Under the pieces are notes generated by a model, which saw nothing but the letters and a program-made list of their open reading frames with translations, did not search any database and was not told where the DNA came from. A stretch of 64,000 bases of DNA. Origin: Desulfovibrio psychrotolerans. GTDB lineage: Bacteria > Desulfobacterota > Desulfovibrionia > Desulfovibrionales > Desulfovibrionaceae. Location: NCBI RefSeq assembly GCF_013340305.1, contig NZ_BLVP01000001.1, forward strand, positions 1 through 64,000, given 5' to 3'. Below are positions 1 to 64,000 of the stretch, piece by piece (the first letter of the stretch is position 1; the number at the start of each line of letters is the position of its first letter). Made by a program: the position numbers and the translations under genes.

Positions 1-74
1 GAACTCGGAAGTTAAGCCCGCCATCGCCGATGATACTGCCAGGGAGCTGGTGGGAAAGTAGGCCGCCGCCAAGA
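1..74 (+). rRNA. rrf: 5S ribosomal RNA, 3' part
   Basis: The first 74 bases match the 3' two thirds of bacterial 5S rRNA: the GAAGTTAAGCCC segment of helix III, and a 3' end reading GGGAAAGTAGGCCGCCGCCA close to the family consensus. The 5' end lies outside the window, so an rRNA operon probably ends here on the plus strand. The exact 3' end is estimated from the family and not from a visible processing signal. Confidence 0.9.
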
Positions 75-90
75 CGTATTTCAATCATAA

Positions 91-127
91 AAAACTCCGG
101 TACCGATGAGGGCCGGAGTTTTTTGCG
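91..127 (+). terminator. Rho-independent terminator of the rRNA operon
   Basis: A 10-bp perfect stem (91-100 with 113-122, core ACTCCGG/CCGGAGT) is followed by a T-rich tail. It lies 16 bases after the 5S end. Confidence 0.85.
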
Positions 128-462
128 TTTGCAGGAGGGGCGTGGGCGCACTAACAAGGCAGCACTTGCCGTGCTTCATCTTGCAGCATCCCATTCGCTA
201 CTACCCCGATCAGACTAAGCCTCCGGCGGGGAGAGGGGGCCGCCGGCGCGCTGCCCCCTCTCCACTCCCCCCGCGCTTTTTTGCTCCTGACAGGCCTTCC
301 GCTGCCTCACGTCTCGCGCTGTCTGCCAGCCCGTTGCCTGCGCCCTTTGCACTCGGATGCGGCTTTGTTGCGCGTCTGTATGCCGTACCCTCGGCGGCAA
401 AGGGCTGCGGCGCGGAGTTTTGGTGGGATGGGCGGGGAAATTGATGAGGTGATGGTGCGTCG
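128..462. other. Intergenic stretch with one strong GC-rich hairpin
   Basis: No gene is supported here. Reading frames on both strands are compositionally biased shadows. The clear structure is an 11-bp perfect stem, 230-240 (GGAGAGGGGGC) with 253-263 (GCCCCCTCTCC), with a 12-base loop. A run of six T follows about 14 bases later on the plus strand, so it might be a second terminator for the rRNA operon or a terminator for the convergent kinase gene. Nothing else stands out. Confidence 0.5.
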
Positions 463-2379
463 TTAGAGCAGATTGCGCAGCACGGTAAGCAGTTCATCCA
501 TATCCAGAGGTTTTCTGACCACGGTGGTCATGCCTGCCTCCATGCAGGGGGCAAGTTCTTCTTTGTGCATAAAGGCCGTGAGAGCGATAACGGGGATGGC
601 GGCGTGATGTTTGCCTGCTTCTCCGTGTCTGATGGCTTTTGTTGCTTGAATGCCGTCCAGTTTAGGCATCTGCACATCCATAAGCACGGCATCGCATGGA
701 TGCTGGCGTAAACGTTGCAGTGCCTGTTCTCCATCTTCCGCAAGCAGAACCCTGAAGCCCGATTTTTCCAGCAGTCGCTTGGTGATCAGACGGTTAACGG
801 GTTCATCATCGGCAATAAGTATTGTGGCACAATGCCAGAGCTGGTCTGGAATAGGACTGGAAAGAGGTTCTGGCATGTCTGCCTGCCGGGCAGCGGGAAG
901 GTGCACGGTGACTGTGGTTCCTGCCGTTTCCGATGTGTGCATGGCGATGTTTCCGTGCAGTGTGTTGGCAATGAGTCGCGCAGAGTATGTTCCCAGACCT
1001 GTTCCATGCGTCTTGCCTGCTGTGGCGTATTTATCAAAAAAACGGGCCCGGACAGCATGCGGTACGGCCCCGTTGTTGTGAATGTCTGTGCGTACACGTC
1101 CATCGTTTCCGGAATGCAGAGATATGAGGACCGTGTCTCCCGGTTGCGACGCTTCCATGCTGTTGAGCACCAGATTGGAAAAAAGAGAGTAGCAGAGCAT
1201 GGGCTGTGCTGAGACATAGAGTTTTTCGTCCACACAGGCGTGGCGGTTATCCACATGCAGGGCTACTTCGACTTGCCGGGAGAGCATGTTCTGGGACTGG
1301 TCGGCAAGAATGTCATGGAATGTTTCTAGAAGATCCACAGGTTCAGGGGAAAACTCAAAGCGGCCCGTCTCCATTTTATGCAGATCCAGCGAAAGGCGTA
1401 TCATGTGCAGCATGCGGACGCCCGCTCGTGAGATCGTGCGCAGCATGTTTTTTTGCTCACGGGTAAGGTTGTTGTCTTTTTGGAGTAATTCCGGAATGTT
1501 GACAATGGGATTGAGCGGAGAGATGAGGTCGTGCTGGGCAATGCGCTGCACGTCTTCCTTCATCTGCTCCACCTGCTTGCGTTCAGTTATATCCCGCAGG
1601 GAGATAAGACGCGCAGGCTGGTTATTCCACTGAATCTCTGTGCTGCGGACTTCCACACATATATGGTTGCCACTTGAGGAAAAACAGAGTTCGGGCGAAC
1701 TGTTGAAATCCAGCAGGCAGGGGATGCCCACGGAATCTTCGTTGCGTCTGGCGAGAATGGCTTCCGCCGCCGGGTTAAGGAAAAGGAAGGTGTTGTCCGC
1801 AGCAAGGACAATCTGCGGATCAGGGGTGGCTGTTGCCAGACTTCTGAACCGTTTTTCCTGTTCCTGCAGTAAGCTGTTCTTTTTCGCGATCTGCCTCTGC
1901 ATGTTGGCGAGTTCGTTGTTCAGTTCCATCAGCTCCTGCAGGAAGTCGATGTTTCTGTCCGGTGATCGCGCAGCCTGCGGTTCTGTTACCGAGCGGCGTT
2001 GCGTCTCGCGCAGCATTTGGCTTTGCTCGTTGATCATCTTCATCAGGTCTTCATACAAGGGGAAGATATGCTGCGGCGACTGTACGGCGATGACGAAAAC
2101 GTGATCGATGCGCTTGATACCAAAGAGAGAGAACCTTTCGCAGCGTCCATTTTCTCTGGGCAACATCACTTGGTCGCAAAGGGAGAAGCCTGATTCTGCA
2201 GCTTCAAGCAACAGTTTGCCGAACTGTTTGCGGGCGAGGTCGTCCGGCATGGACATGGTGGAAAAAGCGCTTTCCCTGTCTGAAAAGTATCCCTTTTTGT
2301 CCAGCACAAGGGTGCAGTTGCCTCCCTGCCCGTCGCAGGCAAAGGCAAAGGCGTGCCCCTGATTGCTTTTGTTAAGCAT
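463..2379 (-). CDS. Hybrid sensor histidine kinase with C-terminal receiver, partner of the B12-binding protein
   Basis: Cytoplasmic hybrid kinase of about 638 residues with no membrane segment. The first ~110 residues are an unrecognised sensor-like region. A coiled coil (NNELANMQRQ...) and one PAS domain follow, then a dimerisation/phosphoacceptor region with H-box QHDLISPLNPI, an ATPase domain (N-box NLVLNSMEAS, G-box GTGLGTYSARLI), and a receiver domain at the C-terminus (acidic pair DDE, phosphoacceptor Asp in VLMDVQMP, conserved Lys in VRKPLD). The H-box has HD where most kinases have HE. The ATG at 2379 overlaps the stop of the upstream cobalamin-binding gene by 8 bases, which suggests translational coupling. 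Longer in-frame starts up to 2460 would overlap that gene by 89 bases and are unlikely. It is the probable output of the module at 2372-3544; the signal itself is inferred. Confidence 0.88.
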   Translation of the reverse strand: MLNKSNQGHAFAFACDGQGGNCTLVLDKKGYFSDRESAFSTMSMPDDLARKQFGKLLLEAAESGFSLCDQVMLPRENGRCERFSLFGIKRIDHVFVIAVQSPQHIFPLYEDLMKMINEQSQMLRETQRRSVTEPQAARSPDRNIDFLQELMELNNELANMQRQIAKKNSLLQEQEKRFRSLATATPDPQIVLAADNTFLFLNPAAEAILARRNEDSVGIPCLLDFNSSPELCFSSSGNHICVEVRSTEIQWNNQPARLISLRDITERKQVEQMKEDVQRIAQHDLISPLNPIVNIPELLQKDNNLTREQKNMLRTISRAGVRMLHMIRLSLDLHKMETGRFEFSPEPVDLLETFHDILADQSQNMLSRQVEVALHVDNRHACVDEKLYVSAQPMLCYSLFSNLVLNSMEASQPGDTVLISLHSGNDGRVRTDIHNNGAVPHAVRARFFDKYATAGKTHGTGLGTYSARLIANTLHGNIAMHTSETAGTTVTVHLPAARQADMPEPLSSPIPDQLWHCATILIADDEPVNRLITKRLLEKSGFRVLLAEDGEQALQRLRQHPCDAVLMDVQMPKLDGIQATKAIRHGEAGKHHAAIPVIALTAFMHKEELAPCMEAGMTTVVRKPLDMDELLTVLRNLL

Positions 2380-3064
2380 GTGCGGTTTTTCCGATTCCGA
2401 GAAGCGCGCCTGCCGTTGCCACGGCTTGTGGGGCATTGCGGGCGGTGCCGTCCGCACCAACGACGCGCCAGAGGTTCGGGTTTACCATAAAGGCAAGTCC
2501 GCCAGCCATGACTTTGGGGGCGCGGTCTTTCATCCGCTGCCGCAGCGCGTGAACAACATCGCGCACCTGAGGCATACCGGTGAACATGGTGGCTGAAAGG
2601 CAGACGAGGTCCGGTTCGCGGGAGGCAATGGCGCGCACGATGTCGTCGCCGGGGGTTACGGCACCGGTGAAGTAAGTGTCCCAGCCGGAAAATTCGAAAA
2701 AGTCGCATACCATACGCATGCCCATTTCGTGGAGTTCGCTCCCCAGGCAGCAGCCGATCATGCTTAGCCCGTTGCGGGGCTGCACCAGCGCATAGGGGAA
2801 GAGTTGGGCCATGAGGAGTTGTGTAGCGGCGGTGCAGTAGTGTTCCGTGGTAATATCAATTTCATTATTCTGCCACATGCTGCCAACCGTATACATGGCG
2901 GGCTGGATGACGCGCAGATAGGCGGCAGAAATGGGAAATCCGGCCTCCACCTCCTGCAAGACAGCGGCGCAGGCGGTTCTTCTGCGTGCTTCAAGGAGGT
3001 GCTCCAGATAGATTTCTTTGAGCCCGGACGCCCGTTGCTGTTGCTCTTGGGTGAGATGTTCCAC
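2372..3064 (-). CDS. Free-standing CarH-like cobalamin-binding protein
   Basis: A 230-residue soluble protein consisting only of a B12-binding unit. Residues ~15-95 form the four-helix cap with W64 and E74-H75, matching the W...EH signature of CarH/MerR-type photosensors and methionine-synthase-like caps. Residues ~100-228 form the Rossmann-like domain: E110-L-H112-E-M-G115 matches ExHxxG, whose His is the lower axial cobalt ligand, with Ser157 and Gly188-Gly189 as further expected cofactor contacts. There is no DNA-binding, methyltransferase or mutase domain. Translation likely starts at GTG 3064, with GGAGAA six bases upstream overlapping the preceding gene's stop. It sits between a small helical protein and a hybrid kinase in one tight operon, so a sensory role is more likely than a corrinoid methyl-carrier role, although MtaC-like proteins share the fold. 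Confidence 0.88.
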   Translation of the reverse strand: MEHLTQEQQQRASGLKEIYLEHLLEARRRTACAAVLQEVEAGFPISAAYLRVIQPAMYTVGSMWQNNEIDITTEHYCTAATQLLMAQLFPYALVQPRNGLSMIGCCLGSELHEMGMRMVCDFFEFSGWDTYFTGAVTPGDDIVRAIASREPDLVCLSATMFTGMPQVRDVVHALRQRMKDRAPKVMAGGLAFMVNPNLWRVVGADGTARNAPQAVATAGALLGIGKTAHA

Positions 3065-3067
3065 TGC

Positions 3068-3544
3068 TTATTCTCCCGGCACTGTGCCCAGCGACTCGAA
3101 GAACGACGGGGTTTTTTCGCTCAGCTCGGCGAAGTGGTGCATGTGGTCTATGAGCCATTGGTATATGGGTAAAACTTCAGCCGCGTGCTCCGGGGGCAGA
3201 TCTTCGCGGAGTATCTGCATGGCTTGCGGGAGCATCCGGTCCCAGTAGGCGAGGCGAAAACCTTGAGCGCGGTAGGTGCGGAGCACCCAGACGACAGCCT
3301 CCACCAAGGAAACCGGGTCGAATACGGAGGCAAGGGAGGCCATGTACCGGAAGTGGTTCAGGTGATTGGAGCGCGCCAGATTCTCGTTGCCCGGGCCGAT
3401 CAGTTCGGCGAAATCCGGCATAGCCGTCATCGCCGCGTTCAGTGCTGCCGCATGATGATCTGCCCTGTCTGTCAGAGTCAGTGCAACGGATTCCGAAACG
3501 GACGGAAGACTCGTTGCGGAAAGGATAAGTTGTGATTTCTCCAT
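3068..3544 (-). CDS. Small helical protein linked to the cobalamin sensor
   Basis: A 158-residue, probably all-helical cytoplasmic protein. The central part (NHFRYMASLASVFDPVSLVEAVVWVLRTYRA and what follows) resembles the N-terminal helical segment that precedes the B12-binding domain in some longer cobalamin-binding regulators. I recall that similarity from family patterns and could not test it. If correct, this operon encodes as separate chains what is elsewhere one polypeptide. ATG 3544 is preferred over TTG 3562 because GGAGAGAGGAG precedes it at good spacing. The stop is 3 bases from the GTG of the cobalamin-binding gene. Function unknown; a partner or adaptor between cobalamin protein and kinase is an inference. 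Confidence 0.7.
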   Translation of the reverse strand: MEKSQLILSATSLPSVSESVALTLTDRADHHAAALNAAMTAMPDFAELIGPGNENLARSNHLNHFRYMASLASVFDPVSLVEAVVWVLRTYRAQGFRLAYWDRMLPQAMQILREDLPPEHAAEVLPIYQWLIDHMHHFAELSEKTPSFFESLGTVPGE

Positions 3545-3657
3545 GGCTCCTCTCTCCCCCAATGCCTGCGGAAGACTGAACTGTCATAGGCGTTGCGCAG
3601 CACATTGCTGAACAGGATTCTCTGTGTCTTCGCCTGCTACCTGATACTGCTTAGGGT

Positions 3658-6600
3658 CTAATCTACGAGTCGGTGCATGAGCTCGACCAGTTGCTCCGTT
3701 TCAAACGGTTTTGCGATGTAGCTGTTCATGCCCGCTTCAATGAACGTGTCCTTGTCGCCCGCCATGGCGTAGGCTGTCATGGCAATTATGGCGATTTCTG
3801 CGGCACGCTTTCCTGCTTCTCCCGCGCGGATGGCCCGCGTGGTTTCAAGCCCGTCCATGTAGGGCATCTGTATGTCCATGAGCACAACATCAAACGTGTC
3901 TTTTTGCAATTCTCTCAGCACTTCCAGTCCGTTAACCGCCAGCGTTACTGTAAATCCTGCCCGCTCAAGCTGCCGTTGGGCGGAAAGGCGGCTTACGGCA
4001 TCATCTTCCGCGAGGAGTATCCGCATGGAGCGGGGCTGCGGCATGGGCAGAGCGCATGTGTCCTCGCGCGTGCCGCACTCACACTGGGTGAATGTGCAGC
4101 AGAAAAGGACCGTTGTGCCTTCTCCCGGCTCACTTTCCATGTAGATGTCGCCTCCCATGAGTGCGACCAGATGCTTGCAAATGGAAAGCCCCAATCCGGC
4201 TCCCTGATACTGTTTGTTATACCCGTTTGTTACCTGTGTGAAGGGTTGGAAGAGTGTGTCGATCTTTTCCCGGGGCACGCCGATGCCGGTATCCGTTATG
4301 GCAAAGAAGACACGGACTGTTCCCGTATTGCCGGAAGGCAGCGGGTGAACCTCCACCAGAATCCGGCCCGCCGTGGTGAATTTGAAAGCGTTGCCGACGA
4401 GGTTGTTCAGAACCTGCAGCAGGCGGATGGGATCACCGACGAGCATGGACGGGATGGCAGGAGAAACGTGTGTTTCCAGAATGACACCGGATTTGATGAC
4501 ACTGGGGCGGAACAGGTCACCCACGTGATCCATGATTTCCCTAAGGGTGAAGGGTTGCTGTTGAATGGTCAGTTTGCCCGCCTCCACCCGGGAGAGATCC
4601 AGAATATCTGTAAGCAGGTGGGTGAGCCGCTTGCACGCCTGCAGTGCGATTTCGGCATACTCTCTCTGCTCCGCGTTCGCCGCGCCATCCAGCACCAGTT
4701 GGAGCATGCCGTGGATGCCATTAAGCGGGGTACGCACCTCGTGGCTCATGTTGGCAAGGAATTCGCTTTTGGACTTGCTGGCCTTTTCGGCGTTCAGCCG
4801 GGCCAGTTCCAGATCTGCCAAAGCCTGCTTACGCTCGCTGATGTCATAGCAGTAGCCTATGTAGCCCATGAATGCACCGTCCAGCCCCTGAATGGGGCAG
4901 CCGAAGTCTACAATCCAGCGGAATTCGCCGTCATGTCTGCGCAGGCGGTATTCCATTTCAAAGGGAGCGTGCCTGGCAAAGGCTTCGGTGTAGGTGGTGA
5001 GGCAGTGTTGCATGTCGTCCGGGTGCACGCCGTCTGCCCAGCCGTTGCCCATTTCCTGTTCCATGGACCTGCCGGTAAAATCTAGCCAGGTGGCATTGAA
5101 CCAGTTGCACAGGCCGTCCTGACCGGCGCGCCAGATGAGGGCCGGGGCTTTGTTCAGTATTGAGAGATAGAACTCCGCCGCTTTGGCAAGGTTGGCCTCG
5201 GCCAGTTTGCGTGGCGTGATGTCTATGGAGACCCCGTTCCATATGGTGGTGCCGTCTGATATTCTGACAGAGGTGCCGCGCGTGTGCAGCCATACGCAGC
5301 CGTTGTCTGTCTGGCAGCGGTGCTCAAACTCCATGGTGGTTCCGTTTTTCAGTGCGGCGGCCAATGCTTCCCGGAAGACGTGAAGGTCATCTGCATGCAC
5401 GAGAGCGGCCATGGAGGTTGCCGCGCTGAGCATGCGGGTGGTCTGCTGCCCAAGCATGGCCCGGGCATAGTCGCTGACGAAAGTGTAGCCTCCTTCGGCA
5501 TCCGGGGGCTGTTGGAACTGGAAGACAAGTCCGGGAACGCTGGAGGCGAGGGCCTTGATGAAATCCAGTTGCCTGCGTTCCTCTTCGGCAATCTTCACGC
5601 TGGTAATGTCCAGGAAGGTGAGCACCACACCGTTGGTGTTTCCCTCGCTGTCCTTGAAAGGGAGAACCCGTCTGAGCAGCCAGTTGCCTTCTGCATCTCT
5701 TATCTCTTCTTCTGCGGAATCGCCTGATTGCAGCACCTCTTCAAGCGATCTTAGCATATGCTCGCGGCCCGGATGCTGGTAGGCAATGTGATCTACCGGT
5801 CTGCCTATGTCATGCGGCAGAAGGCGGAAGGAGCGCATGATGGCGGGGTTGAATTTTCGTATACACAGGGCAGCGTCCAGAAACAGGGTGCCCACCTCAG
5901 TGCTGCGGAGCAGGTTATCCAGATCGTCGTTAAGTTCTTTCAGTTCCCTGTTTTTCTTTTCGAATTCCGCGTTTACCGTGAAGAGTTCCTCGTTTACCGA
6001 GTGCAGTTCTTCATTGGTGCTTTGCAGCTCCTCGTTAGCGGCGAGCAGTTCTTCGTTCGTGCTCTGTAATTCTTCGTTGGTGGTTTGCAGTTCTTCTATG
6101 GTTGCCTGAAGATTCTCTCTTGTGGTCTGCAGGTCGCCCTCCAGTTCCGATACGCGTTGCCATGCCGCTTCGCTGTCGGTGTAGAGGCTGCCGTCTGCGG
6201 CTGCAGCGGCTTTTTTATCCACTGCGGGATGGCCGGGTTGGCTGGCGGAAAACGACACATGGAAGTGCTGCTGGCCAGGTCTGTCGTCGTGCAGGCTTTC
6301 TACCGTGAGGTCCATGCTTTCTGTTTTGCTGCCCAGCGCAACTTTGATGTTGCTGAAGACTATCTTGCGTTCTTCTTGAGCGGCCCGATGCAGGGCGGCT
6401 CCCAGAGCGAGCTTGAGGTCGCCTTCGGTCATATCGAGAATATCGCGATCCATGCGGCCTGACATGCGAACCAGATAGCGGGAAGCATCACCGAAAATGT
6501 GTATGATTTCTCTATTCTCATTCACGATGATTCCCGGGGGAAGATGCCGTTCCAGCAGCAGGTCGTAGTCGCGCAGAAGGCTGCGGTCCAGCGTGGCCAT

Positions 6601-8211
6601 GGCGCGCATGGGAGCCACGAGCCTGCGGGGTTTGTCCGCCGGATTTACCCGCATATCAATATTCAGTTTGACGTCCCTGTTTTTCCTGTAGAGCTTGGCC
6701 TTGGCGTCTATGGTATCGAACTCCGGAGCCAGAGCCCCCGGCGTTTCGCTGGAGCCGAGGAACAGGACGCCCCCTACCCGCAGCGCAAAATGGAACATGG
6801 AAATGGCCTTTTCCTGCGCAATGGGCATGAGGTAGATGAGCATGTTGCGGCAGGTGACGAGATCCATTTTGGTGAAAGGCGGATCGCTGATGACGTTGTG
6901 CGGTGCAAAGACTACCATGCCGCGCAGTTCAGAACTGACACGGAACGAGTTATCTGATTCCTGCCTGAAAAAGCGCTGCATGCGGTTGCGGGAGACCACT
7001 TCCAGCCGGTTTGCCTCGTAGATGCCTGCAGAGGCTATGTCCAGAGATTCACGGTGCACGTCTGTAGCGAAAATAGTGATTTTTCCTGAAAAGTTACGCC
7101 GCTCTGCCTCTTCTGTGAGAAGGATGGCGAGGGAGTATACCTCCTCGCCGGTGGCGCAGCCGGCAACCCAGCAGCGGATGTCTTTCTGGTCCGGCTGTTC
7201 CGCGGCCCGTTCGAACAGGGCCGGGATGACCTGCTGCTCAAGCCGTTCAAAGGACTCTTTATCACGAAAGAAACTGGTCACGCCGATGAGAAGATCTTTA
7301 TACAGCGCGTTCAGTTCTTCTGCATTCTCCCGGATGTAGGTGAGATAGGCGGAAAGAGACGGAATCTGGCTGAGGGCCATGCGCCGTTCCAGGCGGCGGC
7401 CTACGGTGGTGGGTTTGTAGTAAGCGAAGTCTATGCCGTAGTGCTTTTTCAGCAGGGCCAGTGCCGCATCTCCTTCATCTTCATCAATACCGCATTTGCT
7501 TGAATGGACGGTTTTTTCGCCCAACGAGTTCGGGTCTGCGACGTGTTTGAGAAGAGATTCCGGCATTTCTTCCGGTGAGAGCACAAGGTTAACCGTGCCG
7601 CTTTCCAGAGCGCTACGCGGCATGCCGTCGAATTTTGCTGTTTCCGGTGCCTGAACCAGTACCAGCCCCCCCGCACGGCGGATGGAGGCAATGCCGCGAG
7701 AACCGTCGGTACCCGTACCGGAAAGGATAATGCCTATGGCGCGTTTTCCTGCATCCTCCGCAAGGGAATGGAAAAAAATATCTATGGGCATTTCCAGCGA
7801 GCGGGTGGTGTCGCGGTCGGTGAGGTAGAGGTGCCCGTTGCGGACGGTCATCGCCTTTTTGGCCGGGATGAGATAGATATTTCCGCCAAGGATTTTCATG
7901 CCATCATCTACTCGGTGGATGGGCATGGAGGTCTGGCGGGCGAGAATTTCGTCCATGAGGCTTTTAAAATCAGGCGACAGGTGCTGAATGACAACAAATG
8001 CCATCCTGCTGTCTACAGGCGCGTTGTTGAAGAAATGCTCAAGTGCTTCCAACCCCCCGGCAGAAGCACCTATGCCTGCGATGTATAGCTCATTATCCGC
8101 TGGATCGGCAGCGCCCTCATTGCTCTTGAGCGTATTTATACCGGAAGTCTGCGTATTGGGTTGTGCATTGTTGTATAGGTTTTTGTCGTCTCTATTTACA
8201 TTGTCCTGCAT
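3658..8211 (-). CDS. CheB-CheR-PAS-histidine kinase-receiver fusion protein
   Basis: A 1517-residue soluble signalling protein. The CheB methylesterase-like domain (~42-225) has the catalytic triad positions Ser50 (GASAGG), His77 (IQHLSP) and Asp169 (GTGTDG). A CheR methyltransferase domain (~245-505) has the SAM motif [13 protein letters not shown] at ~348. After an atypical linker comes a heptad coiled coil with repeated [10 protein letters not shown]-type units (~680-760), three PAS/PAC regions (~770-1140), HisKA (H in [15 protein letters not shown]), an ATPase domain ([12 protein letters not shown]) and a C-terminal receiver with Asp ~1446 (VLMDIQMP). Its stop lies 113 bases upstream of the small gene at 3544, so one transcript with the B12 module is possible. 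CheBR-kinase fusions are a known class; there is no CheB receiver at the N-terminus. Confidence 0.92.
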
Positions 8212-8256
8212 GAAAGCCCCCCGCTATAATGTGTACACTTTTGTAAAATTGTAGTC

Positions 8257-8285
8257 ACAGTACCTTTCCGGGGTTGTTCGGTCAA
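8257..8285 (-). promoter_or_regulatory. Candidate sigma-70 promoter of the CheBR-kinase gene
   Basis: On the minus strand a TTGACC -35-like box (8280-8285) and a weak TACTGT -10-like box (8257-8262) are separated by 17 bases, about 45 bases upstream of the ATG at 8211. GGGGGG lies just before the start codon. The -10 match is poor. Confidence 0.35.
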
Positions 8286-8613
8286 TACAGACGAGTGTTA
8301 ATCAAGTGCTGCATTTGCTTTTCCACTATAATTCCAAAGGCTAAAAGGGATTGCTGGCCTGTTTGTGCGTGCACGGACTGGATGCCTGCATGATTTTGTA
8401 TGGCGTTCTCAGTTTTGCAAGCAGTCTGTACCCGCACAAAAGGGGTGCATGCTATCATTTCTAAAGTGGAGACCTCTCCTTGTGCGGTTGGAGTGTGCAG
8501 ACGCTCTTGTTACAGTTCCGGGTCTGTGCAATCGGTCCCATGGTACCTATATACTTGAAGTGTGGTTTTTCTCGCAATGGGTTTTCACTGTTTCGGGCGA
8601 AGGACGGCTTTTG
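8286..8613. other. Intergenic stretch, nothing recognised
   Basis: About 330 bases between the promoter region of the CheBR fusion and the IS remnant. No coding frame with a family resemblance, no clear terminator and no repeat was found on either strand. Confidence 0.4.
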
Positions 8614-9108
8614 GGGTTCTTCACGGAATTCCGGGAAAGGCTGCCCTGATTTTCAGGAAGAAATACTCGTCATCTCGGAACCCGTAGGCCATTCTTTTTA
8701 TCACTTTGATTTTGTTGTTGATACCTTCCAGAAGGCTTGTGTGCAGCCGATGGCGACAGTGGGCCAGCAATCCCGGAAGATATGGGCGAAGTCTCCGGGC
8801 AAATATGCGTAACGGCTCAATCTTGCTCCGCATAGCTCTGCGATACCACCCTTGCCAAAATCGCAAGGCGGCCTTGGGATAGCGGTACTGCCATAACCGT
8901 TTCAGATCATCTTTGAGTACGTAAACCACCATCAAGTTCCGATCGGCTTGCAGTAGTTCGTCCAGCCGTACCCGGTCATCCGTGCGGAGGATGTTTTCCT
9001 TGTTCTTCAGCAACAACCAGCGCGAGCCTTTGATGACTTTTCGAGCTTTATTGTCGTGAGCCACACGTTTGGCCTCATGAAACAATCAAACCGATGACCG
9101 TAACATGA
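8614..9108 (-). pseudogene. ISL3-family transposase remnant, C-terminal third
   Basis: Frame 8621-9085 encodes ~154 residues typical of the C-terminal part of ISL3 (IS204/IS1001/IS1165) transposases: a GSRWLLLKN motif, WYRRAMRS, and the terminal region with the catalytic Glu in HTSLLEGINNKIKVIKRMAYGF. The N-terminal zinc finger and most of the catalytic core are missing. Upstream of 9085 the expected D-x-FH motif can be read only after a one-base shift (GHRFDCF in one frame, FHEAKR in the next), so the similarity extends to about 9108 with a frameshift. Just beyond the stop, GGGTTCTTCACGGAA at about 8614 looks like an element terminal repeat. No partner repeat was found, so this is a dead fragment. 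Confidence 0.8.
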
Positions 9109-10207
9109 TATGCGCCACCGTCTCAATCTCCAGATGCAGGTCCGCTATGGTCTCATTCAGCATCTGTGTATCAAGCCCAAGAGCGGTCCATGACAGACCG
9201 GAAATTTTGGGAACATAGTAGTCCCCACTGGCATAGTAGCCCAGCGCCTTGGCCATGGCGTCCGCTAGGTGGATGACATGATGGTCGTCATACGGATTGC
9301 CGGGCTCGTCCTCCGGCGTGTGGTGTAACCTGATGGCGGAGGTAGTGGCTTCGCTCAAATTCCACATTTCCAGAATGCGCGCCCCTATGTCCACATGGCT
9401 GAAGCCGAATACGGCAAGCTCCGCCTGATGCAGAGAAATGCCGCGCGAAACGGCGTATTTGTATACAGTCTCTGCCTCATCAGGGAAGGCGCCCAGCATG
9501 AAAAGCCGGCCAATGTCATGGAGCAGGCCGCCCACGAAGTAGCGTTCCGGTTCAGGCTTGTTGCACTGCTCCGCAAAGCGCTTGGCAATGGAAGCACAGG
9601 CGATGCTGTGCAACCAGAATTCCTCCATGGCACTACCGGTCTTCTGCTTATTGAGATTGCTGATGAGCGTAGCCCCTATGGCAAGGCTGGTGAGAGGCCG
9701 TAAGCCGATGATGGCAACTGCCCGTGATATCGTTTCAATCCTGTTTACAAGCCCATACAACGGGCTGTTCACCAGCCTGAGCAGAGACGCGGTCAGCTTC
9801 ACATCGTTGCTGATGATTTTGGCGATGTCTTCTACTGAAGCCTTAGGCGAATTGATGGCCCCCTGCAACTGTACCACAAGTTGCGGTAGAGAAACGAGAT
9901 TGATGCGGTGCCTGAGAAGCTCCTCCATGGAAAAGACCTTGCCGAAATGTGGTGCGGGCTGGCGCTCTGATGGGAGAGTCAAGGGGGGCGAATCACCGCT
10001 CTCTATGCCCTGTGCTATGCGTTCCAGAAGTTCGCTGTATGCAAAGCGCACCAACTGAGCCACGAACGGGTGGTCGTGATTGGTGAAGCGAAAGCGCATA
10101 CGCAGCGTGGCCTTGGCCTTTTCCCGCGCTTCCGGGGCAATGGATTCAAGCTCTTCGTTTGATATCATTCCGGGTACCGATGCGGGCGCTACTTCGCGCG
10201 CATCCAT
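9086..10207 (-). CDS. HDOD domain signalling protein
   Basis: About 373 residues. An N-terminal stretch of ~90 residues is rich in charged helices. The HDOD domain follows (HRINLVSLPQLVVQLQ..., DVKLTASLLRLVNSPLYGL, the degenerate metal-site segment YFVGGLLHDIGRLF). HDOD proteins are cytoplasmic regulators related to HD phosphodiesterases but usually without catalysis. The start is uncertain: ATG 10207 (MDAREV) is favoured, ATG 10168 is possible, and the frame is open to 10336 but runs into an epimerase remnant. The last few codons and the stop seem to derive from the ISL3 fragment, so the C-terminus may be shortened. The paralogue at 25057-26325 lies on the other side of the pel locus. Confidence 0.8.
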   Translation of the reverse strand: MDAREVAPASVPGMISNEELESIAPEAREKAKATLRMRFRFTNHDHPFVAQLVRFAYSELLERIAQGIESGDSPPLTLPSERQPAPHFGKVFSMEELLRHRINLVSLPQLVVQLQGAINSPKASVEDIAKIISNDVKLTASLLRLVNSPLYGLVNRIETISRAVAIIGLRPLTSLAIGATLISNLNKQKTGSAMEEFWLHSIACASIAKRFAEQCNKPEPERYFVGGLLHDIGRLFMLGAFPDEAETVYKYAVSRGISLHQAELAVFGFSHVDIGARILEMWNLSEATTSAIRLHHTPEDEPGNPYDDHHVIHLADAMAKALGYYASGDYYVPKISGLSWTALGLDTQMLNETIADLHLEIETVAHIMLRSSV

Positions 10208-10277
10208 TCTATGGTTTTCGTGAGTCCTTGCCGGTAAGGCACGGAGGGTGAAAACATGGTTGTCTGTGCGAACTTGG

Positions 10278-10497
10278 TTACGCCTGCCTGCGAGTGCAGG
10301 CTCGTGGCGTGGGGGGCTGGGCTCCGGCTTCCGCAACGGTCTGCTGCGCTAGTTCGTTGATGGAAAGGCGCGAGCCTATGTCCACATTATAAATGCCGGA
10401 CATGGGGGCAACCTTTCCGGTTACCGGATTTGGAATAAGACCTGCCGCCAGCAGGTAGGCCTGCACCACATCGGAAGCGTAGCTGAAGTCGTGCGTC
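10278..10497 (-). pseudogene. NAD-dependent sugar epimerase remnant
   Basis: Minus-strand frame downstream of a TAG at about 10495 reads THDFSYASDVVQAYLLA, then GIYNVDIGSRLSINELAQ. These match the C-terminal part of UDP-sugar 4-epimerases/dehydratases (motif Y-x-D-V-V-x-A, then YN-x-G-x-G-x-x-x-S-x-x-E-L). The N-terminal NAD-binding half and catalytic YxxxK are absent. The fragment follows pelG directly. Some Pel loci carry a UDP-GlcNAc C4-epimerase (pelX), so this may be a decayed copy; other sugar epimerases cannot be excluded from 60 residues. Confidence 0.6.
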
Positions 10498-10560
10498 TAA
10501 CCCGGCGCAGCCGGTGACAAGGCAGGCGGCCCTTCTGGTAATACGCATGTTCCCACCTCC

Positions 10561-11931
10561 CTAGCCGATGGGTTGTCTGGCAAAGGTGATGTATTCAAGG
10601 TTACGGATGTTCCAGTCCAGTATCCAGTATGCGGCTAACAGCGCCGTGAAACAGGAATAGCAGTAACCGTATCCGTAGAAAGCGACGTCCATGCGGGTCG
10701 AAAGCCAACTGAAGATGCCGTTGGTGACTAGAAACAGGGCGGATACGATGAGAACATCCCTTCGCAGATCAAAGTAAAACAATATGATGATAACAACAGA
10801 GAGCAGGACCTGCAAGAAGGCACCCACAAGGGCCACGCGGTAGATAGGGATCTGGATGGGGGTCATTTGGGCAAGGGCAATGATCTCCGGCGCAAAGGCG
10901 ATGCACAGGCAGGTTATGGCCCCCTGGATGATGAGTATTTCACGTAGGGAAGCGTGCAGCGATTCCACAAGCCTGTCTTTTTCTTCCAGAATGGTTCCTA
11001 GCGGCAGGTTGTCCATGATCTTGGCGTAGTACAATCTGTAATGGTCGTAGAAAGATGTTTCCACCTTCATCAAAAAGATGGCCAGCGTGGGCACGATGGT
11101 GAGGTAAGCAAAGAATATGGGACCTTCGTAAAAATCATGCGTCCGGAAGTGGGGAACGATTGTTCTAGCGTCCGGAGCCAGCCAGAATACAATTTTGTCT
11201 ATCCATATTGCCAGATTGTATATCACGCCGACCAGCGCCAGTTCCCAGTACTTGCGGAAATAGGTGAAGAGGCGCGCATCCCAGATGGAGCTGGTGGGAA
11301 ATTCAGCGATAAGGCGTGCCACAAGCCAGAAGAAGATCACCGCCTGCCCGGCGAGGTAGCCCAGCATGTGGCCTTCAGCTCCGAGGTTCCGGCTGAGCAG
11401 CAGGGCCCCGCCAATGCTGATGAAGGTACCTGCGGCAAAGGCGATGACAATGTGAATGTAGTCCTTCACTGCGGAGATGAAGATCATGGCCAGCCAGATG
11501 AGGCAAACCACGATGAAAAGCATGACCGCGAGCAATGTGTATATGGCCGATATCTCGAACTGCCAGTAAGCAAAGGCTGCAAGGGGCGTACCTGTGACAA
11601 GCACAACGGCGGATGTGGTCCAGAAGGCGCGCATGGAGGATTCCAGATTGCCCAAATAGAATTCGTCCGCAAGATAACGGGTGGCCACAAGCTGGAAAAA
11701 GCCCACGTACACCAGTGAGAACGCGTAGGTGTAGATAATGGTGGATCGGAAAATCTCGTGGTCAATGTTGGAGAGGGTCCGCTCCCTGAACAGCCCGAGC
11801 ACGGAGAGCGTGAAAATGCTCATGAGCCACGGGCCTGAGGATATGAGTGCGGCGTACAGATAGGCCCCAAGCTCGTCCAGATAGGAGCCCTTGCCCAGAA
11901 TGCGGCGCAGTTCAAATCCTATACCTGCCAT
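10561..11931 (-). CDS. pelG: PelG, inner-membrane component of Pel polysaccharide export
   Basis: A 456-residue polytopic membrane protein with about 12 hydrophobic segments and the family N-terminus MAGIGFELRRIL. PelG is a MATE/flippase-like protein thought to move the Pel polymer across the inner membrane together with PelD, PelE and PelF. ATG 11931 has GAGGAGG upstream and overlaps the pelF stop by 13 bases, consistent with operon translation. It is the last intact pel gene; an epimerase remnant follows. Length matches the family. Confidence 0.93.
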   Translation of the reverse strand: MAGIGFELRRILGKGSYLDELGAYLYAALISSGPWLMSIFTLSVLGLFRERTLSNIDHEIFRSTIIYTYAFSLVYVGFFQLVATRYLADEFYLGNLESSMRAFWTTSAVVLVTGTPLAAFAYWQFEISAIYTLLAVMLFIVVCLIWLAMIFISAVKDYIHIVIAFAAGTFISIGGALLLSRNLGAEGHMLGYLAGQAVIFFWLVARLIAEFPTSSIWDARLFTYFRKYWELALVGVIYNLAIWIDKIVFWLAPDARTIVPHFRTHDFYEGPIFFAYLTIVPTLAIFLMKVETSFYDHYRLYYAKIMDNLPLGTILEEKDRLVESLHASLREILIIQGAITCLCIAFAPEIIALAQMTPIQIPIYRVALVGAFLQVLLSVVIIILFYFDLRRDVLIVSALFLVTNGIFSWLSTRMDVAFYGYGYCYSCFTALLAAYWILDWNIRNLEYITFARQPIG

Positions 11932-13463
11932 GTGCCCTCCTCGTCGTCATCGTGATCGGTGCCTCCCGGCCCGTGCCACTGAGGCATTTCCATCAGCTCC
12001 TTATACAGGGCGTCGTAGCGCGCGTTCAGCGATGCCTCACTGTAATAACGGGCGATGCGCTCCCTGCCCGCGCGGGTCATGCGTTTGCGCAAGGGGTAGT
12101 TGGTGAGGATGCCGAGCATTCCGGCGGCTGTGTCCGCCGGGTTTGCAACGCGCGTGATCACGCCGGAAGGTCCGAGTGCCTTGTCTTCCGGCAGGCGGCC
12201 CTCCAGCAGTTCGCGGCATGCTCCCACATCGGAGGCTACAACGGGAATGCCGGCGCAGTTTGCTTCCATGACCACCAGCGGCTGCGCCTCGCTTATGGAG
12301 GTGAGCACCACCATGTCCAGCTTGGGATAGTATTCGCGTACGTTGATGCGACCGAGGAACAATATTTTGTCTTGCATTTGCAGTATCTTGACCAGGTCAA
12401 TGCACTCTTCGTAATACTCCTCGTCTTCTTCCGTGGGGCCCATGATCCAGAACTGCACGTTGGCAAACTTGAGCGAAACGGCTTTGCATGCGCGGATGAA
12501 GGTCTTCACATCTTTGATAGGTACGACGCGGCCCACAAATCCGACGATGAAGCTGTCCTGCTCCTCTGGAGGATAGTCTGCAGGCTTCAGGTTCTGGAAT
12601 CCTTCCAGATCGATGCCGTTGGGTATGACCTCGGTGCGCCATTGGTCGGCCCCGTCCTTGATTTGCATCTGGCGGTTACCTTCGTACAGGGTGACAATAC
12701 GTTCCGCATAGCGGTAGGTGATGCGCCCGAGCGTATAAAATAACCTGACCCAGAGCTGCTGGTACAGGCCCAGATCCTTGCTTATACGCATGCGGTCTTC
12801 ATCGTTCTGCTGTAGAGCCTCGGACTGGGCGATTTCTATCTTGCGCTCCTTTGTGTAGATGCCGTGCTCGGTCAGCAGGAGCGGGCGTCCGGTGCGGATG
12901 CGTGCCACGGTGCCGATAAGGCCCGCATAGCCGGTGGAGATGGCATGGTAGGCTTTGGCTTCCGGCAGGCGCACACCCATGGCTTTGAACATAGGCAGGT
13001 GCGTGAACCGGAACGTCCAGAAATAGTTCATGAACGGGGCATCGGGCACGCGTTCCTGTATCTGCTCAATAAGCAGGTCCCATGCGGGTTTGCCGTGCAT
13101 AAGGTCCCACAGAGGATAGCGGCCCTGCCGGAAGGCATCTATCATAGTAACGAGGTCGTTATGGGACAATGATGCCAGCCCCTTGTGAAAGGCGCGAATT
13201 TCCTCAACATGCCTGCTGCTGAAGCGGCGGAACAGGGAGCGGCGGGGCTTGTCCACATCGTGGATATAGAGCACCTCCGGAGGGATGAAGTTGGGAGGCA
13301 ACTCGTATTTATAGGGATGCGGTTCCCGCGCTGAGGGCAGAATACACACCGCTGTGAAGGTGAGGTGCGGCAACCCCTTAATGATATTGTGAACCCATGA
13401 GGACACCCCTCCCGCCACAAAGGGGTATGATCCCTCCAGTATCAGGCAGATGTCTGCGCTCAT
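11919..13463 (-). CDS. pelF: PelF, cytosolic GT4 glycosyltransferase for Pel synthesis
   Basis: About 514 residues. The N-terminus ADICLILEGSYPFVAGGVSSWVHNI is the GT4 donor-fold start typical of PelF. The C-terminal half has the GT4 signature GFVGRVVPIKDVKTFI and the EX7E-type region with SISEAQPLVVMEANCAGIPVVASDVG. PelF is the UDP-dependent transferase that polymerises the Pel aminosugar backbone. The ATG at 13463 forms an ATGA overlap with the pelE stop; an upstream in-frame start at 13487 lies inside pelE and is rejected. Confidence 0.94.
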   Translation of the reverse strand: MSADICLILEGSYPFVAGGVSSWVHNIIKGLPHLTFTAVCILPSAREPHPYKYELPPNFIPPEVLYIHDVDKPRRSLFRRFSSRHVEEIRAFHKGLASLSHNDLVTMIDAFRQGRYPLWDLMHGKPAWDLLIEQIQERVPDAPFMNYFWTFRFTHLPMFKAMGVRLPEAKAYHAISTGYAGLIGTVARIRTGRPLLLTEHGIYTKERKIEIAQSEALQQNDEDRMRISKDLGLYQQLWVRLFYTLGRITYRYAERIVTLYEGNRQMQIKDGADQWRTEVIPNGIDLEGFQNLKPADYPPEEQDSFIVGFVGRVVPIKDVKTFIRACKAVSLKFANVQFWIMGPTEEDEEYYEECIDLVKILQMQDKILFLGRINVREYYPKLDMVVLTSISEAQPLVVMEANCAGIPVVASDVGACRELLEGRLPEDKALGPSGVITRVANPADTAAGMLGILTNYPLRKRMTRAGRERIARYYSEASLNARYDALYKELMEMPQWHGPGGTDHDDDEEGTWQV

Positions 13464-14599
13464 GCCGTTGCCCCCGGCATGTCGCATGCCCTGGTTCGTG
13501 CTTGCAGGGCGTGCGGGGCTGTGGTCCCATCCGTGGTGTGTTGAGCCCAGAACACATACAGTGCGCGGCTGAACTCGTCCGCTTCGTCCGCTTCTGGCAT
13601 GGCAGAGCGCATTATCGCCATCTCGCGGGAAAGGCGAACCCAGTCGCGTTGCTCGAAAAAGGCCCAGCAGCGTCCAAGCCTGCCTGCCAGACGGGTATCG
13701 GGGTAGTCCAGTGCTGTGGTGAACATGCGCAGGGCCGACTCGTAGTCCTTGAGTTCAAGGCTGACATGACCAAGCTCCACACAAGCCATATGGTCTCGCC
13801 GCTCAATGGACATGTAGCGCAGATACTGCTTGCGTGATTCCGCAAGGTAATAGGAGCGCATGGTGTCTTCCGGCAGGCCGCTGCGCGCGTATTCCCGGCA
13901 GGCTTCAGCAAAGGCCCGCACCAGTGCGGCATCGCCCGATGCGGCAAGCTCTTCGGCCTTATCCAACCGCTCCACGGCATCCTCCTCCAGTTGTGTCAGG
14001 GCCGTGTGGGCGAAAAAGCGCACCTCGGCGGAGGCATCGGATAAGCTCTCCTTCAGCAGTGTGACGGCGCGCGGGCTTTTCATGCGTTTCAGCAGCATGA
14101 TGGCACCGCGTTTCAGGTCGTCGTCCGAGCCGAGTAGGATGTCCACAATGGGTTGAGTGGCCAGTTCTTCGCGCAGCATGTCGTCCATGGTGCGTGTGAT
14201 GGTGCCAGCATCCAAATGGGTGAGGTGCATTTTTTCCTGTTCGAATTCGTGCGCAAGGCCCTTGGGGCGGATGAGGAGCTTGGTCAGGTTCACGGTCAGG
14301 AACATGCCGGAAATGCCCACTACGGGCAGGAACAGGGTGATAAGGCCGGTAAGCTTGGGCAGGTACCAGCCCGCTGAGGGAAACCGCGCGGGGCGGTAGC
14401 GGTAGAGCAGCGGTACGGCGGCGGCCAACAGGTGCAGCGCGGTTGCCTGCAGCCATTGCTGCTGCCCAGCGGGGCGGGGCGGGGATAACAGCAGGTACAG
14501 GCCGCCCGCTTCCAGCAGCAGGGAGGCGGCGAACATGCACTGCAGATAGATGACCGCCTTGAGATGCGGTGCGACCCTACGCGGAGGTGACTGTGTCAT
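13460..14599 (-). CDS. pelE: PelE, membrane-anchored TPR/HEAT-like Pel protein
   Basis: A 379-residue protein with several N-terminal hydrophobic segments (residues ~15-35, 45-62, 82-105) and a long cytosolic helical region (DDLKRGAIMLLKRMKSPRAVTLLKESL..., then TPR-like helices). In characterised loci PelE links PelD to the PelF/PelG machinery at the inner membrane. ATG 14599 has GGAGG upstream and overlaps pelD by 23 bases; the stop overlaps pelF as ATGA. Identification rests on architecture and position more than on sequence motifs. Confidence 0.85.
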   Translation of the reverse strand: MTQSPPRRVAPHLKAVIYLQCMFAASLLLEAGGLYLLLSPPRPAGQQQWLQATALHLLAAAVPLLYRYRPARFPSAGWYLPKLTGLITLFLPVVGISGMFLTVNLTKLLIRPKGLAHEFEQEKMHLTHLDAGTITRTMDDMLREELATQPIVDILLGSDDDLKRGAIMLLKRMKSPRAVTLLKESLSDASAEVRFFAHTALTQLEEDAVERLDKAEELAASGDAALVRAFAEACREYARSGLPEDTMRSYYLAESRKQYLRYMSIERRDHMACVELGHVSLELKDYESALRMFTTALDYPDTRLAGRLGRCWAFFEQRDWVRLSREMAIMRSAMPEADEADEFSRALYVFWAQHTTDGTTAPHALQARTRACDMPGATA

Positions 14600-15986
14600 G
14601 GATATCCTCCGTCATGGCGGCGAGCAGTTCCTCCATGTCGTTCATCTCGGGCGTGAGCGCGGCTACTCCTACATGCAGCGACATGAGGTGGGCATCCAGT
14701 TCAAAGCTCATGATCACAAGGGCCTGATATGCGCGGGCAATGTTGTTCACCACCACGCGCGCGCCCTGCATGGGGGTGGTGGGCAGCAGTATTACAAATG
14801 CGCCTGGGGTTTCGTGCAGAAAGACAAGGTCTATGTTGCGCAGGTGTGACTGGATGACCGAGGCAAAGGCGATGCGCGTGGCTTGCTGTTCTTCGGGCAG
14901 GCGTTCCTGAAAACCGGGAATCTCCAGATAGATGACAGAAAGTTCTAGGCCGTAGCGTTTGGCGCGGGCGAACTCCTCTCCCAGCCTGCGGCGCAGGTAC
15001 CGCGCATTGTACACGTCCGCAATATCATCGGTGATGAGTTTCTCGCGAGTGTTTTTATGCAGCAGGGCGTTTTCAAGGCTGGAGCCGCACCAGTCGGAAA
15101 TGAGCTCCACCATGCGGATGGAGGTGGGGTTGAATTTGAGAAAGGGCATGCGTTCCACAACCAGCACGCCCATGGCTTCCATGCCGCTGGAGGTGAGCAC
15201 TGGGGCCGCAATGAGTATACCCGTGGTCTGCTGTTCCCTGCGAAGGGCGGCATCCAGCGTGTGTGTCCGCCGTTCACGGTATACGGACCAGAGCGGTTCC
15301 GATTCCAGCGCGATGGTGGCGCGTGGCTTGGGCGAGACGGTTCGTTTGAAGGCCTTGAGCTGAAAGACGTTGTTCTCCAGCATGTAGATGGAGCATTCCT
15401 CCACGCCAAGATACTGACGCAGCAGGTCCAGTATGGCCATGTAGATGGATTCCGAATCCAGCGTGCGCAGGGCTTGCGCTGCCTCGTAGATGGTGGAGAG
15501 GGTATGCTCCTGCGAGAAGATGCGAGTATCCATCTCCACCTTGGCCTGTTCCAGTGCCCGCAGTTCCTTTTGCTGGGTCTCGCAAACGGTCATGTTGTCC
15601 CGCAGCTTGGTAAGCGTGGCAGTGTGTTCTCTAATATGTCCCTGACGGATTTCTCCAAGAGCCATGCCGGTGGTCCAGAACAGCAGGGGGGTGCCCCACA
15701 GTTCCATGGAGCGCAGCTCCAGCAGTGAGATGTCCGGAATGGTGGCGGCTCGGAAGAGAAGGAACAGCAGACCGGAACTCAACCCCGCAAGGAATCCCGG
15801 CAAGAAACCGTAGCGGACGGAGATGAGCAGCACCACGATCCAGTAGGGATGCGGCTGCACGTTCAGGAATCCCACATCGTTGCGGAACAGCAGCATGTTG
15901 AGCACGGTGATGAGCATGAGGCCGAGGATGATCTCCACGAGAAAGGTCAGCCTGCCCTTGCTGGGATTGAGACGAGTGACTGCCAT
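14577..15986 (-). CDS. pelD: PelD, c-di-GMP receptor of the Pel machinery
   Basis: 469 residues. Four N-terminal membrane segments (~13-125), a coiled-coil linker, a GAF domain (~165-325) and a degenerate GGDEF domain (~330-465). Instead of an active-site GGDEF there is only a relic, but an I-site-like RxxD is kept at residues 383-386 (R-N-I-D). In the known PelD this motif binds c-di-GMP and switches on polymer synthesis, so post-translational c-di-GMP control is expected. ATG 15986 has AGGA upstream and starts 6 bases after the preceding stop. No active cyclase is visible nearby. Confidence 0.93.
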   Translation of the reverse strand: MAVTRLNPSKGRLTFLVEIILGLMLITVLNMLLFRNDVGFLNVQPHPYWIVVLLISVRYGFLPGFLAGLSSGLLFLLFRAATIPDISLLELRSMELWGTPLLFWTTGMALGEIRQGHIREHTATLTKLRDNMTVCETQQKELRALEQAKVEMDTRIFSQEHTLSTIYEAAQALRTLDSESIYMAILDLLRQYLGVEECSIYMLENNVFQLKAFKRTVSPKPRATIALESEPLWSVYRERRTHTLDAALRREQQTTGILIAAPVLTSSGMEAMGVLVVERMPFLKFNPTSIRMVELISDWCGSSLENALLHKNTREKLITDDIADVYNARYLRRRLGEEFARAKRYGLELSVIYLEIPGFQERLPEEQQATRIAFASVIQSHLRNIDLVFLHETPGAFVILLPTTPMQGARVVVNNIARAYQALVIMSFELDAHLMSLHVGVAALTPEMNDMEELLAAMTEDIHDTVTSA

Positions 15987-15992
15987 GCTTTC

Positions 15993-18155
15993 CTAGAAAT
16001 GGTAGATGATGGACGTGGTGAAGGCCTTGGATTCGCCGCCTCCGGGCTGTCCCGTGTCATTGTTGTATTCCGCGCCGATATCAAGATCCAGCCGCTGGCC
16101 GAGGCGCAGCCGTACCCCGCCCCCCGTGCCCAGCAGGGGAGAGAGGCGGAACACATCGTACCCGGCGGAACCGAATGTCCTGAGCGCGATGTACTCGTTG
16201 TACCAGTGCAGCATCTCCACACGCAGGGTGTGGATGTCTTCCTTGTCCACAAGGTCCACGGGTCTTTCACCCGGATTGTTCTGGCGGTAGTTCATGCGCG
16301 TGCGCGTGAAGATGTAGCTGGCAGTCACGTCCGGCATGAAGTGCAGTCGGCGGGTGAGTGCCAACTCCTCACGCTCCTGCCACGCGTAGCCGGAAAGCCC
16401 CTCCAGCGAGTAGCGCTGCGCCCCTGCGGACGCCGCAAGGTACCAGTTGTCGGTGAGCGGTTTTTCCAAGGTCAGGGTGAAGGTGTCTGTTGTGCCGTCG
16501 CGGTTAGCGGCATCCAGTGTGGTGTACCATGGCGCCTCAAGTTGCGTATTCAGGCGTACCAGACCGCTGACGTTGAGCCGGTGCTCCAAGGAAAGGCTGG
16601 GGGCAACGCCTTCGCCGACACCTTCATAATACTGGATGCCCGCACCGAGCAGCCAGCGGCGGCTGGGCTCATAGGTAACGCCCGCCTCATGCAGACGCAG
16701 TTCGCGGGCAATGCTTGCGGTGCCGTCTTCATCGCTGCGCCTGTCCAGACGGCTGCGGGTATGAGCGACATGCGCCCGCCACATCGAGGACAGTTGCTGG
16801 CTGTAGTCCACCGTGAACGTGTTTATGGAAACATCGCCCGCCTGTACTTCCGAACGATAGTCCGCAGCAAGTTGCGGCCCGCGTTCTCGCAGAATGGTCT
16901 GTATGTTTTCCGCCGCGTTTTCATCGTCAGGGTTGGCATCGTACACGGCGCTGAAAAGGCGAAGTGCTTCCTCCCAGTCTCCGGCGTTACGCCGTGCATA
17001 GGCGTAGTCCATGATCGCCCAGGTGTCCTCCGGCGCGTGCTCCATGAGCTGTTCCAGCCATGGAAAGCTGGCCTCGTAGTTGCCAGTTTCCTCTGCCATG
17101 GTAAGATGCAGGCGTGCCGTCTGCCGGATCGCGCTGATGCTGTGCGGCATTGCGGCGCGCCATGCCACCAGTTCCGCATCCGCTTCGGCCCAGCGCCTGC
17201 CATCCATTAGCGTTTCGGTGTACCCTTCCAGAATGGTTTCGTCCTGGCCGTGACGCAGCAGCAACTGGCGGTACACCTCGCGAGCTCCCTCAAGGTCGCC
17301 CTGCCGGTAGAGGCTGCGGGCAAGGATGATTTCGGCTTGCTTTGTATCCAAGGTGAAGGGGGTGGCTGCCTCTGCCTCGGGCGTCTTTCCGGTGCTTTCC
17401 TCCGTAATACCCAGCGGGGAGCGTTCATCGGGATTCCGGCGAAGCGGGACTTCAGCGAGTGCGGGGGTGCCGTTTCCGACATTACTTGCAGGCCGGGGAA
17501 GGGCCATTTGCGGGGAGAGTGTCATTGCGGATTTTACCATGCGTTCCGGCGCAGGGGCGATGTCGGTGTTCGTGACCAATGTATCGGGATGGGTGATGTC
17601 AGTTACCGCGTCCGACCCTGAAGCTGGGGAGGAAATCGTGCCGGGGGCCGGTTCGGATGCTGTAGCGATGTCCGCAGCGTCCGCTGTGGCAGCTGGCGTG
17701 GCGGGGTCGGTGTCCGGGGCGACAGGGGGGAGGATCAGCTCGCTGTTGCGCAGCCCCTCTCCGGAAACGCGCCGCGTGGCGTGCAGAGCCGCATCCATGC
17801 TGCGGATGAGGCACCGGGTGCCCGTTTCGGCCGTGAAGGTGTCTGCAATCCGCCGGGCATCTTCCCTGTTGTCCGTGTGGGCAATTTCCACCACATACCA
17901 CAGGGTCCCGGCATCATCGAACAGCATTAGCATACCCGCATCAGGCATGCCCGCTGCGTGGAGTCGCCGCACGGCATCTACGGCACCGGTGGCCTTGCGC
18001 GACGAACTGGCGCGCACGGACCAGAGCGTGGTGGCCTCTGCCCGGACCGCGTTCGGGGTTTCTTCCGCCACGGAATGCAGCGGAGCCCCCACCCCCTGCA
18101 GGGTGGCGGTCAGGATGAGAAGAAGTATGGCGATGCGGCGTGTCATTTGTGTCAT
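15993..18155 (-). CDS. pelB: PelB-like outer-membrane porin (C-terminal half of PelB) with SPOR-like and TPR regions
   Basis: 720 residues. A signal peptide (RRIAILLLILTATLQGVG) is followed by a SPOR-like segment (~45-125, TLWSVRASSSRK ... WYVVEIAHTDNREDARRIA), a low-complexity Ala/Thr/Pro linker, a few TPR helices (~255-400) and a C-terminal beta-barrel of about 300 residues ending in aromatic F after alternating strands, as expected for BAM substrates. In Pseudomonas one PelB chain carries both TPR scaffold and porin; here the porin half is a separate gene 42 bases after the TPR gene. The SPOR-like part is not in the classical PelB and suggests peptidoglycan anchoring. The GT at the start codon region lacks a strong ribosome site. 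Confidence 0.8.
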   Translation of the reverse strand: MTQMTRRIAILLLILTATLQGVGAPLHSVAEETPNAVRAEATTLWSVRASSSRKATGAVDAVRRLHAAGMPDAGMLMLFDDAGTLWYVVEIAHTDNREDARRIADTFTAETGTRCLIRSMDAALHATRRVSGEGLRNSELILPPVAPDTDPATPAATADAADIATASEPAPGTISSPASGSDAVTDITHPDTLVTNTDIAPAPERMVKSAMTLSPQMALPRPASNVGNGTPALAEVPLRRNPDERSPLGITEESTGKTPEAEAATPFTLDTKQAEIILARSLYRQGDLEGAREVYRQLLLRHGQDETILEGYTETLMDGRRWAEADAELVAWRAAMPHSISAIRQTARLHLTMAEETGNYEASFPWLEQLMEHAPEDTWAIMDYAYARRNAGDWEEALRLFSAVYDANPDDENAAENIQTILRERGPQLAADYRSEVQAGDVSINTFTVDYSQQLSSMWRAHVAHTRSRLDRRSDEDGTASIARELRLHEAGVTYEPSRRWLLGAGIQYYEGVGEGVAPSLSLEHRLNVSGLVRLNTQLEAPWYTTLDAANRDGTTDTFTLTLEKPLTDNWYLAASAGAQRYSLEGLSGYAWQEREELALTRRLHFMPDVTASYIFTRTRMNYRQNNPGERPVDLVDKEDIHTLRVEMLHWYNEYIALRTFGSAGYDVFRLSPLLGTGGGVRLRLGQRLDLDIGAEYNNDTGQPGGGESKAFTTSIIYHF

Positions 18156-18197
18156 ACGTGGCGTGCGGTTGGTGCAAGTTTGAAAACGGTCTTCCTA

Positions 18198-21056
18198 TTA
18201 GTTCGTTGCGGAGTCCAGAGCGTTTTTGCGGTTCTGTCGCTTCCGGAGGGCGGCATCTGGAGCGGGAGGAGAGCGCAGCTTTTCCTTGAGCAATCGTGTT
18301 GCCTCGCGGTATTCCCGTTGGGCCGGACCTTCCTTGCCGAGGATGGTGTACAGTTCCGCCAGACGGAAGTGGGCGTCGCCGTCGCCGGGATAACGCCTGA
18401 TGTACTCTCTGAAAAAGTCGATGGCGGAACGGACGTTGCTGTTTTCCGCATGCACGAGTGCCGACCCCTTGAGTGCCGTTGCATCATCCGGTTTACTCTC
18501 AAGAACTTTGCTGAAAAGCGCAAGCGCCGGGGCAGAATGCTCCGCAAAAAACGCCTCCGCACCCAGCCGGGCCACAAAGGCCGGGTCATCGCCATAGGCG
18601 TTGCCCAGTTTGGGATACAGGGCTGCTGCTTTGGCGCGCTGCTCCGCCGCGTTGTATAGCTGCGTGATGAGAATGGCTCTCTCCTTGGGCAGCGGGTCCT
18701 TGTTCAGTAGGGGGCCGAACAGGGCGAGCGCCTCTCTGGCCTTGCCCGTGTTGCCGTATGCTTCCGCCAGCAGGATGCGGTCGTTCTCTTCCAGCGAGGC
18801 CGTTCCGAGCCGCTCGAATGCCTGCACGGCCCGACTGTAGCGCCCGGAGTATGCGGCGTTTCGGGCAAACTCAAGCATGGCGGGCCTGTTATCGGGACGC
18901 AGGGCAAGGGCCTTTTCAAAGTAGACAAAGGCTTTTTCCACGTTTCCGGCTGCTGCCCATGCGCTGCCTGCGGCAAAGGCCGGATCGAAGGCTGCGGGAG
19001 AGTTGTCCGCAATCCGTGACCACAGGTCTGCGGATATGCTGTAGCGTCCTGTGTTGAAGGCAAGTCGGGCCACCTTTTCCCGTAAATCGGAGTCATGTGG
19101 GCTCGCCTTGTGAACCTGATACCACAGCCGGAAGGCCTGTTCCGAAAGGCCCGCGTTCTCCGCAATGGCAGCCCATTTGCGGATGAGGTTCACGTTGCTG
19201 CCGGAGCGCATGAAGCGTTCCAGCAGCGCCTCGAACGCCGCCCCCTCGCCTCCTGCCGCCAGTGCCTGCGCCGAGGCGAGGGCGATTTCCTCGTCATCGG
19301 GGCGCAGCTTGCCGGCCAGCATGAGAGCTTTGCGGAATCGTTCACCATCACCCGTATAGGAGGCCACCTCTACCATACGCAGGGTTAAAGCCCTGTCCCC
19401 TCGTGAGAGACGGGCGGCCTTTTCAGCATACGGTAGGGACTTGAGCGGCGATTCCAGCCACAGATACACCTCGGTTATCCGGTCCATGACCGTGGCGGAG
19501 GTCGGGTGCAGGGAGTGGGCAATGTCCGCCGCTTCATCAACGAGTGCCGTTGATGCGGTGAATCCCGCTGTTTCCAGCATTGCCAGCGCGTCCGCAGTGT
19601 TGCGGCTTATGCGGGCAAGCCTCTTGAGCAGGGTGAACGCCTCGCCCGGCCGTTCCGTGGCGAGCAGGGCATCCGAGCCCTGCCGCAGAAAATCGATGTT
19701 CTCCGGTTCATGCCTGAGGGCAAAGTCAACGGCGTCCAATATGGTGGGCGCATCGCCGGTGAACTGCGCGATCTCCATGAGGCGCAGCAGTTGTGCGTGG
19801 TCCGGGGTGCCATCCTTCAGAATATCCCGCAGCAGCGTGTAAGCCTTGCCCGTCTGGTCCAGCGCCAGATGCAGCTCAATGCGGGATTCAAGAATGTCTT
19901 TTCTGTCCGTGGGATAGGATTCGGCCTTTTCCAGCACCACCCGCATCACCTCCGGCTCGCCGGAGAACAGTGCCGCCGTGAGCATGCGTCCGAGCACGCG
20001 GAAGGTGTCTACGGCGGATTGGAGCAGCGCATCGAACATCTCAATGGCCTTGGCGATCTTGTTGCCCTCCAGGTACACCTCCGCCAATTGTTCCGTATAC
20101 TCCCGGTTTTCCGGCGCGCTACGGGTGAGGGCTTCCAGCGCGAATTCAACGGTTTCCAGATCGTCAGCATTCCGTGCCGCGCTGCTCAACGCAATCAGCA
20201 CCGCCTCGTTGCCCGGAACCTGCCTGTGCACCTGCCGCAGGTAGGCTACGGCTTCTCCAAGCAGGTTGTTCCACTGCATGATGGTGGCGAAATGCAGGCG
20301 TATGTCCACGCCGCCGCGTCGGGAATCCATGGCCTGCGCGAAGACAGCACCTTTCGGCAGATGGCCTGTTTTAAGGTAGTCTTCAAGGCAGTAGGTGGCA
20401 TACTGTTTCTCGTCAGCCTGCTCGCCTTCCTGCACGGCTGCGGCGAACTGGTCGCCGATGATGAACAGTTGCTGCATGAGCAGATCACGCAGCGGGGTAT
20501 ATTCCCCGGCAAGGCGTTGCTGTGCCAGTGCGGTGAGTTCGCTGCGCAGCACCACGAGCAGGGGTATGCCGCGCAGGGGTTCCGCATAGGCATCCTGCAT
20601 CAGCAGGCGCGCCAGTGCGTGGCTTTCCCTGTCGGGCATGCCAAAATAGCGGTAGTGCGAAACAAGGGTGCGCAGCACATCGGTGCGGTCCGGTGCGGAG
20701 GCCGCAATCTCCTCGTAGATGGGCAGGGCATCGCGCGGGCGCATGTCCCATTCCAGATACCGGGCAAGGCGGGTGAGCATGGCCACGTTGCGCGGCTTGA
20801 GTTCCCGGGCCCGTATGAGCATGTCTATGGCGCGCTCCGGCCTGCCCAAAAGGTGATAAATCTCTGAGGCGGTTATGTGCAGGGCATAGTCGTCCGTCCG
20901 CTCCGGCAGCACCTTTTCCAGAATATCCCAGGCCCGCTGGATGCTGCCGCTGTCGAGATACAGCTGCGCCATGTCCCGCTGGCTGGGATAGATGAGCAGC
21001 GTCAGCAGAAGCATGGACGCGAAAAAGGTCAGCACATAGAGCGGATGAATCCTCAC
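18198..21056 (-). CDS. pelB: PelB-like TPR scaffold protein (N-terminal half of PelB)
   Basis: 952 residues. A single N-terminal membrane helix (residues ~7-22) is followed by TPR repeats over nearly the whole length (for example LYLDSGSIQRAWDILEKVLPE, NTGRYSISADLWSRIADNS). It matches the membrane-anchored periplasmic TPR part of PelB, which guides the polymer and recruits modifying enzymes. Translation starts at GTG 21056, overlapping the pelA stop as GTGA. It ends before any barrel; that is encoded by the next gene. A generic TPR protein would look similar, so the assignment depends on operon position. Confidence 0.82.
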   Translation of the reverse strand: MRIHPLYVLTFFASMLLLTLLIYPSQRDMAQLYLDSGSIQRAWDILEKVLPERTDDYALHITASEIYHLLGRPERAIDMLIRARELKPRNVAMLTRLARYLEWDMRPRDALPIYEEIAASAPDRTDVLRTLVSHYRYFGMPDRESHALARLLMQDAYAEPLRGIPLLVVLRSELTALAQQRLAGEYTPLRDLLMQQLFIIGDQFAAAVQEGEQADEKQYATYCLEDYLKTGHLPKGAVFAQAMDSRRGGVDIRLHFATIMQWNNLLGEAVAYLRQVHRQVPGNEAVLIALSSAARNADDLETVEFALEALTRSAPENREYTEQLAEVYLEGNKIAKAIEMFDALLQSAVDTFRVLGRMLTAALFSGEPEVMRVVLEKAESYPTDRKDILESRIELHLALDQTGKAYTLLRDILKDGTPDHAQLLRLMEIAQFTGDAPTILDAVDFALRHEPENIDFLRQGSDALLATERPGEAFTLLKRLARISRNTADALAMLETAGFTASTALVDEAADIAHSLHPTSATVMDRITEVYLWLESPLKSLPYAEKAARLSRGDRALTLRMVEVASYTGDGERFRKALMLAGKLRPDDEEIALASAQALAAGGEGAAFEALLERFMRSGSNVNLIRKWAAIAENAGLSEQAFRLWYQVHKASPHDSDLREKVARLAFNTGRYSISADLWSRIADNSPAAFDPAFAAGSAWAAAGNVEKAFVYFEKALALRPDNRPAMLEFARNAAYSGRYSRAVQAFERLGTASLEENDRILLAEAYGNTGKAREALALFGPLLNKDPLPKERAILITQLYNAAEQRAKAAALYPKLGNAYGDDPAFVARLGAEAFFAEHSAPALALFSKVLESKPDDATALKGSALVHAENSNVRSAIDFFREYIRRYPGDGDAHFRLAELYTILGKEGPAQREYREATRLLKEKLRSPPAPDAALRKRQNRKNALDSATN

Positions 21057-23173
21057 TTCAGGTGTATCCCCAGCGTGCCCGAGCGCACGGGGCCAATGGT
21101 GAGCGTGCCTGTGAGAGAAGTTATGAGGCTGCGCGCCGTGCCGTTGTGTGACACAATTGCCGCCCTTCCTGCGGGCAGTCCCGCAAGGGTGACTGTTCCG
21201 TTGCCAAACCCCTCGTATCGCAAGCGGATGGTGTCTGCGCTATGCGAAAAGTCGTCCACCCAGCCCGTGGCACTTTGCAGATAGGGCTGTCTGTTGTCCG
21301 GAGAGGCGGCACGCACGATGCGCGCCTGACCTGCGCCGCGTTTCAGGTGGACGAACAGGCCCTGCGGCTGCACCTCGTACCCGAGCACGTTGGTGCAGCG
21401 GGCAAGGTCGGGCAGGGTTGAGGTGTCCTCATAGCGCACGCTGAGGCAGGTGCCGTAACCGGAAATCACATCTGCCGCGCCATCGCGTTCGACAGTTGCC
21501 TGCGTGAAATCCATGACCATGGGAATGTAGGCGGAGGTGAACACTTTTGCGACATCTTGTGTGGCTATCCATGCGTACACATCCTTCACCGCTTGAAGCG
21601 AGGCATCGTACTCCGCGCTGTAAAAGTGGTAGTAGGCGTCAATGGGCATGAGCCTGCGAGGCGAGCCAGTACGTTCCATGGTGCGGGTGATGTAGCGGTA
21701 GGCGTGGTACGGGCCCGTCCACAGATTAGTCAGTATGTTTTCGTTGGCCTGTCCCGTGAAGACCTGCACGTACGGCCCCACGAACTTGAACAGGGGGGAT
21801 ACACCGGTCAGCGAGTCGTTGTGCTGGTCGTATATGGTGTCGCCGCCGTTTATGTTCAGCAGGCCCGCATCATAAACGTGCTTCATGACAAAAGGCTTGG
21901 GGTCGCATGAGCCGGACCAGAGCATCATGCGGCAGGGCTTGTCCGCCGGGGTGAGGTGGTCGGTTATCCATTGGCAGGAATCTACGGTTTCCCGCTTGGG
22001 GTCGAAGCTGTACCCCGCAACGGGAATGCCGTACTGCTCAAGCCCGAGCTTGTCCCGGAAGAGCGCTATCTTCTGCTTATCATTCGCATCCCAGTAAAAG
22101 GGATGGGTAAAGCTGTGCGAGGCCGGTTCCACATTGGGCAGGGCAAATATGGCGCGGGCGGTCTCCATAAGGCGTACGTTGCCGGAAAGCTCGGGATCCA
22201 CCTCAGCCTGAATGACGGAGGCGGTGACGGGGAAATCAATCTTTTTCAGCACCTCTTCCATCATCACTGTGGCGCAGTTGCTTTTTTTGTCCACATTGGT
22301 GAAGCCGCTGAACCCGTCGGCATCGATGTGCGACATGGCAATGCGCTTTCCGTTCAGCGTGGTTGGGGTAAGGGCGGGCATTCCCTCAAGCCCGAGTGAG
22401 GCGGAAAGGAAGGCGAAGGGGTCCAGATACCATTTGTGCCGGTAGTCCGCTGGGTCTATCCAATATACGTACTCCGGCAGTGCCAGCCCGCCCGCCGGGG
22501 AAACGGCAACCGCAATCCCTTCCGCATTGCCGGATGGGCTGGATGTGTTGCGTACGGTGAGCCATGGAGTGTGGCGTTGCGGTTTGGTGGGCACGTATCC
22601 GTCGAAGAGCGGGGGAACAGCAGGCAGGGGGCGTTCATACTGCATGTGCGGCCCGGTGGTGCCGTAGGCCAGCAGATTGCCCGCCGTGGTCTGTTCCTGT
22701 GTGTAGGCAAGGCCGAAGCGTTCCAGTATCATGTCCACGCGGGTGCGCACGGCAGGGGGCGCACCTGCTGAAACAGCATGGGGCGGCGTGAGGAAGATGA
22801 CCCGGATGTCACGGTTCATTGAGGCGAGCAGCCAATCCATGTAGGCCTGTGGGTCCTCCATATTCGGGGCGGCATAGGCACAGACAATGGCGCGCCACTC
22901 GCGCGGGTCAAGCGGTTCCGGAACGGGCTGCTCCACGGCGCGGTATTCGGAGAGCAGGCCGTGGTAATTGGCCGCCATGTCGAACCCCCTGCGCCAGATG
23001 TTCTGGTCGGGAGTCTGGTCAGCGGTTTCACTGTAGAGGACAAGTACCCTGCGGGCGACCTCAGACGCTTCCGCCTTCTGGCAGCACAGGGTAAGGACCA
23101 GAACGGCAAGCACGCCCGCAAGCCAGAGGACACGGTGCGGCTGCCGGTCTGGCAGGGTATGGCGACGTGGCAT
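21053..23173 (-). CDS. pelA: PelA-type polysaccharide deacetylase lacking the glycosidase domain
   Basis: 706 residues with a signal or anchor helix (VLWLAGVLAVLVLTL). Residues ~40-200 resemble the Rossmann-like middle domain of PelA. The deacetylase domain begins with MSHIDADGF (Asp284, Asp286) and has the metal-binding histidines in SHSFTH (His353, His357). The remaining ~200 residues are beta-rich. Pseudomonas PelA also has an N-terminal glycoside hydrolase domain; it is absent here and apparently encoded as the divergent GH114-like lipoprotein at 23912. The enzyme is expected to deacetylate Pel in the periplasm. The start follows a G-rich ribosome site; the stop overlaps the next gene. 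Confidence 0.87.
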   Translation of the reverse strand: MPRRHTLPDRQPHRVLWLAGVLAVLVLTLCCQKAEASEVARRVLVLYSETADQTPDQNIWRRGFDMAANYHGLLSEYRAVEQPVPEPLDPREWRAIVCAYAAPNMEDPQAYMDWLLASMNRDIRVIFLTPPHAVSAGAPPAVRTRVDMILERFGLAYTQEQTTAGNLLAYGTTGPHMQYERPLPAVPPLFDGYVPTKPQRHTPWLTVRNTSSPSGNAEGIAVAVSPAGGLALPEYVYWIDPADYRHKWYLDPFAFLSASLGLEGMPALTPTTLNGKRIAMSHIDADGFSGFTNVDKKSNCATVMMEEVLKKIDFPVTASVIQAEVDPELSGNVRLMETARAIFALPNVEPASHSFTHPFYWDANDKQKIALFRDKLGLEQYGIPVAGYSFDPKRETVDSCQWITDHLTPADKPCRMMLWSGSCDPKPFVMKHVYDAGLLNINGGDTIYDQHNDSLTGVSPLFKFVGPYVQVFTGQANENILTNLWTGPYHAYRYITRTMERTGSPRRLMPIDAYYHFYSAEYDASLQAVKDVYAWIATQDVAKVFTSAYIPMVMDFTQATVERDGAADVISGYGTCLSVRYEDTSTLPDLARCTNVLGYEVQPQGLFVHLKRGAGQARIVRAASPDNRQPYLQSATGWVDDFSHSADTIRLRYEGFGNGTVTLAGLPAGRAAIVSHNGTARSLITSLTGTLTIGPVRSGTLGIHLK

Positions 23174-23212
23174 ATTCCCCCCGGACCGTCACGGGTATGA
23201 CGGCAAATGGCG

Positions 23213-23785
23213 TTATTGTCCGGCAGCGATGGTCGCGCCGACGGATTTCACTGCCTCGTGGCATATCTGCTGCGTGAGCAGGTTGAGCGAGGTGTCGCAG
23301 CCGTAGAAGCAGCCCCCGGATTGCGTGAGGGAGGCGGCCCAGACCACCGTGCCGGTTCTCACGTCGAGCATGCGGATGTTGATGCCGACAACCGGGCTCT
23401 GGTCCAGCCCGCGCTTGTAGCGGAACTCGCTGACCGAGCCGTAGAACACGGTATCCACGCCAAGGGAGTTGCCTACGCGTTGGGCCACGGTTTTATCCAG
23501 TATGTACTCAAGGTCTTCTTCGCCACCTTTCAGGGATTCCAGCATGGCAGTGGACTCAAGGAAGGTGTACCCGGGCAGACCGTAGAGCTCGGTGGAAAGA
23601 ACGTCTCCCACAATGCGCCCCGCATTGGGGTGCGTGGTCAGGTTGACAAAGGGCAGAACAGCGGCCGTGCGATCCCCCGAAGGCATGGCTTCCGTATTCA
23701 GGTAGTGCTGCTGGCGTGTGGCGTTGCAGGCGCTCAGCAACAGGACAAGGCTCATGATGATGAGCAAGTTGGAAATGGATTTCAC
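23213..23785 (-). CDS. pelC: PelC-like outer-membrane lipoprotein, first gene of the pel operon
   Basis: 190 residues. The N-terminus KSISNLLIIMSLVLLLSAC is a lipoprotein signal with lipobox LSAC. The mature part has a CsgG/FlgO-like alpha-beta pattern (AVLPFVNLT, GRIVGDVLSTELY, VDTVFYGSVSEF, INIRMLDVRTGTVVWAASL). PelC forms a lipoprotein ring under the PelB porin in Pseudomonas, and this gene lies in the operon where such a protein is expected. GTG 23785 is chosen because AGGGGG sits 7 bases upstream; the longer frame to 23845 would start inside the promoter. Low sequence conservation of PelC makes the symbol probable, not certain. Confidence 0.75.
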   Translation of the reverse strand: MKSISNLLIIMSLVLLLSACNATRQQHYLNTEAMPSGDRTAAVLPFVNLTTHPNAGRIVGDVLSTELYGLPGYTFLESTAMLESLKGGEEDLEYILDKTVAQRVGNSLGVDTVFYGSVSEFRYKRGLDQSPVVGINIRMLDVRTGTVVWAASLTQSGGCFYGCDTSLNLLTQQICHEAVKSVGATIAAGQ

Positions 23786-23816
23786 TGCGTTCCCCCTGAT
23801 ATTGCAGGTTTGATTC

Positions 23817-23845
23817 TGTATACAGGCCGATGGGGCAAATGACAA
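23817..23845 (-). promoter_or_regulatory. Probable sigma-70 promoter of the pel operon
   Basis: On the minus strand TTGTCA (23840-23845) and TATACA (23817-23822) are separated by exactly 17 bases, about 30 bases upstream of the GTG start at 23785. Matches are 5/6 and 4/6 to consensus. Confidence 0.6.
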
Positions 23846-23875
23846 TCATCAAGGGCGCTAACGCCACTTGAATAA

Positions 23876-23904
23876 TTGTAACCTGCGCAGCAATGCGCTA
23901 CTAT
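23876..23904 (+). promoter_or_regulatory. Candidate promoter of the GH114 lipoprotein gene
   Basis: TTGTAA (23876-23881) and TACTAT (23899-23904) have a 17-base spacer. Transcription would start near 23911, at the first ATG (23912), giving a leaderless message or use of a later ATG at 23951. It lies back to back with the pel promoter, with the GCGCAGCAATGCGC palindrome in the spacer. Confidence 0.4.
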
Positions 23905-23911
23905 ACCGACT

Positions 23912-24895
23912 ATGTATAACATACAGCAAATACGTGCAGGCGCAATACCCATGGCGCTTGCCATGACCCTGATGCTTCTTTGGGGGTGCACGGTGCCTGT
24001 GGAAAAACGGACGCAGACGGCAAAGCCCGGTCAGGTGACCACCCGGAACGGAAAGGACGCAGCGGAGCAGAAGCGGATTGTGGCTCCGCCCAAACGGTGG
24101 GTGTACTGGTTGCAGGGGGTTGATCCGCAATCCATTGCCAGTTCTGCCTCAGACCTTGCCGTGGTGGATTATTCCGTGGACGGCACGGACGCGGGGGCCT
24201 TCACCCGCGCAGATGTGGCGCTCATGCAGCGCGGCGGGCGCAGGGTGCTGTGCTATTTTTCCATCGGCGAGGCGGAAAGCTACCGTTTCTACTGGAACAA
24301 GGCGTGGCGTGACGCCCCTCCGCCCTTCATGGGGGCGGAGAATCCTGACTGGCCGGAGAACTACAAGGTGCGCTACTGGCACGAGCAGTGGTGGGACATG
24401 GCCCTGCGGCCGTATCTTGACCGCATTGTGGATGCAGGCTTTGACGGGGTGTATCTGGATATTGTGGATGCCTACTGGTTCTGGCATGCGGAAGGTGGAC
24501 GCGACCTGAGCACCAGCGCCTCCGAAATGATACGCCTTGTCGCGCGCATCGCCACCTACCTGCGCGAGCGGGGCGGGCCGAACAAGATAGTCTGCCCGCA
24601 GAATGCGGAGGGCATTTTCAATGATGCCCCTGAGGACGCGGTGGCGCGCTATATGCGCCATATTGACATGATCGGGGTGGAATCGTTGCTCTTCAATGTC
24701 ACGCCGGAGGACAGTGCCTACCGTAGTGGAATCCTTCACCGCGTATCAGAGGCGGGCAAGCCCGTCCTGAACATCGAATATATCCCCCTGTCCCAAATGG
24801 GTGAATACCGGGCGAAAATGGCCGCACTGCCGTTCCCCATCCTGCCGTATCGTGGTGAACCGGATGCCGCGCTGAACAGCCTGGCTGTGCAGTAG
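23912..24895 (+). CDS. GH114-like endo-alpha-1,4-polygalactosaminidase lipoprotein
   Basis: 327 residues. A lipoprotein signal ends in LLWGC (Cys26). The body is a TIM-barrel of the TM1410/GH114 type: WVYWLQGVDPQSIASS, DLAVVDYSVDGTDAGAFT, RVLCYFSIGEAESYRFYW, and GVYLDIVDAYWFW with Asp183 in a catalytic-type position; a downstream acid in MIGVESLLF is a candidate partner. GH114 enzymes cut alpha-1,4-linked galactosamine polymers, the same linkage class as Pel. This gene therefore plausibly replaces the missing hydrolase domain of PelA, as an outer-membrane or periplasmic lipoprotein. The first ATG supplies the only charged residue before the hydrophobic core; ATG 23951 has a better ribosome site. 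Confidence 0.86.
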   Translation: MYNIQQIRAGAIPMALAMTLMLLWGCTVPVEKRTQTAKPGQVTTRNGKDAAEQKRIVAPPKRWVYWLQGVDPQSIASSASDLAVVDYSVDGTDAGAFTRADVALMQRGGRRVLCYFSIGEAESYRFYWNKAWRDAPPPFMGAENPDWPENYKVRYWHEQWWDMALRPYLDRIVDAGFDGVYLDIVDAYWFWHAEGGRDLSTSASEMIRLVARIATYLRERGGPNKIVCPQNAEGIFNDAPEDAVARYMRHIDMIGVESLLFNVTPEDSAYRSGILHRVSEAGKPVLNIEYIPLSQMGEYRAKMAALPFPILPYRGEPDAALNSLAVQ

Positions 24896-24926
24896 CCCTT
24901 CCCGCGCGGTGTCGCGTCATGGTTAT

Positions 24927-24968
24927 GTCAGCTGGGCAGATACTGCCGGGCTGACGCCTTTTTTTTAA
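24927..24968 (+). terminator. Terminator after the GH114 gene
   Basis: GTCAGC..GGCAG pairs with CTGCC..GCTGAC around a short loop with one internal mismatch pair, followed by eight T. It is 32 bases after the stop codon. Confidence 0.75.
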
Positions 24969-25056
24969 GAGTACTATCCCTGTATAACTGAATTTTTCTT
25001 ATTAAGAATGGTTCTTGCATTATTTTGTCTGCCAGCGTCAAAAAGGGGACAAGATT

Positions 25057-26325
25057 ATGCGAAACACAGCTGCACAGATTATCCATGAGCGCCATGAAGC
25101 AGGCGTGCCTTCTGTATTGCAGGACAGCTACCAGACCGGTGTGTCGGAATTCTGGGCGGCAATACCATCCACACCTGCAGGGATAGAATCCGGACCGGAT
25201 GCCGTTCAGGATACCGCCCAGTTGAAGGCGCGACGCATTGTGGGACGGCGTTTCCGCCATGCGCGGAACGTGCCCATGAGCGGGACGGAACGGTCCCTGC
25301 TTGAGAAGATGCGGGAACTTGCCCTGGCCAATGCGGAAGTGATGCTGCGTATGGATGAAAGTGCCTTTGCGGACGAAGAGGCGGCAGGTAACGTTCTGCC
25401 GCTGGGCAGCCGCCTAGTGTCCGGCAGTCATACTCCGCAGTCTCTCCTGCAGGGGCGGCTGCATATCCCCTCCATGCCCGGTACAATACGATGCCTCACG
25501 GATTTTCTCGCGGGCGGCAATACTGAAGAGCAGAACGGCAACGCGAGCGACGAACGGCTCGGGCACATCATCCGGCACGATATCGCTCTGACGCTTTCCT
25601 TGCTGCGCCTTGTGAACAGCCCGCTTTATGAAGAACGGCGGGGCGGGCGCAATGTGGCGACCGTGCGTGAAGCTGTTGCCATTGTGGGCGGGCGCCAACT
25701 AGCCAGTCTTGCGCTTGCGGCGGCGGAGATAGGAGGCGGCAAGATGGCTATGCACGGGCTTTCGCTGCGAGAATTCTGGCGCCATTCCCTCATGACCGCA
25801 TGCCTTGCCAGTGCGCTTGCGCGGCAGGCTGGATTTGACGATCCGGAACGATTTTTTACGGCGGGGTTGCTGCATGACGTGGGCCGCCTGCTTCTGGTGG
25901 ATAGATTGGGGCGGGACGTGGTGGCGCTGTACGGAGATGCCGCCGCACATAATACTCCCTTCCATCTTGCAGAGCGCAGGGTGCTCGGGTTTGAACACGG
26001 CCGCGTTGGCGCAGAATTGATGGAGCGCTGGAACCTTGACCGGGCACTGACTGAGGCCGTGCGTGAACACCATGCGCAGGAGCGGAACATGGAGCACCCG
26101 GAAGTCGCTGCAGTTGTTGCGGTGGCGGACTGCATGGCGCGGGCGCTTGGCTATGGATACTGGCACGATAGCCATGTGCTGCCGCCTTCCGGTGGGGCAT
26201 GGATGTTGCTCGGCATCACCATGGCCGACCTTGGTGGCATCGGACGGCAGGCATATGAGGAATTTGAGCGGGCGAGCTTTGTATTCGACCGCGAAGAAGA
26301 GCAGGCTGAACGAACCGCCGCATAA
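25057..26325 (+). CDS. HDOD domain signalling protein
   Basis: 422 residues, start at ATG 25057 behind AAGGGGAC; an upstream TTG frame at 25015 lacks a ribosome site. Residues ~1-130 are charged and helical, and the HDOD domain spans ~135-380 (LRLVNSPLYEERRGGRN, VREAVAIVGGRQLASLALA, FFTAGLLHDVGRLLLVDRLG, GFEHGRVGAELMERWNL, VREHH). It is clearly paralogous to the HDOD protein at 9086-10207 and shares the ERFFTAGLLHDVGRL-type segment. It is probably a regulator without phosphodiesterase activity. Position next to the pel/GH114 locus suggests a link with biofilm control, but that is inference. Confidence 0.85.
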   Translation: MRNTAAQIIHERHEAGVPSVLQDSYQTGVSEFWAAIPSTPAGIESGPDAVQDTAQLKARRIVGRRFRHARNVPMSGTERSLLEKMRELALANAEVMLRMDESAFADEEAAGNVLPLGSRLVSGSHTPQSLLQGRLHIPSMPGTIRCLTDFLAGGNTEEQNGNASDERLGHIIRHDIALTLSLLRLVNSPLYEERRGGRNVATVREAVAIVGGRQLASLALAAAEIGGGKMAMHGLSLREFWRHSLMTACLASALARQAGFDDPERFFTAGLLHDVGRLLLVDRLGRDVVALYGDAAAHNTPFHLAERRVLGFEHGRVGAELMERWNLDRALTEAVREHHAQERNMEHPEVAAVVAVADCMARALGYGYWHDSHVLPPSGGAWMLLGITMADLGGIGRQAYEEFERASFVFDREEEQAERTAA

Positions 26326-26375
26326 TGGGGTATGGGCCCGCCGACTTGGGTAGTGCCATTCATACGAAAATTGAA

Positions 26376-26404
26376 ATGGGCGCGAACCACAGGTTCGCGC
26401 CCAT
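26376..26404. other. Perfect 13-bp inverted repeat
   Basis: ATGGGCGCGAACC (26376-26388) pairs exactly with GGTTCGCGCCCAT (26392-26404) around a 3-base loop, 50 bases after the HDOD stop. There is no T-run, so it is either a factor-dependent terminator or an RNA/DNA structural element. Confidence 0.6.
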
Positions 26405-26452
26405 GCACGCTTTCGATACCCCCCCCGTCACTTGGGTATACCGATGTCTTAG

Positions 26453-26656
26453 CAAACTACATCTCCGGGACATGCATTTTATGATGGGCTTCAATTTGTG
26501 TTGCCCAAGGCCAGAGTCGACCGTTTCGTCGAGGAATGTTGTGATCCGTTTTATGTCTCCCGCAAGGGACGTTCTTTTGCAGAAGAACCGCCCCCCCCGG
26601 AACAAGCCAAAATTCTGACTGTATTTGACCATGAAGTGGCGCGTGGGGTTTTATAA
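26453..26656 (+). pseudogene. Probable transposase N-terminal remnant (IS1182-like)
   Basis: The frame reads GHAFYDGLQFVLPKARVDRFVEECCDPFYVSRKGRSF, which resembles the start of IS1182-type transposases (HPFY..LN..L...GFD.FVE..C..FYA...GRPS). After RKGRSFAEE the resemblance stops at a run of C residues and the frame closes at TAA 26654-26656. No start codon in frame is convincing. It is a scar near the integrase. Confidence 0.42.
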
Positions 26657-26704
26657 AAAAAATCAAGAGCTACTATGCTGTATTGTTTTGAGTAATCGGT
26701 TTTT

Positions 26705-27928
26705 TTAGCAAGAACCCTTCAAAACTCCTGTCCAAACCTCTGCCTTCTCTTCCAAACTTCCTTCAAGCACCTTGGCCTTCCGCCTCAGCCCCTCGGGGGC
26801 GAGGTGGCTATACCGCGTGGTCATCTTGAAGTCAGCATGCCCCATGAGCTCTTTTACGCTGTAGAGGTCCACCCCCTTTTGTACCAGCCAGCTCGCATAG
26901 GTGTGCCGCAAGGTATGAAAGCAAACACGCTGTCGGGAGTCAGCAACGCCTTCATTAAATAAATCGTCTGCAGTGCGGGAATACGCCTTTGAAATGCGAT
27001 CAACCTTACCACCGGTGCGACTGGTGAATATCAAGCCGCTTCGCTGTCCAGAATGGCGATTTCGCAGCACCTTTGTTATTTCACTGGTCAAGAATACATA
27101 ACGGTTTTGCGAGGTCTTCGTATCCCGGATCAAAATACGTCCGTCAGGGAAGTCAATATCTTGCCATTCCAATGAAGCAATCTCGCCAAAGCGCATCCCG
27201 GAAAACAATGAAATTACAGCCATGTCGTGAGATGTTGGAGAACGCTCAGCCAACACTTTCAGCAAGAGCATGGCTTCAGCAGGCGTCAAGAAGCGCTGCC
27301 GTTGGTTGTCTTTCTGGGGAAGCTTAACTTGAAGACCGGGGAAAGGCGCAGAAACGTACCCATCACGTAGAGCCAAGCCCCACACTTGCGAAACCACCCC
27401 CATGGCGTACTTGATTGTCTTAGGGGATTTACCAGCCCTAATCATCTCCTGCTTTACTTTTTCCAGATGAAACGGGACCAGCTTGAGCAAAGAAATCTCT
27501 GCCAACTGCGGTGCAATCCAGAGTTTCCATAGAGATGCTTCCGTTGCCCGGGAACGAGCACTCTTCTCGCCTTGCAGAGGAAGGTAGCAATCAGTCCAGA
27601 ATTCCTGAAACGTTGTGGCGTCACGCTCAGCCTGCTGTTTGGCCACCTCTCTTTCCTTTGCTTCAGCTGCAGCAACTTCCCGCTGCTCAGCAACCGTCCG
27701 TAAGCCTTTACCTGTCCTGTGCGCTTCCTTAAGGTCATGAAGGATCTTCGACGCTTTGAGAGGGGTCATGTTTTGGGATGTCCACCCAAGCCCCTCCCAT
27801 TTCTTTTTTCCATCAAGTCTATAAGTGATTTCAATATATAAATCAGCACGAATTCCGTGCTTGCGTGTCGGGTGTGGTGTGCCATACACACCGGGGTAGT
27901 CCGTACGCTCTCTTTTGGACTTACTCAT
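26705..27928 (-). CDS. Tyrosine recombinase / integrase
   Basis: 407 residues. An N-terminal arm-binding domain (~1-75) is followed by a charged coiled coil (EQREVAAAEAKEREVAKQQAERD), a core-binding SAM-like domain (~105-205) and a catalytic domain with Arg in FSGMRFGEI, H338-T-L-R341-H, His364 (LMGH) and nucleophile Tyr373 (TTRYSHL). All catalytic residues are present, so it may be functional. The gene starts about 60 bases from an att-like repeat and 220 bases from a tRNA-Pro 3' half, the usual arrangement for tRNA-targeting islands. The local DNA is AT-richer than its neighbours, consistent with transfer. Confidence 0.93.
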   Translation of the reverse strand: MSKSKRERTDYPGVYGTPHPTRKHGIRADLYIEITYRLDGKKKWEGLGWTSQNMTPLKASKILHDLKEAHRTGKGLRTVAEQREVAAAEAKEREVAKQQAERDATTFQEFWTDCYLPLQGEKSARSRATEASLWKLWIAPQLAEISLLKLVPFHLEKVKQEMIRAGKSPKTIKYAMGVVSQVWGLALRDGYVSAPFPGLQVKLPQKDNQRQRFLTPAEAMLLLKVLAERSPTSHDMAVISLFSGMRFGEIASLEWQDIDFPDGRILIRDTKTSQNRYVFLTSEITKVLRNRHSGQRSGLIFTSRTGGKVDRISKAYSRTADDLFNEGVADSRQRVCFHTLRHTYASWLVQKGVDLYSVKELMGHADFKMTTRYSHLAPEGLRRKAKVLEGSLEEKAEVWTGVLKGSC

Positions 27929-27988
27929 CTTCGCTCCTGCAATCTACTATGTAACAAAAAAGTCAATAATATCAATTTTGCCATCAGA

Positions 27989-28002
27989 ACCAGAGGGTCG
28001 CA
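27989..28002. repeat. att-like 14-bp direct repeat, inner copy
   Basis: ACCAGAGGGTCGCA here is identical to bases 28159-28172 inside the tRNA-Pro fragment. It lies on the integrase side and may be an integrase core-type or secondary site. Confidence 0.5.
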
Positions 28003-28013
28003 AAATGGTAAAT

Positions 28014-28035
28014 TCTCCCTACCATCTCCCTACCA
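28014..28035. repeat. Tandem 11-bp repeat, two copies
   Basis: TCTCCCTACCA occurs twice without a gap. A second short direct repeat, TGTGAAACAT, is found at 28072-28081 and 28133-28142. Short direct repeats beside an att site are typical of integrase arm sites or excisionase sites. Confidence 0.45.
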
Positions 28036-28146
28036 AAATAGTTGAATGGATGGTGATTTTCAATGAAAATCTGTGAAACATGCAATTTATATTTCACTGA
28101 AATTTAATAATAAATAAAAAAGTATGACAACCTGTGAAACATAAGA

Positions 28147-28197
<51 letters not shown>

Positions 28198-28208
28198 TAC
28201 GACAATCA

Positions 28209-28243
28209 AGAGCTTGCAGATACTGTCTGTAAGCTCTTTTTGT
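28209..28243 (+). terminator. Terminator downstream of the tRNA-Pro end
   Basis: AGAGCTTGCAGA (28209-28220) pairs with TCTGTAAGCTCT (28226-28237), one G-U pair, then a T-rich tail. It is probably the original tRNA terminator. Confidence 0.75.
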
Positions 28244-28398
28244 TTTCTGTATCAGGGAGCCTGGTGCCTCGAATGGCATGGACAGCGGAGCAATCGCCTT
28301 TAAGCATTCATTTGCAGCGTGACGTTGGCGGGCAGGTTATCAGGCAAGAAGCAGGGATCCGGCAGTCTGGTGGTGATGCGGTCCCCGGGTGCGGGCAA

Positions 28399-28839
28399 TT
28401 AGAATGGAAGCGGAAATGTGCGGATGCGCTCCAGTTCTTCGCTGATGGTGTTCAGCATGGCGAGAAAGGTTTGCCCTTCATGCCCGGCAAAAAGGGGTGG
28501 GCGCGTGGCATCCGGCAGGACTTGGGCGTCTGTTCTTTCCTTCTGATGATGGTTCCGGGGAGTTTCGGCGGGGGGCATGTATTCCCTGAGCAGTTTTTCC
28601 AGAGATTGAGCCAGTTGGGCAATGCGCTCTGCTCCCACAGTGGCTGCGGCACCTTTCAGCCCATGGGCTTCCGTGGAGGCGTGAAAGGCGTCTCCTGCTT
28701 CTGCATAGGTTTGGATGCGCTGCACCTTGCCGGGAGCGTCTTCCAGAAAGGTGTCCAGGAGCAGGCGGAGCAGTTCCGTGTTGCCGCACATGCGGTGCAG
28801 CGCAGCTTCTGTATTCAGCACCGGCACCATGGGATCCAT
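28399..28839 (-). CDS. Histidine phosphotransfer (Hpt) domain protein
   Basis: A 146-residue soluble protein with one Hpt domain: LLLDTFLEDAPGKVQRIQTYAEAGD then the phosphoacceptor motif EAHGLKGAAATVGAERI. Residues ~95-125 form a polar loop absent from minimal Hpt domains. It carries phosphate between a hybrid kinase receiver and a response regulator. The start ATG shares its A with the cobO stop (TAATG), so it is translationally linked to a cobalamin adenosyltransferase, an unusual partnership. Cognate kinase not defined by position; the B12-linked hybrid kinase at 463-2379 is one candidate because it ends in a receiver. Confidence 0.85.
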   Translation of the reverse strand: MDPMVPVLNTEAALHRMCGNTELLRLLLDTFLEDAPGKVQRIQTYAEAGDAFHASTEAHGLKGAAATVGAERIAQLAQSLEKLLREYMPPAETPRNHHQKERTDAQVLPDATRPPLFAGHEGQTFLAMLNTISEELERIRTFPLPF

Positions 28840-29342
28840 TAGAATTCAATGCCTCTTTGCGCGGGAATGCCCTGCGCGTAGTGATGCTTAATTTCCGTCA
28901 TCTCCGTCACCGTGTCCGCCGCGTCCGTCAGCCACTGCGGGCAATCTCTGCCGGAGAGCACAAGATGGGCCTCCTGAGTCCGGGCTTGATCGACCAGGCT
29001 CCGCAGTTCCTCTTCATGGAGAAGGCCTGTTTTCAAGGCGTAAAGCGCCTCATCCAGCACGAGCATGTCCACGTCTTCCAGTTGATGCGTAGCCCAGAGG
29101 AGCAGTTGAAGCGAGGCTTCTCTGTGCTCGGCGAACTGGTCGGGGCGCGTGAGGAAGCCTTTGCCTTCGGCATGAAAGCGTTCCTTCAGCAGCGAAGACA
29201 GAATCTTCTGCTCTCCCGCTTGGTCTGCCCGTTTCATGAACTGTCCAAAGGCTACGACAAAGCCCTGTCCGAGGGCGCGAATGGTCTGCCCCACAGACGC
29301 TGATGTCTTTCCCTTGCCGTTGCCGGTGTATACGAGAATCAT
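28839..29342 (-). CDS. cobO: Cob(I)yrinic acid a,c-diamide adenosyltransferase (CobO/BtuR family)
   Basis: 167 residues with the P-loop GNGKGKTS at residues 7-14 and the family features ALGQGFVVAFGQFMK and DMLVLDEALYALKTG. The enzyme transfers the adenosyl group of ATP to cob(I)alamin-type corrinoids, giving adenosylcobalamin or its precursor. ATG 29342 overlaps the AmrS stop as ATGA. At 167 residues it is slightly shorter than typical CobO. It supplies the adenosylated cofactor that CarH-like sensors use; any functional link to the sensor at 2372 is inferred. Confidence 0.92.
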   Translation of the reverse strand: MILVYTGNGKGKTSASVGQTIRALGQGFVVAFGQFMKRADQAGEQKILSSLLKERFHAEGKGFLTRPDQFAEHREASLQLLLWATHQLEDVDMLVLDEALYALKTGLLHEEELRSLVDQARTQEAHLVLSGRDCPQWLTDAADTVTEMTEIKHHYAQGIPAQRGIEF

Positions 29343-30373
29343 GCCTTACCGCTCCCAGGAGGAGAATTCCATATGCCGGGTATGAGCACGCCGCATTTGC
29401 TGCATGCCGGAATGCCCGAAACGGTTGTTTTGTAGCCGGTTCGACGGACTACAATGTTTCCGCATGAAGGGCAAGACGTGTGCTCGGAAGGGTGCCCGTG
29501 CAGGTTGCCGATGTATACATAGTGAAGGCCTGTGTCTTTACCTATCTGCCATGCCTGTTCCAGTTGAACCGCCGTGGTGGGCGGTGTGGAAAGCATTTTG
29601 TGGGCAGGATGGAAGCGCGATATGTGCCAGGGCACATCGCTGCCCAGTTCATCATGGATGAAGGTTGCCATGGCACGTATTTCAGCATCCGTGTCGTTTG
29701 CATCCGGGATAAGCAGTGTGGTTACTTCCAGCCACCACCCCATGCGGCGTATGTGGCGCAGGTTTTCCAGAACAGGCAGGAGGCGCGCGCCGCATCGCTC
29801 CTTGTAGAAGACGTCGGAAAACGCTTTAAGGTCAATGTTGCAGGCGTGGATGAGGCCGTTTAGGGCATTAAGACAGTCCGTGCTCTGAAATCCGTTGGAG
29901 ACCATTATGTTGAGCAGGCCGTTATCTGCGGCAAGGCGGGCTGTATCCTGCATGAGTTCAAAAAAAACCGTTGGCTCTGAGTAGGTGTAGGAGATGGATT
30001 TTGCCCCGCACCGTAAGGCTTCCGCCACCAGCATGGCGGGAGGAATGGATTGTCCGGTAATCGGCTTGCCTGTGCGTGGAGGAGCAGAAAGGGAGTAGTT
30101 CTGGCAGAAATCGCAACGCATATTGCAGCCCATGGTCCCCAAAGACAGGGTTGCGCTGCCGGGAAGGAAATGATGCAGCGGTTTTTTTTCCACCGGATCA
30201 AGATTAAGGGCTGCGGCAGCATGGTACGTTTCCGTGAAGAGTGCTCCGTCATGGTTGCTGCGTACCCCGCATTGTCCTTTCTTGCCGGGCCTGATGACGC
30301 AGGCGTGTGCGCACAGACAGCACTGCACTGTTGCATCCTTCAGCGGTTTCCACATGGCTGCCGGGTACATCAT
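29339..30373 (-). CDS. amrS: AmrS-type radical SAM enzyme (AmmeMemoRadiSam family)
   Basis: 344 residues. The radical SAM cluster motif is CNMRCDFCQN, and two N-terminal Cys pairs (CCLCAHAC, CGVR) and a C-terminal zinc-ribbon-like CPSCG...CSKCG region ending in IPGIW are typical of AmrS. AmrS belongs to the three-part AmmeMemoRadiSam group (AmrA, AmrB, AmrS) whose reaction is not established from sequence. AmrA and AmrB are not in the window. ATG 30373 (or 30370) follows AGGAGAGGGGC; the gene overlaps cobO by 4 bases. Confidence 0.9.
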   Translation of the reverse strand: MMYPAAMWKPLKDATVQCCLCAHACVIRPGKKGQCGVRSNHDGALFTETYHAAAALNLDPVEKKPLHHFLPGSATLSLGTMGCNMRCDFCQNYSLSAPPRTGKPITGQSIPPAMLVAEALRCGAKSISYTYSEPTVFFELMQDTARLAADNGLLNIMVSNGFQSTDCLNALNGLIHACNIDLKAFSDVFYKERCGARLLPVLENLRHIRRMGWWLEVTTLLIPDANDTDAEIRAMATFIHDELGSDVPWHISRFHPAHKMLSTPPTTAVQLEQAWQIGKDTGLHYVYIGNLHGHPSEHTSCPSCGNIVVRRTGYKTTVSGIPACSKCGVLIPGIWNSPPGSGKA

Positions 30374-30387
30374 GCCCCTCTCCTGAC

Positions 30388-30720
30388 TTAGGGTTTTGAT
30401 GGTGCAGGATACTTGAGGCGAGGGGCTATTTCAATGTTGATTGCGGGCTGGTTCATGATATCATCCGTGGCATTGGCATCGTATCTCGGAAGTGGTGCCG
30501 TGCGCATTACCGGGTCGCCCGAATTTTCGTCACGGCCAATGAATACTCCTCCAGACGACGTGCCGAGGACCGGGTCCTTTCTGTGCTCGGCAGGGGATTG
30601 CTGTCCGGCCGCCAGGTTCAGTGGCAGGAAAGGCAGCAAAAACGCCATGACAAGCAGAAAGCCCCCCAAAGTGCGTACTGTTTTGCTAACATTTTGTATT
30701 GTAAGAAAAAATAAGCACAT
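30388..30720 (-). CDS. Small exported protein of unknown function
   Basis: 110 residues. A hydrophobic segment near residues 18-38 (LGGFLLVMAFLLPFLPLNLAAG) looks like a signal peptide or anchor; the rest is short, Pro-rich and polar (GGVFIGRDENSGDPVMRTAPLPRYD). ATG 30720 is preceded by AAGGAGAAG at good spacing. It is the first gene upstream of amrS, 14 bases apart. No family recognised. Confidence 0.65.
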   Translation of the reverse strand: MCLFFLTIQNVSKTVRTLGGFLLVMAFLLPFLPLNLAAGQQSPAEHRKDPVLGTSSGGVFIGRDENSGDPVMRTAPLPRYDANATDDIMNQPAINIEIAPRLKYPAPSKP

Positions 30721-30806
30721 GCGACTTCTCCTTGCTCTTTGGGGCTTAAACGCCTATTAAAGGCTTCCGAAAATCTAGAAGATACGCTGTGTAAGGAGCT
30801 ATGTAC

Positions 30807-31877
30807 ATGCCTGAAGATCGTGCGAGAGCGTACACCGAGGCGGGGGTGGATATCAATGCCGGTAACGCCCTTGTGAACAGAATCAAAAGCATTGTTGCCA
30901 ACACCCATACCAACGGTGTGCTTTCCGATATCGGAGGGTTTGGCGGTCTGTTCAAGCCTGACCTCTCCGGGATGGAGGACCCCGTGCTCGTTGCCTCCAC
31001 AGATGGTGTGGGAACCAAGCTCAAGCTGGCCTTTTTGTTTGATAAGCATGATACCGTGGGTATCGACCTAGTGGCCATGAGTGTGAATGATATTCTTGTT
31101 CAGGGTGCCAAGCCGCTGTTCTTTTTGGATTACTTCGCAACAGGCAAGCTGGATGTGGACAAGGCGGAACAGGTAGTTGCCGGAGTGGCGGAAGGTTGTC
31201 GCCGTGCCCGGTCGGCACTGCTGGGCGGTGAAACCGCAGAAATGCCTTCCATGTATGCAGACGGCGAATACGACCTGGCGGGTTTTTGCGTTGGCATAGC
31301 GGATAACTCCCGCATTGTGGACGGCAGCGGAATCCGCGTGCATGATGTCGTCATCGGCCTTGCATCCACTGGCGCGCATTCAAACGGCTTTACGCTTATC
31401 CGCAAGATTCTGGAGCAAAGCGGGCTGTCCGGGAATGACATTTTCCCCGGCACGGAGCGCACGGTTGCGGATGTTCTGCTGGAACCCACCGCCATTTATG
31501 TGGAAACCGTGCGCAATTTGCAGCGGGATTTCGAGATTAAGGGCATGGTGCATGTTACCGGCGGTGGATTTTATGACAATTTGCCGCGCGTTTTGCCCTC
31601 TACTGTACAGGCCAATATCAAGTTTGGCAGTTGGGATATTGCGCCGGTATTCCAATGGCTGAAGGAACAGGATAACCTTTCATGGCCGGAAATGCTGCAG
31701 ATATTTAACACGGGCATAGGCTATGTTCTTATTGTCAGCCCGGATATTCAGGAAGATGTGATGGCGCGTCTGGAAGCCCTTAACCAGCCAGCCTGGGTCA
31801 TTGGCTCGATAGATCGTCGTGCTGGTGAAGATGTGGAGCAGGTGCAGGTGGCTTTTCCCGATGAGTGCTCCTGCTAG
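30807..31877 (+). CDS. purM: Phosphoribosylformylglycinamidine cyclo-ligase
   Basis: 356 residues. AIR synthetase closes the imidazole ring in purine synthesis, using ATP. Family features: GVDINAGNALVNRIK, IGGFGGLFK, LVASTDGVGTKLKLAF, GIDLVAMSVNDILVQGAKPLFFLDYFA, GGETAEMPSMY, GLASTGAHSNGFTLIR and HVTGGGFYDNLPRVLP. ATG 30807 (MPEDRARAY) is preferred over ATG 30801 because AAGGAG is then 8 bases away. Full length for the family. Confidence 0.97.
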   Translation: MPEDRARAYTEAGVDINAGNALVNRIKSIVANTHTNGVLSDIGGFGGLFKPDLSGMEDPVLVASTDGVGTKLKLAFLFDKHDTVGIDLVAMSVNDILVQGAKPLFFLDYFATGKLDVDKAEQVVAGVAEGCRRARSALLGGETAEMPSMYADGEYDLAGFCVGIADNSRIVDGSGIRVHDVVIGLASTGAHSNGFTLIRKILEQSGLSGNDIFPGTERTVADVLLEPTAIYVETVRNLQRDFEIKGMVHVTGGGFYDNLPRVLPSTVQANIKFGSWDIAPVFQWLKEQDNLSWPEMLQIFNTGIGYVLIVSPDIQEDVMARLEALNQPAWVIGSIDRRAGEDVEQVQVAFPDECSC

Positions 31878-31899
31878 CCAAATAGAAGGCGGGACGGAC

Positions 31900-32829
31900 A
31901 TGTTGAGTATGGTTTTCCGCGCCGTAGCGTTGGTGGCTGTAATGTTGTGCGCAGGGGGGGGCTTTGTGTCTCCGCCTGCTGCCCATGCACGCGTGGTGCA
32001 GGCAATGTGGTACGAAACGCCTCCGGCTGATGGGCGATTTACCTCTCCGCCGCCAGCAACCAGAGATGCGGCACGTGTTGCTGCCTTTGCGGAAGCTGTT
32101 GCCGCTGAGGCTTCAGACCTGACACACGGCGGGATACCCGAAGAGAGACTGGTTCTTCTGCGTGAGCACCTTGTACCCGGAGCGACGTCCTTTGTGGTCA
32201 GCTACTCCGAACTGGGAGTGGAGGAAGCACCAGGGGGAAAGGTCCTTTCCGTTGACGTGCAGGTGAACCGCGATGCAGTGAGGCAGGAATTGCGCAGGCT
32301 CGGCATTCCCGCCACCCTCTCCGTGCCGGTCGGCTACAAGCCTGTCTACGGTACCTTGCCTTCGGAGGCATGGGAAGCGCTGGGCAGGTTGCATGTGCTC
32401 TACGGTGTGCGTCCGGACTCCGGTGCGCGGTTAGAGTTACGTCTGGAGTACGCGAACAAGCTGTGGGCAATTTCTTTGCATGATGGAGCGGGCGCACCCC
32501 GCTTTGCGCAGGCAGCTAAGTTGGAAGAGGCATGGAACAAGGCCTGGGGAAGTCTCTTTGCAGCGCAGGCGGCTTCTTCCGTCCAGACGTCCTCTGTGGT
32601 ACTGGGCGTTGAGGGGTGGTTCACGCCGGACGGAGTTGAGGCCTTTGACACCATGCTGCTGGAATGGACCGACGTGCTGGATGGAGTTTCCCTTCAGGAT
32701 GTGCGCATGGAATCCGCCGGTATATCCGGCCGCTGGACGGTCACCGTGCTGGACAAGGCGCGTCTGGAATCACGGCTTGCCGAATATGCTGCCAACCGGC
32801 GCCTCTCATACTCACTGAAGGACAGATAA
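31900..32829 (+). CDS. Exported protein of unknown function
   Basis: 309 residues. ATG 31900 follows GAAGGCGGG; the signal peptide MLSMVFRAVALVAVMLCAGGG probably ends near the AHARVV site. The mature protein has repeated alpha-beta character (VLSVDVQVNRDAVRQELRRLG; SSVVLGVEGWFTPDGVEAFDTMLLEW; VSLQDVRMESAGISGRWTVTVLDKARLESRL). Two regions with this pattern suggest tandem domains, loosely like the FlgT/DUF2066 type of outer-membrane or periplasmic proteins, but I cannot assign a family. Located 22 bases after purM and likely co-transcribed. Confidence 0.65.
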   Translation: MLSMVFRAVALVAVMLCAGGGFVSPPAAHARVVQAMWYETPPADGRFTSPPPATRDAARVAAFAEAVAAEASDLTHGGIPEERLVLLREHLVPGATSFVVSYSELGVEEAPGGKVLSVDVQVNRDAVRQELRRLGIPATLSVPVGYKPVYGTLPSEAWEALGRLHVLYGVRPDSGARLELRLEYANKLWAISLHDGAGAPRFAQAAKLEEAWNKAWGSLFAAQAASSVQTSSVVLGVEGWFTPDGVEAFDTMLLEWTDVLDGVSLQDVRMESAGISGRWTVTVLDKARLESRLAEYAANRRLSYSLKDR

Positions 32830-32959
32830 GGCGCCAAAAGTCATTGCTTTTTCTCTCGACCCAGACCCTTTGCATGATTGCGAACAGGGGCCTGTGCGGT
32901 GTTTTTCGCTATGAAGGGGGCGCACTCCCATGACTTTCCGGTACCGCAATCGTAATAAC

Positions 32960-32993
32960 AAAACCCGAAGAGCGTTGGCCCTTCGGGTTTTCT
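32960..32993. terminator. Bidirectional terminator between the exported-protein gene and tatA
   Basis: AAAACCCGAAG pairs with CTTCGGGTTTT around a 10-base loop; T-runs on both strands serve the two convergent genes. Confidence 0.85.
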
Positions 32994-33037
32994 TATGAGC
33001 GTAATCACGAGAATAAGGCGGAACAGATGTCTGTGGA

Positions 33038-33232
33038 CTAGGCTTCGTCGTCATCCTTCTTCTTTTTGGAGGAAGGGGTCACATCGATTTCGTCAGGCTC
33101 GGTGGTGGCCTTCTTGAAATTTTTAATCGCGCGGCCAAGTCCGCCGCCGATTTCGGGGAGCTTGTTGGCACCGAAGACGATCAGTACCACAAGGAGTATC
33201 AACAGAATTTCTTGCATACCTAATCCGAACAT
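33038..33232 (-). CDS. tatA: Sec-independent translocase TatA/TatE family subunit
   Basis: 64 residues with the canonical form: one N-terminal membrane helix ([20 protein letters not shown]), the hinge Gly, an amphipathic helix ([14 protein letters not shown]) and an acidic/lysine-rich tail. TatA oligomers form the pore for folded proteins with twin-arginine signals. ATG 33232 has GGAGG 6 bases upstream; the longer frame to 33343 has no support. TatB and TatC are not adjacent. Confidence 0.95.
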
Positions 33233-33574
33233 ACATTGCCTCCGTGGGATATTGATGCAGGCTATACACAGGGGGAGGGTTAAGGTCAAGGGAAAGTCCC
33301 GCTTGCGGCGGGTATTCCTTCCGCTAACTGGCTGTAATTGCAAGCCCGGACTTCGTTAGCAGCAGCTAGCGAGAAATATATTCTCACGCGGCATTGGGCA
33401 TACAGGGTGTTTTCCTTCACTTGTGCCCGAAGCCATGAGCGTGTAGGGTGCATAACATATTGCAATGACAAGAGTGCTCTCGCTGCAGCCAAGGGTTTTA
33501 TCGGTGTTCCAGTCACCCTCAAGGTTACCCATGCTGCAGGGATGAAACAAACCATATTTGAGAGGAAGGTTTTC
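33233..33574. other. Divergent intergenic region
   Basis: Lies between tatA (minus) and the oxidoreductase gene (plus). It contains a short CCCGCTTGCGGCGGG hairpin near 33298 and the ribosome site GAGAGGAAGG before 33575. The plus frame is open from 33338 into the oxidoreductase, but the upstream part does not look protein-like. No confident promoter was found. Confidence 0.4.
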
Positions 33575-35254
33575 ATGCAACGCATAGTCGTAGTCAGTTC
33601 CGGTCTTGCGGGTGCCAAGGCGGCCGCACGCATAAAGCGGTTTGCCCCGGAGGTGGAAGTTAACCTCGTCATTCCCGGTGGCGAAGAACGTGCAACGGGC
33701 GGTTCCGGACCCTTTGCACGCATTACGGCAGCCCGTCAGGTTTCAGAAACCATGATGGAGGCGCGTCAGGTTGGAGTTATCAAGGCGCGAAACGTACAGA
33801 TCGATTTTGCCCAAAAAGTTGTGACTGTTCAGGCCTCCCGTGGCCTTATCCAGATACGGTTCAATCAGGTGGTGCTGGAGGTGGATGCCTCGCCACGCCT
33901 GCCGCGTGCACTGCATTCGGCGGAAAATGTTGTTCCGTGGCCGTTTGAAGATGGAGGCATGCTGGATGCGTGGATAGCGGAAACCGCTCCGGAAAAGGCC
34001 GTCATTGTGGGCGGCGCGACTTCTCTTGGCCTTCTTGCTCCGTTGCTGGAAGCCGGCCTTAACGTCACTTGGGTGCGTACTTCCGATGCCGGATTCGATG
34101 CCTACATGTGGGAAGCGATGGACAGGATGGCGGGAGCAGGAAACGGCAGGCTTACCGTCGAAGACTGGTCTGCAGTTCGGCTGGAGTCGCTTATGCCGGT
34201 TTTGTCTGAGAGCGGCGCACTTCAGGCAGTTCAGGACGGTCGGGGCGGAGTGGTGGAAGGCGATGTGTTTTTCTGGACGGAACCTCAGCGCGCGCTGCAC
34301 CCCATTATTGCAGAGCAGGGAGTTGAACTGGATGCTTCCGGCCTTATCGCAGTGGACGAGCATTTTCACTGTGGTCCCGATGGGTTGTATATAATTGGTT
34401 CCGGGGTAGCCCTGCCGCGGCTGCCGCTTCAGGTGCCGGGTCAGGCTTCCGGGCAGCCTTTGGGACAGGCGGTTCCTGCCATTGCCTCCGGAGATGAAGC
34501 GGTGCTTGCATCGGCACGGGTGGTGGCCAACCATCTCGCCGGATTTGTGAGCGAGAACGGTAGCTGGGGTGGCTGTGCCGGAACATTGCGCTTCTCAGGT
34601 GCGGGTGTGTTGGCTTGCAAGGTTGGGTTGACGCATAAGGAAGCTGTGGAGGCTGGGTTTGAGCCGGAGTTTGGCCTGTTGAAATCATCCCCCGGCCTTG
34701 CATCGGAACAGGGAGATCCTGTTGTCGTAAAGCTGCTATGCGACAAGCATTCCCATGCGATTCTTGGTGCACAGATTGTTGCCAAGGAAGGGTGTCAATG
34801 GGCGGATTCCATCGCCAATGGTGTAGTCACTGCCCTTGCCGCGTCCATGATGGTTGAGCGTCTTGCGACGCTTGATTTCGCCGGAGGAGGCGGTGAGTTG
34901 CTGGTCCGTGCGGCTGCAGTTCTTTCCAACAAGCTGCTGTACAGAGTATACGGCGTTTCCGCAGCCGAGCTGCTTGCCTCCAAAGAGGCGGGGGCCAACT
35001 TCTTTATGCTGGACCTGCGCGACAATATTGCATGGAAAAACGGACATATACCGGATTCATACAATATTCCGTTCACACAGTTGAAGAAGCGGCTGCAGGA
35101 TGAAGTGCCCAGATTTACTCCCATTGTGCTTATAAGTCGCACTTCAGATGCCGCCTATTCCGTGGCGTGCCATCTGCGCGGATTGGGTGCTTCTGATCTG
35201 TACGTTCTGGATGGCGGCATGGAAATGTGGCCCTTTGCCGTGGCTAAGGGGTAG
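33575..35254 (+). CDS. Degenerate CoA-disulfide-reductase-like flavoprotein with C-terminal rhodanese-like domain
   Basis: 559 residues. The fold order matches CoA-disulfide reductase/polysulfide reductase-rhodanese fusions: an N-terminal FAD domain, an NAD domain (VIVGGATSLGL), a dimerisation domain (ACKVGLTHKEAVEAGF, GAQIVAKEG) and a rhodanese-like C-terminus (~465-558, FFMLDLRDNIAWKNGHIPDSYNIPF, VLDGGMEMWP). Key residues are altered: where the family has a redox Cys after the FAD strand (NCGLPY) this has GGSGPF, the GxGxxG motif is SGLAGA, and the rhodanese active-site Cys is replaced (VLISRTSD). So disulfide and sulfur-transfer chemistry by the usual residues is not expected. A start at ATG 33575 is fixed by GAGAGGAAGG. 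May be a sulfur-linked sensor or structural flavoprotein. Confidence 0.75.
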   Translation: MQRIVVVSSGLAGAKAAARIKRFAPEVEVNLVIPGGEERATGGSGPFARITAARQVSETMMEARQVGVIKARNVQIDFAQKVVTVQASRGLIQIRFNQVVLEVDASPRLPRALHSAENVVPWPFEDGGMLDAWIAETAPEKAVIVGGATSLGLLAPLLEAGLNVTWVRTSDAGFDAYMWEAMDRMAGAGNGRLTVEDWSAVRLESLMPVLSESGALQAVQDGRGGVVEGDVFFWTEPQRALHPIIAEQGVELDASGLIAVDEHFHCGPDGLYIIGSGVALPRLPLQVPGQASGQPLGQAVPAIASGDEAVLASARVVANHLAGFVSENGSWGGCAGTLRFSGAGVLACKVGLTHKEAVEAGFEPEFGLLKSSPGLASEQGDPVVVKLLCDKHSHAILGAQIVAKEGCQWADSIANGVVTALAASMMVERLATLDFAGGGGELLVRAAAVLSNKLLYRVYGVSAAELLASKEAGANFFMLDLRDNIAWKNGHIPDSYNIPFTQLKKRLQDEVPRFTPIVLISRTSDAAYSVACHLRGLGASDLYVLDGGMEMWPFAVAKG

Positions 35255-35262
35255 CGGAGTTC

Positions 35263-35790
35263 GTGTCTTTATCCTCAAAAAAAACAGCATGTTCCGCCGT
35301 GCTGCGCATGCCGGGTGATCGGTGCGCTTTGTATGCTGTCGGGCACTGCCTGCATGCGGAAAGGCTGAATCCCGGTTTGGAAACCAATTGGCACTGCCGT
35401 GAGCTTGTGCGCTATGTGGCGGCGTATGATTTGTTGATGGAGCAGGGGGAGCGGTTTTCTCTTTCCATGGACGAACTGGGGGGCATGTGGCAGGGGCGTT
35501 GTGCCACGATGCCCGCGCCGGGAGCCGGTTGCACGGCGTTTGCCCCCCGCGGGGGAGGCTGCAAAGGCTGTGGCGGAGGTGGACGAACGCAGGACGAAAA
35601 AGGACGTGCGGAAGAAGAGGGCGGTGCAGCGGACCCGCCGGACGGGGCGTTTACGGATTTGGTTGCCGCCATCGGCTGCATGTATTCGATGGACCATGCC
35701 TGTGTGCTGCTGATGCCCGTATGTGAGGGGAGGTGCCAGCGGTTTGTACCGCGCGAGTCGGCACCCGGCAGTGCTTGCTGTAAAAAATGA
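35263..35790 (+). CDS. Cysteine-rich protein of unknown function
   Basis: 175 residues, start GTG 35263 behind GCGGAG, 8 bases after the preceding stop. Ten or more Cys are spread over a GDRCALYAVGHCLHAERLNPGLETNWHCREL region (possible metal site), a CKGCGGGG hinge, and a C-terminal CEGRCQRF...CCKK tail. A central acidic low-complexity stretch separates them. Cys pairing suggests a small metal-binding protein, possibly working with the flavoprotein upstream; no family is recognised. Confidence 0.6.
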   Translation: MSLSSKKTACSAVLRMPGDRCALYAVGHCLHAERLNPGLETNWHCRELVRYVAAYDLLMEQGERFSLSMDELGGMWQGRCATMPAPGAGCTAFAPRGGGCKGCGGGGRTQDEKGRAEEEGGAADPPDGAFTDLVAAIGCMYSMDHACVLLMPVCEGRCQRFVPRESAPGSACCKK

Positions 35791-35812
35791 CCGCAGAAAC
35801 CTGAGACAAGAA

Positions 35813-36841
35813 ATGACAATGAACACGACACCCATAATTTTTCATGTTCCGGGGCTGCAACCGCAACTTGCCTGTTCCGGTTTGCCGCAGTGTGTGCAGT
35901 TTGTTTCACCGGGGCTGCCCGGGGCAGCGGGGGAGAGGTTTTTTGTATCGCCGGAGCTGGTTTTTTCTCCTGCAGAAGCACGGGCGTATCTGAATGATAT
36001 GTTGTCGCTCGGTGAAGGGTACCGGAACACCAGAGATTTGGTGACGCTGGCCCTGCAGCCGGATGAGAACCCTTATTCCGGCGACCGGGCGTTGCGCAGT
36101 GAGATGGCGGAACTGGAACGGTTTGCGGAAACCGGGGTGCTGGAAGGCTTTGACGATGAGGATATTTTTTCCTCTGAGTCTGCCGGGGGCATTGGTTCCG
36201 GCTCGCAGGGAGCTTCGGGCGGGACAGCCGGTTCTGCCAATTCTGCCGGTTCGGGCGGTTCTGCCGGACAGGGAAAGAAGAGGATAGCGGCACCGGCCCC
36301 GCGTGACTCTGCGGCGGCAGCGCAGAAGGCATTGATTCTGGCGTGGAGTCTGGAAGCACGGGTGCACGAACTGCGGCAGTTGAAGGATAGGTTTGCCGGG
36401 GCTGCTGCATCGTTGCGGACGTCCATAGGCGCTGAGGATGCGGACGAGGAATTTTCTGAACTTTCAGAAGCGGTGGGGCTGGGCACGCCGGTGTCCAAGG
36501 GCGCGGACAACGCGGAGGATGTGGCACCCATGGCGTGGCGCACCGTGTTTGACGCCATGCTGCGGTTTGCGCCTGTGCAGGCTGTATTCATCACAGGCGA
36601 TGCCCGCATAGTGGGTGCCGTGGCGGATGTAGCGGATATTGTTCCGCCGGATGCGGATATTGCTGCCCAGTTGGGAGTGTGCCCCGCTACCGCGAAAGCA
36701 CTTTCTATGGCGCGCATTCCCGCGTGGCTGCTGCTGGGGCACAGCCGTGTTCCTGAATCCCGCCCGTGGCTGGACCGTGAGGTGCGGTTGCTGTTCTGTT
36801 CCCGTGTGCAGGGCGTTGCCGAACTGGTTCCGGGTGAATGA
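35813..36841 (+). CDS. Conserved-looking protein of unknown function with Gly/Ser linker
   Basis: About 342 residues. ATG 35813 (MTMNTTPIIF) is chosen over starts overlapping the upstream gene. Residues ~1-120 are beta/alpha (FHVPGLQPQLACSG, FFVSPELVFSPAEARAYLNDMLSLGEGY), then a low-complexity linker (GGIGSGSQGASGGTAGSANS), then a helical part and an alpha/beta part (VQAVFITGDARIVGAVADVADIVP, AWLLLGHSRVP). No known motif. The stop codon lies inside the first unit of the 18-bp repeat array that follows. Confidence 0.6.
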   Translation: MTMNTTPIIFHVPGLQPQLACSGLPQCVQFVSPGLPGAAGERFFVSPELVFSPAEARAYLNDMLSLGEGYRNTRDLVTLALQPDENPYSGDRALRSEMAELERFAETGVLEGFDDEDIFSSESAGGIGSGSQGASGGTAGSANSAGSGGSAGQGKKRIAAPAPRDSAAAAQKALILAWSLEARVHELRQLKDRFAGAAASLRTSIGAEDADEEFSELSEAVGLGTPVSKGADNAEDVAPMAWRTVFDAMLRFAPVQAVFITGDARIVGAVADVADIVPPDADIAAQLGVCPATAKALSMARIPAWLLLGHSRVPESRPWLDREVRLLFCSRVQGVAELVPGE

Positions 36842-37018
36842 CGGAATTTTTTCCTGTTGAATGTCATTTATCAGGTGAATGTCATTTACAGGTGAACGTT
36901 GTTTCACAGTGAACGTTGTTTCACAGAAGAGAGTTGTTTCACAGGTGAATGTTGTTTCACAGGCGAGAATTTTTTCACAGGGAAATGTTGTTTTTCGGCT
37001 GAACGACATGTTTTACGG
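36835..37018 (+). repeat. Degenerate 18-bp tandem repeat array, about 10 units
   Basis: Units start at about 36835, 36858, 36876, 36893, 36910, 36927, 36946, 36964, 36981 and 37000, with consensus close to TGAAYGTTGTTTCACAGG. Spacing is 17-19 bases, mostly 18. The unit contains GTGAA and TTCAC, so neighbouring units can pair as imperfect hairpins. It starts in the stop codon of the gene before it and ends ~135 bases before the HAD gene. Repeats touch each other, so it is not a CRISPR array. The remaining bases to 37155 contain no gene. Confidence 0.8.
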
Positions 37019-37155
37019 GCCGTTCACAAATGATAAGAAACGAGACGCAGCATATGTTCAGGGCTGCCGTATGCCGAGGGGGGCGCGGGTCTGAACAGGG
37101 TTTGCCGCAACACAGCAGACTGCCTTGTTCTGCGGTTCGTTAAGGGGCGCGCATT

Positions 37156-37833
37156 GTGTTTGTTACTCCGCATAATCTTGACGAGGCGTACCCGCTGGGC
37201 ATAGCCGGAGTCATTTTTGACTGCGACGGCGTGATGTTCGACACCCGCCAGTGCAATGTTGAATACTACAACCGCATTCTTGAGCGCATGGACCTGCCGC
37301 CCATGACAACGGCTCAGGAAGACTATGTGCACGTGGCTACGGTGGGGGCATCGCTTGAGCACATCATTCCCCGCAGCCGGTGGCATGAAATTCCGGAAGC
37401 GCGCCGGTCCGTGGACTATGTGAAGGAGATTATGCCGCACATGCGCCCGGAGCCGGGACTCTTTGAGTTTTTGCAGACGCTGCGGGCGCTGGGCATACGC
37501 ATGGCGGTATACACCAACCGAACCAACTCCATGGAACTGGTGCTGGATAGGTGGAGTATTTCCTCGTTCTTTCATCCGGTTATCACGGCGCAGAAGGTGC
37601 GGGGCAAGCCGCATCCTGAAGGAGCTTTCAGGATTCTGGAAGCATGGCGCACGGCTCCCGGAGAGGTTGCCTTTATTGGTGACTCCCATGCAGACCAGCA
37701 GGCGGCAGCGGGAGCGGGCATACCTTTCTGGGCATTCCGCAACGAAGGGCTCCACGCGCACAGACATGTGACGGATTTCTGGAGTGTGCGGCGTGCGTTC
37801 CTGCAGTGGAAGGCGCAGCCGAACTGCCTGTAA
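37156..37833 (+). CDS. HAD-superfamily phosphatase
   Basis: 225 residues with all four HAD motifs: nucleophile FDCDGVMFD, the Thr motif AVYTNRTNS, Lys in KVRGKPHPEG and the acidic FIGDSHADQQA. The cap domain is helical, as in phosphoglycolate-phosphatase relatives. The substrate is not predictable from sequence. Start GTG 37156 follows AAGGGG. First gene of a co-directional block (yggT, divIVA, yggU). Confidence 0.88.
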   Translation: MFVTPHNLDEAYPLGIAGVIFDCDGVMFDTRQCNVEYYNRILERMDLPPMTTAQEDYVHVATVGASLEHIIPRSRWHEIPEARRSVDYVKEIMPHMRPEPGLFEFLQTLRALGIRMAVYTNRTNSMELVLDRWSISSFFHPVITAQKVRGKPHPEGAFRILEAWRTAPGEVAFIGDSHADQQAAAGAGIPFWAFRNEGLHAHRHVTDFWSVRRAFLQWKAQPNCL

Positions 37834-37979
37834 CTCTTCGGTTTAGGTTTCTTTTTTTCTTTAATCCGCAGCTTTTGCATTTTTTGCTTGATTTCGGCTT
37901 GCAGGAAATGGAAATATGCACAGTAAGGGGTGTCATCAGCCTACCGGCAGGCATGCCCCCTCGTTCATACGGAGGATTC

Positions 37980-38282
37980 ATGGAGTTGATAGCAGGAAAT
38001 TTTCTTATGGGCATCGCCGGGATTCTGGACGCGATTCTGTCGCTGTATTTCTGGATCATCATAGCATCGGCGGTGCTCTCCTGGGTTAATCCGGACCCGT
38101 ACAATCCCATTGTTCGCATTATCCGTGGCCTTACGGAACCGGCTTTCTACAGAGTGAGAAAGTGGTTGCCTTTTACCTATATCAGCGGGCTGGATCTTTC
38201 GCCCGTGGTGCTGCTGCTCGGCATCCAGTTCATCAAGATGTTTGTTGTGCGCTCGCTGTACCAGTTTGCGGGAGCCATGTAA
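37980..38282 (+). CDS. YggT family membrane protein
   Basis: 100 residues with two hydrophobic pairs: LMGIAGILDAILSLYFWIIIASAVLSW then a conserved NPDPYNPIVRII turn, and VVLLLGIQFIKMFVV. YggT proteins are small membrane proteins near cell-division or osmotic-stress genes. ATG 37980 is fixed by GGAGG six bases upstream. It is followed after 9 bases by divIVA. Confidence 0.92.
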   Translation: MELIAGNFLMGIAGILDAILSLYFWIIIASAVLSWVNPDPYNPIVRIIRGLTEPAFYRVRKWLPFTYISGLDLSPVVLLLGIQFIKMFVVRSLYQFAGAM

Positions 38283-38291
38283 GGAGGGATC

Positions 38292-38798
38292 ATGTCTGTC
38301 AGCCGCATTGATATCCTGAACATGAAGTTTCCCCGTTCCGTGGGTGGGTATAATGCCCAGCAGGTGGACCGCTACCTGCTGGAGATTGCCGACACGCTTG
38401 GCCGCCTGAGCGAGGAGAGGGCCGGACTTGAGGCTCGTGTGGCCGAGATGGAGGAGCGCCTGCGGGATTACAGGGAGCGGGAAAGCGCCCTGCGGGATAC
38501 CATGCTCACGGCGCAGCGGGTGACGGACGAGCTTAAGGCCACGGCGCAGCGCGAGGCGCAGCTTATTCTGGATGCAGCCTACGCCAAGGCGGAGAACCTG
38601 ATGAATCAGGGGCATCAGCGCCTTGCGAAGGTTCATGAGGAGATAAATTCCTTTAAGAAGGTTCGCGCTCAGTTTGAGATGAAGGTGCAGTCGGTTATTG
38701 ACTCGCACCAGCATCTTCTGGACCTGAGCCGCCGGGAAGAGGAACAGGCGGGCGCAGCCGAGAAGAAGGTGGCCTACCTGAAGACGAACAATAGTTGA
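38292..38798 (+). CDS. DivIVA-like coiled-coil protein
   Basis: 168 residues with the DivIVA N-terminal motif (IDILNMKFPRSVGGYNAQQVDRYLLEI) and a long coiled coil rich in Glu, Arg and Ala. Such proteins bind curved membrane and mark poles or septa. Strong ribosome site AAGGAGG. Its TGA lies 2 bases before the yggU start. Present beside YggT/YggU in many deltaproteobacterial and Gram-positive genomes. Confidence 0.9.
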   Translation: MSVSRIDILNMKFPRSVGGYNAQQVDRYLLEIADTLGRLSEERAGLEARVAEMEERLRDYRERESALRDTMLTAQRVTDELKATAQREAQLILDAAYAKAENLMNQGHQRLAKVHEEINSFKKVRAQFEMKVQSVIDSHQHLLDLSRREEEQAGAAEKKVAYLKTNNS

Positions 38799-38800
38799 GC

Positions 38801-39109
38801 ATGCATGTGCCGGAGTATGTGCTCCCGGAGCCTGACGGCGGCTTTTCGCTGCTGGTGTGGGTGCAGCCGGGAGCGAAAAGGAACGAGGTGGTCGGCGTGC
38901 ATCAGGGCCGTTTGAAGATTCGTCTCAACGCGCCTGCGGTGGACAACAAGGCCAACAGGGCGCTCCTTGATTTTGTTGCGAAACTTCTGACTGTGAGGCC
39001 GAGCCGCCTGGAACTGGTGGCGGGCCAGACAAGCCGTCAGAAGAGGATTCGTATACAGTCAGCAGAAGAACCCGTGTGGAGTTCGCTGTGCATGGGCGGT
39101 GCTGAATAA
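38801..39109 (+). CDS. YggU/DUF167 family protein
   Basis: 102 residues of the family fold: SLLVWVQPGAKRNEVVGVHQGRLKIRLNAPAVDNKANRALLDFVAKLL and a basic VAGQTSRQKRIRI end. Function unknown; the family is widespread. ATG 38801 is used; TTG 38795 is possible. It follows divIVA by two bases. Confidence 0.9.
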   Translation: MHVPEYVLPEPDGGFSLLVWVQPGAKRNEVVGVHQGRLKIRLNAPAVDNKANRALLDFVAKLLTVRPSRLELVAGQTSRQKRIRIQSAEEPVWSSLCMGGAE

Positions 39110-39133
39110 CCTCCAAAGGAAGGAGACAGGCTT

Positions 39134-39364
39134 ATGGAAGCAAGAGACATCGAATTGCTTGAAAAGTTTCTTCCGCAAGATGTTGAACTGAAAACCCTTT
39201 GGGATGAGCACATCATCTACAAGAAACAGCTTGAAAAACTGGAGAACAAATCCTTCCGTACGCCTGCCGAGGAACTGACCCTGAAGGAAATAAAAAAGCT
39301 TAAGCTGGACGGGAAAACCCGTCTTCATATGCTGCTTGAAAAATACCGCAATGCGGAGGCATAA
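39134..39364 (+). CDS. DUF465-like small helical protein
   Basis: 76 residues, charged and helical (DIELLEKFLPQDVELKTLWDEHIIYKKQLEKLENKSF, LTLKEIKKLKLDGKTRLHMLLEKYR). This pattern matches YdcH/DUF465 proteins. Strong ribosome site AAGGAAGGAG precedes ATG 39134. Its last base abuts the ilvB start, whose ribosome site lies in its final codons. Confidence 0.82.
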   Translation: MEARDIELLEKFLPQDVELKTLWDEHIIYKKQLEKLENKSFRTPAEELTLKEIKKLKLDGKTRLHMLLEKYRNAEA

Positions 39365-41056
39365 ATGGAAATGACTGGGGCCAGAATCCTGTTGGAATGC
39401 CTCAAGAAGGAAGGGGTTGATGTTCTTTTCGGCTACCCGGGTGGTGCCGTTATTGACATCTATGACGAGCTTCCGAGGCATGAGAACATAAGGCATGTGC
39501 TTGTGCGCCACGAACAGGGCGCGGTGCATGCGGCGGACGGATACGCGCGTGCTTCCGGCAAGGTGGGGGTGTGTCTTGTCACCTCCGGACCGGGTGCCAC
39601 GAACACCGTGACCGGCATTGCCACGGCATATTGCGATTCCATTCCGCTGGTGGTTCTGACAGGACAGGTACCCACGCCGCTCATCGGCAACGATGCGTTT
39701 CAGGAGGTGGACATTGTCGGCATCACCAGACCGTGCACCAAGCACAACTATCTGGTGAAGGATGTGAACAAACTGGCTTCCACCATAAAGGAAGCCTTTT
39801 ATCTTGCGCGCTCGGGGCGTCCCGGTCCCGTGCTTGTGGATATTCCCAAGGATGTTCAGAACAGGCTGTGCGAGTTCAGTTATCCTGAAGACATAAAGAT
39901 GCGCAGCTATAACCCCACATACAAGCCCAACCTGAACCAGTTGCGGCGTGCTGCCGAGCATATTCTGCTTGCCCGCAAGCCGCTCATGTTTGTGGGGGGC
40001 GGGGTTATTACCTCCAACGCCAGCGCGGAACTGGGTGAAATGGCCCGGTCACTGCGCATGCCGGTGGTTGGCAGCCTTATGGGGCTTGGGGCTTTTCCCT
40101 GTGACGACCCCCTGTGGCTGGGCATGCTGGGAATGCATGGCACGTATGCGGCGAACAAGGCTGTGAGCAACGCCGATGTGATTATCGCCGCCGGTGCGCG
40201 GTTTGACGACCGGGTGACGGGCAAGCTCTCTTCCTTTGCGCCGGGAGCGAAGATCATCCATATAGACATTGACCCCACCTCTATCCGCAAGAATGTGGAA
40301 GTGCATGTGCCTGTGGTGGGCGACTGTAAGCAGGCCCTTGCCGGTATTCAGGAAATTGTGAATGCCCGGTTTGCGGAAAAGGACTGGGCCGGTGTTCATG
40401 CGGAGTGGATTGCCCAGGTGGATGAGTGGCGTGCCACACAGCCGCTTACCTACATCAAGAACGGTACGCTTAAGCCGCAGAAGGTGGTGGAAACCATATT
40501 CGAGCTTACCGGGGGCGAGGCCATTATCACCACGGAAGTGGGGCAGAACCAGATGTGGACTGCCCAGTTTTATAAGTTCAGAAAGCCGAGGACGTTGCTT
40601 ACCTCCGGCGGACTGGGGACCATGGGTTACGGACTGCCTGCGGCCATAGGGGCGCAGATGGCGTTTCCTGACAAGCTGGTGATAGACATTGCGGGAGACG
40701 GCTCCATACAGATGAACAGTCAGGAGCTGATGACCGCCGTGTGCAACAACCTGCCTGTGAAGATTGTTATCCTGAACAACGGGTATCTGGGCATGGTGCG
40801 CCAGTGGCAGGAGCTGTTCTATAAGCGGAACTACTGCAACACCTGCATGGATGCGCAGCCCGACTTTGTGAAGCTGGCGGAAGCCTATGGTGCGCTGGGG
40901 TTCAGGGTGACGGAAGAAGCGCAGCTTGTGCCCGTGTTGCAGCAGGCCTTTGCCGCGCCCAATACCTGCATAATTGACGTGCAGGTGGCGCGCGAGGAAA
41001 ATGTGTACCCCATGGTGCCTGCCGGTGCCTCCCTTGAAGAAATGCTGCTGGTGTAG
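39365..41056 (+). CDS. ilvB: Acetolactate synthase large subunit
   Basis: 563 residues. ThDP-dependent enzyme that joins two pyruvates (or pyruvate and 2-oxobutyrate) in valine/isoleucine synthesis. Seen: [32 protein letters not shown], the catalytic Glu in [29 protein letters not shown]-like motif, and the ThDP site [12 protein letters not shown]...[16 protein letters not shown]. Length is typical. GGAGG five bases before ATG 39365. Confidence 0.97.
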
Positions 41057-41065
41057 GAGGTATCC

Positions 41066-41554
41066 ATGCGTCACGTGTTATCTGTGCTTGTAGAGAATGA
41101 ACCGGGGGTGCTCTCGCGGGTGGCGGGGCTTTTCAGTGGACGCGGATTTAACGTGGATTCCCTGAATGTTGCGCCTACCCTTGAGCAGGGGGTATCCCTT
41201 ATGACCATAACCACCACCGGGGATGATCAGATTGTGGAGCAGATTGTGAAACAGCTCCGCAAACTGGTGACGGTGATTAAAGTTGTTGACTTTCAGGACC
41301 TGGCTGCCGTAGAGCGAGAAATGGCACTTATGAAGGTCTATGCGGAAGACAGCCGCAGGGCGGAGATACTGCGCATTGCCGACATATTCCGATGCAAGGT
41401 GGTGGATGTGAGCATGAACGAACTGACCATAGAAGCCACGGGCGACCATGGAAAGATTGAAGCGATCATCGCGCTACTATCGCGTTTCGGCATAAAGGAA
41501 ATTGCACGGACCGGCACCGTGGCTATGCGCCGTTCCATGCAACCCGAGAGTTAG
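41066..41554 (+). CDS. ilvN: Acetolactate synthase regulatory small subunit
   Basis: 162 residues with an N-terminal ACT domain (LSVLVENEPGVLSRVAGLFSGRGFNVDSLNV) that binds the feedback inhibitor valine and a C-terminal regulatory domain (EILRIADIFRCKVVDVSMNELTIEATG). It completes the IlvBN holoenzyme. AGGAGG precedes ATG 41066, 9 bases after ilvB. A strong terminator follows. Confidence 0.96.
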   Translation: MRHVLSVLVENEPGVLSRVAGLFSGRGFNVDSLNVAPTLEQGVSLMTITTTGDDQIVEQIVKQLRKLVTVIKVVDFQDLAAVEREMALMKVYAEDSRRAEILRIADIFRCKVVDVSMNELTIEATGDHGKIEAIIALLSRFGIKEIARTGTVAMRRSMQPES

Positions 41555-41569
41555 ACAACAACGCCAGGC

Positions 41570-41610
41570 AACCCGCCTGAGTGCCGGTCGGCTCTCAGGC
41601 GGGTTTTTTT
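41570..41610 (+). terminator. Terminator between ilvN and ilvC
   Basis: AACCCGCCTGAG (41570-41581) pairs with CTCAGGCGGGTT (41594-41605), then eight T. It separates ilvBN from ilvC although the genes belong to one pathway. Confidence 0.85.
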
Positions 41611-41625
41611 ATACCCGCAACCTAA

Positions 41626-42651
<1,026 letters not shown>

Positions 42652-42683
42652 TTCTGAGCCTACGGCAACCGAGTGATTATGAG

Positions 42684-42710
42684 GCCGCCCCGCAAGGGGC
42701 GGCTTTTTTT
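42684..42710 (+). terminator. Terminator after ilvC
   Basis: GCCGCCCC pairs with GGGGCGGC around GCAA, followed by seven T. Confidence 0.92.
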
Positions 42711-42796
42711 ATGGAATGTCTATTAGGCTTCAAGGAAATGTTGCATAAACTCGAGCATAGATATATCGATATAGAAAATATTTCAAGGAGGCTCAA

Positions 42797-42982
42797 ATGA
42801 GCAAATGTGTTGGAACCGATCATGATACTTGGGAGTTGTATAAAGACAGCGCAGGAAAATGGAGATGGCGCAGAACGGCATCGAATGGGCGTATAGTGGG
42901 AGCATCCACAGAGGGATATGTCAATAAGTCCGAATGCATTAGCAATGCACAACGCAACGGTTGCGACTGCAGCTTTGAGTAA
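42797..42982 (+). CDS. DUF1508 (YegP-like) small protein
   Basis: 61 residues. WELYKDSAGKWRWRRTASNGRIVGASTEGYVNK is the DUF1508 core found once or twice in YegP-type proteins; the second half here ends in CDCSFE. Function unknown. AAGGAGG 5 bases before ATG 42797. It stands alone, with terminators on both sides. Confidence 0.88.
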   Translation: MSKCVGTDHDTWELYKDSAGKWRWRRTASNGRIVGASTEGYVNKSECISNAQRNGCDCSFE

Positions 42983-42984
42983 AT

Positions 42985-43022
42985 GAAAGAAGCCGCCCAA
43001 CTCGCGATGGGCGGCTTCTTTC
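42985..43022. terminator. Bidirectional terminator, DUF1508 gene and lpd
   Basis: A 14-bp perfect stem, GAAAGAAGCCGCCC with GGGCGGCTTCTTTC, 42985-42998 and 43009-43022. Short T-rich flanks on both strands fit convergent genes. Confidence 0.82.
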
Positions 43023-43045
43023 ATAATCTCTCTAACCAGACGTAT

Positions 43046-44407
43046 TTACACGACAACCCTTGGCCCTGTAGCCGCTGCCTCCAGCGCTTCATCCAACGTG
43101 GGATGCGCCCAGATAATGGAATGCACATCTTTTTCTGTCCACTGCTGCGCAACCATGATGGTGGCAGCCGCCACAAGATGCGACACACCATGCCCCACGG
43201 CGGCAATACCCGCCATTTTGCCTTCTACCCACAGCACTTTCACAAACCCATGCGTGGTGCCGTATGACTGCGCAATGGGATTGGCGATAAGCTGGGATAC
43301 AGACACCTCCACGGACTTGCCCGCCGCTTTCAGTTCCGCCACCGTGGTACCTACGCGCATGACCTCTGTATGCCCGTAGATGCAGGCAGGCATGGGGCCG
43401 GAAGCATATTCCGCCTGCTCCTTGCCGCACATATGCCGCACCGCGTACCGGGCTTGATGGTCCGCCGCATGGGCCAGCAGGGTGCGGCCGTTTATGTCGC
43501 CGATGGCATATACCGTATCTGACGCCCTGAGGCAGCCGTCTGTTTTGATCCAGCCGGACCCGACCGTTGTTCCGCCAGCAGCCTCTATCTGCAAACCCGC
43601 GCTTGCGGGCTTGCGGCCTGCGGCCATGAGCGACTTGGCAGCGGTAAGGGTTTCGCCATCTTCAAAGGTCAGCACGGCGGTACCGTTCACTGTCCTGAGC
43701 GAGGCAACCTTGCGTCCTGTGTGGATTGTCCAGCCTTCGCGCTTGAGCTGCTTGGTCAGCACATCTGCTATATCCGCATCTTCCGTGGGAGCGAGGCGGT
43801 CCATGCCTTCCACGATGGTTATCTTTGTGCCGAGGCGGCTGAAGAAGTCGCCCATTTCCAGCCCGATGGCACCTGCGCCCACGATGATCATGGATTCCGG
43901 GGCTTCGGTCAGGGTGAGCACATGGGAGGAGTGCAGCACGCAGTCGCCGTCCGGCTCCAGACCGGGGAAGGCTGCGGGCATGGACCCTGTGGCCACGACA
44001 CATTGTGCGAATGCGAGTTCGGTTGTGCCTTGCGCATTGGTCACCGCAAGGGTGCCGGGGCCACGGAAGGCGGCTGTTCCGCTGAACACATCCACGCCCA
44101 GCGCCTGCAACTGCTTGCCTACGGCTGTGCGGCTGCCCTTGAGGAAGCGGTCTTTGCGCTGCTGCATGGCGGCTAGATCGAACCGCAGGTGGCCTTCTGC
44201 CCCTTTCAGCTTCTGCTGGACATGCAGCATGGGGCCTGCCGCCGTCGCACCGAGGAAGAGCTTGGTGGGGATGCACCCCCAGTTCAGGCAGGTGCCGCCC
44301 AGATCTTCCTTTTCTACCAGTGCGGTGCTGAGGCCAGCCTGTGCGGCCTGCATGGCGGCTCTCATGCCGCCGGGGCCCGCCCCTATGACGATGCAATCGT
44401 AGCTCAT
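43046..44407 (-). CDS. lpd: Dihydrolipoamide dehydrogenase (E3 / L-protein)
   Basis: 453 residues. FAD motif IGAGPGGMRAAMQAAQAG, redox cysteines in GGTCLNWGCIPTK, NAD motif VGAGAIGLEMG, and the C-terminal catalytic His in AHPTLDEAL. It reoxidises the lipoyl arm of H-protein in glycine cleavage. ATG 44407 follows TAGGAT, 9 bases after gcvPB. The His-Glu pair is HPTLDE instead of the more usual HPTLSE. Confidence 0.95.
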   Translation of the reverse strand: MSYDCIVIGAGPGGMRAAMQAAQAGLSTALVEKEDLGGTCLNWGCIPTKLFLGATAAGPMLHVQQKLKGAEGHLRFDLAAMQQRKDRFLKGSRTAVGKQLQALGVDVFSGTAAFRGPGTLAVTNAQGTTELAFAQCVVATGSMPAAFPGLEPDGDCVLHSSHVLTLTEAPESMIIVGAGAIGLEMGDFFSRLGTKITIVEGMDRLAPTEDADIADVLTKQLKREGWTIHTGRKVASLRTVNGTAVLTFEDGETLTAAKSLMAAGRKPASAGLQIEAAGGTTVGSGWIKTDGCLRASDTVYAIGDINGRTLLAHAADHQARYAVRHMCGKEQAEYASGPMPACIYGHTEVMRVGTTVAELKAAGKSVEVSVSQLIANPIAQSYGTTHGFVKVLWVEGKMAGIAAVGHGVSHLVAAATIMVAQQWTEKDVHSIIWAHPTLDEALEAAATGPRVVV

Positions 44408-44416
44408 GGCGGTATC

Positions 44417-45865
44417 CTAGGCCGGGTCGATGAGGATCATCGCGCGGGCGGCCTTGGTTTCGTCCAGCCGGCGCACGGGGGTCTTTACCGGTGCCTGCTG
44501 CAGTTCCACGGGATCGCGCTTGGCGGTTTCCAGAATCTCTATGAGGTCGTCTACAAAGGCATCCAGCGTTTCCTTGCTCTCTGTTTCCGTGGGCTCATAC
44601 ATCATGCATTCCTTGACGATGAGCGGGAAATAGATGGTGGGCGCATGGTAGCCCTTATCCAGCAGCGCTTTGGCGATATCCAGCGCGCGTACGCCGCAGG
44701 CGGCCTGTTGGTCGCAGGCGGAGGCCACGAATTCGTGCATGCAGATGCGGTTGTAGGGAATGTGCATGTGCTCTTCCAGCCGTTTGCGCAGGTAGTTTGC
44801 ATTGAGCACCGCATATTCGGACACGCGCCGCAAGCCTTCGCCGCCGAGACGCAGGATGTAGGCGTATGCCTTGAGCACCACGCCGAAGTTACCGTAGAAG
44901 GGGGCCATGAAGCCGATGGACTTGGGGTAGTCGTAGTTCAGGTAGAAGCGACCGTCGCGCAGCTTGTCTACGCGGGAGATGGGCAGGTAGGGTTCCAGAC
45001 GTTCGGACACGCCCACGGGACCGGCACCGGGACCGCCGCCGCCGTGCGGGGTGGCGAAGGTTTTGTGCAGGTTGAGGTGCACCACATCGAAGCCCACATC
45101 GCCCACGCGCATTTTGCCCATGATGGCGTTGAGGTTGGCACCGTCATAATAGAGCAGGGCATCTACCTTGCGCAGCTTTTCCACGATTTGTGGCAGGTGC
45201 TTTTCGAACAGGCCGAGCGTGTTGGGGCAGGTCATCATCAGCGCGGCTACTTCGTCATCGAGCACGGCTTCCAGCGCGGCGGGGTCCAGCATGCCGTCTT
45301 TGGAGTCGATATTCACGACTTCGTACCCGGCAAGGGCCGCGGAGGCGGGGTTGGTGCCGTGGGCGGAGTCCGGGCAGATGACCTTGGTCTTCTTGTTGCC
45401 CTTGTCCTTGTGATAGGCCGCGATGAGCATGGCACCCGTAAGTTCGCCGTGCGCCCCGGCCATGGGGTGTAGCGTGAAGGCGTGCATGCCTGTGATTTCG
45501 CACAGCAGGCGTTCGGCTTCGTACATGACCTCAAGCGCGCCCTGCGTGTACAGACCGGCACTTTTTATCTGCGGAAGCAGAGGATGCAGCGAGGCGAAAC
45601 CCGGCAGCGCGGCCACATGCTCCGTGAATTTGGGGTTGTATTTCATGGTGCAGGAGCCGAGCGGGTAGAAGTTTGAATCTACGCCGTAGTTCAGGCGGCT
45701 GAGGCGCGAAAAATGGCGCACCACATCCAGCTCGCTCATTTCCGGCAGGGCGGGTTTGCGGGCGCGGAGCAGGTTTTTGGGGATAAAGCTTTCCGCACGC
45801 TCTTCCGGCATGGGCGGCAGGCAGGCGGAGCGTCCGGGAACGGATTGCGCGAAGACGGTCTTCAT
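44417..45865 (-). CDS. gcvPB: Glycine dehydrogenase (P-protein) subunit 2
   Basis: 482 residues. It carries the PLP lysine in VVHLNLHKTFATPHGGGGPG and typical motifs (GSCTMKYNPK, PLLPQIKSAGLYTQGALEVMYE, ICPDSAHGTNPASAALAGYEVV). With GcvPA it decarboxylates glycine and loads the aminomethyl group on lipoyl-GcvH. The start ATG shares its A with the gcvPA stop (TAATG), and GGAGG precedes it. Confidence 0.97.
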   Translation of the reverse strand: MKTVFAQSVPGRSACLPPMPEERAESFIPKNLLRARKPALPEMSELDVVRHFSRLSRLNYGVDSNFYPLGSCTMKYNPKFTEHVAALPGFASLHPLLPQIKSAGLYTQGALEVMYEAERLLCEITGMHAFTLHPMAGAHGELTGAMLIAAYHKDKGNKKTKVICPDSAHGTNPASAALAGYEVVNIDSKDGMLDPAALEAVLDDEVAALMMTCPNTLGLFEKHLPQIVEKLRKVDALLYYDGANLNAIMGKMRVGDVGFDVVHLNLHKTFATPHGGGGPGAGPVGVSERLEPYLPISRVDKLRDGRFYLNYDYPKSIGFMAPFYGNFGVVLKAYAYILRLGGEGLRRVSEYAVLNANYLRKRLEEHMHIPYNRICMHEFVASACDQQAACGVRALDIAKALLDKGYHAPTIYFPLIVKECMMYEPTETESKETLDAFVDDLIEILETAKRDPVELQQAPVKTPVRRLDETKAARAMILIDPA

Positions 45866-47196
45866 TACAGTATTCCTCCCAGCATTTCGGCCAGAATGCC
45901 GACCTGTTCAAAGGTGTGCTTCTCTGTGCAGGCCATGAGCAGGACGTTGTCCATGTCTTTGTAGTACCTGCCGAGGGGGAAGCCTGCCACGTAACCGCGC
46001 TCCACAAGCTTGTCCACGGCCTCAAAGGCGCTGATGGGCAGGCGCACGGCCACCTCGTTGCCGAAGGGGGCGTCGTTCAGGAGCGAGACGCCGGGAATGG
46101 CAGTGAGGCGGTCTGCAAGGTAGTGGGCGCGCTCCATGGAGAGTTCCGCCGTGCGGATGAGGCCTTCCGGCCCGAGCAGGCACAGGTGCATGAGGGCGCG
46201 CAGGGCGCACAGGGCCTGGTTTGAGCAGATGTTGGACGTGGCCTTGGCGCGGCGTATGTGCTGCTCGCGGGCCTGCAGGGTGAGCACGTAGCCTTCCTTG
46301 CCGTCCACGTCTTCCGTGCGGCCCACGATGCGGCCCGGCATCTGGCGGATGAGCTTTTCCGTGCAGGCCATCATGCCGAGGTAAGGACCGCCGAAGGACA
46401 GCGGCTGACCGAGGCTCTGGCCTTCTGCCACGGCGATGTCGGCTCCCATTTCTCCGGGGGTTTTGAGCACCGACTGCATGACCGGGTAGACGGAAACGAT
46501 GCCCAGCGCCTTTTTGGCATGGGCATGGGCGAAGAGGTCTGTAAAGTCGCTCATGTTGCCGAAGAAGTTGGGGTTTTGCACCACAACGGCGGCGCAGTCT
46601 TCGTCTATGGCGGATTTGAGGGCCTCTATGTCTGTCATGCCGTCCACATGGGGGACGGTGACAAAGGCGAGGTTGAGGTTGGACGTATAGGAGGCGAGCA
46701 TGGTGCGGTAGATGGGGCTTACCGCTTCACAGATGACGAGCTTGCTGCGCTTGGTGGCGCGAACGGCCATCATCATGGCTTCGAATATGGCGGAGCCGCC
46801 GTCGTATACCGAGGCGTTGGAGGCATCCATGTCTGTGAGGCGGCATACCGCCGTCTGAAATTCGAAAATCGCCTGCAAGGTGCCTTGGGAGGATTCCGGC
46901 TGGTAGGGCGTGTAGGCTGTGTAAAATTCGCCGCGCGAGATGAGGCCTTCTATGGCTTTGGGGATGTGGTGGTCATAAAACCCGGCACCGAGAAAGCTGA
47001 CGAGGTCTGTGCGGTTTTTGGCGGCGAGGGATTCCAGATGGGAGCAGACTTCCATTTCGCTGACGCCTTCCGGCAGGTCGAAACTTTTGGGGCGCATGGC
47101 GGCGGGGATGTCTGCGAACAGGTCTTCCATGGTTCTGACGCCGATGACGTCGAGCATGGTTTTGAGGTCATCCGGTGTGTGCGGAACGAAAGGCAT
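45865..47196 (-). CDS. gcvPA: Glycine dehydrogenase (P-protein) subunit 1
   Basis: 443 residues. N-terminal MPFVPHTPDDLKTMLDVIGVRTMEDLF and YTAYTPYQPESSQGTLQAIFEFQT are hallmarks of the split P-protein alpha chain, which lacks the PLP lysine. ATG 47196 has AGGAGG just upstream; the frame is open to 47439 but without a ribosome site. Cotranslated with gcvPB. Confidence 0.97.
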   Translation of the reverse strand: MPFVPHTPDDLKTMLDVIGVRTMEDLFADIPAAMRPKSFDLPEGVSEMEVCSHLESLAAKNRTDLVSFLGAGFYDHHIPKAIEGLISRGEFYTAYTPYQPESSQGTLQAIFEFQTAVCRLTDMDASNASVYDGGSAIFEAMMMAVRATKRSKLVICEAVSPIYRTMLASYTSNLNLAFVTVPHVDGMTDIEALKSAIDEDCAAVVVQNPNFFGNMSDFTDLFAHAHAKKALGIVSVYPVMQSVLKTPGEMGADIAVAEGQSLGQPLSFGGPYLGMMACTEKLIRQMPGRIVGRTEDVDGKEGYVLTLQAREQHIRRAKATSNICSNQALCALRALMHLCLLGPEGLIRTAELSMERAHYLADRLTAIPGVSLLNDAPFGNEVAVRLPISAFEAVDKLVERGYVAGFPLGRYYKDMDNVLLMACTEKHTFEQVGILAEMLGGIL

Positions 47197-47513
47197 ATGG
47201 CCTCCTGTGGCCTGCAAGAGCACCTGACGGCGCCGGCAGGGTTGAGGAACGATGGGCGCATCCGGCGGTGAGCCGGGTGACAAGAACACGCGATACGCAT
47301 GACGCCATGCCGTGCTGTCCACGGACGGCACGGCACAACGGTCAGGGCGATGGCGAAATGTCGTGCAACAGCCGTTTACAAAGGCAATGTGCACAGGTTT
47401 TGCGGGAGATGTACGGATAGGGCGTATGGCAACATACACCGTATTTCAGCACATTCTCTGCACCCGGCATTGTACCTTTTTACGCGGCTTGCTGAAACGA
47501 CTTTTTCAGCCTG
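47197..47513 (-). other. Intergenic region between gcvH and gcvPA
   Basis: 317 bases. It has a 7-bp stem GCTGAAA/TTTCAGC just after gcvH without a T-run, and a GCCGTGC/GCACGGC hairpin near 47310-47335. I looked for a glycine-riboswitch layout and saw none. No gene supported. Confidence 0.4.
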
Positions 47514-47897
47514 TTAATGTTCCTCGCTGGCGGCGAGTTCTGCGTATTCCGTGGCGGAGAGCAGGTTGCCGGGTTCGGAGGAAATGCGCACCTTGATGAG
47601 CCAGCCTTCTTCGTAGGGAGATTCGTTTACTTTTTCGGGGGAGTCTTCCAGCGCGGAGTTTACGGCGATGACCTCGCCGCTGACGGGAGCGTAAAGCTCG
47701 CTGGCGGCTTTGACGGATTCAATGGACCCCATTTCGGCACCGGCGGCTACGGTATCGCCCACGCCGGGGAGTTCCACGAAGGTGATGTCGCCCAGCAGTT
47801 CCTGTGCGAAGTCGGTGATGCCGACGACGGCTATGTCTCCATCGATGTCGGCCCATTCGTGGGTTTTGTTGTACAAAAGATTGTCAGGGGTTTTCAT
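47514..47897 (-). CDS. gcvH: Glycine cleavage system H protein
   Basis: 127 residues. The lipoyl lysine is in the motif [17 protein letters not shown], and the fold markers [33 protein letters not shown] are complete. It shuttles the aminomethyl group between P-, T- and L-proteins. ATG 47897 follows AGGAGG at 9 bases; the frame upstream to 47981 is not coding-like. The T-protein gene is not adjacent. Confidence 0.97.
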
Positions 47898-48061
47898 GAG
47901 GTTACGCCTCCTGCTTGGTGGGTTGGTGTTGTGGTTGTGTGGTTTGGGGCAGCCTGTGGCTGCCGTTGCTGTTGCATACATTTGCTCACCGGGATGAGCA
48001 AGGGTGTATGTGCGTTTTCAGCAAAAAAAGAGGGAAAATATGCCAGAAGCAGCACCGTGAC

Positions 48062-48101
48062 CAAAAAAAGACGGCCAGCACACACATAGGTGGGGCTGGC
48101 C
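48062..48101 (-). terminator. Terminator after the response regulator gene
   Basis: On the minus strand GGCCAGC (from 48095-48101) pairs with GCTGGCC (48073-48079), followed by GTC and seven T. Confidence 0.87.
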
Positions 48102-48122
48102 GGGGAATACTGTTTTCACAGG

Positions 48123-48536
48123 CTACTCGGCGGATTTTTCCAAGGTGACACCCATCGACTGGATTTCGTCCAGCAGCGTCTGCTTTCGGATGGGTTTAAC
48201 CATGTAGCTTATGGCGTGCCCGAGGAAGAATGCGTCGTGCACTTCCTTGGAGTCGTCAAGGCCGGAAATCATGATGACCTTGGCGGCTTTTTCCGCAGGG
48301 ACGCCCACTTCCTTTTCTATTTCACGGATCTCGCGCAGGGTGTCCTGCCCGTCCATGTTGGGCATCATGATGTCCAGCGTGATGACATCGTACGGTTCGC
48401 CATCCTTGAGGGCGGTGCGGAACGCCTCTACGCCTTCCTCACCGTCTGCTGCCACATCAACATACCCATACGGGTGCAATATCTTCTGCACGAGTCTGCG
48501 GCTGTCAAAGTCATCATCCACGATCAGAAACTTCAT
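48123..48536 (-). CDS. Single-domain response regulator
   Basis: 137 residues, only a receiver domain: acidic VDDDFDSR, phosphoacceptor Asp in VITLDIMMPNMDG, Thr/Ser switch MISGLDD and Lys in MVKPIRKQ. No output domain, so it acts through protein contacts (CheY-like or phosphorelay member). ATG 48536 has GGAGGG upstream. It lies 70 bases after pgm and likely shares its transcript. Confidence 0.92.
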   Translation of the reverse strand: MKFLIVDDDFDSRRLVQKILHPYGYVDVAADGEEGVEAFRTALKDGEPYDVITLDIMMPNMDGQDTLREIREIEKEVGVPAEKAAKVIMISGLDDSKEVHDAFFLGHAISYMVKPIRKQTLLDEIQSMGVTLEKSAE

Positions 48537-48606
48537 TCCTACCCTCCAGAATAGTCGGGAACATGCCGGGGAAACAGTACTCCCCGGATTCAGAGGCGTC
48601 AATACG

Positions 48607-50286
48607 CTATCCTTTCGCAAGTCCGGGCACAGGGTTTTCCGCAAGCCTGAACGCATCTGCCACTATGGTTCCGGCCTCTTCCTGCAATTGGCGCAGGTGG
48701 TCCTGCCCGGCAAAACTTTCTGTGTAAATCTTGTAAACGTCTTCCGTACCGGACGGGCGGGCGGCAAACCAGCCTGCTTCCGTAACCACCTTGAGCCCGC
48801 CTATGGCGGCACCGTTTCCCGGTGCGTGGGTGAGCTTGGCGGTTATGGGGTAGCCTGCAAGGTGCTCAGCCCGGACTGCATCGGGCGAAAGGTTTTTGAG
48901 TACCTTTTTTTGGCGGGCATTGGCCGGAGCCTGCAGGCGTTCGTAAATGGGCGTGCCGTGGCGTTCTGTCAGGGCGGCGTAGGACTGGTGGGGGTCCTTG
49001 CCGGTTACGGCGAGCATTTCGCACGCCAGCAGGTTGAGGAGAATGCCGTCTTTATCCGTGGTCCAGACCGTTCCGTCATGGCGCAGGAAACTCGCTCCCG
49101 CGCTTTCCTCCCCGCCGAAGCCGCAGGAGCCGTCCAGCAGTCCGGGCACAAACCATTTGAACCCCACGGGAACCTCGCACACGGGCCTGCCCAGTTCCTT
49201 GCCCACCCGGTCTATCATGGAGCTGGAGACAAGGGTTTTACCTATGGCGGCATCTGCACGCCAGCCCTTGCGGTGCGTGAAGAGGTACTGGATGGCGGCG
49301 GCAAGATAGTGGTTGGGGTTCATCAGCCCTGAGCGGGTGACGATACCGTGGCGGTCTGCATCTGCGTCGTTGCCGAAGGCGATGTCGTATGCATCGCTCA
49401 GGCGGATCATGTTGCGCATGGCCCAGGGAGACGAGCAGTCCATGCGTATCTTCCCGTCCTTGTCCAGCGGCATGAACCGGAAGGTGGGGTCTACTTCCCT
49501 GTTCACAAGTGTGATGTCCAGCCCGTACTGCTCCGCGATGGGTTCCCAGTAGGCAAGGGAGGAGCCGCCCAGCGGGTCTGCCCCTATCCTGATACCTGAG
49601 GAGCGTATGGCCTGCATGTCCAGAACGGAGGCCAGATCGCGCACATACGGGGTGATGTAGTCGTAGTACTGTGTCGTGTCGGCCTTGCGGGCCTTGTGGT
49701 GGGGAATGCGTGCCACATCGTTGTTTCCTGCCTCAAGCAGCGCATTGGCCCGCTGTTCTATCCATGCGGTGGCATCGGTATCGGCAGGACCACCGTGGGG
49801 CGGATTGTACTTGAAGCCGCCATCTTCCGGGGGATTGTGCGACGGCGTTATGACAATGCCGTCTGCCTGCGCGGCGGTATCCTTGCGGGTTTTATTGTAG
49901 CAGAGGATGGCGTGCGAGATAACGGGGGTGGGGACGTAGCCGTCCTTGTGGTCCACGAGTACGGTGACGCCGTTGGCGGCGAGCACTTCCAGCGCCGTGC
50001 AGTGGGCGGGTTCCGACAGGGCGTGGGTATCCTTACCCATGAAAAGCGGGCCGCGTATGCCGCATTTGCGGCGGTAATCGCATGCCGCCTGTGTTACGGC
50101 GAGGATGTGCGCTTCGTTAAAGGCGTGGTTAAGCGCGCTGCCGCGATGTCCTGACGTGCCGAAACTTACCCGCTGCGCCGGATCGGTCATGTCCGGCTGC
50201 TCCAGATAATAGGCGGATATAAGCTGCGGAATGTTTATCAGAAGCTCGGCCGGGCTGAGTTCTCCCGCCAGAGGATGAGCTGCCAT
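48607..50286 (-). CDS. pgm: Phosphoglucomutase (alpha-D-glucose type)
   Basis: 559 residues. Substrate-phosphate Ser in [22 protein letters not shown], metal loop [13 protein letters not shown], sugar-binding GFGGEESAG and phosphate-binding [16 protein letters not shown]. It interconverts glucose-1-P and glucose-6-P and so feeds glycogen and UDP-sugar synthesis, including precursors for polysaccharides such as Pel. ATG 50286 follows AGGATAAC. Confidence 0.96.
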
Positions 50287-50421
50287 GCGTTATCCTGTTC
50301 TACGGTGAAGATGTTGAACGACATTGGAACGGGTTATACCCGTATGGGAAAGACATCTCAAGGGAAATTGCTAAGTTATAACAGGGGTACGCCAAATGGA
50401 CGGGGTGCGGGGGAAAGCCGG

Positions 50422-53400
50422 TTAGTCCGGGAGGAGGGCGTGTATGTTTGCAAGGTAGCCGGAAGTTTCCTGCACGGTTTGTTCCACGCCGGTTTTGAGT
50501 GCTGCCAGCAGGCGCGGCAGGTCTTCCGGGGCATCGTGGCTTTCTATCTGGTCTGCAATTTTTGCCAGCGGCTCAGCTCCGAGGGTACGCAGCGAGGATT
50601 TGAGGGAGTGGGCCATACGGCTGATATCTGCAAAATTGCCGCCTGCCAGTGCGTCTTCCATCTCCTGTATGGCCTGAGGGGCCGCTTGTGAATAGACGGC
50701 AAGCAGGGTGGAAATAACCTGCTTTTTTCCGGCAAGTTGTTTGCAGATGAGGGGAAAATCACTCAGTGTATCGTCTGCGGTAACGGAAGAGGGGAATCGC
50801 TGTCCGGCTGCGGGAAGGGAGGTATGTATCTTGTCCGGAAACAGGCCGGAGAGAGTGGCGCGCAGTTCTTCCAGTGTGACCGGTTTGGGCAGGCAGGCAT
50901 TGACTCCTGCTGCTTCATACCGGACGTGGTTTTCCGGCTCTATGTGCGCTGATAAAGCTATGATGATGGCTTGCTGCGCAATGCCGGACCGGGTGCCGGA
51001 ACGGATGATGCGCGTGGCCTCCATGCCGTCCAGCACGGGCATCTGAATGTCCATGAGCACGGCATCATACCGGTTATGTTCCATGAAGTGCAGCACCTCG
51101 TCCCCGTCCTGGGCGACAGTGACGTTGTGGCCGTCGATTTCCAGCATCTGGGTTATGACCATCTGGTTGAAGGTATTGTCTTCCGCCACGAGGAGGTTCA
51201 GGCCGGAAACGATCGGGCCGGAAATGATCGGGCCGGAGACGCTCGGACGAGAAAAGCTCGGGCCGGAGACGCTCGGATCATAAATGCTGGGACCGGTAAT
51301 GACCTGACCGGAAATGACAGGGCCGGGGGCAGACAGGGGGAGGTATTCATGGTCGGCCCCGACATGGCCGGATTTTGCGGCAGCGCCCTCTGCACCGACA
51401 GAGCTGTCCGTACAACGGGGAAGCACGTTCCCTGCGGGGGGGCGGAGACTGGCGGGCGGGGCATCCGCTATGAACAGCGGTATATCCACCTGGAATACGG
51501 AGCCTTTTCCTAGTGTGCTGTCCACCTCAATGGTGCCGCCCATTTTCTCCACGAGATGGCGGGATATGGCCAGCCCCAATCCTGCGCCGCCGTACCTTCT
51601 GGTGACGGAGCCGTCCGCCTGTGCAAAGCTTTGGAAGATGGTGTCCAGTTTGTCTCCGGGGATTCCTATGCCCGTATCCGTGACGGTGAAGCGCAGCCAC
51701 ATGCGGTCATCCAGCATGTTTTTGAGGAACGCCGCGCCTGTGATTGCCTGCGATGCAGAACAGCGCAGGGAGACGGACCCGGAATCCGTGAACTTGATGG
51801 AATTGCCCACAAGGTTGATGAGCACCTGCCTGATGCGGGCGGCATCTCCCACGAAATACTCAGGCAATGACGGGTCGGCGGACGTGGTAAGGGATATCTG
51901 TTTGTGCCCGGCCTGCACCTGCATGAGTGAGTGGACGTTATCCAGCAGGTCTGCGAGGTCGAACGGATAGGGATCCAGCGAGAAGTTGCCTGATTCCATG
52001 CGGGCAAAGTCCAGCAGCTCGTTCATCAGCTTGAGCAGCATGGTGGCAGCATCGCGGAGCACGGTAAGGTTCTTTTTTCTGAGCGGGTCCGTTTCCGTAC
52101 GCAGGGTGAGATCGGCCATGCCGACGATGGCGTTCATGGGGGTGCGTATCTCATGGCTGATGTTTGCCAGAAACTCGCTTTTGGCCCGGCTTGCCTCTTC
52201 TGCCGCCTCTTTGGCTGCGATGAGTTGCTGCTCCGCAAGCCTGCTGGGGGTAATGTCGCGCACGAAGCCTTCCAGCCCGGGTTTGCCGGCATGGGTGCGG
52301 ATGCGGCGGGCGTTTTCTACCACCCATATGTGCCTGCCAGTTTTTGTCACTGCCTGTGTGACGAAGTTCTGCACGATGCCGTCCTGCCTCATGTGCTCGA
52401 TGAAGGTGTCGCGTGTGTCGGGAGAGGCATAGAACATCTGCATTCTGTTGTTCAGGGCCTGACACATTTCATCGGCACTGTTGTATTCGAACATGGCAAC
52501 CATGGCCGGGTTGAGGCTGGTGAATTCTCCGTCCTCGGTGCTCTGATAGATACCGTCCGGCGCATTTTCCACAATGGCACGGTAGTTTTCCTCTGCTTTT
52601 GCGAGGGCGGCCAGAGTGTTCTGCTGGTCGGTGATATCCTCAAAACTCCCCACGGCGCCGATGACGTTACCTGCCGTATCCAGCAGCGGTTCCGTATTCT
52701 TGATGACCGTGCGTTTTTGCCCGGTACGGGTGCGTATGCTGCACTGTAGACCCCGGCTGGACAGAGGGGTGTTGTGCAGTATGGGGCAATGGGACGCGCA
52801 GGGGGTGGACATCATGAACGAACAGTTTTCTCCAATGGCCATGGCTGCCGGATACCCAGTTATTTCCTCCGCCCTGTCATTCCATGCGGTAATAATGCGT
52901 TGTTCGTTCACGGTGAACACGGCACTGGGAACCACCCTGTTGAGCTGCTCGGCCTGTCTGCGTGAAAGGACGGCGATACGTTCTGCCTTTTTGCGTTCCT
53001 CAATCTCTTCCTGCAGCAGCCTGTTCTGGCGGCTGATGAGATTGCGGTGCAGTCCCGCTTCATCAAGGCGGGCACGCAGGGTGGCGTTGCGCAGTTCCAT
53101 GCGGGCGGCAACAACCGAGGTTATGAGGGTGACAGCGGCAATGAGCGAGAGGATGAGCAGGTTTTTTTCCGGCAGCATGCCTTCTTTTTCATGTAAGGAG
53201 GGGTACAGCGCGATGATGTCGAAATTCGTTCCGCCGACTCTGTTGCGGATGGCGTGCGCTTCTATACGAGTACCCGAACCGTCATGCAGGGAGACAGTTT
53301 CGAGGACCCCTGAGCGTATTCTGTGATGATCGGGCAGCGAGATGTTGTTCAGTGCGTCTGGCTTCATAAGCGGCCCGGAATGGGTTTTTCCGTGCACAAG

Positions 53401-54306
53401 GAAGGAAACGTGGTTTTTCTCCGCTGTTACGAGAGACAGATAGGCGGACAGCGCGGCATGGGGAATTGTGGCAATGATATGGCCGAGGGTACGGTTTTCA
53501 TACAGGTAGGGCATGATTATGGCCACGCTCCCCTGATTCCAGTCGGCCAGATGCAATGTGGGTGATGTGGTGTCGTGGTAGGCAAGCGTGGAGATGGGGC
53601 GGTCCTGTGTTGTGACGAGGATGGCTTCTCTGGCGATGGCCTGCAGCGTCATTTCTCCGTTAGCGTCCACGTAGGTTATCTGATCGTATGCGGGGACGCC
53701 GTTCAGACTGTGACCGTTGACGAAGCGTTCCAGCTGCGCCTGAATCTGCGTGATGCTTGCCCCCAGCCCGTATTTCATGGACATGCCGAGTCCCTTGTTT
53801 TGGTAATACGAGGCGAACAGCGGTGACTGGGCGAGTCCGTTCAGGGCGTGGAGGTGCTCCTGAAAGAAGTGGGCAAAGGCGCGTGCTTCTCTGTCTGCCT
53901 CGGAAATCACGCGTGCATGCTGGGCTTTCTGCAAGGTTTCTTTGGATTCATGCAGCAGGGCGATGAGCAGAAAGAGAAACAGTCCCATGAGGAAAACAGC
54001 ACAGTAGAGGGCCACGCGGGGCCAGCCTGCGGGGCGACCAGAATTTGTGGCAGGTGGGGGGGGCGTGGATTGTGTGGATAGCGGGGACAGCGCAGATGGC
54101 GCAGTGGGGACGGAGGCCTGAGCGTAAGGCATTTCCCCAAGCGTCTCCTGCTCGCCCTGCTTACCCAGATCCCCCCGATCACCCAGACCACCCCGGTCAC
54201 CCCGATCACCCCGATCACTCAGATCACGAGGTTCGGGTGATGCGTTTGATTCGTGTGGTTCGTGCGCAACGCGAAGCCCACGAGGTTCGCTAGGGGAGCT
54301 GGTCAT
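50422..54306 (-). CDS. Membrane hybrid histidine kinase with receiver and Hpt domains
   Basis: 1294 residues. A ~95-residue low-complexity N-tail contains DRG repeats; TM1 (~97-118), a periplasmic sensor region (~125-380), TM2 (~385-405), a coiled coil, two PAS domains (RVVPSAVFTVNEQRIITAWND; ENAPDGIYQSTEDGEF), HisKA (FLANISHEIRTPMNAI), ATPase (GGAGLGLAISRHL), a repetitive linker, receiver (Asp in [17 protein letters not shown]) and C-terminal Hpt (MAHSLKSSLRTLG). A complete phosphorelay chain in one protein. ATG 54306 overlaps the binding-protein gene by 17 bases, so the two form a pair in which the periplasmic protein may present a ligand. The cognate regulator could be 48123-48536. Confidence 0.92.
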   Translation of the reverse strand: MTSSPSEPRGLRVAHEPHESNASPEPRDLSDRGDRGDRGGLGDRGDLGKQGEQETLGEMPYAQASVPTAPSALSPLSTQSTPPPPATNSGRPAGWPRVALYCAVFLMGLFLFLLIALLHESKETLQKAQHARVISEADREARAFAHFFQEHLHALNGLAQSPLFASYYQNKGLGMSMKYGLGASITQIQAQLERFVNGHSLNGVPAYDQITYVDANGEMTLQAIAREAILVTTQDRPISTLAYHDTTSPTLHLADWNQGSVAIIMPYLYENRTLGHIIATIPHAALSAYLSLVTAEKNHVSFLVHGKTHSGPLMKPDALNNISLPDHHRIRSGVLETVSLHDGSGTRIEAHAIRNRVGGTNFDIIALYPSLHEKEGMLPEKNLLILSLIAAVTLITSVVAARMELRNATLRARLDEAGLHRNLISRQNRLLQEEIEERKKAERIAVLSRRQAEQLNRVVPSAVFTVNEQRIITAWNDRAEEITGYPAAMAIGENCSFMMSTPCASHCPILHNTPLSSRGLQCSIRTRTGQKRTVIKNTEPLLDTAGNVIGAVGSFEDITDQQNTLAALAKAEENYRAIVENAPDGIYQSTEDGEFTSLNPAMVAMFEYNSADEMCQALNNRMQMFYASPDTRDTFIEHMRQDGIVQNFVTQAVTKTGRHIWVVENARRIRTHAGKPGLEGFVRDITPSRLAEQQLIAAKEAAEEASRAKSEFLANISHEIRTPMNAIVGMADLTLRTETDPLRKKNLTVLRDAATMLLKLMNELLDFARMESGNFSLDPYPFDLADLLDNVHSLMQVQAGHKQISLTTSADPSLPEYFVGDAARIRQVLINLVGNSIKFTDSGSVSLRCSASQAITGAAFLKNMLDDRMWLRFTVTDTGIGIPGDKLDTIFQSFAQADGSVTRRYGGAGLGLAISRHLVEKMGGTIEVDSTLGKGSVFQVDIPLFIADAPPASLRPPAGNVLPRCTDSSVGAEGAAAKSGHVGADHEYLPLSAPGPVISGQVITGPSIYDPSVSGPSFSRPSVSGPIISGPIVSGLNLLVAEDNTFNQMVITQMLEIDGHNVTVAQDGDEVLHFMEHNRYDAVLMDIQMPVLDGMEATRIIRSGTRSGIAQQAIIIALSAHIEPENHVRYEAAGVNACLPKPVTLEELRATLSGLFPDKIHTSLPAAGQRFPSSVTADDTLSDFPLICKQLAGKKQVISTLLAVYSQAAPQAIQEMEDALAGGNFADISRMAHSLKSSLRTLGAEPLAKIADQIESHDAPEDLPRLLAALKTGVEQTVQETSGYLANIHALLPD
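51195..51320. repeat. 15-bp coding repeats in the kinase linker
   Basis: About seven degenerate 15-bp units (GGCCGGAAATGATCG-like on the plus strand) encode pentapeptides of the form S-G-P-x-x between the ATPase and receiver domains. The number of units is likely variable between strains. Confidence 0.75.
54150..54240. repeat. Short-period repeats in the kinase N-tail
   Basis: CCCGATCAC-like 9-bp units encode the DRG repeats in the first ~50 residues of the hybrid kinase. Confidence 0.7.
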
Positions 54307-55198
54307 TCAGCAGCTGCCCGAAGTAGGTCTGAAAGTATGCAATAGCATCCGGGTAATACTTTTTCACCAGCATCTCGTAGGTGCCGTCCAGCAGACTGCG
54401 ACGGAAAAACGCGTTGAAGGACTCCTGCAGAGCTTTTGATTCCGGAGCGAAGGCGACTCCCATGCGTTGTTCGTCCGAAATGGGGCCGATGATCTTGAAC
54501 TGGCCGGGCCACTTGCTCAGCGCCACCAGAGCATCCGGCACGTCCAGAAGCACGGCGTCTGCTTCGTCCCGCAGAATGGCCGGGGCGAGCATGTTCAGGT
54601 TCATTTCACTGATGACGATGCGGGCCCCTTCATCTTCCAGATTATACAGTGTGGGGTCTGTGCAGGTGTGCGCCTTGCCTAGTACGCTTATGCCCTTGAG
54701 CAGGGCGCGCACGGACTTGATATCCGCTTCCACGGAGGCTCCGGGAGTAATGGGCGCAAGCGGGGATTGGGCGTTGGTTACCAGCCATACCTGTGTGGGA
54801 AAGGTGGGGGTGGAGAAGCGGGCCAGCTTTTCACGCCATGGGAAGATGGTTATGCCGCTGGCGAGAATGTCTCCTCTGGGTTCTGCGGGAGCAGGGCCAC
54901 CCGGTGACTGAGGTCTGCCCGTGAGGTCGGCGAACATGGTGTCCCACTGGGTTTCCACAAAGACATACTTTGCCCCGAGGTGTTTTGCGAACAGCCGCAT
55001 GAGGTCGGTATCCAGCCCGTCCTGCTGGCCGGTGACGAAGTTGGCGTAGGGCAGGCCCAAGTGCCTGAGTTCTCCGCGTGCGCTGATTTCCTCAGGCGTG
55101 ACGGCGCGTGCTGCGGGAGCGAAGGTGATGGCGCAAAGAAAAAAGCCGAGGAAGCACTGGATGAGCAGTCTTCCCCGGCTATGGAATTTATTGTGCAT
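54290..55198 (-). CDS. Periplasmic solute-binding protein, family 3
   Basis: 302 residues. Signal peptide LIQCFLGFFLCAITFAPAARA, then a family 3 binding fold (GELRHLGLPYANF, GLDTDLMRLFAKHLGAKYVFVETQW, DILASGITIFPWREKLARFSTP, DAVLLDVPDALVALSKWPGQFKIIG, FFRRSLLDGTYEMLVKKYYP). No transporter genes are adjacent; instead the gene overlaps a membrane hybrid kinase, so it probably serves as a ligand sensor for that kinase. Ligand unknown. Start codon ATG 55198; its only ribosome-site candidate GGGG lies in a hairpin. Confidence 0.9.
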   Translation of the reverse strand: MHNKFHSRGRLLIQCFLGFFLCAITFAPAARAVTPEEISARGELRHLGLPYANFVTGQQDGLDTDLMRLFAKHLGAKYVFVETQWDTMFADLTGRPQSPGGPAPAEPRGDILASGITIFPWREKLARFSTPTFPTQVWLVTNAQSPLAPITPGASVEADIKSVRALLKGISVLGKAHTCTDPTLYNLEDEGARIVISEMNLNMLAPAILRDEADAVLLDVPDALVALSKWPGQFKIIGPISDEQRMGVAFAPESKALQESFNAFFRRSLLDGTYEMLVKKYYPDAIAYFQTYFGQLLNDQLP

Positions 55199-55201
55199 GG
55201 C

Positions 55202-55258
55202 GTTACCCCGTTCCAGCAGGAGTCCGCAGACGGCCAGCGCCTGCGGCTACGGGGTAAC
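55202..55258 (-). promoter_or_regulatory. Hairpin covering the ribosome site of the binding-protein gene
   Basis: On the minus strand GTTACCCCG (55250-55258) pairs with CGGGGTAAC (55202-55210), with an inner stem CCGCAG (55241-55246)/CTGCGG (55224-55229). The 3' arm contains GGGG, 7 bases before ATG 55198. No T-run, so it is a poor terminator for ychF. Confidence 0.5.
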
Positions 55259-55262
55259 CCTA

Positions 55263-56363
55263 CTAGACATTAAAGAGGAAGTGAACCACATCTCCGTCTT
55301 TGACGATATATTCCTTGCCTTCTGACCGCAGGACACCGGCAGACCGGCAGGCTGATTCGGTTTTGTGTTTCACGTAGTCGTCATAGGAGATAACTTCCGC
55401 ACGGATGAAGCCGCGCTCGAAGTCGGAGTGGATGACCCCTGCCGCCTGCGGGCCTGTCCAGCCCTGACGGATGGTCCATGCGCGAACTTCCTTTACGCCT
55501 ACGGTGAAGTAGCTGATGAGCCCGAGGGTGTGGTAGCCCGTGCGGATGACCTGCACGAGACCGCTTTCTCCTATGCCGTAGGATTCCAGAAGCTCTTTTG
55601 CTTCTGCCTCTTCCAGCCCCTGCAGTTCTTCTTCAACCTTGGCGCAAATTTTCACCATGTCGCAGGAGCGGGCTGCGGCAAAGTCGGCCAAACGCCGGAC
55701 GTGCTCGTTATCTTCCTGCAGGCCGTCTTCATCCACATTTGCGCAGTAGATGATTTTTTTGTCCGTAAGCAGGGCGAGGTCACGGAAGTGGGGGGCAAGG
55801 CAGTCCAGCGTGCGCTCCGGGAAGGAGGCGGCGGGGTTTCCGGCGTTCAGAAAGCCGAGCAGCCGCTCCATGGCTTCCACGGCGGGGCGCATGGTTTTGT
55901 CGCCCTTGGAGGAACGCTGGAGTTTGTCCAGCCGTTTTTCCACGGCCTGTATGTCTGCGAGGAGCAGTTCGGTTTCTATGGTTTCGATGTCGCGCAGCGG
56001 GTCTACGGAGCCTTCCACGTGGGTGATGTTTTCGTCATCAAAGCAGCGCACCACTTCCAGAATGGCGGCAGCCTCGCGGATGTTGCCGAGGAACTGGTTA
56101 CCCAGTCCTTCGCCCTTGCTTGCGCCCCGGACCAGACCGGCTATGTCGATGAAATCAATAGTGGCGTAGAGTGTGCGCTGCGGATTGGCTATCTGCGTGA
56201 GCACGTCCACGCGCGGGTCGGGCACGGGGACTGTGGCCTTGTTTGGCTCTATGGTGCAGAAGGGATAGTTGGCGGATTCCGCATTCTGCGCCTTGGTAAG
56301 GGCGTTGAAAAGGGTGGATTTGCCCACGTTGGGCAGGCCTACGATGCCGATGCTCAGTGCCAT
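55263..56363 (-). CDS. ychF: Ribosome-binding ATPase YchF
   Basis: 366 residues. P-loop GLPNVGKST near the N-terminus, the non-GTPase-type specificity segment, and C-terminal TGS-like domain (YFTVGVKEVRAWTIRQGWTGPQAAGVIHSDFERGFIRAEV, VKDGDVVHFLFNV). YchF binds ATP preferentially and the ribosome. ATG 56363 follows GGAG; the frame upstream to 56438 is not needed. Confidence 0.96.
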   Translation of the reverse strand: MALSIGIVGLPNVGKSTLFNALTKAQNAESANYPFCTIEPNKATVPVPDPRVDVLTQIANPQRTLYATIDFIDIAGLVRGASKGEGLGNQFLGNIREAAAILEVVRCFDDENITHVEGSVDPLRDIETIETELLLADIQAVEKRLDKLQRSSKGDKTMRPAVEAMERLLGFLNAGNPAASFPERTLDCLAPHFRDLALLTDKKIIYCANVDEDGLQEDNEHVRRLADFAAARSCDMVKICAKVEEELQGLEEAEAKELLESYGIGESGLVQVIRTGYHTLGLISYFTVGVKEVRAWTIRQGWTGPQAAGVIHSDFERGFIRAEVISYDDYVKHKTESACRSAGVLRSEGKEYIVKDGDVVHFLFNV

Positions 56364-56569
56364 GTGATCTACTCCGGGAAAAAAGATGGGAACGCACGGT
56401 TCCGGGCGGCTAATACGTTCTTTTTGTCCGAAAGACAAAGGAAATCTGCATGTCCTCCCGGAGGGAACAGGGGGGAGGGCGTAGTGTGTCCGCAGTCTGC
56501 GGCGGACCTAAGCCCTGTGGGGAAAGATGGAAGCCGGATGACAGGAACGTTTTTTACCATGAACGGGAA

Positions 56570-56595
56570 GGGCCGGCGGAGTGTTCCGCCGGCCC
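56570..56595 (-). other. Hairpin after the M16 peptidase gene
   Basis: GGGCCGGCGGA and TCCGCCGGCCC form a perfect 11-bp stem with loop GTGT, 24 bases past the M16 stop. No T-run on the minus strand, so it may be a weak or factor-assisted terminator. Confidence 0.5.
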
Positions 56596-56618
56596 GTGGT
56601 TGTTATACGGATAGCCTG

Positions 56619-59381
56619 TTACGGCACGACCCGGATGATGTAGGCGGAATCCGGCGTAAGGTATTTGCGGGCCAGAGTACGCAGGTCTTCTGCTGTCAGT
56701 TTTTCCGCCATTTCAACGGCTGCCCGGTTCATGTCCAGCGGGAAGCCGGAGGAGGCGAGGCCTGCGGCTTCTGAACTGCGGCTGCCGAGGCTCTGGTGGT
56801 TGCGGTAGTAATCGCCGCGCATCAGGTTTTTACCACGGACAAGCTGTTCTTCCGGCAGGAGGTTGGCGTGCAGGTCGGCGATGACCCGGCGGAAGCCTGC
56901 GAGGGCTTCTTCTTCCTTTTCCGGGTCTGTGCCTATGTAGAACACCAGAATGCCCGCCAGTTCTGACTGCCACGGGAAGGCGGTGACCGTGTAGCCGAGC
57001 CCGTGCTTGTCGCGCAGGTCGCTGAAGAGCAGGCCGCTCTGCCCGGAGAGGATGGTTTGCAGCAGGTCCAGCCCCGGGCCGTCTTCAGTGCCCATGGGAG
57101 CCGTTTTGAAGACCATGAGCAGGTGTGCCTGATTGCGGTCTTGCAGGGTCAGGGTTTTGGACGGATCTGTTCCCCATTCCGGCACGGGAAGGGAGAGCTT
57201 GTCTGCCTGCGGTACGGGCAGGGCTGCTGCCATGCGGAGAATGGCGTCACGGTCGAACCGGCCACACACAGCGATGGTCCACGGTTGCCGCATCTGCTCG
57301 GCCCAGAAGGTAGTGAGGTCCTGCCGGGTGAAGGCATCCAGTACGTCTTCCGTGCCGAGATGGTAATAGCCGTAACTGTGGTTGCGGAACAGGAAGGGGA
57401 ACATGTGCCGGAAGGCGAGGCCCAGCGGCTGGTCTTCCCGCGATTTGATGGCGGCCTTCTGGTTGGTGACCTCTCTTGTCACTTCCTCGTCAGCGAAGGC
57501 AGGTGTGAGCAGCACATCGCGGAAAAGGCCGAGCATGTCGTCGCTGAATCGTTCCGGGAACTTGGTGCGCACGGTGAAGGTTTGCCTGCCTGCACTGGCA
57601 CCTATGTCCGAGGCGCGGTTGGACTGGAATTCTTCCATGGCTGTGGCGTTGAAGGATGCCGTGCCCTTGGTCAGGGTGCGGGCGGTGAGTTCTGCCAAGC
57701 CCTGCCGGGATGATTCGAGCAGGCTGTCGCCGCCCTGAAATACCATGTCCATGGCGACATAAGGCAGAGTGTCGTCCGGAATGAGGATGACGGTTCGGCC
57801 GTTGCCCAGTTCCACGATTTCTGTTTCGGTTCCACGGGATTCCGCATCAGCCTTTTTTACGGCAGCCGGGTTGACAGGCCAGATTTTACGGGTGGCTTTT
57901 TCCAGAGCCGTGGCGCTTAAGGAGGCTTCTTCCGGCAGCAGGAAGACGGCGTGCATCTTTTCCGGCCGGAGATAGGCGCTGATGGCCTCCTGCAACTGGG
58001 CATGTCCTGTCTGGCGCAGTTGCAGGATGTAGTTGGCCTCGCCCTGCTCGCCGTTATTAAAGAACTGGAACATGCCTATCTTGGAGGTGAGCCCGGGCAG
58101 GGTTTCCTTGACCCGGAACATGGAATCTTCCAGATTCATGCGGGCCCGCTCAAGCTCCTCATCGGTGAATTGCGAGGCGTTCAGCCCCGCAAGCATGGCC
58201 ACCAGCTCATTCCAGAAGGTTTCCGTTTTATCGGCGTCGAGCACGGCGGTGAGGTACAGGAAGCCGACCCGTTCGAAGGCGTAGGCTCCCAGTGAGATGC
58301 TGTCTACAAGCTGCTTTTCGTACTTGAAGGTGCGGTACAGCAGCGAAGTGGGGTCGCCGCCCATGAGTTGCGCCAGCACCTCCAGAGAGGTGGCGCGCGC
58401 ATCGTTGAAGCCGTGGATGGGCAGGGCGGCACTCATGTACACCTTGTTCCACTTGCCGTGTTCCACGGTTACGGTGGGGCCGTCCGCAAAGGGGGTGATG
58501 TCTATGGAAGCAGGCGGGGTGACGGGGCGTGTGTTTTTAAGGCCGCCGAACATGGATTCCGCCTCGCGCAGCACCTCTGCCTGACGGATATTGCCGCTGA
58601 CCACCAGCAGCATGGACTGGGGCTGATAGTATTCCGCGATGTAATTCTTTATGTCTTCACGCGTGATGGCGTTGACCGTTTCGTGGTAGCCGATGATGGG
58701 ATGGGCATAGGGCGTGCCCGGCAGGGTTTTGGCCGAAATGCGCTTGAACAGCAGCTGGCTGGGGTTGTCTTCGCCGCGCTCCAGTTCGGATATGACCACC
58801 TTTTTTTCCGATTCCAGTTCGGCGGGGTCTATGATGGCATGGAAGGCCATATCTTTGAGCACGTCCATGGCGGTGCGCCAGTGGGCGTCCGGGACATCGG
58901 CAAGGTAGACCGTGTAGTCGAAGCTGGTGGCCGCGTTTATGTAGCCTCCGGCTCCTTCAATGGCTTCTGCCATGCCGCCCTTGGGCCGCTTTTCCGTGCC
59001 CTTGAAGACCATGTGCTCCAGCAGGTGACTTATGCCCGCCAGCTTGGGAGTTTCATAGGCGGAGCCCGCATGGACGTACAGTCTTACGGAGACGAGGGGA
59101 AAGCGCGCGTCTTCCAGAGTAAGCACGGTGAGGCCGTTGGGAAGGCGGGTGACGTTTGCGCCCCAAGACGGAATGTCTGCGGCAGAAGCGGAGGCAACGG
59201 ATGCGGCGGATGTCCGGGGGGCCGTTGCAGGAGACGATTCCATCGGGGAAACGGGAGTATTTGCAGTGGGCAACATGGCCTCGCTGGTGAGTTCAGAGGG
59301 TTTATCCACAAAGTGGAACAGGGATATCATGACGATCATGATGACCAGACCTGACAGGAAGCCGGAAAATCGTTGAAACAT
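56619..59381 (-). CDS. M16-family zinc metallopeptidase, two-domain
   Basis: 920 residues. N-terminal anchor or signal helix (LSGLVIMIVMISLFHFV) and an Ala/Ser/Thr/Pro linker. The first half has the inverted zinc motif His119-L-L-Glu122-His123 (HLLEHMVFKGTEKRPKG) and the downstream Glu in ISELERGEDNPSQ. The second half is a homologous inactive domain. It is a periplasmic or membrane-bound peptidase of the insulinase/PqqL type. ATG 59381 is preceded by AGGAG. Substrate unknown. Confidence 0.92.
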   Translation of the reverse strand: MFQRFSGFLSGLVIMIVMISLFHFVDKPSELTSEAMLPTANTPVSPMESSPATAPRTSAASVASASAADIPSWGANVTRLPNGLTVLTLEDARFPLVSVRLYVHAGSAYETPKLAGISHLLEHMVFKGTEKRPKGGMAEAIEGAGGYINAATSFDYTVYLADVPDAHWRTAMDVLKDMAFHAIIDPAELESEKKVVISELERGEDNPSQLLFKRISAKTLPGTPYAHPIIGYHETVNAITREDIKNYIAEYYQPQSMLLVVSGNIRQAEVLREAESMFGGLKNTRPVTPPASIDITPFADGPTVTVEHGKWNKVYMSAALPIHGFNDARATSLEVLAQLMGGDPTSLLYRTFKYEKQLVDSISLGAYAFERVGFLYLTAVLDADKTETFWNELVAMLAGLNASQFTDEELERARMNLEDSMFRVKETLPGLTSKIGMFQFFNNGEQGEANYILQLRQTGHAQLQEAISAYLRPEKMHAVFLLPEEASLSATALEKATRKIWPVNPAAVKKADAESRGTETEIVELGNGRTVILIPDDTLPYVAMDMVFQGGDSLLESSRQGLAELTARTLTKGTASFNATAMEEFQSNRASDIGASAGRQTFTVRTKFPERFSDDMLGLFRDVLLTPAFADEEVTREVTNQKAAIKSREDQPLGLAFRHMFPFLFRNHSYGYYHLGTEDVLDAFTRQDLTTFWAEQMRQPWTIAVCGRFDRDAILRMAAALPVPQADKLSLPVPEWGTDPSKTLTLQDRNQAHLLMVFKTAPMGTEDGPGLDLLQTILSGQSGLLFSDLRDKHGLGYTVTAFPWQSELAGILVFYIGTDPEKEEEALAGFRRVIADLHANLLPEEQLVRGKNLMRGDYYRNHQSLGSRSSEAAGLASSGFPLDMNRAAVEMAEKLTAEDLRTLARKYLTPDSAYIIRVVP

Positions 59382-59466
59382 TGTGAAGCTCCTGTGTATT
59401 CGGGCAGTGCGGCTCAGGGGCTGGCAAAAATGGGAACCACCAGATTCAGGCCGGTGCGGGCATGTA

Positions 59467-59763
59467 TCAGTCCGGCAGGCCCGAAGATGACGTGCGTGAG
59501 AGCTTGTACCATTTTTGGCCGCCCTGCGGAATGGTGTTTTCCGCAGTCAGCTGCATGCACCGTTTGCATACCCTAACGCCGGGGCAGGCGGTTCGCAACG
59601 TGTCTGTGCGGGTTTGATACAGATAATCGCCAAACACCTCAAGGCAAGGTTTTTCTATGAATACTTTGCCTGCGCGGAGGAAAGGTGCATATTGTCCTTG
59701 TTCCTGTAAAAAGGTATGGAGTTTAATGCTGCCCTGTACGCAGGGCGGAGCGTGTTGCGCCCA
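59467..59763 (-). pseudogene. Possible cryptic or decayed small gene upstream of the M16 peptidase
   Basis: A stop-free minus-strand frame of ~98 codons contains GKVFIEKPCLEVFGDYLYQTRTDT then CPGVRVCKRCMQL, a C-x5-C-x2-C pattern, and QKWYKLSRT, which reads like genuine protein. It has no ATG, GTG or TTG near its start. A good ribosome site (AGGAACAAGGACAAT) precedes an ATG in the next frame, at about 59694, that runs only 11 codons; a single frame change after it would join the long frame. Either a real gene with a frameshift or a non-standard start, or a remnant. Nothing else is seen from 59382 to 59803. Confidence 0.35.
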
Positions 59764-59803
59764 TTAAGGGGAAAACTGCAGGCATTAGCGGATGGAGTGT
59801 TGC

Positions 59804-61795
59804 ATGGCACAGTCGTTACGGGAAGTTTTTTGGGAACAGGCGGAGGCGGCTCTGCAGGGGTTGGAGCCGTATCTTCTGGAACTGGAAGTGACAGAAGGCG
59901 AGGCGGATGCCGAACTGCTCGGACGGGTTATTCGCACTGTGCACGGACTGCGCGGCGGGGCGGAGCTTTTGGGCATGGAACGCGCTGTTCGCTTGGCCCG
60001 TATGGTGGAGTGCGTGTTCAGCATGGCCCGGGACGGTGCGCTGGTTTTGACGCAGGACATTGTGCGGGCTTCCCTGAAGGCGTGGCGTCTTTTTGAAGAA
60101 ATGGTGCGCCTTGGCATGGACGGACAGGAGGATATGGAAGATTCTTTGGCGTATCATCAGACATATGACACGCTTGCCGTGCTTGCCAAGTCCGGTTCCG
60201 AACTGGCTGAGGAGCTGGAGACACAGTATGCCGTTCCTCTGCCTGACGGGACACCCGCCTTGCGTGTGGGAAGGTATGAACTGGAAAAATGCCTGCGGGA
60301 CGGTTCCTATCTGTATCTTATCGAGTTCCATGCGGGGGAGGATATTGTTGCCAAGGACAACTCGCCCCTTAGTCTTCTGGAATATTTGCAGAAGAGCGGA
60401 CATGTGCTTGCCACGCACTGCGCGGTGAACGCTGATGTGCCTGTGGACTCCTGTCTGGTGGGTGGGGGCAGGTTGCATGTGCTTTTTTCCACCATTCTGG
60501 AACCTGACCTTGTGGATGCGGTGTTCATGATGGACAGAGGGCGCATACACACGGTGGATGTGCAGGCTGTGCTGGACGGAAACGGTTCGTGGCGGAATCT
60601 CACAGAGGGGGGATATCTTTCCGGCGATGCGGAAGAGGGGCATGACGAACCCATGGAAGGCGTGGATGAACTGGTGCAGGCGTATAATCTTGCCATGGCG
60701 GATTTGCAGGAGGGAGGGCGTATTCCCTTTGAGCCGTGGGATGACTATGCGACGGCACAGACCGTTCCTCTGCTGGAACTGGGCATGCCTGTGCAGGGGG
60801 GCGGAAGTGATGAAGGGGGGAATGGCGGGACGGATGAGCTTGTCGGTATGGAAAAGGAATGGCTGCTGCCGGAACCTGTTTTCGGGGGTGCCGGACAGGA
60901 TGTGGGGGCGATGGCTGGCTTGGAGGAGAGGGTGGGCAAAGGGGTGTTTGCAGACCTTGCTCCGGTGGACGACCTGATGGGTGACCTTGTGGATAACCCG
61001 TTGGGCGATTTGGCGGGCGACTTGGCATATGACGTTACGGATAAAGTTACGGATGACGTGGCGGACAGTTTTGCCGACAGCGGGGACTTTGCAGCGGCTG
61101 CTGACGGGGTTGGCGATGCATCCATGATGCCGGAGGATGCCGGAAGCGGGGCAGCGGAAGACTATTCAGCGATATTGCTTGAAGCCGCGTACGATGAATT
61201 GGCGGGGGGCATAGGGGATATGCCGGACGAATTTTCTTCTGAGGATGCGGTGAGCGGAACATTTGAACAGGACCTGCAGGTGCTGGCGGAGCCCGATGCC
61301 GACCTGTTCATGGATTCCGGAAGGGTGCCGGATCTTTCCTATCTGGACGCAGGCAGGGAGGATGCGGATTCCGGCGGGATTCTGCTTATGCTTGATGATG
61401 AGGCGCAGAACGAATGGCAGGTGGATGCGCAGACGACAGGAGACAGACCCGATATGACGGGCACTGAGAAGATCCAGGCGACGCTGCACGGGTTTGCCGT
61501 TTCCGCCGATGGAGAGGGGGCTGTTCTTCTGCTGGACGGCGACATTACCGTTGCCCATGCCGGACGTTTACGTGAAGCCCTGCTGGACCTTATGCAGGAG
61601 CACGCCAGCGTGCAGGTGGACGCCCGCGCCGCAGAAGGTGCGGACCTGACCTTTGTTCAGGTGATGCTTGCCGCGCGCAAAACGGCGGAAACCCGCGGCG
61701 TGGCCCTTGCCCTGAAAGAGCCGGTGGGCCAGGCCGTGGCGGAAGTGTTCCGGCAGTGCGGGCTGGATGTGTCCATGCAGCGGGTGGGGGCCTGA
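59804..61795 (+). CDS. Hpt-STAS signalling protein without kinase core
   Basis: 663 residues. A CheA-type Hpt domain at the N-terminus (phosphoacceptor His in VIRTVHGLRGGAELLGM), a middle region (~155-260) with a CheA P2-like pattern (YLIEFHAGEDIVAKDNSPLSLLEYLQKSGHVLATH), a long acidic low-complexity linker (~275-560) with repeats such as VDDLMGDLVDNPLGDLAGDL, and a C-terminal STAS-like domain (VLLLDGDITVAHAGRLREALLDL, FVQVMLAARKTAETRGVALALKEP). The usual STAS Ser is not evident, having DLTFVQ instead of ID(S/T)SG. No ATPase domain. ATG 59804 is favoured by GGATGGAG; ATG 59792 is possible. Confidence 0.85.
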   Translation: MAQSLREVFWEQAEAALQGLEPYLLELEVTEGEADAELLGRVIRTVHGLRGGAELLGMERAVRLARMVECVFSMARDGALVLTQDIVRASLKAWRLFEEMVRLGMDGQEDMEDSLAYHQTYDTLAVLAKSGSELAEELETQYAVPLPDGTPALRVGRYELEKCLRDGSYLYLIEFHAGEDIVAKDNSPLSLLEYLQKSGHVLATHCAVNADVPVDSCLVGGGRLHVLFSTILEPDLVDAVFMMDRGRIHTVDVQAVLDGNGSWRNLTEGGYLSGDAEEGHDEPMEGVDELVQAYNLAMADLQEGGRIPFEPWDDYATAQTVPLLELGMPVQGGGSDEGGNGGTDELVGMEKEWLLPEPVFGGAGQDVGAMAGLEERVGKGVFADLAPVDDLMGDLVDNPLGDLAGDLAYDVTDKVTDDVADSFADSGDFAAAADGVGDASMMPEDAGSGAAEDYSAILLEAAYDELAGGIGDMPDEFSSEDAVSGTFEQDLQVLAEPDADLFMDSGRVPDLSYLDAGREDADSGGILLMLDDEAQNEWQVDAQTTGDRPDMTGTEKIQATLHGFAVSADGEGAVLLLDGDITVAHAGRLREALLDLMQEHASVQVDARAAEGADLTFVQVMLAARKTAETRGVALALKEPVGQAVAEVFRQCGLDVSMQRVGA

Positions 61796-61842
61796 GTAGG
61801 GAACATCCCCTGTATTAGCAGCGAGGGGCTTTACCGCATGGC

Positions 61843-64000
61843 TCAATCCATATGCTGTTCCGTTTTGGTGAGACGGAAATCCAGCAACCCGAAGCCGGGC
61901 AGTGCCGCCAGCACGAGCTTGAGCGGCGAGACGTAGGTGGATGACCAGTCCAGCGTGAGCATGGTGCCTTCTTCCGTTTCTTCCGATATCTTGTGAAAGA
62001 TCGGGCGGATATCTACGGTGCGTTCCCCTTTTTTGGTTTCCCGGGTCCATATCTGGGATTCCGACTGGCGGAACGCTGCAAGCGCTTCCTGAAATTCCTG
62101 ACGGCGTTCGGCCGGACCTGTGTATTCCAGCAGAAAATCTTCGGCAATGGCCTGTGACTGGCGTTTGCCCATATCCAGCCGCTGGATGCGCGTGGGAACC
62201 ATGCCCCGGGGAAATCCGGTGGCGATGGCGTGAAACAGGTTCTGGGCGGGCATGTCTTCGCGCAGGAAGATGTTCACCCATTCCGCCCTGCTGGCAACGC
62301 CCACGGGCAGCGCCTTGCCGAAGGAAATGAGCGGCAGGGGATGGAAGCCCTGCGAGAAGGTCATGGGCAGGCGGGCACGGCGGAATATGCGTTCGAACAC
62401 CGCCTGCAACTCCAACTGGGAGAGGAAGGTTGCCGGTCCTTCCTTACTGTACCATATGCGGTAATGCGCAGCCTTGTGGCCCAATTCGGCGGCTAGTTGC
62501 GGAGGCTTGCCGCTCTCTCCCGCCGTTTGTCGCACGTTGCCCCTCTCGTCCGTTTCCGGCTGATGGGCCTGCTGGTCGCGTTCAGGAAAATTCAGGACGT
62601 TGGCGTATGTGGTCTGCGGAGTAAGGCGGTCCAGCAGGGACGGCTGTTTGCCCACATCGCACACGCCGCACAGGCGGCACCCGGCATAGCGGCAGTCATC
62701 CGTCACAGCCATTTCGTAGGCGCGTTCCCGTTCTTTCTGTAAAAACTCACGGGATATGCCGCTGTTGATATGGTCCCACGGCAGGGGGGCCTGTATGTCG
62801 CGTTCCGCGATATATTCTTCATGGCTAAGGCCGTGTTCCGCAAGGGCTTCCAGATACGGGGCAAGGGCGAAGTGCTCCATCCAGCTGCTGAAAACCGCGC
62901 CCTTGCGGTAGGCGGTTTCCACCACATCTGCAAGACGCCGGTCGCCGCGCGAGAAAATGCCTTCCAGCGCGCTGGAGTCCGGTTCATGCCAGCGCATGCG
63001 CATGCTTTTTTCCTTGGCGAACGCGTTGCGCAGGTAGGTGATGCGGCGGCGGATTTCCGTAAGGGGAATCTGTGCCTCCCATTGGAACGGCGTATGCGCC
63101 TTGGGTACGAAGGGGGAAATGGAGGCGGTGACGTTGAGCCTTTTCACGTAGCCCGCAGCCCCGCGTACCTTGCGGCACAGGTCTACTATGGCGTCCAGAT
63201 CGGCATCTGTTTCCGTGGGCAGGCCGATCATGAAGTAAAGCTTTACCTGCTGCCAGCCGTGCTGGAAGAGTTTGCGCACATGGAGCAACAGCTGTTCTTC
63301 GGTTACGCCCTTGTTTATCACGTCGCGCAGGCGCTGGCTGCCTGCCTCCGGGGCGAGGGTGGCTCCTGTACGGCGTATGCCCGCCATGCGTGCCATGATG
63401 TCGTCATCTATGGAGCCTACGCGCAGGGAGGGCAGGGAGACGGAAATCTGTTCTTCACTGCACCGGTCTACCGTGCGGGTGAACAGGGTTTTCAGCGCGG
63501 AAAAATCGCCCGTGGACAGGGAGAGGAAGGAAAGCTCGTCGTAGCCCGTGGCGCTGAGCGCCTTATGCAGGATGCCTTCCAGTTCTTCCACTGAGCGTTC
63601 CCGCGCCGGACGGTAGATGATGCCCGCCTGACAGAAGCGGCAGCCGCGGGTGCAGCCGCGGCCAATTTCCAGCGCGAGACGGCTGTGCACGGCACCGAAC
63701 GGAACCGGCTGGATAACCGGGAAGGGCGCGGTGTTCATGTTCGGAACCACGCGCCGTGCCGGAACCGGGATGTCCGGGCGGACGGGGACGAGCGGTTTAT
63801 CGCTGTCTTCCGGTTGGAAAAATGAAGGCACGTACACACCGGAAATGGCGGCGGCGCGGAGCAGGAAATCCTGCCGGGAGGTGCCCTGTTCCCTGCATTG
63901 CCGGAGAAGCTCCAGCAGTTCCACCATGAGTTCTTCGCCCTCGCCAAGTGCCATGAGATCCATGAACGGGGCAAGGGGTTCCGCAGCCAGCGTGCAGCCG
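61843..64000 (-). CDS. Radical SAM protein, TIGR03960-like, fused to a DUF2344 domain; start beyond the window
   Basis: At least 718 residues are visible; the frame continues past 64000 with CTLAAEPLAPFMDL in frame, so the N-terminus (expected B12-binding-like region) is outside. Radical SAM motif CTRGCRFCQAG, then elements typical of the family (LSLSTGDFSAL, ATLAPEAGSQRLRDVINKG, LYFMIGLPTETD, a CxxCGVC cluster near CRYAGCRLCGVCDVG). The C-terminal ~230 residues (HYRIWYSKEGPATFLSQLELQAVFERIFRRARLP) form the DUF2344/TIGR03936 domain. Biochemical role unknown. Confidence 0.9.
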   Translation of the reverse strand, partial: GCTLAAEPLAPFMDLMALGEGEELMVELLELLRQCREQGTSRQDFLLRAAAISGVYVPSFFQPEDSDKPLVPVRPDIPVPARRVVPNMNTAPFPVIQPVPFGAVHSRLALEIGRGCTRGCRFCQAGIIYRPARERSVEELEGILHKALSATGYDELSFLSLSTGDFSALKTLFTRTVDRCSEEQISVSLPSLRVGSIDDDIMARMAGIRRTGATLAPEAGSQRLRDVINKGVTEEQLLLHVRKLFQHGWQQVKLYFMIGLPTETDADLDAIVDLCRKVRGAAGYVKRLNVTASISPFVPKAHTPFQWEAQIPLTEIRRRITYLRNAFAKEKSMRMRWHEPDSSALEGIFSRGDRRLADVVETAYRKGAVFSSWMEHFALAPYLEALAEHGLSHEEYIAERDIQAPLPWDHINSGISREFLQKERERAYEMAVTDDCRYAGCRLCGVCDVGKQPSLLDRLTPQTTYANVLNFPERDQQAHQPETDERGNVRQTAGESGKPPQLAAELGHKAAHYRIWYSKEGPATFLSQLELQAVFERIFRRARLPMTFSQGFHPLPLISFGKALPVGVASRAEWVNIFLREDMPAQNLFHAIATGFPRGMVPTRIQRLDMGKRQSQAIAEDFLLEYTGPAERRQEFQEALAAFRQSESQIWTRETKKGERTVDIRPIFHKISEETEEGTMLTLDWSSTYVSPLKLVLAALPGFGLLDFRLTKTEQHMD

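Follow-up and report, generated by a model that had tools for sequence, protein, structure and literature searches.

The closest described systems to the locus analysed here are the photocobilins, in which a CarH-type cobalamin domain and a bilin-carrying globin (photoglobin) domain share one chain. In the paper describing them two are characterised, one cyclase-fused and the other free-standing with a function that its authors call "less clear"; in AbDPcob only about 20% of the protein carries BV, and light activates the cyclase with AdoCbl; the light state of SasPcob is water/hydroxide-ligated and not bis-His, and AbPcob, also a photocobilin, has His at the position of SasPcob Asp270 (PMC10979010). 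In the BBAG-2 clusters globin and B12-binding protein are encoded by neighbouring but separate genes; the globin has an RGMC motif, a PcyA-like reductase lies nearby, and a heme oxygenase is encoded within the cluster or elsewhere in the genome (PMC10151467). CarH joins its B12 domains, with their W/E/H pocket motif, to a MerR DNA-binding domain, and the phycobiliproteins carry the globin fold with the Cys and Asp of a CXRD motif.

The window, 64,000 nucleotides of Desulfovibrio psychrotolerans DNA, carries on its minus strand a photoglobin-like gene (P0001), a cobalamin-binding protein gene (P0002) and a hybrid kinase gene (P0003), in that order. The module looks like a two-chain version of a photocobilin beside a kinase, and the photoglobin paper of Schneider 2022 may already list such kinases. 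Photocobilins are one chain, whereas here the globin and B12 domains are two; the SasPcob globin is C-terminal, whereas here the globin gene comes first; and in place of a fused GGDEF there is here a neighbouring gene for a PAS hybrid kinase, in a genome without a match to the heme oxygenase family PF01126. Side-by-side globin and B12-binding genes are common to BBAG-2 and this locus, but the third gene here is the kinase, and P0001 lacks both RGMC and any cysteine. The uniqueness suggested in the original prediction, which knew of no described system with this exact gene set, was overstated, given the split genes of BBAG-2 and the fusion of globin to B12 protein in 54 of 80 named relatives, usually with a kinase next. 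We read the operon as a B12-based sensor, photocobilin-like and split into two chains, together with its kinase, and put the probability of this explanation as a whole at roughly 0.7.

Table 1. Features of the operon and positions of key codons in the window
Feature	Position	Strand	Remark
P0001, photoglobin-like by sequence, separate chain	3068..3544	-	158 aa from ATG
P0002, CarH/photocobilin-type cobalamin-binding protein	2372..3064	-	230 aa, GTG start
P0003, hybrid histidine kinase	463..2379	-	638 aa from ATG
P3N, N-terminal part of P0003: PAS fold and long coiled coil	1840..2379	-	accompanies P0002 family in relatives
Overlap of P0002 gene end and chosen P0003 start	2372..2379	-	8 bases
N60 of P0001, bilin-Asp position	codon 3365-3367	-	from alignment
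P0002 motif codons	W64 2873-2875; E74-H75 2840-2845; H112 2729-2731	-	from sequence

The operon and its cobalamin protein

The open frames of P0001 and P0003 begin at TTG codons (3562 and 2460), and in both cases an ATG start was chosen. With these starts, 3 bases and the stop codon separate P0001 from P0002, and P0002 overlaps P0003, so that the tight packing of three genes put forward in the original prediction holds; its range of 2372-3544 takes in the first two genes and leaves out the kinase. P0002 and P0003 may be translationally coupled across their overlap. A search of positions 300-3900 found no sigma-70-like promoter, against 1.7 expected. The CheB-CheR-PAS kinase upstream (3658-8211) was rejected as part of the module, since CheB/CheR matches occur in only 1 of the 80 loci (L124). 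A cobalamin adenosyltransferase gene elsewhere in the genome (28839-29342) was counted in favour of a B12 sensor.

P0002 matches the Pfam families B12-binding_2 (the helices; E 2.7e-10) and B12-binding (the Rossmann domain; E 4.2e-19), and Pfam found no MerR-type DNA-binding domain in it, in contrast to CarH. Its motif residues are G61-x-x-W64, E74-H75 and E110-L-H112-E-x-G115, among them all those quoted in the original prediction, so that a free-standing cobalamin protein with a CarH-type motif is borne out at the level of sequence. All 80 named relatives share W64, E74, H75 and H112, although the conservation of E74 and H75, but not of W64 and H112, was partly selected because one of the two scan patterns contained an [EG]H pair. 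None of the 17 further corrinoid domains found in genomes related to that of the window has the W/E/H set (a single one is gapped at three of the columns), and the motif thus exceeds chance. In PMC11796333, the W, E, H pattern is that of light-responsive B12 domains and GxxH is their light signature; P0002 has S109 at the G position of GxxH, which counts against our preferred explanation.

Among solved structures the best matches of P0002 are those of the photocobilin SasPcob (8j2x/8j2w, E 2e-20), which shares its W-EH and E/DxH motifs and likewise has Gln after the motif Trp (Q65); CarH has at this place His132, which we take to be the corresponding residue. The CarH structure 5c8a matches more weakly (E 7e-5) and is outranked also by 1y80 (3.2e-10), presumably a corrinoid protein of methyl-transfer type, and by 3ezx (9.8e-6), which counts against our preferred explanation. 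In an HMM comparison of the kind suggested with the original prediction, covering CarH, MtaC, MtbC and MtgC, no model passed its cut-off: the CarH model NF052513 gave 41.4 of 400 bits, and the best of MtaC, MtbC and MtgC gave 46 of 370.

A kinase that accompanies the cobalamin protein

P0003 consists of an N-terminal PAS domain and coiled coil (P3N, residues ~1-178), a second PAS domain, HisKA, HATPase_c and a receiver. HATPase_c (54 bits) and Response_reg (96.4 bits) exceed their Pfam cut-offs, while HisKA (25.6 of 26.9, 1.3 under) and PAS_8 (20.8 of 21.8) fall just below; with H283 in HisKA, GTGLG at 459 in HATPase_c and D568 in the receiver, the protein has the features of a hybrid histidine kinase.

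One scan gave 401 stretches related to P0002, of which 80 named loci were examined. P3N lies downstream of the B12 gene in 65 of these, and P3N or a kinase core in 72. The remaining 8 have neither by the rule of the script, but they include L122, which does have P3N in an open frame that begins too far upstream, and L108, which stops right after the B12 gene. Across 348 genomes of the class, 21 of 21 P3N matches found lie within 104 bases of a P0002-family match, although the profile behind this count (A4, which takes in 60 of 65 kinase stretches and omits L112, L097, L104, L137 and L103) rests on kinases that neighbour B12 genes and only limited candidates were scored per genome, so that such kinases elsewhere may be missed. 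P3N accompanies 21 of the 22 class B12 matches above 250 bits and 0 of the 21 below. The kinase partner of the original prediction therefore stands. At least 16 phylum labels, some of them archaeal, are represented among the bearers of B12 protein and kinase; named isolates with the pair include Desulfoferrobacter suflitae (L074) and Rhodohalobacter sulfatireducens (L130). The globin is a looser companion: 9 of 33 class globin matches lie more than 2 kb from any listed B12 match (one of them, L158, is nonetheless fused to a B12 domain), and thus globin, B12 protein and kinase are not always one unit.

These counts bear on whether P0002 could be an ordinary methyl-transfer corrinoid protein with an incidental kinase next to it. 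Its matches to 1y80 and 3ezx and its scores on the MtgC, MtbC and MtaC models fit such a protein, but those scores are far under the cut-off, the W/E/H set is missing from all 17 other corrinoid domains compared, and the P3N neighbour is conserved; we find the idea barely credible and rejected a methyltransferase partner for P0002. Homologues always found beside methyltransferases, which the original prediction had named as telling against it, were not seen.

The photoglobin-like protein and its possible ligand

The small helical protein of the original prediction is indeed helical, but its reading changes: by sequence comparison P0001 is photoglobin-like, and the apt comparison is therefore photocobilin, with its B12 domain and globin, and not CarH. 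Pfam found nothing in P0001, and neither P0001 alone nor a 9-row profile (A1) had a significant relative among solved structures. Only the deeper 67-row profile A3 succeeded, matching the SasPcob globin domain (8j2x/8j2w) at E 1e-10 and allophycocyanins from E 1.3e-10, although P0001 has neither the Cys nor the Asp of CXRD and sits in a signalling operon. A3 includes 66 of 71 globin stretches; L112, L114, L097, L119 and the second of L100 were omitted as near-copies, short or extra. Proteins in which globin and B12 domains are fused, such as L031 from the same genus (E 1e-31), also have an N-terminal half homologous to P0001. A search with P0001 did not recognise the N-terminal extension of the L036 B12 protein, and in plasmid records it gave one match, 27% over 53% of P0001, to a cobalamin-dependent protein of Ilyobacter polytropus.

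An AlphaFold2 model of P0001 (pLDDT 95.4) predicts a globin fold. It superposes on the bilin protein smURFP with Z 14.3 (rmsd 2.5, 123 aligned) and on 8j2x with Z 11.8 (rmsd 2.9, 118 aligned), where for helical proteins a Z below ~13 can reflect a common arrangement; Foldseek gave no match below E 0.001. W86, which aligns with SasPcob Trp296, is invariant in 67 of 67 rows of the family alignment. P0001 has RAQGF at the site taken as equivalent to RGMC, and N60 replaces Asp270, which contacts the bilin pyrroles in SasPcob. This replacement counts against the photocobilin reading, but the His of AbPcob at the same position means that the Asp is not a strict feature of photocobilins. In the class, counting 30 of 33 globin matches with the window's own included, N60 is present in 28 of 30 loci, H64 in 28 and Y91 in 29.

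The globin of the N60 clade might instead bind heme or another closed tetrapyrrole, and the module would then sense B12 together with gas or redox state. A weak phmmer alignment with neuroglobin (E 0.55) places H64 and Y91, both well kept in the class, on what we take to be its distal and proximal His, and the heme globin-coupled sensor 4zvb ties with smURFP on the P0001 model (Z 14.0). We nevertheless consider heme quite unlikely: the top profile relatives with structures are photocobilin and phycobiliproteins, P0001 lacks the proximal His, and H64 is also common in the wider photoglobin family (43 of 67 rows).

The supply of bilin was examined through heme oxygenases. In the window genome (99.86% complete), neither PF01126 nor DUF2470, which we take to be HugZ-type, had a match; PF01126 was not found in 40 of 47 searched bearer genomes (completeness not given) and was found in 7. 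A link between the globin and bilins comes from relatives: 6 of 80 loci have a heme oxygenase fused to the globin, and in the near relative L176 one follows downstream of the module. Asn60 as a simple mark of bilin loss without heme oxygenase is weakened, both because the enzyme was found in so few of the searched bearer genomes, a set made up mostly of carriers of Asp globins, and because the L176 globin upstream of its heme oxygenase is itself of the N60 type, the nearest by path. Anaerobic heme cleavage of the HutW/ChuW type was rejected as a bilin source: the best match in the same genome (206.9 of 400 bits; L061 1426-2613) is presumably a HemW/HemN-like radical SAM protein, judged by its HVPFCRSKCGYC start, and is not counted as evidence. 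The ABM domain PF03992, which we take to be the family of IsdG-type heme oxygenases, has one match in the window genome but also turns up in 11 of 14 control genomes; it speaks neither for nor against a bilin-making enzyme of the IsdG type.

Candidate ligands of P0001 are thus a bilin from outside, none, or another tetrapyrrole. Photoglobins with N60 (mostly with H64 and Y91) were found here in Desulfovibrionales and SAR324, mostly in genomes without detectable PF01126. It is a speculative and rather unlikely idea that a clade of such globins swapped biliverdin for another tetrapyrrole and, with the CarH-type B12 protein, gives the B12-kinase family a two-cofactor sensor working in anaerobes.

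Light or cobalamin as the possible signal

We start from what was observed (gene order, families, motifs, the predicted fold, the pairing with a kinase) and infer the rest. P0001 and P0002 would pack like the two domains of one photocobilin, and in P0002 a bound adenosylcobalamin would have H112 as its lower ligand, while W64, E74 and H75 would surround the adenosyl group. The assembly of P0002 would change when the Co-C bond breaks, for which light is the likeliest cause, or else when AdoCbl is lost or gained; the N-terminal PAS/coiled-coil part of P0003 would read this change, and P0003 would start a relay from H283 to D568 and on to a downstream regulator, with kinase activity raised or lowered by the signal.

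It is possible, though not probable, that the signal is adenosylcobalamin, or the state of the corrinoid, and not light, with the kinase contact differing between apo and holo P0002 and the globin a chromophore-free adaptor. Many bearers are named as anaerobes or as sediment or subsurface MAGs, for which, judging lifestyle from names, light may be scarce, but Adhaeribacter, Rufibacter and Paenibacillus, which we take to be aerobes, are also among them. The missing PF01126 matches, in the window genome as in most bearers searched, and the light activation of AbDPcob with AdoCbl at low BV occupancy also suit a cobalamin sensor. Against it, the light-responsive W, E, H pattern is kept throughout the relatives (E/H partly selected), the invariance of W86 goes beyond the needs of an idle adaptor, and AdoCbl is inherently photolabile.

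On the preferred reading, of a split photocobilin-like sensor with its kinase, the locus offers a candidate natural partner for photocobilin-type B12 proteins, a kinase recognised by its conserved PAS domain. Being split, the sensor could also serve as a tool in two parts, each of them titratable on its own. The locus raises a second question, the ligand of a bilin-type globin in cells without visible bilin synthesis. Many distant microbes have the same pairing of cobalamin protein and kinase, which is thus not a one-off, and the targets of such B12 sensors, bacterial and archaeal, become directly testable.

Gene layout and the B12 protein

The globin, B12 protein and kinase genes are as tightly packed as the original prediction described, lying on one strand with a 3-base gap and an 8-base overlap, the latter depending on the ATG chosen as the kinase start. 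The motif residues claimed for the B12 protein P0002 (W64, E74, H75 and H112) are likewise where they were placed, and Pfam detects both a helical cap and a Rossmann B12 domain. Among solved sequences, the top matches are the photocobilin SasPcob entries 8j2x and 8j2w (E 2e-20), followed by 8jbs (2.5e-17), 1y80 (3.2e-10), photocobilin 8j2y (5.3e-10), 4jgi (7.7e-9), methylamine corrinoid protein 3ezx (9.8e-6), 7xcn (6.2e-5) and CarH 5c8a (7e-5). This ranking puts P0002 closest to photocobilin, with CarH not its next neighbor. All 80 named relatives carry the 4 residues together, against 0 of 17 other corrinoid domains, though conservation of E74/H75 was partly selected by the pattern used to scan for relatives. 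In the first relative set, a fused globin-B12 protein from the same genus (locus L031) has Gly replacing the Glu of the W-EH motif. PMC11796333 gives four signature motifs for light-responsive B12 domains, GxxW, EH, GxxxP and GxxH; P0002 has the first three but lacks GxxH, with S109 at the Gly position.

Coordinates of features in the window and at related loci
Feature	Sequence	Position	Strand	Remarks
Globin gene (P0001)	window	3068-3544	minus	ORF
B12 protein gene (P0002)	window	2372-3064	minus	ORF; 3 bases past globin stop
Hybrid kinase gene (P0003)	window	463-2379	minus	ORF; overlaps B12 gene
CheB-CheR-PAS-kinase-receiver protein	window	3658-8211		1517 residues; directly upstream of module, gap 113 bases
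Transposase-fragment ORF	window	8621-9085		only end of ISL3-family domain (PF01610 positions 104-240 of 240); between pel side and kinase genes
Pel-type exopolysaccharide gene set	window	10561-23173	same as module	upstream of module
ORF in Pel set	window	21053-23173		no family match
Tyrosine-recombinase integrase	window	26705-27928		PF00589
Cobalamin adenosyltransferase gene	window	28839-29342
Fused globin-B12 protein	L031	8050-9192
N60-type globin	L057	8848-9336
N60-type globin	L058	8673-9143
Heme oxygenase-globin fusion	L065	4808-6322		PF01126
Heme oxygenase-globin fusion	L082	266-1552		PF01126
Heme oxygenase-globin fusion	L090	5649-6941		PF01126
Heme oxygenase-globin fusion	L124	5659-6948		PF01126
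Heme oxygenase-globin fusion	L128	4496-5770		PF01126
Heme oxygenase-globin fusion	L129	2785-4080		PF01126

The globin and heme oxygenase

The helical protein P0001 has no family match in Pfam or NCBIfam; it shares homology with the N-terminal halves of the fused proteins encoded at L031 (E 1e-31), L040, L037 and L012. An iterated globin profile, run on the named loci with inclusion at E 1e-3, detects the domain at 70 of 80, fused N-terminally to the B12 protein at 54, separate from it at 10 (L064, L070, L072, L094, L096, L097, L107, L115, L116, L119) and within a 424- to 504-residue protein at the remaining 6. The 67-row family profile matches the SasPcob globin (E 1e-10) and allophycocyanins (from 1.3e-10). 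Identity of P0001 to profile rows beyond its own clade is about 8-23%, so it is the profile that ties it to the bilin globins. AlphaFold2 predicts a globin fold (pLDDT 95.4, pTM 0.87) that resembles smURFP (Z 14.3), 8j2x (Z 11.8) and phycobiliproteins (Z about 11-13.6), but heme globin-coupled sensors match it equally well (4zvb, Z 14.0); hence, it is by sequence profile, not fold, that P0001 is placed with the bilin globins.

In the SasPcob alignment, the biliverdin-contacting Asp corresponds to N60 of P0001 and Trp296 to W86 (for both, by our count, published numbers are chain numbers + 6). Column 60 of the profile holds D in 58 rows, N in 5, G in 3 and H in 1, and every row has W86; among the 30 globin loci of the class Desulfovibrionia, window included, N60 and H64 occur in 28 each, W86 in 30 and Y91 in 29. 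The 34-row N60 set, which includes two class exceptions (T and Y at column 60) and two pairs of near-identical rows, forms one side of a branch in the 96-row tree (95/89; 94% of bootstrap trees, the bootstrap not having settled). By tree path, the globin nearest to P0001 is L160 in genome G275 (1.45), with L162 and L064 practically tied (1.46). At L057 and L058, the N60-type globin is distant from its genome's B12-kinase pair or sits on a different contig.

Neither PF01126 (heme oxygenase) nor DUF2470 has a match in the window genome. PF01126 is present in 11 of 348 class genomes and in 5 of the 32 bearing the globin: G036, where the globin is matched by a broken fragment; G061, where the gene is a heme oxygenase-globin fusion; G065; G110, where it sits before a phytochrome-like protein (read from the protein's start); and G275, where it lies ~570 bases downstream of globin, B12, kinase and receiver genes (L176) on the same strand. 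Among the genomes of named bearers, 7 of the 47 searched also have it; the 47 are of unstated completeness and were drawn from 50 of the 80 loci, some sharing a genome. Moreover, the six 424- to 504-residue proteins are heme oxygenase-globin fusions, all above the PF01126 cut-off, adjoining the B12 gene or within about 1.2 kb of it, in Geobacteraceae, Desulfuromonadales and one Desulfovibrionaceae MAG; such an enzyme may possibly pass bilin to its own globin domain. This distribution cuts both ways: a bilin ligand is plausible for the N60 clade, yet our search of the window genome gave no PF01126 heme oxygenase.

Pairing of the B12 protein with the kinase

The first 180 residues of P0003 are modeled as a PAS fold and coiled coil (pLDDT 85.4). 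This N-terminal part matches PAS domains in Foldseek (E down to 3.8e-4); by sequence it has no convincing solved relative (best E 0.022). It follows the B12 gene downstream on the same strand, no more than 1500 bases away, at 65 of 80 named loci, a count leaving out L122, which also has it; either it or a kinase core is downstream at 72. Among the matches listed for the 348 class genomes (E 1e-8 or better), all 21 share the strand of a B12 match and are 8-104 bases away from it. B12 matches above 250 bits have it in 21 of 22 cases, weaker ones in 0 of 21. These counts come from a profile built from B12-adjacent kinases and from a first search pass that capped the candidates scored in each genome. 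The genes behind the weaker B12 matches make up another group, which at L038 and L041 sits next to other kinases. Since only 24 of the 33 class globin matches have a listed B12 match within 2 kb, the B12-kinase link is tighter than the B12-globin link. The receiver, fused to the kinase in the window, is a separate gene after it at L064 and L176, a further sign that globin, B12 protein, kinase and receiver form one pathway.

Among the 10 genomes of the genus that were searched, the globin occurs in just two, as a separate chain in the window's and fused in G009. The globin tree carries 20 phylum labels, 16 of which by our count, Lokiarchaeota included, have a locus with the kinase N-terminus; most rows are MAGs, so individual labels may be wrong.

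Surroundings, known relatives and proposed mechanism

CheB/CheR matches, seen directly upstream of the module, occur at just 1 of 80 related loci. The Pel set comprises PelG (above cut-off), a glycosyltransferase with DUF3492, a GAF-GGDEF protein and TPR proteins; apart from PelG, these are presumably Pel proteins. It is tempting to speculate that light or B12 could control biofilm through this set. No tRNA gene was found within the 64-kb window.

The original prediction knew of no system with this exact gene set. That needs narrowing: photocobilin, with globin and B12 domain fused rather than on separate chains, and BBAG-2, with separate genes as here, are already known. No description of a B12-globin-PAS kinase family was found in the literature searched, which excluded Schneider 2022, the likeliest source. 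According to PMC10979010, CarH and photocobilin bind AdoCbl with a lower-ligand His and the adenosyl group on Trp, light cleaves the Co-C bond and this changes the dimer, and photocobilin standing alone can affect a distinct enzyme via protein contact. By analogy, P0001 and P0002 would together reconstitute a photocobilin from two chains, and the N-terminal PAS and coiled coil of P0003 would read its state.
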